IMG/VR virus record: IMGVR_UViG_3300030105_000971
Coordinates: 1 to 22,623 of that record
Reading direction: 5' to 3' (one strand)
Source: a virus
DNA: 22,623 nucleotides
The notes under the pieces: model-generated
Seen by the model: only the letters and a program-made list of their open reading frames with translations
What the model was told of the DNA's origin: nothing
Database searches by the model: none
In this document: piece after piece, positions 1-22,623 of the stretch
Layout: each line of letters opens with the position of its first letter
How positions within the stretch are numbered: position 1 is the first letter of the stretch
Position numbers and translations under genes: made by a program

Positions 1-114
1 TGGCCGCTTTAACAGAGTATATATTATGCGAACCTTATTATTGCCCATTGATTTTGTGTAGCCTTGGAACGCCCCACCTGTATGGCCTCGTGAAATCTCG
101 TTAAATTTACCCAT
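1..114 (-). CDS. Partial gene of unknown function (5' end only)
   Basis: The ATG at 114-112 opens a frame of 38 codons that runs off the left edge without a stop. An AGGGAG ribosome binding site lies about 9 bases upstream, in the 40-base gap after the preceding gene. The visible residues begin MGKFNEISRGHTGGAFQGYT and are polar, with no signal peptide or membrane segment. I do not recognise the family. It is probably the last visible member of the late gene string and may be another virion protein, which is inference from position only. Confidence 0.6.
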   Translation of the reverse strand, partial: MGKFNEISRGHTGGAFQGYTKSMGNNKVRIIYTLLKRP

Positions 115-154
115 GTTTATAAACTCCCTATAAGTATCAAAAGGGTAACCAACA

Positions 155-442
155 TTATTTGGCACCCTTGTAGTTGTTGTCCTCGCCAAATTCATTGGCT
201 TGGCTCTTAAGAAGCAAGTTTGTTTCGTGCATCAACATACACGTTTCAATCTTGGTGTTGTAAAAGTTGTTTTTTCGAGAGAGCAGCTTTTTCATATCCA
301 AAGCACAATTCATCAAAGTTTGTGCGGCCATTTTAATCTGCTCCCTGGATTCAACTGGAATGGTGATCCGTTTTACAGTGGCCGTGGTGTTAATTTGATA
401 AATCATTTGCTCTCTGCTCTTAATCTTTTTTTGCTTGTACAT
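155..442 (-). CDS. Small protein of unknown function, 95 aa
   Basis: This is an unrecognised, basic, mostly helical small protein. It has no membrane segment or clear motif. The start is uncertain. The ATG at 442 has no ribosome binding site and lies immediately after two overlapping TATAAATA boxes (448-461), so a transcript from them would have almost no leader. The in-frame ATG at 406 follows a GAGAG sequence, would give an 83-residue protein beginning MIYQINTTATVK, and fits that promoter better. Codons before 442 exist only through a TTG and are unlikely to be used. The gene sits downstream of the capsid gene block and may be transcribed from its own late promoter. Confidence 0.6.
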   Translation of the reverse strand: MYKQKKIKSREQMIYQINTTATVKRITIPVESREQIKMAAQTLMNCALDMKKLLSRKNNFYNTKIETCMLMHETNLLLKSQANEFGEDNNYKGAK

Positions 443-447
443 TTCTA

Positions 448-461
448 TATTTATATTTATA
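448..461 (-). promoter_or_regulatory. Candidate T4-type late promoter (two overlapping TATAAATA boxes)
   Basis: On the minus strand two copies of TATAAATA overlap by two bases just upstream of the 95-aa gene. TATAAATA is the established T4 late promoter -10 element recognised by gp55, with no -35 needed. The stretch is AT-rich, so chance is possible. It differs from the GACTATTTA motif seen elsewhere in the window. Confidence 0.4.
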
Positions 462-496
462 TGTACAGCGGAAAGATTATGCAAGTTTTATCGTGA

Positions 497-721
497 TTAA
501 AAACTGTGTCCAATAATTGTACCAGCGGCGCCAGCTTGAAATAACTGACCCTCTGATGAACCAAGATCAACGTAAATCTCGGTTGTAATTTCGTTACCGC
601 TCTTAATAATCTTGCGAGACCCAACGGAACCCGACACACCTGATCCAAGATCGCCAGTAACCGACTGACCTATTTTACTCAAGGCGTTAAGCCTCTTTAC
701 TCCCATTCTTCTACTTCCCAT
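497..721 (-). CDS. Small protein downstream of the major capsid gene, 74 aa
   Basis: The ATG at 721 has an AGGAG ribosome binding site about 8 bases upstream, which favours it over the in-frame methionine five codons later. The N-terminus is basic (MGSRRMGVKRLNALSKIGQ). A Gly/Ser-rich stretch follows, then a beta-prone part with TEIYVDLGSSEGQ and an Ala/Gly-rich end. There is no signal peptide or membrane segment. It is the first gene after the capsid terminator, so a small virion or head-associated role is possible, but this is inference. I do not recognise a named family. Confidence 0.65.
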   Translation of the reverse strand: MGSRRMGVKRLNALSKIGQSVTGDLGSGVSGSVGSRKIIKSGNEITTEIYVDLGSSEGQLFQAGAAGTIIGHSF

Positions 722-739
722 AATATTTTCTCCTTTATG

Positions 740-745
740 ATTATA
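740..745 (-). promoter_or_regulatory. Weak sigma70-like promoter candidate before the 74-aa gene
   Basis: The minus strand reads TATAAT here, ten bases before the AGGAG of the 74-aa gene. A TTGAAT lies upstream, at about 17 bases from an overlapping TAATAT and about 20 from the exact TATAAT, so spacing is imperfect for the better box. The local AT content makes chance matches easy. Confidence 0.25.
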
Positions 746-776
746 TTATTGCAATAACTTGTCCTATTCAATGATC

Positions 777-839
777 TTATTCCAGCCACTTCGGAATAAA
801 ACCTTTCTGTGGGCAGTGGCCTCGCCCAAAGGAGAACAT
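777..839 (-). other. Structured leader with a 20-codon open frame between capsid terminator and next gene
   Basis: The 144 bases between the terminator and the 74-aa gene hold two mutually exclusive pairings. TTATTCC (777-783) pairs with GGAATAA (793-799). GCCACT (785-790), which lies in the loop of that hairpin, can instead pair with AGTGGC (815-820). The same stretch is an open frame from ATG 839 to TAA 777, starting MFSFGRGHCPQ, but it has no ribosome binding site. It could be an untranslated leader, a micro-protein or neutral sequence. Confidence 0.25.
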
Positions 840-865
840 TTCAAGTTATATTAAATAGTTCTCTC

Positions 866-897
866 AAAACAAAAACCCCCTACCGAAGTAGGGGGCT
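866..897 (-). terminator. Rho-independent terminator after the major capsid gene
   Basis: On the minus strand CCCCCTAC and GTAGGGGG form a perfect 8-bp stem (876-883 with 888-895) closed by a TTCG tetraloop and followed by TTTTTGTTTT. It starts 28 bases after the stop codon of the major capsid gene and should end the scaffold-capsid transcript. Confidence 0.93.
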
Positions 898-922
898 TAG
901 GTTTAGCAAGTGGGCTTACTTA

Positions 923-2737
923 TCAGGAAGCGCCAGCCTCACCAAGTAGACCACGAACGATAACTAGACCGTACATATCCGGGCGGACCATCTTCTTGGC
1001 GTAGCGGGTCATAACACCCTTACGCGGGACGAAGTCTTCCGGTCCAAAGATGGTGGGAGTGGTCTGTAGCGGCACGTAAGGTGCGTAAACATAACCAGAC
1101 TCTAGGAAGCTAGAGCCACGACGACCGATGAGGATCACGTTGCGGAGGAAGTAGGGGTCAACAATGACATCAAACTTCTTGCTTAGTGAACCGGTCTTGA
1201 GTGCGCCGATAGAACCCTTCTCATCATCGTGAGTAACACTTGCGCGGAAGCCAGCGGTAAACTCAAGGATGTTGGCAACTTCGGGTCCGCAGACGACGAA
1301 GTTAGCACCACCACGGAGAGTCTTACGATGGATCTGGGCAGATACGTCGTTCACGGTCTCAACTAGGGTTTCATACCATTCGGAGACAGTGCCGGTGAAA
1401 TCGGGAGCAGCAGAGCTAGCACCGATCTCATTACCATTAGAGTCAACGAAGAGACCCGGAGCGCGTGACCAGTAGCGGGTAGCAGCGGTGGCACCGTTTA
1501 CGAGGTCAGCGAGGATCTCACGGTCAATCTCAAGAGCAATTTGCTCGGAGAGAAGACTGGTAAGCTCAACCTCAGCATCCAAGTTGTGGTATGCGTTGAG
1601 GTCCTGACCTAGCTCGGGGGTCCACTTAGCCTTTAGCTTCTTGGTCTTAGCGGTAACAGCGATAGAATCCACCTTGATGTCAATCTCGGGGATGGAGGCA
1701 TTGCCTTCTAGTGGGAAGAGAGACCCGGCAACAGCACCAGCAGCACCAGAGACGGCATCAATAGTGTCTCTTAGTGGAATCTGAAAAGAGTCCGCCAGCC
1801 AATCACCAGTCGTGGTGGCGTCAGTGGGATCGACGTTTGCACCGGGCGCAACAATAGTAAGACGAATAGCTTTATTGGTAGTTGCAGCTTCGGTGGCAGA
1901 CACTGGGCGACTGAGCCTTCTGATTAGATCAGTGGCAGCAGTGGATAGACCATCGAGGCGGGCTACAGCCTGTGTAAGACCGGTTGCGGTAATTGCAATT
2001 GGTGATAGGTTGTCGAGGTCCAGGGCTCCGAGAGAAGCATCTGTTAGATCTTCTTCTTCAATATCAACAATAATAAGCCCCAAGCTGCTGTCGGTGACAG
2101 CGAGTAGATCGGGATCGAACTCAATGAGCTTCTTGTTAGCAACGCTAACTGAACCGTCGAGCTTAAAAATACCTTTAACAGCAAAGTTAGCGTTGGCGAC
2201 GAGATCAGAGCTACCAGTTGGGGAAGCGTAAGCGTAACCACGGGCAGAAGAGCGAGGACCAGAGAGATCCTGCTTGCTTGAGCCTACGAGATCAACACCG
2301 TCAACGACTTCAGAACCGACCTGATCAGTACCGTAAATTGACTTAGCATCTGCGTTGCCAAAACGGCTTCCGGTGCCAGCAACTCCACCAAGATCACCAG
2401 AGAAGGTGAAGTCGAGGAAGAAGATGAGACCAGAGGGTAGACTCATAGGCTGAACGCTAACGAGGTCGTTGGCGATTAGACCAGCGAAAACGCGGCGAAC
2501 AATGGGGAATGCGACGGCTGCGAAGCCCTCAACGTTTCCACCACCCATGGTGTTACTCTCACGAAGTAGCTCCTTAGCCTGATTCTCAAGTAGACGGGAC
2601 ATAGTGTTCTGCTTGCGCTCGGACTCTAGACCTTCGAGGAGACCTGTTTTCTTCCACTTGGTGAGAAGAGCGTGGGACTCCGCACGCATGTCACGGTTGA
2701 CTACACCCTCGGTGAGTCTTTCTAAAATATTAGACAT
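923..2737 (-). CDS. 23: Major capsid protein, gp23-like precursor
   Basis: This 604-residue protein matches the T4 gp23 plan. Residues 24-60 resemble the gp23 propeptide (LLTKWKK, LLENQAKELL). A likely gp21 cleavage site LRE falls at 58-60, against cleavage after residue 65 in T4. VQPMSLPSG near residue 100 matches the start of the mature HK97-fold core, and the C-terminus from 573 (KGVMTRYAKKMVRPDMYGL) is a gp23 hallmark. It is about 80 residues longer than T4 gp23 (521). The surplus appears to lie in a variable stretch near residues 130-330 rich in Ala, Asp and Thr, possibly an enlarged surface insertion domain. The start has a strong AAGGAGG. It sits 26 bases after the scaffold gene, is presumably cotranscribed with it, and is followed by a terminator. 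The protein would assemble into the prohead shell and mature after proteolysis. Confidence 0.96.
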   Translation of the reverse strand: MSNILERLTEGVVNRDMRAESHALLTKWKKTGLLEGLESERKQNTMSRLLENQAKELLRESNTMGGGNVEGFAAVAFPIVRRVFAGLIANDLVSVQPMSLPSGLIFFLDFTFSGDLGGVAGTGSRFGNADAKSIYGTDQVGSEVVDGVDLVGSSKQDLSGPRSSARGYAYASPTGSSDLVANANFAVKGIFKLDGSVSVANKKLIEFDPDLLAVTDSSLGLIIVDIEEEDLTDASLGALDLDNLSPIAITATGLTQAVARLDGLSTAATDLIRRLSRPVSATEAATTNKAIRLTIVAPGANVDPTDATTTGDWLADSFQIPLRDTIDAVSGAAGAVAGSLFPLEGNASIPEIDIKVDSIAVTAKTKKLKAKWTPELGQDLNAYHNLDAEVELTSLLSEQIALEIDREILADLVNGATAATRYWSRAPGLFVDSNGNEIGASSAAPDFTGTVSEWYETLVETVNDVSAQIHRKTLRGGANFVVCGPEVANILEFTAGFRASVTHDDEKGSIGALKTGSLSKKFDVIVDPYFLRNVILIGRRGSSFLESGYVYAPYVPLQTTPTIFGPEDFVPRKGVMTRYAKKMVRPDMYGLVIVRGLLGEAGAS

Positions 2738-2763
2738 AATAATAAATCCTCCTTAAATTTGAT

Positions 2764-3930
2764 TTAATTAATACCTGCTAGTTTACGCATTCTCACATTG
2801 AAGGGATCCACTTGGGGCTCTTCTTTGCGAGATGCACGGATAATTGAGCTTGGACGGTTGATAGCTTCGTTCAGCGATTTTGGACTGATTCTTGGACCAG
2901 CCTGCACTGTACTTTGAAGTGTCTCATGTATTGTCTTTGCTTCCTCAACCGAACCAGCTTTAGAAATCGCTTCGACAATTCTTTGTTTTTGTCGCTCATT
3001 CAAGGAGGTATTCCCAAGCACTCGGTTAGTATAAAGAAGGCGAGCGTTGCTTAGATTTACATCTTGCACGCTCTCCTTCAGAGAGCCAACTACAGACTTG
3101 TAGTTGACCAAAGTTTCTTTTAATTTCTTGTTCTCGAAAACTAGTTCTTCTTGCGCTTGCTTTAGCGCATCTAGTTCATCTTTCATATCGGTGCTGCGGC
3201 GTTTAGCCAACTCAAGCTCCATCTGGTGTTTGGTGTCCTCAGAGGAACGACCAGCCCAACCAGAGAGCGAAGCACCCATATCTACAGTAAGTTTTTCGGC
3301 GATGGCGTCGAGAAGCCCATCAGAAATATCTTCGTAAAGATCATCTTCGTCTGCCTCTTCAAGACCAGCTTTCTCCATAGTGTCAGAGTCCGCCTCTTCT
3401 TCGGCGGCAGGATCCTCGGAGAGCATCTTGGTAACCATTTCTACAATGGCGTCTTCATCGATTTCGATCTCTTCGTCAATATCTTCCTCTACCTCTTCTA
3501 CAACAGATGTGGGCTCCTCATCGTCGATGTCAAGACCACCAGCTTCTTCAAGGGTGTCTTCGCCTTCAACTTCTTCGCGGAGAGACTTAAGAGCTTCTGC
3601 GAGTTCTGCAAAGTCTATAGTAACTTCGGTAAGATCGCCTTCTGCGGTGTCACCGAATTCAGCGACATCTTCAGTAAAGGCGTCAGGGACCCCCTCAGCG
3701 ATCTCGTCAGCATCAACTTCTTCTTGCATTGTGTCTTCGGCTTCAAGAGAAGGCTCATCTGCACCAAGATCACCCATAATATCACCAAGATCATCTTGCT
3801 CCAAAAGGCGCCCAAGTGTTGACTTGACCTCTTCTGAATACTTATCGATGATTGTGGCTTCTGCATTTTTCAATGCAGCCTCTTTTAGTGCCTTGGCATC
3901 CACGATCGCTTGCTCTAATAATGAAGACAT
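2764..3930 (-). CDS. 22: Prohead core scaffolding protein, gp22-like
   Basis: This 388-residue protein has a very acidic Asp/Glu-rich N-terminal half (about 45-210), a coiled-coil-like middle (about 230-297) and a conserved gp22-type C-terminal part at 298-339 (LLYTNRVLGNTSLNERQKQR, then a helix ending KTIHETLQ). It ends RMRKLAGIN, a typical ending for this family in T4-like phages. In T4 gp22 forms the core on which gp23 assembles and is degraded by gp21. Several [L/I]-x-E sites here, including LLE at 4-6, would allow that. It lies directly upstream of the capsid gene, as in T4, but unlike T4 is far from the protease gene. It is longer than T4 gp22 (269), mainly through the acidic region. 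TAGGAG precedes the ATG, and a GACTATTTA motif lies about 32 bases upstream. Confidence 0.92.
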   Translation of the reverse strand: MSSLLEQAIVDAKALKEAALKNAEATIIDKYSEEVKSTLGRLLEQDDLGDIMGDLGADEPSLEAEDTMQEEVDADEIAEGVPDAFTEDVAEFGDTAEGDLTEVTIDFAELAEALKSLREEVEGEDTLEEAGGLDIDDEEPTSVVEEVEEDIDEEIEIDEDAIVEMVTKMLSEDPAAEEEADSDTMEKAGLEEADEDDLYEDISDGLLDAIAEKLTVDMGASLSGWAGRSSEDTKHQMELELAKRRSTDMKDELDALKQAQEELVFENKKLKETLVNYKSVVGSLKESVQDVNLSNARLLYTNRVLGNTSLNERQKQRIVEAISKAGSVEEAKTIHETLQSTVQAGPRISPKSLNEAINRPSSIIRASRKEEPQVDPFNVRMRKLAGIN

Positions 3931-3962
3931 AAATAAAACTCCTATAAAACTAGTTTTTCATT

Positions 3963-3972
3963 TTAAATAGTC
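3963..3972 (-). promoter_or_regulatory. GACTATTTA putative late promoter before scaffold and capsid genes
   Basis: The minus strand reads GACTATTTAA in the 66-base gap before the scaffold gene, 32 bases from its ATG. The same nine-base core stands before three other gene groups in this window. Promoter function is inferred from position and repetition. Confidence 0.5.
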
Positions 3973-3996
3973 CGCAGGCGCGATAAAAGCAGTTGT

Positions 3997-4206
3997 TTAT
4001 TCGTCAGAGTTGAGAGCATCTAATATTAGTCTTGATAGTTCTCGACAAGTAACGATATCTGGAGAGTTAAAATCATCAGGATCATAAGCGGCTAACAGGG
4101 CTGCAATGTCCTCGGTAGAGATAAGTAACTCTATTTTTTTTCCATCAATCTCAAACCCTTCTAGAAAGTAGACTATAGATCTTTCTATTACACTTACTTT
4201 TTTCAT
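3997..4206 (-). CDS. Small acidic protein of unknown function, 69 aa
   Basis: The ATG overlaps the stop of the preceding gene as ATGA, so it is probably translationally coupled. The protein is short, acidic and helix-prone, with a start of MKKVSVIERSIVYFLEGFEI and a C-terminal helix (RELSRLILDAL). There is no signal peptide or membrane segment. It is the last gene of the unit begun by the fibre-like gene at 6139. It could be a small assembly factor for the surface protein upstream, but only its position suggests this. Confidence 0.65.
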   Translation of the reverse strand: MKKVSVIERSIVYFLEGFEIDGKKIELLISTEDIAALLAAYDPDDFNSPDIVTCRELSRLILDALNSDE

Positions 4207-4961
4207 TGTTCCGCACTCAACTTTATGATTCCATATTGAATTTTTTGTTTATGTTCAGCATTTTCTAACGCCGTAACGTTGTTATATCTTGAGCCAAATC
4301 CAACTTGTATGTATAAATCGACGCTCCCTGTAAATGTAATGATGTTTTTCGATATTTGGGTGTTCTTATTTGATATAGATGTGCTTATCCTGCCCCTTTT
4401 GTTGTTATAGCTGATGTTGGTTCTTGCAATACTATTGTGGTCTAGAGACGCATCACCCATCTGACCACCAGCAGAAATAATCTGCTGACCAAAATCATTA
4501 TCCCTTCCAGTGCTGGTGTTTCCGGTGCTATCATTGAAAACAGCACTACCAGCCCAGCCTTGGTTGTTTTGAGTTGTAGAGCCTGTTGCGAGAGGAGCTA
4601 CACTAAAACCACAACCAAAGCCGAATGGGGAGGGGCTTGATGAAGATTGGGGCTGCTGTAAAACAATCATAATAAATTTATCATTTAAAGTAAGTTGGGT
4701 GCCATCGGCATCAGTTAATTTTTTATACCATCTTGCCCCGTAATAGGCAACTTGTGTAAACAGGTTTATGTTTCCAGAGGATATGGCATTTGTGGTTATT
4801 TTGGCAGCACCATCTTCAAACGCCTGAGTTTTGATATCGGTGTTGATGTCAACAAAGGACCAACTACCATCAGTAATATCGACAGTTGTTAACCCAAGAT
4901 TTGCTAAGTTCGTATCCGGTTCAACGACCCACTCACCATTTCTCAATACTAAACCAGACAT
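4203..4961 (-). CDS. Putative virion surface protein with beta-rich fold, 252 aa
   Basis: The stop of the preceding fibre-like gene overlaps this ATG as TGATG. The protein is rich in Asn, Ser, Thr, Gly and beta-prone segments. It opens MSGLVLRNGEWVVEPDTN, and its middle (about 100-185) is Ser/Gln/Gly/Asn-rich. No signal peptide or membrane segment is visible. Its composition and place directly after a fibre-like gene suggest an exposed adhesin or lectin-like beta-sandwich, perhaps forming the receptor-binding end of a fibre complex. No specific family motif is visible, so the role is inferred. It is followed by a coupled 69-aa gene. Confidence 0.7.
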   Translation of the reverse strand: MSGLVLRNGEWVVEPDTNLANLGLTTVDITDGSWSFVDINTDIKTQAFEDGAAKITTNAISSGNINLFTQVAYYGARWYKKLTDADGTQLTLNDKFIMIVLQQPQSSSSPSPFGFGCGFSVAPLATGSTTQNNQGWAGSAVFNDSTGNTSTGRDNDFGQQIISAGGQMGDASLDHNSIARTNISYNNKRGRISTSISNKNTQISKNIITFTGSVDLYIQVGFGSRYNNVTALENAEHKQKIQYGIIKLSAEQ

Positions 4962-6139
4962 CAGTTCACGCTCTCAATGTAGTATTGGCTGAGACCATCA
5001 GATACGATTGTAACAGAACCATAGGCAGCCTGGATTTTTAAGATCGCCTGTCCATCAATAGATTGACCAGAAGAGTTGAGGCTAGCACTAATCACAATAT
5101 GATTTGTTGAGCCAGAGCAACTGCCGCTAACGTCCTTAAAAGTAATCCTCTTACCGGGACTAAACATCGCAGCCGAAGGGAGCGATGCTGTGATGGCTGA
5201 GCCTGTCGTAACGATGCCAAGAAAACCATCATTCCCTGGTACAACACCAAAGTCAGAGGTAAAGAAGCCGTATGTGGTTGTAGAAAGTCCAGACAATTTG
5301 CTTCCGTCACCATAGTAGTTAGAAGATGAAATGTGTCCAGATGCTGTTAAATTTACGGCTGTGAGTGTGTCTGTGGCGGAGGTATATACTAGCCCAGTGT
5401 CTCCCTGGAAAGCACTTCCATTTTTAAACTGGACTTCTCCATTGTTTCCATTTGGAGGAAAGGTTGTGATAGCATTTGTAATAGCCGTAGAAATCGCTGA
5501 ATATAACATATGTTTCGGTGCGTTACCATCTGCTGAATCAGCTATTATAAATCTATCATTATCAACAGGAGACGACTTGACTACTGCTAGTGAAGCATTT
5601 ATTCTTATTCCCGTTGCTGTGCTCTCAAGCCCACTGGCGCTGGAAAGATTTACTTGGAGATTTCCACTATTGTTGGCTAAAGAGTTTGCGTCAAAGGCAA
5701 TGTTCGCTGCGGATACATTGCCATTTAGCTGAGTTGCTGGAATGCTCGTCAAACCGGTGGCGGCTCCATAGAAAGCACTTCCTGAAACATTAATAGAGGC
5801 AGAGATATCACCCATAACTGAAAGAATGGAGCCATCAAACCGCATATTTGTTTCTGCATTGAGAGCAGTAGTCGCCGTAGAAGTTATAACACGATTGTTT
5901 CCAGCATTACTAACAGAGACGCCGCCAGCAACCACATTAGCCAAATCAGCACCATCACCATGAAAAGAACTAGCTGATATGAAAACCGAGGAACTTAGTC
6001 CTGCTGGTGCATTCACAATTCCAGAAAATGTCTTTATACCACCGATGGTCTGGCTGGTGTGATCATCAACCATACTCTCGATTGTGCCGCTGGTTGAGTT
6101 GACGAATTGAACATCGCCTTTTAGGATATTATATGCCAT
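4961..6139 (-). CDS. Fibre-like structural protein, 392 aa
   Basis: The N-terminus MAYNILKGDV matches that of the fibre-like gene at 8802-9797 (MAYNLLSGTV). Repeated fibre phrases FHGDGADLANV, FYGAATGLTSI and YYGDGSKLSGL occur along the shaft. The last 100 or so residues (from about 291) form a small beta domain seen in four proteins here: ITASLPSA, then a phrase around FKDVSGSCSG, then QSIDGQ and a hydrophobic aromatic end. Such domains are common at the tips of fibres in aquatic phages. It would act as a head or tail fibre subunit. The gene follows a terminator and a GACTATTTAC motif 30 bases upstream, and is coupled to the 252-aa gene downstream. The ribosome binding site is AAAGGA at some distance from the ATG. 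Confidence 0.8.
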   Translation of the reverse strand: MAYNILKGDVQFVNSTSGTIESMVDDHTSQTIGGIKTFSGIVNAPAGLSSSVFISASSFHGDGADLANVVAGGVSVSNAGNNRVITSTATTALNAETNMRFDGSILSVMGDISASINVSGSAFYGAATGLTSIPATQLNGNVSAANIAFDANSLANNSGNLQVNLSSASGLESTATGIRINASLAVVKSSPVDNDRFIIADSADGNAPKHMLYSAISTAITNAITTFPPNGNNGEVQFKNGSAFQGDTGLVYTSATDTLTAVNLTASGHISSSNYYGDGSKLSGLSTTTYGFFTSDFGVVPGNDGFLGIVTTGSAITASLPSAAMFSPGKRITFKDVSGSCSGSTNHIVISASLNSSGQSIDGQAILKIQAAYGSVTIVSDGLSQYYIESVN

Positions 6140-6169
6140 ACAAGAAAGATCCTTTTTTTAGTATTCTCT

Positions 6170-6179
6170 GTAAATAGTC
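6170..6179 (-). promoter_or_regulatory. GACTATTTAC putative late promoter before the 392-aa fibre-like gene
   Basis: The minus strand reads GACTATTTAC, beginning just after the T-tract of the terminator at 6183-6219 and ending 30 bases before the ATG. A terminator followed at once by this motif is what a transcription-unit boundary should look like. Confidence 0.55.
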
Positions 6180-6182
6180 AGT

Positions 6183-6219
6183 AAAAAAAAGGATGCCCCC
6201 CGTATAGGAGGGCACCCCA
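6183..6219 (-). terminator. Rho-independent terminator after the 817-aa fibre-like gene
   Basis: On the minus strand an 11-bp stem (6191-6201 with 6207-6217, two G-U pairs, five-base loop) is followed by eight T residues. It lies 34 bases past the stop of the repetitive fibre-like gene. Confidence 0.92.
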
Positions 6220-6224
6220 GAGAA

Positions 6225-6244
6225 TCTGATAATAAATTATCAGA
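6225..6244. repeat. Perfect 9-2-9 palindrome next to the terminator
   Basis: TCTGATAAT, two A residues and ATTATCAGA form a perfect inverted repeat between the gene stop and the terminator. A two-base loop is too tight for a simple RNA hairpin without opening the inner pairs, so a protein-binding site or an accessory hairpin are both possible. Confidence 0.45.
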
Positions 6245-6252
6245 AGTTTAGA

Positions 6253-8706
6253 CTATACGAGTCTCCAATCGTTAGAAGCAACATAGACCATAGTAACAGC
6301 ACCATACTCAGATTCAATGCGGATTGATTCCTGACCATCAATGCGGTGGTCAGCGGAGCCTTTGAGGATCTTGATGTAGTTGGACTGTGAAACACCTGTC
6401 ATTCCCTTAACAGTGACAACATCGCCGGGAACGGGAGAGGCTGGTAGAGTCACGGTTGCGGCGGCTGCGATGTTGGCGAAGTAGTTATAACCCTCAGCTA
6501 AGGTACCACCATCAGCGATTGCCATAGCGCTTGTGTTGGTAACAATGAGTTGACCACCAATAGCAGTTAGACCGCCACCAGCAAGACCAACAGCAACGTC
6601 GTCGTTGACCATACCGGTCTGGACAGCGTCATTACCGATGGTGACAACACCAGCATTTGTCATTGATACATCACCGCTTAGAACGAATGAACTGTAGTCA
6701 GTTCCGTCAGCAATCATAATATGCGTATTAGTGGCAGCGAGACTGTCATCAAAGATGCTCATCTTAGCGGGAGTAACTGCATCGTTAGCAAGTTTGCCAG
6801 TTGTAACATTAAGATCAATAATCTCAGCGGTACCGACAGAGTCGTCAGCCATCTGGGACTGCTGGACAGCGTTGGCAGCAATGTGCTCGTTGCCAACAGA
6901 GTCGTCAGCAATCTTAGTACCATCAACAATATCAGCAGCAAGGTGGATGCGATCAATAGAGCCATCAACGTACTGGTCAGAATCAACAGAGTTAACACTC
7001 ATGTGAATGAGGTCAACAGAGCCATCAACGTACTGGTCAGAATCAACAGAGTTAGCACTCATGTGAATGAGGTCAATAGAACCATCAACGTACTGATCAG
7101 AATCAACAGAGTTTACACTCATGTGAGAAAGATCGACTGAACCATTTACCAATTCTGATGAATCAACTGAGTCTGCACCCATGGCAGCAGCATCAACTGA
7201 ACCAGCAGCAAAATGTGCTGTGTCGATAGAGCCATCAACGTACTGATCAGAATCAATAGAGTTTACACTCATGTGAACGAGGTCAATAGAACCATCAACG
7301 TACTGATCTGAATCAACAGAGTTTGCACTCATGTGAATGAGGTCAATTGAGCCATCAACGTACTGATCAGAATCAACAGAGTTCACACTCATGTGAGCAA
7401 GGTCAATAGAACCATCAGTAATGTGCTCAGAATCGACAGCATCATCAGCCAACTTAGTTCCGTCAATTGCATCAGCAGCCATCATACTTGTGGCGATACC
7501 TAGAGCCTTGACGCGAAGAGCATCACCAGAAATCTCGACTGAGGCGCCATCGACACCAACAGAGAGAACACCAGAAGCAGCAATAAGAGCATCACCAGCA
7601 ATTGTGGCAGCGTAATCGAGCATTGATTCCTTCTTCATTAGACTATCAGAATCCAAGAAGTAGAAACTATCGTCAGCCACGGCGGCAACAGCAGAAGCAA
7701 CACCATCAAGACGGACAGTTCCACCCATCTGAAGGGTGGCGGAACCGGAGATAGCACCGGAGCCAGAAAGGCTGATTGCAGTGCCAGACTTAAGTTCATC
7801 TGAGAATCTGAAGTCTGCGCCAGTAAATCTGTCAACAGAGGCAATTCTTTTGTTGGAATCAAGGATTAGAGCCTTGCTAGCCTCAGCCGTACCGGCTGCG
7901 CCTACATCAACATAGTTAAGCTCAGTAGCAGTTGCAGTAACAGCAGCAAGCTTAGTCAAGTCAGCAGCAGTAAGATCGGCGTCATCGAGGTAGTTAAGCT
8001 CAGCAGCAGTTGCAGTAACACCAGCAAGCTTAGTCAAGTCAGCAGCAGTAAGATCGGCGTCATCGAGGTAGTTAAGCTCGGCAGCGGTTGCAGTAACACC
8101 AGCAAGCTTAGTCAAGTCAGCAGCAGTAAGATCGTCGTTATCAAGGTAATTGAGTTCGGCAGCAGTTGCAGTAAGAGCAGCAAGCTTAGTCAAGTCAGCA
8201 GCAGTAAGATCGTCGTTATCAAGGTAATTGAGTTCGGCAGCAGTTGCATCAACAGCAGCAAGTTTGGTGAAGTCAGCCTGAATTAGACCAGAAACACCAT
8301 CAAGCAAGTTGAGTTCAGTAGCAGTAGAAGTAACAGCGGCACCAGCAAGCTGGAGACCGCCAACCTTGGCGACGTTGAAGTCAACATCGTTGGCAAGAAC
8401 TGCGGACTGAGCGGCGAGAGTTAGAATATCGGTATCACCATCAGCACCAATGGTTGAGCCGTTATCGACAGCAAGTGACTTGAGGGCGACATCACCGTCA
8501 GCGTCAACTGCAAAGCCGGGCATTGTGATTGTGCCGAAGGTGGCGTCACCATCGGAATCAAAACTTGCACCAGAAACACCGGCAGAAGCAGAAAGACTGG
8601 CGGCGCTAGTGGCACCGACAGAAGAGAGAGAAGCAGCAGAGACCGCCTCTTCGAATGTGGTAGAGCCGCTAAGTATTGCGGGTCCTACCTGAAATTTATA
8701 AGCCAT
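6253..8706 (-). CDS. Large repetitive fibre-like protein, 817 aa
   Basis: This is probably a long fibre shaft protein. It opens MAYKFQVGPAILSGSTTFEE. Residues 147-267 hold five 26-residue repeats (TKLA.VTATAAELNYLDD.DLTAAD), and about 423-622 hold roughly twenty 10-residue units that alternate around S-[IV]-D (for example SIDLIHMSVN and SVDSDQYVDG). The last 80 residues or so form the small beta domain shared with three neighbours (TLPASP, a glycine-rich turn, HRIDGQESI, aromatic end). Such repeats are known from aquatic T4-like phage fibres and probably build a trimeric beta shaft. The start has a strong AGGAGG nine bases upstream. A hairpin stands before the gene and a terminator after it. 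Whether it decorates the tail or the head cannot be told. Length may vary through recombination between repeats. Confidence 0.85.
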   Translation of the reverse strand: MAYKFQVGPAILSGSTTFEEAVSAASLSSVGATSAASLSASAGVSGASFDSDGDATFGTITMPGFAVDADGDVALKSLAVDNGSTIGADGDTDILTLAAQSAVLANDVDFNVAKVGGLQLAGAAVTSTATELNLLDGVSGLIQADFTKLAAVDATAAELNYLDNDDLTAADLTKLAALTATAAELNYLDNDDLTAADLTKLAGVTATAAELNYLDDADLTAADLTKLAGVTATAAELNYLDDADLTAADLTKLAAVTATATELNYVDVGAAGTAEASKALILDSNKRIASVDRFTGADFRFSDELKSGTAISLSGSGAISGSATLQMGGTVRLDGVASAVAAVADDSFYFLDSDSLMKKESMLDYAATIAGDALIAASGVLSVGVDGASVEISGDALRVKALGIATSMMAADAIDGTKLADDAVDSEHITDGSIDLAHMSVNSVDSDQYVDGSIDLIHMSANSVDSDQYVDGSIDLVHMSVNSIDSDQYVDGSIDTAHFAAGSVDAAAMGADSVDSSELVNGSVDLSHMSVNSVDSDQYVDGSIDLIHMSANSVDSDQYVDGSVDLIHMSVNSVDSDQYVDGSIDRIHLAADIVDGTKIADDSVGNEHIAANAVQQSQMADDSVGTAEIIDLNVTTGKLANDAVTPAKMSIFDDSLAATNTHIMIADGTDYSSFVLSGDVSMTNAGVVTIGNDAVQTGMVNDDVAVGLAGGGLTAIGGQLIVTNTSAMAIADGGTLAEGYNYFANIAAAATVTLPASPVPGDVVTVKGMTGVSQSNYIKILKGSADHRIDGQESIRIESEYGAVTMVYVASNDWRLV
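6841..7440 (-). repeat. Tandem 30/60-bp coding repeats in the fibre-like gene
   Basis: About ten 60-bp units, each made of two 30-bp halves, encode 10-residue units starting S-[IV]-D. Near 7140-7240 the phase shifts by one half unit with more diverged copies, which suggests unequal crossing-over. The units are in frame throughout. Confidence 0.9.
7906..8268 (-). repeat. Five tandem 78-bp coding repeats in the fibre-like gene
   Basis: Five in-frame copies of a 78-bp unit encode TKLA.VTATAAELNYLD-type 26-residue repeats beginning at residues 147, 173, 199, 225 and 251. The copies are nearly identical in DNA, so they are recently homogenised. Confidence 0.9.
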
Positions 8707-8715
8707 TTATATAAT

Positions 8716-8721
8716 CCTCCT
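8716..8721 (-). promoter_or_regulatory. Strong ribosome binding site with a complementary upstream hairpin arm
   Basis: AGGAGG here is nine bases before the ATG of the 817-aa gene. The downstream arm of the hairpin just upstream contains CCTCCT (8739-8744), a six-base perfect complement. In principle the hairpin arm can pair either with its own partner GAGGAG or with this site. Confidence 0.5.
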
Positions 8722-8725
8722 ATGG

Positions 8726-8765
8726 AAAAATGACAATGAGGAGGCATACAAATGCACTCCTCATT
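8726..8765 (-). terminator. Hairpin with T-tract between two fibre-like genes (terminator or attenuator)
   Basis: On the minus strand AATGAGGAGTGCAT and ATGCCTCCTCATT pair over 13 bp with one bulged T and a TTGT loop. GTCATTTTT follows, so the T-tract is set off from the stem by four bases. No GACTATTTA motif lies between it and the next start, so it may only reduce transcription into the 817-aa gene. Confidence 0.65.
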
Positions 8766-8801
8766 CTATTACTATTTAGTTCTCTCGAATATATAGAGAA
8801 A

Positions 8802-9797
8802 TCAAGTGATGAAGAACTTTGACGCACCATCAGTATAAATCGTCAAAGATGCATATGGTGATTCTAAAACTACTTTATTTTGATTGTCGATTGTTTGCCC
8901 AGAATCGGCGAGAATGACCACGTTATAGGCATTAGACGATCCTCCCTCGTCTTTAAAAACGAAGGTTTGCCCGCTATTCAAAGTAGATGCATTGGGTAAA
9001 CTTGCTGTTATTATAGCGCTCGGAGAGGCAGTGTTAACGCCTATATAGTAGTCGCTTTTCAACACTGAATAATTGGATGTTACCAATACTCTGCTTAACG
9101 ACAGACCTGTATTTATTTTTGTTACTTTGTTCTCGACATCTACAGCGAACAAGTCTGCGCTGGATGAGAAAACAGAAAGAGAGCCAGTGAAATGATGGGT
9201 GTCGTCGTTTGTGTCTCCGAAGGCAGTCGAACCGGACTGGTTTATTTCAACAAGATTTGTTTGGATAATGTCAAAACTATGAGCCTCTATATTCCCAGAC
9301 ACAACCAGACTACCCGACAAACTTAAGATGTTATTTGCAAAAGTTAAACCAGAACTACCAGCTAGATCTCCGTCTGGAGAGTTAAACTGAATAGAGTTAA
9401 GTGGTCCTTGGGCTATTGCGTCGTCAGGTCCTCCAGCAGAAGAAGTAAGAACGACATTATTATTTTCGTCAAGAGCAAGGAACGAAGATGTGGTTGCTTG
9501 TCCAGCAGAAACCGAAGAGAGGTTTAACGCTGTTGCCTCTATGTTTCCGTTAACGTAGAGGCGAGTTCCATTAAATTGTAGGTTTGGCTCTCCAACCAAG
9601 CTGTCGGCGTTGGCTCCAACTGTTAACATATAGTCAGTTGTGCCGTTAGCCACAATCCTAGTGACGTTTGTTAGATTCGTTCCGTCGCCGTGAAACTCAC
9701 CAACGATTGCGTTGCCATGTTCACCGCCGCCAGTAGAAGGCTTGAAGACAACAGATTCGTTAGCTACGACGGTACCAGAAAGAAGGTTATAAGCCAC
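8802..9797 (-). CDS. Fibre-like structural protein, 331 aa
   Basis: The start is GTG at 9797, chosen because AGGAGG lies eight bases upstream and the resulting MAYNLLSGTV matches the N-terminus of the 392-aa fibre-like protein. A fibre phrase FHGDGTNLTNV follows near residue 34, then LQFNGTRLYVNGNIEA in the shaft. The C-terminal 85 residues (about 247-331) form the shared beta domain: YYIGVN, ITASLPNAS, FVFKDEGGSS, QTIDNQ, and a final strand around ASKFFIT. A segment TAFGDTNDDTHHFTGSLSV matches one in the 221-aa gene upstream (TIFGNSNDDYHIRTGSFYV), so the two are related. It probably forms a head or tail fibre. It lies 15 bases after the 221-aa gene and before a hairpin. Confidence 0.8.
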   Translation of the reverse strand: MAYNLLSGTVVANESVVFKPSTGGGEHGNAIVGEFHGDGTNLTNVTRIVANGTTDYMLTVGANADSLVGEPNLQFNGTRLYVNGNIEATALNLSSVSAGQATTSSFLALDENNNVVLTSSAGGPDDAIAQGPLNSIQFNSPDGDLAGSSGLTFANNILSLSGSLVVSGNIEAHSFDIIQTNLVEINQSGSTAFGDTNDDTHHFTGSLSVFSSSADLFAVDVENKVTKINTGLSLSRVLVTSNYSVLKSDYYIGVNTASPSAIITASLPNASTLNSGQTFVFKDEGGSSNAYNVVILADSGQTIDNQNKVVLESPYASLTIYTDGASKFFIT

Positions 9798-9812
9798 AAA
9801 GAAACCTCCTCG

Positions 9813-10478
9813 TTAGAATACGAACCAATTTGATCCATTGGAATACAGGCTGATGGCTGCCATTGTACCTGTCAATGAGTATGCGCCATTATTATCTATT
9901 AAGTTTGGGGAGGATGCTGATAATGTTATACCGCCCGGTCTTGAAGTTATTTCATCTTTGATAACCAAAATAGCTCCAGAGTCGTGAATAGATGCAGAAT
10001 GCAATCTAAACTCTATCGCCCCACTGCCGCCAATACCAATGACGTAATCGCCAGTAGAGGATGTCTGCCCAGATGCTGCCACATTTCTATAAGTATGTCT
10101 CATTCCGAGGGTTATTGACTGACTCAAAGAAGGATTAACTTGGAATGTGGGGGCACTAGCGGATTGTCCGACATAGAAACTACCAGTCCTAATATGGTAA
10201 TCATCATTGCTATTGCCAAATATTGTTGAACCAGAGATTGTGTTCGTCTGATCTACAACAAACATACTTGCTGTAATCACCCCATCTACTACCATATCTC
10301 CGTTCAAGACAAGTGTATTGGCGCCGTATGTGCCGTAAGAAGCGGTATAGAACATCAAGTTGGAAGAGCCACTGAGGGCGTCAGAACCAGTTATGAACTG
10401 TAAAGATCCCGTAGGACCAGCGATTGTTACTGCTGGGTCTTCATCACAGTTAACATGTGCCCACTTGAACTGAGCCAT
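9813..10478 (-). CDS. Short fibre-like structural protein, 221 aa
   Basis: This is a compact relative of the 331-aa fibre-like protein. Both share a NDD[YT]H segment, here near residue 90 (STIFGNSNDDYHIRTGSFYV), and the small C-terminal beta domain (YVIGIGGSGAIEF, ILVIKDEI, NLIDNNGAYSL, end WFVF). The N-terminal part is different (MAQFKWAHVNCDEDP), so it may attach to another partner. It lacks the long repeats of the 817-aa gene. The ATG lies three bases after the stop of the 139-aa gene, so coupling is likely. A short fibre or cap of a fibre complex is the best guess. Confidence 0.75.
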   Translation of the reverse strand: MAQFKWAHVNCDEDPAVTIAGPTGSLQFITGSDALSGSSNLMFYTASYGTYGANTLVLNGDMVVDGVITASMFVVDQTNTISGSTIFGNSNDDYHIRTGSFYVGQSASAPTFQVNPSLSQSITLGMRHTYRNVAASGQTSSTGDYVIGIGGSGAIEFRLHSASIHDSGAILVIKDEITSRPGGITLSASSPNLIDNNGAYSLTGTMAAISLYSNGSNWFVF

Positions 10479-10481
10479 TTA

Positions 10482-10901
10482 TCAACCTACCCCGACAGAG
10501 CCTGAGAAGCTTGGACCGGATGTGGTGGTCGCTCTTGTTGTCGGAACAGTTGTTAATCCGGCGATGACATCAACCGAAGTCGAACCTGATAACCAAAGTT
10601 CTGATATCTTTATGTCGTACACTTCGCTTTTGCCATAACCGCTGGAGCCACTGGCATCAACCGCAATAAAGTTTGTGCCGCCGGCAGGGAGGTTGGTCAC
10701 ACCAATTCGAGAAAAACCAACATTTACTGGAGTGCCAGCCTTATTAATAACCTGAAACCATCTGGTCAAATATGGGAAATCAACCTTAGTTGCGGTGGCG
10801 ACACTGATAGATCCACTAGCAAATGGTCTGCCGCTTACTTGATAAGCGGGGACGTGGTTTAGTCCTACATTCGCTTCATAGGACTTGATAAAGTTAGACA
10901 T
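10482..10901 (-). CDS. Putative small virion protein, 139 aa
   Basis: This is the first gene of the fibre-like unit, with GGAGG six bases before the ATG and a GACTATTTAC motif 28 bases upstream. The protein is beta-prone and rich in Ser, Gly, Thr and Val, with AYQVSGRPFASGSISV near residues 19-34 and no signal peptide or membrane segment. Similar short proteins with a YQVSG-P-ASG phrase occur beside fibre genes in marine phages as far as I recall, but I cannot name the family. A role as capsid decoration or fibre base is inference from composition and place. Confidence 0.7.
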   Translation of the reverse strand: MSNFIKSYEANVGLNHVPAYQVSGRPFASGSISVATATKVDFPYLTRWFQVINKAGTPVNVGFSRIGVTNLPAGGTNFIAVDASGSSGYGKSEVYDIKISELWLSGSTSVDVIAGLTTVPTTRATTTSGPSFSGSVGVG

Positions 10902-10929
10902 AAAAAACCTCCATATTCTGTTCTTCGTA

Positions 10930-10939
10930 GTAAATAGTC
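10930..10939 (-). promoter_or_regulatory. GACTATTTAC putative late promoter before the fibre-like unit
   Basis: The minus strand reads GACTATTTAC directly after the stop codon of the bS21 gene and 28 bases before the ATG of the 139-aa gene. The ten bases are identical to those at 6170-6179. Confidence 0.55.
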
Positions 10940-11188
10940 TTATCTAGTTCTTTCGCGGGAAGCTTCTTTGGTCTTTTGCTCGGCACGTTCTCGGCGCTGA
11001 CGACGAATCGCAGCTTGCTTAGCATGTCGTCTTGCTTCAGAGGGCTTTTTGAAATATCTTTTGTCTCTGATTTGTTCCATGATTCCCGCTTTTTTGCATT
11101 TCTTTATGAATTTGCGAATCATCTTATCGTGGTTTCCGCGACATTGTCTTGCGGTAACTACAACATTTGCTCCTTTACTTCTACTCAT
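10940..11188 (-). CDS. rpsU: Ribosomal protein bS21 of phage origin
   Basis: The core from about residue 22 to 65 matches bacterial bS21: FIKKCKKAGIMEQIRDKRYF followed by KKPSEARRHAKQAAIRR corresponds to the E. coli [20 protein letters not shown] and EKPTTERKRAKASAVKR regions. The ATG at 11188 is chosen because AGGA lies seven bases upstream. An in-frame ATG nine codons earlier lies inside the preceding gene. This gives 82 residues against 71 in E. coli, with extra residues at both ends and a very basic C-terminus. bS21 sits near the mRNA exit of the small subunit and helps initiation. Phage copies are known in marine phages and are thought to replace the host protein on ribosomes. Its place at the end of the late head operon suggests late synthesis. 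Confidence 0.93.
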   Translation of the reverse strand: MSRSKGANVVVTARQCRGNHDKMIRKFIKKCKKAGIMEQIRDKRYFKKPSEARRHAKQAAIRRQRRERAEQKTKEASRERTR

Positions 11189-11196
11189 TTTAAATC

Positions 11197-11661
11197 CTAT
11201 TTGAGTGCTTGCCAAATCTTACCAGCATTTCCCATGATTGAACTAATATCTACGCCTGCATCGGTAGGGTCATCTCCTAAAACATTTGGCTTGTGTGCGG
11301 TGCCTGGGGTGCCGGACTCTTTTAGAGGCGCTGTGCCTTCAAAAAGATCTACACCATTGTAGGCATCGGCGCCAATGGAATCTAAGAGTTTTTTACGATG
11401 TTCTAGTAGCTTCTGGTTCACCTCTTGGGACTTACGCTTCATTTGCAAGTCTTCATTAAATAGCTTGTCGTTGGGAATGTTAGTTCTTTTTCCCAAACCC
11501 ATGTGGGTGTTTGGTTCTCTTGTCTCGACTATTGGCTGTTTTGTTAAGCCGGCGCTGACTTGAGATACAACCTCTGCAAGAAGCCCCTCTTCTATAAGGA
11601 CTTCTTGGATGCACTCTTTTACGACTGGCTTGATTAGTTTCTTTAGTTGTGCTTTATTCAT
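11197..11661 (-). CDS. Address-bearing putative prohead protein, 154 aa
   Basis: The ATG overlaps the previous stop as ATGA. Residues 1-25 (beginning MNKAQLKKLIKPVVKECIQE) form a strongly amphipathic helix ending LIEEG, which fits an [L/I]-x-E prohead protease site at 22-24. The rest is polar, with a charged helical segment (about 72-92) and a C-terminus ending GNAGKIWQALK. There is no membrane segment. Proteins with the KPVVKECI.EVL.EEG start seem recurrent in marine T4-like phages, but I cannot name a function. I infer an internal head or core protein, from the N-terminus and from its place between the other address-bearing genes and bS21. Confidence 0.75.
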   Translation of the reverse strand: MNKAQLKKLIKPVVKECIQEVLIEEGLLAEVVSQVSAGLTKQPIVETREPNTHMGLGKRTNIPNDKLFNEDLQMKRKSQEVNQKLLEHRKKLLDSIGADAYNGVDLFEGTAPLKESGTPGTAHKPNVLGDDPTDAGVDISSIMGNAGKIWQALK

Positions 11662-12842
11662 TTATCACTCTTTTTTGTAATGTTTTTTAATATATGAAAC
11701 AAAATCTTGTTTTTTTGTCCCTTTTTTGCTTGAGTGGCTGTATAGATCCTGCTAATCGCTTGTTTGACTTTCGCATCTTTTTTATTATAGGCGTCCCGCA
11801 TTTCTTGTTTTCTACTAACAAAATCACCACGGTCAAACATTTTTTCTATCTTGAACGCTTCTTTGATATAATGAGATGGCAAAAATGGGGCAACAAAATC
11901 AACGAATGTTTTTAAGTCATTGTTAAATGTATTTGTACTCTTGTCTTTTTTTCCTCTTTTCGCCTTCCAAGAGTCATAAAGTGTATTGTGGTATTTAACA
12001 CCAAAGTTGCTATTAATTTTATAAACTGGCTCACTCGTTACTTCAGCAGGAGTTTCGTCGGTCTGGGGTGCCTCACTGGGGGATGAAAACAGATCTATAA
12101 ATTTTGTTCGTATCTCCACTCTTTTATCATCTAAACCAAAAGCAGATAATCTTTCTGCAATTTTAGGTAAAAGTTTTTGTAATATAGTATCTTCAGTATT
12201 TGGAAGTTCATCAAATATTTTTATCCAAGCTTCTCTATTTTCTGGGTTTCCATATTTACTACCAGAAAGTTGGTTATAAATATTAGAAAACTCTTGTTTT
12301 GTATTTGATGATAAAAGTTTGTCGATTAAGGCGTTTCTTGCTTCTTCTGTAAGCGGGGCACCTGACTCAGCATCAAAATTAGCTTCAGGTGCTGCTTGAG
12401 GTTCTTTATTAGGCGCCTCATCAGGAGCGGCTGGTGATGCGGCAGCAGGCTTTTCAAACTTAACTGTATTCGCCCGTCCCCAGTAGTTTAAAGCCTTGAC
12501 TACTGCTTTTTGTTTTTGCTGGTCTAATCCAAGTTTAGCAATACCTTGAAGAATCTCTCTTGTAGTTTCTGATGAAAACACTCTATCTTGTTCTGATTTT
12601 GAGCCTTGAAGGGTTACAGCCTCTAACATAATGTCTTCATCACTGGCTGCGTTAGCAACCAAATTTACGATTGCTATTTTTTGTTCTGGAGTTAATGCTC
12701 CAGCTAATTTATTGAGAATGTTGATTAAAGAGTCTTTATTATCTTTTGAGTTTAAACCAAAAATAGTTTGTCCCTCTTCGTGGAGGAACTTACGCCAACT
12801 CTCTGTTAGGAGTTTGTCTTTCTCAAAGCTACTCCAAGTCAT
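11658..12842 (-). CDS. Address-bearing putative internal head protein, 394 aa
   Basis: The start overlaps the protease gene by 14 bases, with GAGG nine bases upstream. Residues 11-23 (LLTESWRKFLHEE) resemble a T4 capsid-targeting sequence, with a likely cleavage site LHE at 20-22. Three parts follow: a helical region (35-125), an Ala/Pro-rich linker (131-155), another helical region (165-250), a second Ser/Pro/Glu linker (252-271), and a basic C-terminal domain (280-394) with many Lys and a KKGQKNK segment. The linkers and basic end would suit a packaged, DNA-associated protein or a core protein. No enzyme motif is visible. Because it sits next to the protease, a gp67/gp68-type core role is a reasonable alternative. 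Confidence 0.75.
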   Translation of the reverse strand: MTWSSFEKDKLLTESWRKFLHEEGQTIFGLNSKDNKDSLINILNKLAGALTPEQKIAIVNLVANAASDEDIMLEAVTLQGSKSEQDRVFSSETTREILQGIAKLGLDQQKQKAVVKALNYWGRANTVKFEKPAAASPAAPDEAPNKEPQAAPEANFDAESGAPLTEEARNALIDKLLSSNTKQEFSNIYNQLSGSKYGNPENREAWIKIFDELPNTEDTILQKLLPKIAERLSAFGLDDKRVEIRTKFIDLFSSPSEAPQTDETPAEVTSEPVYKINSNFGVKYHNTLYDSWKAKRGKKDKSTNTFNNDLKTFVDFVAPFLPSHYIKEAFKIEKMFDRGDFVSRKQEMRDAYNKKDAKVKQAISRIYTATQAKKGQKNKILFHILKNITKKSDK

Positions 12843-13434
12843 CTTTCAAGACCTCGTTTAACAACCTGTTGATGCGGTCTGCTTTTGTAAACACTCTGTT
12901 GTTGAACTCTTTTGCCTCTCTCATCATAAAAGCGTTTGGTGTGGAGGGCTCGGACACAAAGTCAAAGCAGATAAGTTGGAAGTCTTCTTGGACTACGACC
13001 TTACCTGCGCCTTCTGATACTGATCCCATACCGCGAGAAGAGATGCCAAGTTTTACGCCATCTTCTACAAGAGCACGCAGGGTCTTGCCGGCGTCTGTAT
13101 TGAGTACCTTTACTTTGCCCATAACTGCTTTGTCTTCCATCCAAATAGATGTGACCATATGAGAAGCATTCTTTAGGTTAATGACTGAATCATCGGGGTG
13201 ATCAAGTTCGCCAAGTGCTCTGTTTTCTTTTACAAGCTTCTTATAGTTCTCGACCTCTCGCACCAAAACCTTGTGAGGGTAGACGCGACCATTACCGTTT
13301 TGGACATCTGCTTCTTGTAACTTACCGGAAAGCACCATCCCGCCGTTGGCGACGAAGCGCTTTTCATCTTCAGTGAGCAGATCTTGGCATACGCCGCCTT
13401 CGCATAGTTCGTAGTATTCTCGTAGTAGTTTCAT
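12829..13434 (-). CDS. 21: Prohead core protease, gp21-like serine protease
   Basis: This 201-residue protein matches T4 gp21 (212 aa). NGNGRVYP at 46-53 corresponds to the NRNKRLYP strand, GELDHP at 75-80 carries the catalytic His (H79, T4 H85), and GISSRGMGS at 130-138 carries the nucleophile (S132, T4 S140). It belongs to the herpes-protease-like prohead protease fold. In T4 the enzyme, inside the prohead, cuts scaffold, capsid protein and internal proteins after [L/I]-x-E and then destroys itself. Its own N-terminus MKLLREYYELCEGG offers such sites (LRE, LCE). One base separates it from the stop of the preceding gene, and it overlaps the following gene. It is flanked on both sides by genes with address-like N-termini, presumably its substrates. 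Confidence 0.95.
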   Translation of the reverse strand: MKLLREYYELCEGGVCQDLLTEDEKRFVANGGMVLSGKLQEADVQNGNGRVYPHKVLVREVENYKKLVKENRALGELDHPDDSVINLKNASHMVTSIWMEDKAVMGKVKVLNTDAGKTLRALVEDGVKLGISSRGMGSVSEGAGKVVVQEDFQLICFDFVSEPSTPNAFMMREAKEFNNRVFTKADRINRLLNEVLKDDLE

Positions 13435-13435
13435 C

Positions 13436-13924
13436 CTATATAACCTTGCTCAATAGTGCTTGGGCGCTTAGTAATCTTTCTGCCAAGCCCCAACGCATAC
13501 CTTTGTTGGCATTAGAGAGTCTGTGCATAGAGCCACCTCGTTGATCATCTTTAGTATCAAAAATGTCCAAGAGTGTTTCTCTATCAGGTATAGTGGCTAA
13601 CGCTGTGCTTATTTGTTCTGGGGACACACCAACAATCTGCATCTCCTCTTCATTCATAGAAGCATCGTCGTAGGCAAGACGGCTTTTATCCGTCTGAGTT
13701 GCGCTCCACAAATCATGGTTTGCTCTAGCTATCATAGTGTCTTTTGAGTTTCCGCCGGTCTGTGTTTCAACAAAGCGCAAATACTCTTGAGGATCATAGG
13801 GGATACCAAGAGCTTCTTTCGCATTTGTGGCAGCAGCAAATAGCTCGTCAAATACCTCTTCAGTCTCGGGGTGGTATTCGCCCTCGTTTATAAACTTTTT
13901 CCAATTTTCGATTAATAGTTTCAT
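13436..13924 (-). CDS. Address-bearing putative internal head protein, 162 aa
   Basis: The ATG at 13924 is chosen over one seven codons earlier because AAGGAA lies five bases upstream of it, and because it gives MKLLIENWKKFINEGE. This is very close in plan to the T4 internal protein address MKTYQEFIAE followed by Ala, with cleavage expected after INE (12-14). The remaining 148 residues are acidic and helical, without membrane segments or a known motif, and include a QTGGNSKDTMIARANHDLW stretch. A small GC-rich hairpin (13938-13952, GCGGG/CCCGC) lies just upstream of the ribosome binding site. The gene directly precedes the protease. Packaged cargo or core protein is the inferred role. Confidence 0.75.
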   Translation of the reverse strand: MKLLIENWKKFINEGEYHPETEEVFDELFAAATNAKEALGIPYDPQEYLRFVETQTGGNSKDTMIARANHDLWSATQTDKSRLAYDDASMNEEEMQIVGVSPEQISTALATIPDRETLLDIFDTKDDQRGGSMHRLSNANKGMRWGLAERLLSAQALLSKVI

Positions 13925-13957
13925 TTGTTTTCCTTGTGCGGGCATTACCCGCGCGAG

Positions 13958-14023
13958 CTAAGAGCCTTTACAGCAACGACGAACGGGCTGTAAGCCCCAC
14001 TTTCCGATTAGATAGTTGTTCAT
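13958..14023 (-). CDS. Possible micro-protein, 21 aa
   Basis: The ATG at 14023 overlaps the stop of the membrane protein gene as TGATG and has an AGGAG eight bases upstream, a better site than many long genes here. The peptide begins MNNYLIGKWGLQPVRRCC and contains two adjacent Cys. It fills most of the 98-base gap. It could be a real micro-protein, a leader peptide that couples translation, or chance. Nothing identifies a function. Confidence 0.35.
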   Translation of the reverse strand: MNNYLIGKWGLQPVRRCCKGS

Positions 14024-14364
14024 CACTCTTCTCCTAAGAAGTTATCGTATTTATAATTATGCTTTACTTGAATTCCTTCATCCGAAAACACCATATTAAA
14101 AACATAGGATGTTGCGGAAGATAGGCAGCCAAGTAAAAGAGCATTCACGATCGTTACATCAAACATAAATAGTTCAGTCCAAGGAGAAAGCAGGAGCAAA
14201 AACCAGCCGACGTGGAAACCCATACACATAGGGCAGTGGAAAACCTTGCCGTAACCCTTGTAGGATTCCTTGTGAGGTCTTAGTTTTTTTATTACGGGCA
14301 TATCGCTATAGACTAAAATTTGTGTTAGTCCGTAGGCTATGAGGACGAATAGTATTAGTTCCAT
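14023..14364 (-). CDS. Small membrane protein with CPMC motif, 113 aa
   Basis: The ATG directly follows the stop of the 152-aa gene. A membrane segment at about 2-18 begins the protein, a basic loop follows, then CPMCMGFHVGW at 44-54, and two further hydrophobic stretches (about 53-68 and 71-92). A short hydrophilic tail ends it. The CPxC-x-G-[FH]-W-like motif beside a membrane helix is shared by small integral membrane proteins of unknown function such as those of the DUF1360 type, an assignment I cannot verify here. The Cys pair could bind metal or be redox-active. It is odd to find a membrane protein inside the head operon, and it may act on the host envelope late in infection. Confidence 0.75.
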   Translation of the reverse strand: MELILFVLIAYGLTQILVYSDMPVIKKLRPHKESYKGYGKVFHCPMCMGFHVGWFLLLLSPWTELFMFDVTIVNALLLGCLSSATSYVFNMVFSDEGIQVKHNYKYDNFLGEE

Positions 14365-14823
14365 TTATTTCTTTACCTGATTGTTGTTGAATTTATTAGA
14401 TAAGTATTTTTGAAGCTCATCATTGACATCTGGAATAGGGGCTAGATCGTCCATGCTTTCCATTGCCTTCAACAGATCATTAATAAATGCCACCTCAATT
14501 GGATCATCTACAATTTTAGATACATCATCATCGACGTTTAGCCTGTCTAAGCCAGTCGCTGATTTAAAAGAATCTTCCGCACCATATAACTTGCCTACAA
14601 TTTCTTTGGCGTCTTGAACACCCTTCCAAAGCGAAAAGATGTTGCTAATAACCGGGATTTGTTCTATTGCTGCTTCAGCAGCTTTCTTACCTAATTCCTT
14701 GCCAGCCTCTTTAGCTCTATGAGTTTTAATAAGCTTTCTTAAATCTCCGACTGTTTCAAGAGGTGCCTCTTGCAAAACAAACTTGTCCCAACTTTCCATT
14801 ATGACTTTCATTTCGCTTGACAT
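14365..14823 (-). CDS. Address-bearing putative internal head protein, 152 aa
   Basis: AGGAG before the ATG at 14823 supports this start. The N-terminus MSSEMKVIMESWDKFVLQEA resembles the T4 internal protein address, with a predicted cut after LQE (17-19). Residues 48-69 form a long Ala-rich then hydrophobic stretch (AIEQIPVISNIFSLWKGV) that could be an amphipathic or membrane-active helix. The C-terminal part is acidic. It lies three genes upstream of the protease, in the same class as its WxKF neighbours. A packaged protein able to interact with membranes after DNA entry is one speculative reading. A core protein is the conservative one. Confidence 0.75.
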   Translation of the reverse strand: MSSEMKVIMESWDKFVLQEAPLETVGDLRKLIKTHRAKEAGKELGKKAAEAAIEQIPVISNIFSLWKGVQDAKEIVGKLYGAEDSFKSATGLDRLNVDDDVSKIVDDPIEVAFINDLLKAMESMDDLAPIPDVNDELQKYLSNKFNNNQVKK

Positions 14824-14832
14824 AGCGGGCTC

Positions 14833-15405
14833 CTATATTGTATACATGTAGGACATGGTGTAGGGATCTCGCATATAGCCCTTGCGGATAGAGCCTTGAT
14901 CTGCACGCTGAGGCACCTCGCCAAGTTCTGTTGACTGCTCTTTGTCTGGCTCTGTGTTTTCTTGCTCAAAGCCTGCGACTGCGGCTTCTACCGCCTCAAA
15001 GTATGGACGCTCTTCTGTGATGAACTTCTCAATGCTTACAAGCGCAAACTTGGCGGCGTTTAACTTGTCATCTGCTACTTCTTGTAGCTTAGCTTCCATT
15101 GCACCATAAAATGAGCCGCCCTGTATGGACTCAATAGTGACGATACCTTTACGAGCAAGATGGTTAAACAATCGGTTTTGGGCACCGTAAGTAAAATCGG
15201 TCATCATTTGCTTTGGAAAAGCGGTGATCTTTTTGTCTTTTCCAGAAAGAACAATATCTATGTCGCCGTGGTCAAAGATCATCAAGTCTCCATTAAGGGA
15301 CTTACGAATATCTAGTTCCAGGGTTACTGTAGGAGGAGGAGTTTTAGGTTTAATCGTAATCTTGATTGGTTCTGGAATCGGAACAATCCTAACTGTTACT
15401 GCCAT
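14833..15405 (-). CDS. Unknown virion-cluster protein, 190 aa
   Basis: AAGGAG lies seven bases before the ATG. The protein begins with a Pro/Ile/Lys-rich beta-like segment (MAVTVRIVPIPEPIKITIKP), then a beta-rich region that includes ELDIRKSLNGDLMIFDHGDIDIV, a helical middle and a Gln/Glu-rich stretch. It ends with RKGYMRDPYTMSYMYTI, an aromatic tail that could dock on a partner. There is no signal peptide or membrane segment, and no address-like N-terminus. Its start overlaps the 275-aa gene by 17 bases. I do not recognise it. Conservation between portal and protease would point to head assembly or a neck component. Confidence 0.7.
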   Translation of the reverse strand: MAVTVRIVPIPEPIKITIKPKTPPPTVTLELDIRKSLNGDLMIFDHGDIDIVLSGKDKKITAFPKQMMTDFTYGAQNRLFNHLARKGIVTIESIQGGSFYGAMEAKLQEVADDKLNAAKFALVSIEKFITEERPYFEAVEAAVAGFEQENTEPDKEQSTELGEVPQRADQGSIRKGYMRDPYTMSYMYTI

Positions 15406-16216
15406 TATAGATCTCCTTTACTAATTCTTGTGTCTTCAAGATGGTTAATAGGGTTGCCTCGTTAAGAGTTGTTTCGTTTGATAGTTTTTGCAAACGCTCT
15501 TTAACTAACTGGGTTTTATTGATCATCTCTGGATCGGCGGCGACCTCTTCCACTTTTGTTGCATTCTCTATTGATTCTTTCAATCTACCGAGTTCGCGAT
15601 TGAGGTAAATCTTCATCTCCAAGTCCTCATTTGAAAAAGAAGAGATGTATCTGTTTAATAGTTCTTTCTGTTCAGATAGAAGCGTACTATCATATTGCTC
15701 ATTAAACTTCTTAACAAAAGTAGAATAGGTCAATTCATCGATAGGCTTCATATGTGTCTCTTTTACTATACTGCACATTTCACGAATAACCTTTTGCTCA
15801 AGAATAACTGACTCTTTCGGAGAATCTGTGTTAAACATCTTTGCGATTGTTGCCAAAGACTTGTAGTTTGGAACAAAGTTATTAAACGTTGATGGCGAGA
15901 GATCTTTATTGATGTCATTTATGATCTCTGTTTGTTGTTTGAACAATCCAGTTGGATCGATGAGGTGCTTAGCAACCTTCACAGCCTCTATGATCTTCTG
16001 GCTTGTCTTTTCATTAAGGTTTTGGTTTTCATAAAGGGAACGATAGCATTCAAGATCTTTACGAAGAAGAGAGTCCCCTGCAAAATGTTTACGGACAATT
16101 GAAACAACCTTATCTTTTCTTTCTTTGTCGCCTTTGATTATAGCAACGGTTGCCTCGCGAGAAAGAGCCTCAAAAACAAATGCGGTATTTCTCTTTTTAT
16201 TGTGTTTATTCTTCAT
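15389..16216 (-). CDS. Unknown helical protein downstream of the portal gene, 275 aa
   Basis: The start overlaps the portal gene by 11 bases and has AAGGAG upstream. The protein is basic at its N-terminus (MKNKHNKKRNTAFVFEALSR), almost entirely helical, and rich in Lys and Glu, with likely coiled coil in the C-terminal half (about 190-270). There is no membrane segment or enzyme motif. In T4 the small core proteins gp67 and gp68 lie between the portal and protease genes. This gene has that position but is larger, and no sequence match can be claimed. Core or portal-assembly partner is the inferred role. Confidence 0.7.
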   Translation of the reverse strand: MKNKHNKKRNTAFVFEALSREATVAIIKGDKERKDKVVSIVRKHFAGDSLLRKDLECYRSLYENQNLNEKTSQKIIEAVKVAKHLIDPTGLFKQQTEIINDINKDLSPSTFNNFVPNYKSLATIAKMFNTDSPKESVILEQKVIREMCSIVKETHMKPIDELTYSTFVKKFNEQYDSTLLSEQKELLNRYISSFSNEDLEMKIYLNRELGRLKESIENATKVEEVAADPEMINKTQLVKERLQKLSNETTLNEATLLTILKTQELVKEIYNGSNS

Positions 16217-18197
16217 TGCTGTTCTCCTTCTCCTTTACTTCCAGACTTTCTATAAGCATCTTTACAGAACTATTAACCGCGAGCAAAGCCCTTTCAGCTT
16301 CTTTATCTCTCAAGTAAGTAGGCTCTTGCTCTTCATAAATACCCCTTGACAAAGATCTTAGCTCAGAGGCACCGAGGTTATTAGTTCTGTAAGTGTTCAT
16401 CTCTGGTGTAGGGATACTCGTATAGTTTCTAGTTCTTGCGCCCTGGGGTCTCTTGTCTACGGCAACCTTTCGATAGGTCTTGCCCTTTGAGCCCTTGGTT
16501 AAATATTTTTTACCTGTTCTCGCACGCTTACCAAGAGATGGTGTTAGACGCGGTGAATCGCGAGAGCCCGGTGGTGCTGCGAGAAGTGGGCTGTCGTCTT
16601 CGCCTCCACCTTCATCGCCGCCCGTGTCGTCGCCAAGATCGAGGTCGCCACCCTCGTCTCCACCAAGATCAAGATCGCCTCCTTCCTCTCCACCGAGATC
16701 AAGACCGCCACCTTCGCCACCAGCGCCCGCAGCGGCTGCTTCGGCAACAGCCTCAAGTGCAGCGTCGTGTTTACGATCGTAATACATCTCGCGCTGGTTG
16801 CGTAAGAACTCTTCGTGAGACATTGCGAAGATGTTGTCGGCAACCCAACGGCGAGAGAAGAAGCCTTCTGTCGCTGACGCTGCGATGTCAAACTTGGTCT
16901 TCCAGTGCTCAAGCTCTTGTAGTTCGGCAATCTTGCTTGGGTTGTTTAGAGAGAGTTTAAAGTTTATAAGATCGTCTCCACGATATCCAAGAGTATAAAG
17001 GTGGATAATACCAATCTTCTCTAGTTCGTGAATGACTGTGCGCTGTAGGCGTTGGATAGTTCTTGCGAAACGAATATCCTTGGTAGCCAGTGTTGTTTTA
17101 TCTTCTGCCGCGCCTTCGCCCATAGTAAGGTAAGACTGCGGAACTTTTAATGCGGAGAATAGTTTGTCGCGAAGATACTTGACATCATCAATCGCTGTAG
17201 TGTTTGTCCCACCGGCAAGGTTCTGAATATCTGTAACAGAACCAGCACGGACGGGAATATAGTAGTCCTCTTCAATAGACATAGGATTGTAGCGAAGATC
17301 AACCCTGCCTGTGTCCTTGTCAACGATTGTGTGGCGCTTTAGCTGCGTTACAATCTTTTGCATATACTGTTCAACTTCCTGTGGCGGGATTGCACCAACA
17401 TCAATTTTGAAGACCTTTCGCTCTGAGGAGCGAACAATGCGGTAAGCCATCATTGCGTCTTCCATTAGCGTAAGCTGGCGCCAGATGCGGCGGGCGGGCT
17501 CTAGAACTGATGTTCCGTAGGGAGCATATTTATCGTTACCAAGAATGCGGAAGTGCGCAATCTGCCAGTTTTCGAAAGTCATACCAGCAGTGTTCCACTG
17601 GTATTGGACATAGTTTGGATTTGTAGCATCCATACCCTCAAGACGCTCAACTTCTTGGAGCGGGATAGCGATGGTGGACTTGACCCCAACTTCATCATCG
17701 AGATCTAAATAAAGAACAAAGTCACCATACTTGCACATTGTCCGACACCAACCAAAAAGATTGTATTCTATGTTCATTACGTTTTTGTAAAGAATCTTTA
17801 AGACTGCTTTGATTTCATCATTGGCACAACGAATGTTTAGCATTGGAGACAAGTCAGAAAATGTCGTCATCTCATCTGCATAGATGTCTAGCGAAGAGGC
17901 AATCTCGGGTGTATACTCCATTTGATCGAAATCAATATAGCGTTCGGAGCGGCGCTGATTTGCAATAGCGTTGGCTGCGATGGTGTCTAGCGGATTATAA
18001 GATTGCTTCTTAAATTGTTGACCAGAGGCAGAACGGAAACGAGAGGAGAATTTGTCTAAATGCTGCTTGCGTATCTTGCGTCCAGACTCGGAACGATAAT
18101 TAATGATCGGTCCAGAGAACAAACGTGTGAGAGCCTTAAATAATTGAGACTCTCTGTTTGCTGGGTTGTTACCTTGTTTCGGATTACTGGGTGCCAT
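16206..18197 (-). CDS. 20: Portal vertex protein, gp20-like
   Basis: This 663-residue protein follows the T4 gp20 plan: a basic N-terminus, the DFDQMEYTPEIASSLDIYADE helix (88-110), the central KYGDFVLYLDLDDEVG strands (156-171), YAPYGTSVLEPARRIWRQL (224-242), a loop-helix with VPQSYLTMGEG (352-362) and FFSRRWVADNIFAMSHEE (446-463). It forms the dodecameric ring at one vertex through which DNA passes, and it nucleates prohead assembly. It is about 140 residues longer than T4 gp20 (524) because of a C-terminal extension: acidic Gly/Leu/Asp repeats at 496-535, then a Lys/Arg-rich stretch at 556-590 and a helical end. It follows the terminase by 11 bases. Sheath and tube genes that separate these two in T4 are missing here. 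Confidence 0.95.
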   Translation of the reverse strand: MAPSNPKQGNNPANRESQLFKALTRLFSGPIINYRSESGRKIRKQHLDKFSSRFRSASGQQFKKQSYNPLDTIAANAIANQRRSERYIDFDQMEYTPEIASSLDIYADEMTTFSDLSPMLNIRCANDEIKAVLKILYKNVMNIEYNLFGWCRTMCKYGDFVLYLDLDDEVGVKSTIAIPLQEVERLEGMDATNPNYVQYQWNTAGMTFENWQIAHFRILGNDKYAPYGTSVLEPARRIWRQLTLMEDAMMAYRIVRSSERKVFKIDVGAIPPQEVEQYMQKIVTQLKRHTIVDKDTGRVDLRYNPMSIEEDYYIPVRAGSVTDIQNLAGGTNTTAIDDVKYLRDKLFSALKVPQSYLTMGEGAAEDKTTLATKDIRFARTIQRLQRTVIHELEKIGIIHLYTLGYRGDDLINFKLSLNNPSKIAELQELEHWKTKFDIAASATEGFFSRRWVADNIFAMSHEEFLRNQREMYYDRKHDAALEAVAEAAAAGAGGEGGGLDLGGEEGGDLDLGGDEGGDLDLGDDTGGDEGGGEDDSPLLAAPPGSRDSPRLTPSLGKRARTGKKYLTKGSKGKTYRKVAVDKRPQGARTRNYTSIPTPEMNTYRTNNLGASELRSLSRGIYEEQEPTYLRDKEAERALLAVNSSVKMLIESLEVKEKENSNEE
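16593..16712 (-). repeat. 30-bp coding repeats in the portal C-terminal extension
   Basis: Three 10-residue units (GGGLDLGGEE, GGDLDLGGDE, GGDLDLGDDT) and a looser fourth encode a glycine-rich acidic linker at residues 496-535. The DNA units are clearly related, so the segment probably grew by slippage or recombination. Confidence 0.85.
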
Positions 18198-18208
18198 TGT
18201 TCATTTAC

Positions 18209-19789
18209 TCACTTTATTATCCACATGTATTGGGAATATGTATTTTTTGCTTCGTTCATTTTACTAGTTTGGTCCTCTCCTGTGTAGCCTATTTGTCCCT
18301 TAATTTGAGTATTTAAAACCGTCCTTGAGGTTATGATGGCATCTACAAAAGCTTTCTGATAGTTTAGGTCACGAGCGTTTGATTGTAGTGCTGTGTCTTT
18401 AACCCAGCAGCAAATCGCAAGAGCCATCACTAAATCGTCGTTATATCCTCGCATCGATTGTGGCTTGCCGTTATACCAAATGAATGTTCTAAATTCATTT
18501 GCCAAACGAGAAGAATACGTTTTAATTAGTTTGTTTCTTATAAACTCTTCTAGTTTGGCTACAATCAGTGGTCTGGTCTTTGAGGTGGTCGAAAAACCAG
18601 CGATAGCGCCAGGATTATATTCTCCGAGATGTTGGTCAATATATTCGTGTGTAGACTTGACGGAATAGTAAAGGTTTGGATAATTGTATTCTACAAGCTT
18701 ATCAATGACTGTGTATCCAATAGAATTGTTCTCTACCACCATCATCGCATTTCCAAACTCTCGACCCACTTGGTTTAGCATATTAGCATAAAGGTCGGGT
18801 GTTGGCTTGCCTTGATACTCTCCAATGATCTCCATTGTCTCAATCTTGAGAATATGGAATGTGGAGCTATCGGCGCCGTCGCCCCTTGCTACGTCAGCAG
18901 CCATAACATAGCTACAAGTTGGATCGTATTCTTCCCAAATCCAAAAGTTTCTATCAAAGCCGGTTTTGTGCTTTGGTTCCTTTACATTCGCCAAGATCCA
19001 TTCTAGATTATCTGGATCGATGACGGTCTCGCCAGATGTGTTGAAGTTACATTGTAACTCCTGGGCAATCTGGCGGCGGTTCATGTTTCTGGTTTCTTTC
19101 TTGAACCATTGTTCGTCGCGCTCGGGATGGACATCCCACATAAGAGTTGTTAGATTAAAATTATTTTCATTGTTCTCGGCACCAACGCAAGTTTTGTGGA
19201 ACCAGTTACCAACGCCGTTGGGGGTTGAGATGGCAATACAGCGACCACCCGTGGATAGCGTTGGATACAGACCAGTCCAGAGACCCTCTAGTCCTTCAAT
19301 GTGTGCTGCCTCATCAAGAACTAGAAGTGATAGTGCCTCTGAGCGACCAGCATCGCCTGAAGTAGAAGCAGCTTTGATTGAAGAACCATTAGACAACTCA
19401 AAAGACGTGCGGTTGTCTGTCGTGATACTTGCTATCCTGATCCAGTCAGGAAGGTTCTTCATTATGTTTTTGACTTTGCGAACCAAGTTACCTGCTGTTT
19501 CAAACTTGGTAGCCATAACAAGGATAGCCTTGTCGCGATGAAACAGCATCATCCAAACAATGTAGCCAGCAGTAATCGTTGAGATTCCTAGCTGGCGACC
19601 CTTGTTAATAACATTGAAGCGATAATCGTTGAAGTCATTTAGTAACTGATCTTGATAATCATAAGTCTTAAACAACATAAGCCCGTGCATCGGGTGAGAG
19701 ATGCGGGCATAGTTTTTAAGAAAGTAAGAGGGATCTTTACCGCACTTAATAACTTCTTTGAGTATTTGCTTTTTCGTTAGTTTGGACAT
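18209..19789 (-). CDS. 17: Terminase large subunit, gp17-like
   Basis: This 526-residue protein packages DNA into the prohead. The ATPase domain has a Walker A-type GRQLGIST at 64-71, Walker B LLVLDEAA at 155-162, with E160 as catalytic carboxylate, and the coupling motif STPNG at 188-192. The nuclease domain has D299 in AADVARGDGADSS, E353 in VVENNSIG and D451/D452 in GYNDDLVMALAI, the expected acidic triad. T4 gp17 is 610 residues. The Walker A lysine of T4 (SRQLGKTT) is Ile here, while a Lys lies just before the motif (K63). It is preceded by two address-bearing genes and followed directly by the portal gene. No small subunit (gp16) is recognisable next to it. Confidence 0.96.
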   Translation of the reverse strand: MSKLTKKQILKEVIKCGKDPSYFLKNYARISHPMHGLMLFKTYDYQDQLLNDFNDYRFNVINKGRQLGISTITAGYIVWMMLFHRDKAILVMATKFETAGNLVRKVKNIMKNLPDWIRIASITTDNRTSFELSNGSSIKAASTSGDAGRSEALSLLVLDEAAHIEGLEGLWTGLYPTLSTGGRCIAISTPNGVGNWFHKTCVGAENNENNFNLTTLMWDVHPERDEQWFKKETRNMNRRQIAQELQCNFNTSGETVIDPDNLEWILANVKEPKHKTGFDRNFWIWEEYDPTCSYVMAADVARGDGADSSTFHILKIETMEIIGEYQGKPTPDLYANMLNQVGREFGNAMMVVENNSIGYTVIDKLVEYNYPNLYYSVKSTHEYIDQHLGEYNPGAIAGFSTTSKTRPLIVAKLEEFIRNKLIKTYSSRLANEFRTFIWYNGKPQSMRGYNDDLVMALAICCWVKDTALQSNARDLNYQKAFVDAIITSRTVLNTQIKGQIGYTGEDQTSKMNEAKNTYSQYMWIIK

Positions 19790-19799
19790 TCATCTTGCT

Positions 19800-20057
19800 T
19801 TACATTCTTGGATTATCAGGCATAGCATCGGACTCCGCTTCGGGTCCCATAGCATCAACGATTGTTAGCGCCGCATTCTCAATCACTCTCAACACAGATT
19901 GGGGAATTCCTCCCATGGGGAATCCTTCCTCAGATTCCAAAAAGCCAATAAACCCATCACGAATCCTGGCAGCTTGTGCCTTTCGTTCATTAAAATCAGT
20001 AGCTTCACCCATCTCTTCTTTGATAATCTGCTTTAGTCTTGCTTTTGTTAGTTTCAC
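19800..20057 (-). CDS. Address-bearing small protein, copy 2, 85 aa
   Basis: The start is GTG at 20057, overlapping the stop of an 18-codon chimeric frame as GTGA. Residues 1-16 (MKLTKARLKQIIKEEM) match the preceding paralogue except at one position and end in an IKE site (12-14) suited to prohead protease. The rest is unrelated to that paralogue: an acidic helical region with GFIGFLESEEGFPMGGIP and a Met/Asp/Pro-rich end. There is no membrane segment. It ends 10 bases before terminase. Packaged protein or small core protein is inferred. A terminase small subunit role is conceivable from position, but no DNA-binding motif is visible. Confidence 0.75.
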   Translation of the reverse strand: MKLTKARLKQIIKEEMGEATDFNERKAQAARIRDGFIGFLESEEGFPMGGIPQSVLRVIENAALTIVDAMGPEAESDAMPDNPRM

Positions 20058-20097
20058 TTTTTGTCTCCTTTAACAATAGGTCTCTTATCGTTTTTCG
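20011..20097 (-). repeat. Direct repeat copy B (87 bp, partner at 20411-20497)
   Basis: The 87 bases match 20411-20497 at 83 positions, with an exact offset of 400. The copy covers the address codons of the 85-aa gene, its ribosome binding site, and a fragment of the 3' end of the 182-aa gene that is out of place here. Confidence 0.95.
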
Positions 20098-20110
20098 TTA
20101 GTCTCAGCAT
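20054..20110 (-). pseudogene. Chimeric micro-frame at a tandem-duplication junction
   Basis: The frame ATG 20110 to TGA 20054 encodes MLRLTKNDKRPIVKGDKK. Its last 13 residues repeat the C-terminus of the 182-aa protein, and its start (context AAGATGAATG, then ACTAACGAAAAA) matches the beginning of the terminase gene (MSKLTK). It is best read as the scar of a tandem duplication that joined the terminase 5' end to the 182-aa gene 3' end. It may still be translated, since its stop overlaps the GTG start of the 85-aa gene. Confidence 0.7.
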
Positions 20111-20115
20111 TCATC

Positions 20116-20457
20116 TTAATCTATTTTAAGACCGCGAAGCTTAACGCCCCCTGGAGGTAGGCGCCGACCTCTCATAGAGATTGAAGCGGACCTCTCTGGA
20201 TCGTCATACATCTGATTGTCCTGAATAGAACGAATAAGTCCCATAACCTCTTCATCGCCGCCAGCCAAGGCTTCTAGCTCTTCTGGGGACATTTGGTCTA
20301 TGTGAGCGCGAGCAGCAAGAGCGTCAATCAATTTCTGCTCTGGGCTGCGCATTCCAGTGTCAAAGCGCGGCTCTGTTCCGCCCAGTTCATCACCAGAAGA
20401 GAAAGAATCCATTTCTTCTTTGATAATCTGCTTTAGTCTTGCTTTTGTGATTTTCAC
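20116..20457 (-). CDS. Address-bearing small protein, copy 1, 113 aa
   Basis: The GTG start at 20457 overlaps the stop of the 182-aa gene as GTGA, with AAAGGAG upstream. The N-terminus MKITKARLKQIIKEEM carries a predicted prohead protease site (IKE, 12-14). The cargo part is acidic and Gly/Ser-rich at first, then helical (SPEQKLIDALAARAHIDQMS; SPEELEALAGG), and ends in a basic RRLPPGGVKLRGLKID. It shares only the address with copy 2. A short internal head protein is the inferred role. Confidence 0.75.
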   Translation of the reverse strand: MKITKARLKQIIKEEMDSFSSGDELGGTEPRFDTGMRSPEQKLIDALAARAHIDQMSPEELEALAGGDEEVMGLIRSIQDNQMYDDPERSASISMRGRRLPPGGVKLRGLKID

Positions 20458-20497
20458 TTTTTGTCTCCTTTGACAATAGGTCTCTTATCGTTTTTCG
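20411..20497 (-). repeat. Direct repeat copy A (87 bp, partner at 20011-20097)
   Basis: This copy spans the last codons of the 182-aa gene, its overlap with the 113-aa gene and the address codons of that gene. It is probably the original arrangement, because here the upstream sequence belongs to an intact gene. Confidence 0.95.
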
Positions 20498-21002
20498 GAC
20501 GAGTGCCGAGACCACCTTGATCTAGGAACTTCTTCCAATCGGCGGCAAGACGATCTTCTGTTGCCACGCCAACAACTGCAACTTCTTCCATTCCGCCGAC
20601 TTTATAGTGCATCTTGGCTGTGACCCAAGAGCGAACTCTGGAAGAGTTTTCTACGCGAATGTCGATCTCGCCTTCCGGCTTGAGAGAGATAGTGCCCCCA
20701 CCAAGCTTGCGAGCCTCTTTCTTCAAGAACTTTACGATGTCTGCCATCTGCTGTTCTACATCTGCCTCAAAGCCATTAGCATATACTTCCTGTAAACGAA
20801 CTTCGGACATGTAAGACAGACACATCATAGGTCCATAAAACTTCACGTTAAAGCCGTCCATGACGCGCTTATCTATAAGGGGGTTCCCCTCCTCTCTCTT
20901 TAGACCTGCCTTGAGGGCTTCGCCGTCTTCGGTTAGAGCGCCGTCGTATGCGTTTGCGGAAGCTTGTGATAGAGCTTGTATAATTTCATAAACTGTAGCC
21001 AT
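20454..21002 (-). CDS. Protein of unknown function upstream of the terminase block, 182 aa
   Basis: AAGGA lies nine bases before the ATG, and two GACTATTTA-like motifs stand upstream, so this gene probably opens a long transcript that runs through terminase and portal. The protein has a helical N-terminus (MATVYEIIQALSQASANAYD) and a mixed alpha/beta middle with DGFNVKFYGPMMCLSYMSEV. A likely beta sheet follows (GGGTISLKPEGEIDIRVENS) and then a WVTAKMHYKVGG strand, and it ends RPIVKGDKK. No catalytic motif, membrane segment or address is evident. It may be a virion-assembly protein. I do not recognise the family. Confidence 0.75.
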   Translation of the reverse strand: MATVYEIIQALSQASANAYDGALTEDGEALKAGLKREEGNPLIDKRVMDGFNVKFYGPMMCLSYMSEVRLQEVYANGFEADVEQQMADIVKFLKKEARKLGGGTISLKPEGEIDIRVENSSRVRSWVTAKMHYKVGGMEEVAVVGVATEDRLAADWKKFLDQGGLGTRPKNDKRPIVKGDKK

Positions 21003-21029
21003 TTATAGTGTTCCTTTATATGCTTGCCT

Positions 21030-21039
21030 GTAAATAGTA
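21030..21039 (-). promoter_or_regulatory. Variant of the putative late promoter motif (TACTATTTAC)
   Basis: The minus strand reads TACTATTTAC 27 bases before the ATG of the 182-aa gene, the same spacing as for the exact motifs. Only the first base of the GACTATTTAC decamer differs. Confidence 0.45.
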
Positions 21040-21050
21040 GCGAACTTTCT

Positions 21051-21060
21051 CTAAATAGTC
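21051..21060 (-). promoter_or_regulatory. GACTATTTAG putative late promoter
   Basis: The minus strand reads GACTATTTAG, 21 bases upstream of a second related motif and about 48 bases before the ATG of the 182-aa gene. The tandem arrangement may raise initiation for the long terminase-portal-protease transcript. Confidence 0.5.
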
Positions 21061-21071
21061 TACAACAAGAC

Positions 21072-21380
21072 TTATTTTTGCGTAGGGTCTTCCCCAGCCG
21101 GTGCGACTTGTTTCTTGAGCATATTAAAAATTCTTTCCAGAGTGGCGCGCTTCGTCTGAAGTTCTACGCCGGGCATCTCTGCAAGATCTAGAAGAAACTG
21201 ATCTATCTGCTGAATAATGCCTCTCTCCATGTTTGAAAGTTCTGGATTTGCCTCCAGTCTGTCTTCTTTGCCAGACTTGCCGAAAGCGGAGCCGCCCATG
21301 GATTTGGTCTTAAATTTTACTTTTTCTTCTTGTTCTCTCAAGACTTCTCTGATTAATTCTCTTAAATCTTCAGTTTTCAT
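21072..21380 (-). CDS. Address-bearing small protein, 102 aa
   Basis: The start overlaps the preceding gene by 11 bases, with GGAG six bases upstream. Residues 1-17 (MKTEDLRELIREVLREQ) form an amphipathic helix with a predicted protease site LRE at 14-16. A basic, Gly/Ser-rich part (about 20-36) and a helical C-terminus follow (ERGIIQQIDQFLLDLAEMPG, then LERIFNMLKKQ). There is no membrane segment. It resembles in plan the two small proteins upstream of terminase, and is probably another internal head or core protein. It is the last gene before the putative promoter pair. Confidence 0.7.
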   Translation of the reverse strand: MKTEDLRELIREVLREQEEKVKFKTKSMGGSAFGKSGKEDRLEANPELSNMERGIIQQIDQFLLDLAEMPGVELQTKRATLERIFNMLKKQVAPAGEDPTQK

Positions 21381-21750
21381 TTGGTCTCCATCCTTTTTTC
21401 CATCGCTCTTCTCTTCCCTCGATCCATTTGATATAACAATTATAACAACAACTAAATTTTATAAGCGATACGTCGTCTCGGGTAGAATGAGAGAAGGCAC
21501 TACAAACAGGACAACCTATCTTGGATTCTCTATTAAGTAGTTTTTTGGAGACCTTTGTTCCATTTACTTCTACTTTATCATTTGACTCATCATTTTTCTT
21601 TTGTTTCTTGTAGAGTTCTCGCATCTGCTCAAGATACATCTTCTCTTTTTCAGTATCCCAGTTTGCTTTTGGATTCTGAATAGTCTCTTCACCATACTTC
21701 TTTGTGATGGCTTGTTCTACTTTGACAATGTAGTCTGGATCTTTGCTCAT
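21370..21750 (-). CDS. Putative zinc-binding protein of unknown function, 126 aa
   Basis: The ATG overlaps the previous stop as ATGA. The N-terminal 75 residues are Lys/Glu-rich and helical. Two Cys pairs follow: C80-x-x-C83 in GCPVCSAFSH and C102-x-x-C105 in CCYNCYIKWIEGREERWKKG, a plan typical of zinc ribbons or treble-clef zinc modules. The end is aromatic and basic, so nucleic-acid binding is possible. It lies in the block between the lysis-like genes and the terminase block, but its task cannot be told from the sequence. Confidence 0.75.
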   Translation of the reverse strand: MSKDPDYIVKVEQAITKKYGEETIQNPKANWDTEKEKMYLEQMRELYKKQKKNDESNDKVEVNGTKVSKKLLNRESKIGCPVCSAFSHSTRDDVSLIKFSCCYNCYIKWIEGREERWKKGWRPNEN

Positions 21751-22154
21751 TTAACCGCCTGTTGGATTCCATAGTAAGTAGCTCCTCCAAGGGCGACACC
21801 GCCCACAAACCACATCCACTTATAAGCTGGGGCTTGTTTCTTCACGATCTTCTGTAGTTCAAAGATCTCGGTGTCTTTCTCTATTATCATCAAGGTGTGC
21901 TTTTTGTTTAGAGAACTGTATCTTATCGTCTGCTGCTCCAACTCAAGAGTAAAATCATTTTGTTTTCTCTCAAGGGTTCTCGTCCATTCGATCTCGCACT
22001 CTTCTTTCACGCGCTGGGGCGCTGTAAGAACCTCGGACAAAGCCTCGGGGTTGAAGACGACACCCTCTATAGGGGATCGTGCTCCCGCCTCAATAATAGA
22101 AAACTCTGGGCTTGCGCCAGCAGTTGAGATCATAAACAATAAGCTAAGGAACAT
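21747..22154 (-). CDS. Secreted coiled-coil protein with C-terminal membrane anchor, possible lysis partner, 135 aa
   Basis: It starts inside the i-spanin-like gene, overlapping it by 11 bases. Residues 1-14 (MFLSLLFMISTAGA) look like a signal peptide cut after AGA. A charged coiled-coil-prone region spans about 46-105 and a membrane segment about 111-130 (YKWMWFVGGVALGGATYYGI). An o-spanin would be expected here, but there is no lipobox Cys. A unimolecular spanin has an N-terminal lipoprotein signal and a C-terminal anchor; this has the anchor without the Cys. It may be an unusual spanin partner or a periplasmic membrane protein of another kind. Confidence 0.75.
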   Translation of the reverse strand: MFLSLLFMISTAGASPEFSIIEAGARSPIEGVVFNPEALSEVLTAPQRVKEECEIEWTRTLERKQNDFTLELEQQTIRYSSLNKKHTLMIIEKDTEIFELQKIVKKQAPAYKWMWFVGGVALGGATYYGIQQAVK

Positions 22155-22524
22155 AGGTGAATCCGTAGATGTCTTCTATCTGAAATATAAGGGCTTCTTT
22201 GTCTTCCCTATAGTTTCTTATAACACGCTCCTTCTTTTTGTCAATCTCATTTGACAAATCAGTCAGGGCGTCTTGATAGTGCATCTCAAGCTTTTCATTT
22301 CTTATTCTGTATTCTTCAAGGGCTTCGTCTCTCTGCTGTAGTTCTTCAGCGTGGATACCTTGTAGTTCTTCTATCTGTGTCTTTAGCGATTGCTGTGAGA
22401 CTTCGTGTGCTTTTATAATGTTGCGCACATCATACTGCGACTTGCCAAAAACAACAAGAAGGAGCAGGACAAGCCCGATCTCCTTCCAGTGTTTTAAGCA
22501 GAATGCTAGAACCTTTTGCTTCAC
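22144..22524 (-). CDS. Rz/i-spanin-like protein, 126 aa
   Basis: The GTG start at 22524 overlaps the previous stop as GTGA. The protein has a short basic N-terminus (MKQKVLAFCLKHWKE), one membrane helix (about 16-27, IGLVLLLLVVFG) and a long charged coiled coil (about 38-115). This N-in, C-out layout is that of i-spanins such as lambda Rz, which with an o-spanin fuse inner and outer membranes at lysis of Gram-negative hosts. The next gene overlaps it, as spanin genes often do, and the preceding partial gene ends like a small membrane protein, which might be a holin. Sequence divergence in this family makes the call one of topology, not homology. Confidence 0.7.
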   Translation of the reverse strand: MKQKVLAFCLKHWKEIGLVLLLLVVFGKSQYDVRNIIKAHEVSQQSLKTQIEELQGIHAEELQQRDEALEEYRIRNEKLEMHYQDALTDLSNEIDKKKERVIRNYREDKEALIFQIEDIYGFTYVP

Positions 22525-22623
22525 TCAAGTCCCTTGAGCTTTACAATAGCGTCAATTACAGATTGACCACCGAGATACAGACCAGATATGATAACCCAGT
22601 CTGCTGATTCTAGTCCGCCCCAA
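22521..22623 (-). CDS. Partial small membrane protein, possibly holin-like (3' end only)
   Basis: The last 33 codons are in the window and end at TGA 22523-22521, overlapping the next start. They encode a hydrophobic segment (WVIISGLYLGGQSVIDAIV) and a short end KLKGLE. One membrane helix with a short charged tail, directly before an i-spanin-like gene, would suit a holin, but too little is visible to be sure. Confidence 0.5.
   Translation of the reverse strand, partial: WGGLESADWVIISGLYLGGQSVIDAIVKLKGLE

What the first reader, a model, noticed from the sequence alone, without database searches (positions are those of the whole stretch)
11197..21380. A large set of proteins with capsid-targeting-like N-termini: a putative packaged-protein system
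Seen: seven small or medium genes that share little else (102, 113, 85, 152, 162, 394 and 154 aa) begin with a 14-25 residue amphipathic stretch ending in [L/I]-x-E followed by Q, E, A or G. Examples are MKLLIENWKKFINE then G, and MKITKARLKQIIKE then E. The protease and the capsid protein also carry such sites. Known: T4 internal proteins IPI-IPIII begin MKTYQEF[IL]AE, an address that takes them into the prohead and is cut off by gp21 after [L/I]-x-E. Inference: this phage packs about seven different proteins in its head, some of which may be delivered into the host with the DNA. The cargo parts have no recognisable domains, so they are candidates for new host-takeover or anti-defence functions. 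Alternatively some are only core components.
Basis: partly seen in the sequence, partly recalled or inferred. Interest (0 to 1): 0.82.

Follow-up and report, generated by a model that had tools for sequence, protein, structure and literature searches.

The report
Shipping labels on phage-delivered proteins
A large group of uncultured, mostly marine relatives of phage T4 fuse short interchangeable "shipping labels" to many unrelated proteins, apparently so that these are loaded into the virus head, trimmed by the head protease and injected into the host with the DNA, which would be a much larger injected-protein arsenal than the few internal proteins known in T4.

Summary
The window is a T4-like head cluster (gp17, gp20, S77 protease gp21, gp22-like, gp23). 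Seven genes begin with one of two short N-terminal modules: A (MKITKxxLKQIIKE|E) or B (MKLLxENWRKFLxE|). In relatives the modules head hundreds of unrelated proteins (707 unique, 371 BLAST clusters), against 2 of 1,855 genes in random viral contigs. Type B reproduces the residues that T4 genetics assigned to the capsid targeting sequence: aromatic-x-x-F for targeting, [IL]-x-E for cutting. Labels swap between orthologous cargos and are absent from some, one junction falling exactly at the predicted cut. Some genome slots hold only labelled genes. The window contains an 89-nt duplicated "RBS + label" cassette before two different cargos. Independently, cargo bodies avoid the protease motif [LI]xE (ratio 0.76 to control proteins, 95% CI 0.69-0.83) but not [LI]xD or [LI]xQ. 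Cargos in relatives include SAM lyase, zeta-toxin-type ATPase, kinase-like, GNAT, DnaJ and HD proteins. At least the 154-aa protein is probably scaffold core. Packaging is very likely; injection and effector function are inferred. Nearest cultured relative: Flavobacterium phage immuto. New variant of a known kind (T4 internal proteins).

The parts
11197..11661 (-). 154-aa labelled protein, probable scaffold-core component (label residues 1-24, nt 11590-11661)
   Evidence: N-terminus; orthologues in 61/80 relatives next to gp21; 4 internal [LI]xE vs 1.1 expected, like T4 gp22/67/68
11658..12842 (-). 394-aa type-B labelled protein (label residues 1-22, nt 12777-12842), core or cargo undecided
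   Evidence: gp21-to-154aa slot, WSSF...WRKFLxE N-terminus kept while the body varies from about 200 to 900 aa
12829..13434 (-). gp21 prohead protease, peptidase S77
   Evidence: PF03420 E=1.8e-31; PHROG head maturation protease 1e-54
13436..13924 (-). 162-aa type-B labelled variable cargo (label residues 1-14, nt 13883-13924)
   Evidence: orthologues in only 2/80 loci; sits in a slot where 29/29 genes are labelled
14365..14823 (-). 152-aa type-B labelled protein (label residues 1-19, nt 14767-14823)
   Evidence: 22/80 loci; no [LI]xE in the body
19800..20057 (-). 85-aa type-A labelled variable cargo (label residues 1-14, nt 20016-20057)
   Evidence: no [LI]xE in the body
20116..20457 (-). 113-aa type-A labelled variable cargo (label residues 1-14, nt 20416-20457)
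   Evidence: no [LI]xE in the body
21072..21380 (-). 102-aa type-A-like labelled protein (label residues 1-16, nt 21333-21380)
   Evidence: 15/80 loci
20009..20097 (-). copy 1 of duplicated RBS + label cassette (85-aa gene)
   Evidence: 89-nt direct repeat, 96% identity; similarity stops after codon 16
20409..20497 (-). copy 2 of duplicated RBS + label cassette (113-aa gene)
923..2737 (-). gp23-like major capsid protein with propeptide; conserved cut KELLRE|S after residue 60
   Evidence: PF07068 E=1.4e-71; propeptide alignment
2764..3930 (-). gp22-like scaffold protein by position and [LI]xE richness
   Evidence: no Pfam match; 19 [LI]xE vs 8.9 expected, directly before gp23 in transcription order
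16206..18197 (-). gp20-like portal protein
   Evidence: PHROG portal 1.5e-68
18209..19789 (-). gp17-like terminase large subunit
   Evidence: PHROG terminase 6.9e-54
14023..14364 (-). unlabelled conserved 113-aa membrane-like protein bordering the cargo slot
   Evidence: 78/80 loci

Best explanation
The N-terminal modules are capsid targeting propeptides. Each is a short amphipathic helix (type A: MKITKxxLKQIIKE|; type B: MKLLxENWRKFLxE|) that binds the scaffold core of the prohead. Any protein carrying one is trapped inside the forming head, and the S77 protease gp21 then cuts after [L/I]-x-E to free it. Variable cargos (in the window the 162-, 113- and 85-aa proteins) stay in the head with the DNA and are probably injected, where they act as early takeover or counter-defence factors. 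Conserved, site-rich labelled proteins (the 154-aa protein, possibly others) are core components that are shredded. New cargos are acquired by copying an RBS + label cassette in front of another gene, in dedicated slots beside head genes and in a second distant cluster. Shown: modularity, swapping, the cassette duplication, the match to T4's CTS residues, a protease in the genome, motif avoidance in cargos, effector-type domains in relatives. Inferred: binding, packaging, cleavage, injection and function.
For: (1) Same label on unrelated bodies: 151 unique proteins in 81 clusters around the protease and in four long contigs; 707 in 371 clusters in the wider set. (2) T4 genetics puts targeting at IPIII residues 4 and 7 and processing at 8 and 10 (PMC9026906); the T4 label is MKTYQEFIAE. 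Y4-x-x-F7-I8-x-E10 equals W8-x-x-F/Y11-L/I12-x-E14 of type B (logo); type A has L8-x-x-I11-I12-x-E14. (3) In loci not selected by motif, 58/63 B-core proteins have [LIV]xE within 6 aa (background 3.9%), kept even when spacing shifts. (4) Orthologous cargos carry A in one phage and B in another. (5) SAM-lyase orthologues are homologous from the cut onward behind different labels (MKKVITEWKEFLTE|SSISR vs MNKNKRTKDPRYFLNE|SSLSR); an orthologue lacking the label starts at the cut: MKLLMENWYRFLAE|GGNVF vs MGGNVF, with in-frame stops upstream. (6) Slot between the 113-aa gene and gp21: 29/29 genes labelled. (7) Cargo bodies avoid [LI]xE (O/E 0.88 vs 1.15; ratio 0.76, 0.69-0.83) but not [LI]xD/Q/S/K; T4 IPI-III have 0 sites, gp22/67/68 many. 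(8) S77 in 8/8 contigs over 140 kb chosen by label alone, 18/40 overall, 2/23 random. (9) Effector-type domains. (10) Third codon positions vary, so the peptide is selected.
Against: No virion proteomics or expression data. Type A has mostly E at P1' and aliphatic residues where T4 has aromatics, so its cut position (after E14 or a second site near residues 18-22) is uncertain. S77 co-occurrence is confounded by common ancestry, and many 60-125 kb contigs lack it (probably fragments). Part of the 707-protein set was fetched with a DNA pattern of the label. None of the window's own cargos has a recognisable domain or a confident fold.
Confidence: 0.86

Rival explanations
1. Most labelled proteins are only scaffold or core components: the label docks them to the growing core, they help shape the prohead, and the protease destroys them. 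Nothing is delivered.
For: Several window families are conserved and beside gp21, as T4 gp67/gp68 are; the 154-aa protein is rich in cut sites.
Against: Cargo bodies as a class avoid the cut motif, the opposite of T4 gp22/67/68; hundreds of unrelated cargos, including enzymes (SAM lyase, zeta-toxin-type ATPase, DnaJ, kinase-like), make no sense as disposable scaffold.
Confidence: 0.1
2. The N-terminal helices are docking tags for another phage structure or process (for example a host or phage polymerase, chaperone, or a compartment), unrelated to the head.
For: Labels alone do not reveal the partner; a second cluster of type-B genes lies about 80-90 kb from the head genes.
Against: Exact spacing match to the genetically mapped T4 CTS; the [LI]xE site maintained independently of spacing; cargo-specific avoidance of the head protease motif; slots beside gp20/gp21; T4 IP genes are also distant from the head genes.
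Confidence: 0.04
3. The shared N-terminus is a nucleic-acid feature (translation enhancer, promoter or recombination site) that happens to be coding.
For: In the window the RBS and label are duplicated together at DNA level, 96% over 89 nt.
Against: Across cargos the third codon positions vary while amino acids stay fixed; the label occurs offset by extra N-terminal residues (MSSEMK..., MTWSSFEKDK...) with the same peptide core.
Confidence: 0.02

Closest known systems
T4 capsid targeting sequence and internal proteins IPI-IPIII (and Alt)
   Same: Short N-terminal propeptide starting MK, aromatic-x-x-F-[IL]-x-E, cut after E by an S77 protease; unrelated mature parts; genes partly away from the head cluster; the literature describes IPs as diverse defence proteins with only the CTS conserved (PMC3012670, PMC9026906).
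   Different: T4 has three IPs plus Alt with one CTS type; here about 10-16 labelled genes per long contig, two to four label families swapped between cargos, dedicated slots, and enzyme cargos.
Giant-phage ejection proteins (phiKZ, SPN3US)
   Same: Many head proteins with propeptides cut after Glu by an S77-like protease and ejected into the host (PMC5694885, PMC10052503 abstracts; PMC9026906).
   Different: As far as I know (not tested here) those propeptides are not a short shared interchangeable label on small unrelated cargos.
Polyvalent proteins of phages and plasmids
   Same: Injected effector domains such as ART, GNAT and nucleases (PMC5512222, PMC7824862).
   Different: There many domains are fused in one giant polypeptide; here each effector is a separate labelled gene product.
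Flavobacterium phage vB_FspM_immuto (NC_055915), nearest cultured relative by terminase
   Same: Same head gene order with S77; repeated N-termini MENFDLKKFLVENKLT and MKKSQLRQIIKEAL on several proteins beside the terminase.
   Different: Its label families differ in sequence; not described as such in the record.

Membership tests
T4-type capsid targeting sequence / internal head proteins | Short N-terminal segment shared by otherwise unrelated proteins | tested here: met
T4-type capsid targeting sequence / internal head proteins | Targeting residues at the mapped positions (aromatic 4 and F7 of IPIII) | tested here: met
   Type B W-x-x-F/Y at the same spacing; type A has L-x-x-I, i.e. hydrophobic but not aromatic
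T4-type capsid targeting sequence / internal head proteins | [L/I]-x-E processing site closing the label | tested here: met
   58/63 and 81/86 in unselected loci
T4-type capsid targeting sequence / internal head proteins | S77 prohead protease in the same genome | tested here: met
T4-type capsid targeting sequence / internal head proteins | Mature part compatible with the protease (few further sites) | tested here: met
   for the 154-aa protein not met
T4-type capsid targeting sequence / internal head proteins | Protein found in virions with cut N-terminus | not testable with these tools
   needs virion proteomics
T4-type capsid targeting sequence / internal head proteins | Injected into the host with the DNA | not testable with these tools
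   needs translocation assay
T4 prohead core proteins (gp22, gp67, gp68) | Many internal [L/I]-x-E sites and position next to gp21 | tested here: met
   Met for the 154-aa and gp22-like proteins, not met for the 162-, 152-, 113- and 85-aa proteins, inconclusive for 394 aa
Polyvalent proteins | Several disparate domains in one polypeptide | tested here: not met
   Labelled proteins with domain hits show single domains

The most novel reading that the evidence does not exclude
A plug-in virion secretion system: a large lineage of aquatic T4-like viruses uses a small set of generic, exchangeable N-terminal labels to load an open-ended, fast-changing library of single-domain effectors (hundreds of families, many enzymatic, including SAM lyase, zeta-toxin-type ATPases, kinase-like and acetyltransferase proteins) into the head and inject them ahead of gene expression. 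The label then works as a sequence-readable index of phage takeover and anti-defence proteins, much as secretion signals do for bacterial effectors.
Probability: 0.65. Interest if true: 0.88.

Novelty: new variant of a known kind. Interest (0 to 1): 0.82.

Why it matters
Injected phage proteins are hard to recognise because they share no fold. If the labels are capsid addresses, a short motif search lists virion-delivered proteins directly from sequence: 371 BLAST clusters in this small sample, most of unknown function and good candidates for acting against host defences. It also offers natural, interchangeable packaging tags that could be compared with the T4 CTS, shows a molecular trace of how a phage acquires new injected proteins (RBS + label cassette duplication), and points to a cultured relative (immuto on Flavobacterium) in which the idea can be tested.

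Tried and rejected
Pfam and PHROGs on the window's labelled proteins: no significant family. Short-peptide tblastn of the labels against named phages: uninformative, too short. Cyanophage S-WAM2, Caulobacter phage Cr30 and marine virus AG-345-P14 head regions: no A/B cargos; only a gp22 N-terminus FEEFVTE in two of them. AlphaFold2 on the 162-aa cargo and on an ADP-ribosyltransferase-looking cargo: pLDDT 54 and 37, too poor, so no fold search was run and the ART guess is not claimed. PDB sequence search of SAM-lyase and kinase-like cargos: no match. Plain [LI]xE counting near the N-terminus was rejected as evidence because it is common by chance. Some apparent label-free homologues were start mis-calls (L313:631, L324:3835) and were dropped. 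The largest mixed A/B cluster (97 members) is a chained BLAST cluster and is not counted as a swap. Rfam and tRNA scans of the window: nothing.
Full report
What the window is. All genes that matter lie on the minus strand of a 22.6-kb IMG/VR record. In transcription order: a 102-aa gene, a 182-aa gene, the 113- and 85-aa genes, terminase gp17, portal gp20, 275- and 190-aa genes, the 152-aa gene, a conserved 113-aa membrane-like gene, the 162-aa gene, protease gp21 (S77), the 394- and 154-aa genes, ribosomal protein S21, tail-fibre-like genes, a gp22-like scaffold and gp23. The closest named phages by terminase are Flavobacterium phage immuto (45% identity) and Microcystis phage Mel-JY01 (42%), with the same head gene order.

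Checking the observation. The seven N-termini are as described. A gene caller applied to 80 loci around relatives of gp21 and to four contigs of 127-194 kb shows two modules: A, consensus MKITKxQLKQIIKEEL, and B, consensus MKLLxENWRKFLxE (logos). They head 151 unique proteins that fall into 81 unrelated groups once the label is removed, and 707 proteins in 371 groups in a wider set partly fetched with label patterns. At chance level almost none are expected: 42 of 941 genes in the long contigs versus about 0.2 in shuffles and 5 of 3,016 internal Met sites; 131 of 1,444 genes in protease-anchored loci versus 2 of 1,855 in random viral contigs. In 257 Gb of bacterial and archaeal genomes the B pattern has no match and the A pattern one, in a contig whose genes look like one of these phages and which also carries B labels.

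The label resembles T4's. In T4, amber-suppressor analysis of IPIII placed capsid targeting mainly at residues 4 and 7 and processing at 8 and 10, and gp21 cuts after L/I-x-E (PMC9026906). The T4 label is MKTYQEFIAE. Type B has W8-x-x-F/Y11-L/I/V12-x-E14, the same spacing; type A has L8-x-x-I11-I12-x-E14. The capsid protein of this lineage has a conserved cut LL[RK]E|. In loci not chosen by motif, 58 of 63 proteins with the B core have [LIV]xE within six residues, against 3.9% of control windows, and 81 of 86 A-core proteins have E at the site. In variants with extra residues after WxxF the [LI]xE is still there, so address and cut site are separately maintained. Codon third positions vary, so the peptide is what is conserved.

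Labels move. Orthologous cargos carry A in one phage and B in another: L021:7870 and L008:9774; L231:2789 or L172:5359 and L161:2581; L194:11271 or L133:3034 and L041:926. DnaJ domains are found behind both labels. SAM-lyase orthologues have different labels that meet the conserved part at the cut: MKKVITEWKEFLTE|SSISR and MNKNKRTKDPRYFLNE|SSLSR. A nucleotidyltransferase-like protein is MKLLMENWYRFLAE|GGNVF in one phage and simply MGGNVF in immuto, with stops upstream. In the window itself an 89-nt stretch containing the RBS and the label is present twice (96% identical) in front of the 113- and 85-aa genes, and similarity ends just after the predicted cut. This looks like the act of putting an existing label on a new cargo.

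Cargo slots. Between the conserved 113-aa gene and gp21, 21 of 40 loci have nothing and 19 have one or two genes; all 29 of these genes carry A or B. Other slots are similar though less pure, while gp17-gp20 and gp20-275 aa never hold an insert (99 and 102 loci). A second cluster, with several type-B genes in a row, lies elsewhere in the genome. Per long contig there are about 10-16 labelled genes; these contigs may be incomplete.

An independent footprint. A protein that sits in the prohead with an L/I-x-E protease should avoid that motif unless it is meant to be destroyed. With the label and 15 more residues removed, one sequence per cargo cluster (365), [LI]xE is at 0.88 of the shuffled expectation, against 1.15 in 669 unlabelled proteins of the same phages (ratio 0.76, 95% interval 0.69-0.83). 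[LI]xD, [LI]xQ and [LI]xS are at ratios of 1.17, 1.21 and 1.17, and reversed E-x-[LI] at 1.11. T4 behaves the same way: no site in mature IPI, IPII and IPIII, but 3-16 in gp67, gp68 and gp22. In the window the 162-, 152-, 113- and 85-aa bodies have 1 site in 396 residues against 4.8 expected, while the 154-aa protein has 4 versus 1.1 and the gp22-like protein 19 versus 8.9. The 154-aa protein is therefore most likely core; the others behave like mature virion cargo.

What the cargos are. Window cargos match nothing. In relatives: SAM lyase above the Pfam cut-off, zeta toxin/AAA_33 and DnaJ above cut-off, and at E <= 0.001 protein kinase, GNAT, HD, nucleotidyltransferase, 5'-nucleotidase, ParB-like, transglutaminase-like, pentapeptide repeat and YkuD matches (kinase just below cut-off). 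A T3-type SAM lyase is a known anti-restriction activity (from general knowledge), and T4 Alt and IPI are precedents for packaged takeover and anti-restriction proteins (PMC9026906, PMC3012670). Homologues of two cargos in other phages lack the label.

Protease co-occurrence. Of 40 contigs over 60 kb chosen only because they carry a label, 18 have an S77 protease, including all 8 longer than 140 kb; 2 of 23 random contigs do. This is compatible with dependence on gp21, but shared ancestry explains it equally well.

Verdict. The labels are very likely capsid targeting propeptides, and the system is an enlarged, modular form of T4's internal-protein system. Delivery into the host and functions of individual cargos remain inference. 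The experiments that would settle it are ordinary and there is a cultured relative to do them in.

Noticed in passing
window 10940-11188, minus strand: A ribosomal protein S21 gene (PF01165) sits in the head cluster right after the 154-aa gene; it is in 51/80 relatives, and Mel-JY01 has rpsU in the same place.
   Followed up: partly
window 14023-14364: A 113-aa membrane-like protein with HCPMCMGFHVGW is in 78/80 relatives between portal and protease and borders the cargo slot; no Pfam family.
   Followed up: no
window 6253-8706: A large tail-fibre-like protein with many near-identical repeats (VDSDQYVDGSIDLIHMS..., TATAAELNYLDNDDLTAADLTKLA).
   Followed up: no
window 923-2737: The capsid protein is 604 aa (T4 gp23 is 521), with a variable stretch after the conserved VQPMSLPSGLIFFLDF segment that the gp23 profiles do not align.
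   Followed up: no
L346:9060-9725, L102:16350-16649, L154 and L175: A possible further label type, M...K..(D)PRYF[LM].E, also ending in F-[LM]-x-E.
   Followed up: partly
L499-L502 (immuto NC_055915), 102-119 kb: Four otherwise different proteins start with a MENFDLKKFLVENKLT-like sequence; 7 of 30 genes in the cargo/head region versus 1 of 184 elsewhere match a post hoc pattern.
   Followed up: partly
L503 (PBSV01000031.1): A contig binned as an Opitutia MAG carries A- and B-labelled genes and looks like a mis-binned phage contig.
   Followed up: partly
L496 and L498 (Kyanoviridae gp22): Cyanophage scaffold proteins begin MSDMLNEKFEEFVTE, i.e. the same F-x-x-F-[VL]-x-E pattern on the scaffold itself.
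   Followed up: no
L068:4972-5514: A type-A protein with a second KIKKSQLKRIVKEELKRFL segment at its C-terminus, as if labelled at both ends.
   Followed up: no

What the first reader, a model, noticed from the sequence alone, without database searches (positions are those of the whole stretch)
19789..20497. Scar of a tandem duplication that kept the address but changed the cargo
Two 87-bp segments (20011-20097 and 20411-20497) match at 83 of 87 positions, exactly 400 bp apart. Each covers the 3' end of the 182-aa gene plus the address codons of a following gene. In the second copy the 182-aa gene fragment is joined to a copy of the terminase start: AAGATGAATG and ACTAACGAAAAA occur both at 20085-20118 and at the terminase start near 19792. 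This reads as a duplication from the 182-aa gene 3' end to the terminase 5' end, with a break near CGAAAAA. Yet the two genes are unrelated after residue 16, so one cargo half was replaced while its ends stayed. That suggests the address segment works as a recombination joint for swapping cargo, as is known for polymorphic internal protein genes of T-even phages.
Basis: partly seen in the sequence, partly recalled or inferred. Interest (0 to 1): 0.72.

Follow-up and report, generated by a model that had tools for sequence, protein, structure and literature searches.

The report
Swappable cargo-gene site beside phage terminase
In a group of mostly uncultured, T4-related phages, a slot next to the DNA-packaging gene holds interchangeable small genes that share only their first 16 amino acids (probably a tag that sends the protein into the phage head), and this phage carries the visible scar of one such gene having been added by recombination.

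Summary
In detail: 83/87 identity exactly 400 bp apart, with a fused terminase-start/182-aa-gene-tail scar. The join has 7 bp of microhomology (CGAAAAA). About 90 relatives show a polymorphic cargo site between the 182-aa gene (G182) and the large terminase: 36 of 93 sites are empty, 49 hold one gene, 8 hold two. 61 of 65 cargo genes begin with the same 16-residue address (KITKxRLKQIIKEE) followed by unrelated sequence. A terminase tree needs at least 27 changes of cargo state.

The window is a mosaic. Its flanks match L002 (93-95%). Its X1 cargo and the terminase-start copy match L103 (93%), whose G182 is only 73% identical and which has X1 alone. X2 keeps an L002-like address and an X1-family 3' end around a core found nowhere else. 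Recombination between two relatives explains it better than duplication within one genome, because the two units descend from different alleles.

The address being a dedicated recombination joint is not shown: several breakpoints lie at it, but its DNA is not homogenised within genomes.

Function is inferred: capsid-targeted internal proteins like T4 Ip1-3, with a different address. New variant of a known kind.

The parts
20454..21002 (-). 182-aa gene (G182), conserved left flank of the cargo site; no family hit
   Evidence: ORF; 456 relatives in IMG/VR; no Pfam/PHROG/NCBIfam match
20116..20457 (-). cargo gene X1, 113 aa: 16-residue address + F1-family cargo
   Evidence: 88% aa to L103 (same tail), 61-79% to most other relatives and 34-51% to the most distant
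20410..20457 (-). address segment of X1 (VKITKARLKQIIKEEM); 93.8% to L002, 85% to L103
20409..20497 (-). repeat copy 1: 3' end of G182 + RBS + address of X1
20040..20103 (-). scar ORF MLRLTKNDKRPIVKGDKK*: terminase start fused to G182 3' end, CGAAAAA microhomology at 20091-20097
   Evidence: unique among 93 sites and in IMG/VR pattern scans; ORF edges approximate within a few bases
20009..20097 (-). repeat copy 2: G182 3'-end fragment (non-genic) + RBS + address of X2
19800..20057 (-). cargo gene X2, 85 aa: address + core without relatives + X1-family 3' end (DNPRM*)
20010..20057 (-). address segment of X2 (VKLTKARLKQIIKEEM); 91.7% to L002
18209..19789 (-). large terminase (gp17-like), right flank of the cargo site
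   Evidence: Pfam Terminase_6N 7.7e-10; 98% aa to L001/L002
12829..13434 (-). gp21-like prohead protease (Peptidase_S77), expected to process the addresses
   Evidence: Pfam PF03420 1.4e-29

Best explanation
The stretch between the 182-aa gene and the terminase is an exchange site for small, address-bearing cargo genes. The address is most likely a capsid-targeting propeptide that puts the protein into the prohead core; the gp21-like protease then removes it after I-x-E. This particular copy arose by recombination between two related phages: an L002-like genome carrying X2 and an L103-like genome carrying X1. One crossover lay just downstream of the X1 address. The other joined the incoming terminase start to the resident 182-aa gene tail through 7 bp of microhomology (CGAAAAA). 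This added X1 ahead of X2 and left the 87-bp repeat and the scar ORF. Shown: mosaicism, scar, polymorphic site, cargo turnover. Inferred: capsid targeting, processing, delivery into the host, order of events.
For: Scar with 7-bp microhomology. Window vs L103: G182 73%, X1 cargo 93%, terminase 83%; vs L002: G182 93%, address 94%, X1 cargo unrelated, terminase 95%. Identity to L103 rises from about 75% to 98-100% about 20-25 nt after the address and stays above 90% to the scar. The scar's terminase start matches L103's better than the window's own. X2 tail = X1-family tail. 93 sites: 36 empty, 49 with one gene, 8 with two; 61/65 cargo ORFs bear the address. Terminase tree: at least 27 changes of cargo state, 15 of presence/absence. 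L109 vs L172 nearly identical but first cargo 110 aa vs 230 aa, edges at the ATG and about 70 nt into the second cargo gene. L038 vs L159: cargo 99%, address 71%, G182 82%. Address [ILV]xE at 12-14 in 244/247; T4 gp21 cuts after L/I-x-E and T4 propeptides are 10-19 residues (PMC9026906). S77 protease, gp23 and gp20 in the window. T4 tandem amplifications arise at 6-10 bp microhomology (PMC9391042).
Against: No phage with X2 alone was found, so that parent is hypothetical. The scar is known from one contig only. The X1 crossover lies about 20 nt after the address, where X1 alleles are homologous, so the address itself need not have paired. No virion proteomics was at hand for this group, and the address does not resemble the T4 IPIII propeptide. 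The AlphaFold model of X1 is weak (pLDDT 59).
Confidence: 0.7

Rival explanations
1. One reading: a tandem duplication within one genome of [182-aa gene tail - X - terminase start] at CGAAAAA, then replacement of the cargo of one copy.
For: The scar geometry is exactly that of a tandem duplication; T4 makes such amplifications at 6-10 bp microhomology (PMC9391042); both copies of the 182-aa gene tail share a variant (ACCTATTGTYAAAGG) found in no other fetched locus.
Against: The copies carry different X1-type 3' ends (113-aa extension vs DNPRM*) and different terminase starts, and X1 is 93% to L103 while its flanks are not. An exchange with another genome is needed in any case, so duplication alone is not enough.
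Confidence: 0.2
2. The address DNA is a dedicated recombination joint, kept alike to promote cargo exchange.
For: Exchange edges at or next to the address in several independent comparisons; address codons match more than cargo codons in different-contig pairs (0.517 vs 0.438).
Against: Same-contig addresses are no more alike than expected within lineages (153 of 300 permutations as high); starts of non-address genes give 0.462 against 0.516; in L109/L172 the incoming gene brought its own address.
Confidence: 0.15
3. Assembly artefact: two co-existing phage variants were joined in one contig.
For: Single metagenomic contig; the X1+X2 state is not seen elsewhere.
Against: The join shares only 7 bp, far below usual assembler k-mers (general knowledge); the repeat copies differ at 4 positions; reading frames and start sites are intact; both sides of the site continue into the L002-like backbone.
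Confidence: 0.07

Closest known systems
T4 internal proteins IPI, IPII, IPIII with the capsid targeting sequence (CTS)
   Same: Small, variable proteins sharing only a 10-19-residue N-terminal leader; gp21-type S77 protease in the genome; [LI]-x-E at the leader's end; polymorphic loci (PMC3012670, PMC12373910, PMC9026906)
   Different: Different address sequence: T4 IPIII (MKTYQEFIAEA) scores -13 on the address profile, real addresses mostly above 40; located between a 182-aa gene and the terminase; packaging and injection not shown
Segmental amplification in T4 (dmd-tifA)
   Same: Tandem repeat bounded by 6-10 bp microhomology (PMC9391042)
   Different: Here the two units carry different cargo from different parents, and only one extra unit is present
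Hyperplastic (hypervariable) regions of T4-superfamily genomes
   Same: Gain, loss and exchange of small genes at fixed positions between conserved structural genes (recalled knowledge; term found in papers listed, not read)
   Different: Cargo genes here almost all share one N-terminal address

Membership tests
T4 internal protein / CTS system | Unrelated proteins sharing a short N-terminal leader | tested here: met
   About 250 address genes in 111 cargo clusters, 88 of them singletons; cluster number depends on BLAST sensitivity
T4 internal protein / CTS system | Leader ends in a gp21 cleavage motif L/I-x-E and is 10-19 residues long | tested here: met
   [ILV]xE at residues 12-14 in 244/247, E14 in 242/247; motif from PMC9026906
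T4 internal protein / CTS system | Leader resembles the T4 CTS sequence | tested here: not met
   IPIII leader scores -13.3, best register 1.1. Other window genes (13436-13945, 14365-14823) have leaders that look like the T4 CTS by eye
T4 internal protein / CTS system | S77 prohead protease encoded in the same genome | tested here: met
   PF03420 E=1.4e-29 at 12829-13434
T4 internal protein / CTS system | Protein packaged in the head, leader removed, injected | not testable with these tools
   Needs virion proteomics
T4 internal protein / CTS system | Locus polymorphic between close relatives | tested here: met
   At least 27 state changes on the terminase tree; L109/L172 and L029/L103 pairs
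Microhomology-mediated tandem duplication | Junction retains one copy of a short shared sequence | tested here: met
   CGAAAAA shared by terminase start and 182-aa gene tail, one copy in the scar
Microhomology-mediated tandem duplication | Repeat units are copies of one sequence | tested here: not met
   Only the 87-bp ends match; cargos unrelated, 3' ends and terminase starts of different allele types

The most novel reading that the evidence does not exclude
The 16-residue address KITKxRLKQIIKEE is a second, previously unnamed class of capsid-targeting sequence. It feeds a large open repertoire of head-packaged proteins, possibly injected anti-defence factors, exchanged between environmental T4-like phages at fixed sites such as this one by short-homology recombination.
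Probability: 0.5. Interest if true: 0.75.

Novelty: new variant of a known kind. Interest (0 to 1): 0.58.

Why it matters
Internal-protein polymorphism was described in T-even phages of E. coli, where the three tested T4 proteins each block a distinct GmrSD restriction enzyme (PMC12373910). Here a comparable system, with a different leader, appears across uncultured T4-like phages, and its natural exchange events can be read to the base. The leader gives a sequence handle for finding packaged and possibly injected proteins without cultures. The site gives about 90 natural cases for asking how short homologies swap cargo.

Tried and rejected
X2 as a frameshifted X1: no similarity in other frames or in DNA beyond the tail. 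X2 cargo elsewhere: none in IMG/VR, INPHARED, PHROGs or NCBIfam or the fetched loci. Other copies of the scar: none in IMG/VR by two patterns or in 93 sites; so other two-gene sites, such as L136, do not show this scar. Within-genome homogenisation of addresses: a first test looked positive, but its groups were lineages rather than contigs; the corrected test is null. Codon constraint on the address: small excess after a gene-start control. Structure of X1: low confidence, mostly helical, not used for fold searches. Function by families: only sub-threshold helix-turn-helix matches for a remote F1 member. No paper in the held library prints the motif. Repoila et al. 1994 is not held.

Full report
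1. Setting. The window is a 22.6-kb IMG/VR virus record with T4-type head genes on the - strand: terminase, gp20 portal, S77 prohead protease and gp23 capsid protein. The best isolate matches of the terminase are only 42-45% (Flavobacterium phage immuto, Microcystis phage Mel-JY01), but IMG/VR holds hundreds of relatives. One relative lies in a Flavobacteriaceae MAG. That and the immuto match hint weakly at flavobacterial hosts.

2. The 87-bp segments agree at 83 positions, 400 bp apart. Between X1 and X2 lies a chimera, AAGATGAATGCTGAGACTAACGAAAAACGATAAGAGACC. Its left part is a terminase start and its right part is the 182-aa gene tail; CGAAAAA is common to both. It reads as an 18-codon ORF, MLRLTKNDKRPIVKGDKK.

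3. Relatives. I extracted 93 distinct sites between the 182-aa gene (G182) and the terminase. 36 are empty (spacer typically 13-16 bp), 49 hold one ORF and 8 hold two. 61 of 65 cargo ORFs start with the address; their remaining sequence falls into 14 families by BLAST. On a terminase DNA tree the cargo state changes at least 27 times, presence/absence at least 15 times (quick tree, so the numbers are approximate and some branches are weak). Very close pairs differ: L029 (empty) and L103 (X1) have 97-98% identical flanks.

4. Breakpoints. Window against L103: G182 73%, address 85%, X1 cargo 93%, terminase 83%. Against L002: G182 93%, address 94%, cargo unrelated, terminase 95%. The sliding comparison with L103 jumps from about 75% to 98-100% some 20-25 nt after the address and stays high through the X1 stop into the scar. 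L109 and L172 are almost identical over kilobases (11 differences in 3.3 kb from the second cargo's start, 9 of them in its first 70 nt) yet carry a 110-aa against a 230-aa first cargo; the edges are the start codon of the first gene and the region just past the second address. L038 and L159 share 99% of the cargo, 71% of the address and 82% of G182. Exchange edges therefore recur at or next to the address, sometimes with the address staying behind and sometimes travelling with the cargo.

5. History of this copy. X1's 3' extension and the terminase start after it match L103, which has X1 alone. X2's address matches L002 (92%), its 3' end matches X1 genes of L106 and L141 (17 nt, AATCCAAGAATGTAAAG), and its core is unknown. 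But the two units descend from different alleles, so I prefer recombination between two relatives over duplication inside one genome. The G182 tail shared by both copies is private to this phage among the fetched loci, so copy 2 of the tail comes from its own lineage.

6. Is the address a recombination joint? It is where many exchanges end, but selection for keeping an address on every cargo gene predicts the same. Same-contig addresses are not more alike than expected within lineages, and the excess in codon identity over other gene starts is small (0.516 vs 0.462). I call the DNA-joint idea unproven.

7. Function. Over 247 address starts, I12 and E14 are nearly invariant (236 and 242) and [ILV]xE holds in 244 (the set was chosen by an address profile, so high conservation is partly by construction). 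T4 gp21 cuts after L/I-x-E and T4 internal-protein propeptides are 10-19 residues long (PMC9026906). In the window, several head or core candidates (gp23, the 388-aa scaffold candidate, the protease, and the 154-, 152-, 169- and 394-aa proteins) show such a motif near the N-terminus, while portal and terminase do not (by inspection, not tested statistically). In a 191-kb relative about nine genes carry the address, several near the head cluster. The T4 analogues are injected inhibitors of GmrSD restriction enzymes (PMC12373910). Whether these cargos do the same is unknown; none matches a characterised family.

8. Verdict. A real exchange site with a well-preserved scar; a new variant of the T-even internal-protein theme with a different address.

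Noticed in passing
window 6815-7499 and 7827-8294: Arrays of 60-bp and 78-bp direct repeats inside the 817-aa ORF 6253-8706, as in a repetitive fibre-like protein.
   Followed up: no
window 19740-19789: Terminase N-terminus SKLTKKQILKEVIK resembles the address LTKxxLKQIIK, also in DNA (AAACTAACGAAAAAGCAA vs AAACTAACAAAAGCAA); may be chance or a further short-homology target.
   Followed up: partly
window 13436-13945, 14365-14823, 11658-12842: A second type of N-terminus (KLLIENWKKFINE, KVIMESWDKFVLQE, KLLTESWRKFLHE) that looks like the T4 CTS MKTYQEFIAE by eye; one such gene (L122 2938-3249) sits in the same cargo site.
   Followed up: partly
L209 (PAAD01000063.1): A zero-cargo relative in a Flavobacteriaceae MAG, a weak hint at the host.
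   Followed up: partly
L172 2771-3142, L109 1216-1587: Second cargo is a remote X1 relative with sub-threshold helix-turn-helix matches, so the X1 family may bind DNA.
   Followed up: partly
L075 5191-5445, L185 1003-1206: Short cargo genes that fuse an address directly to the C-terminal part of the longer F0 cargo family, suggesting modular cargo interiors.
   Followed up: no
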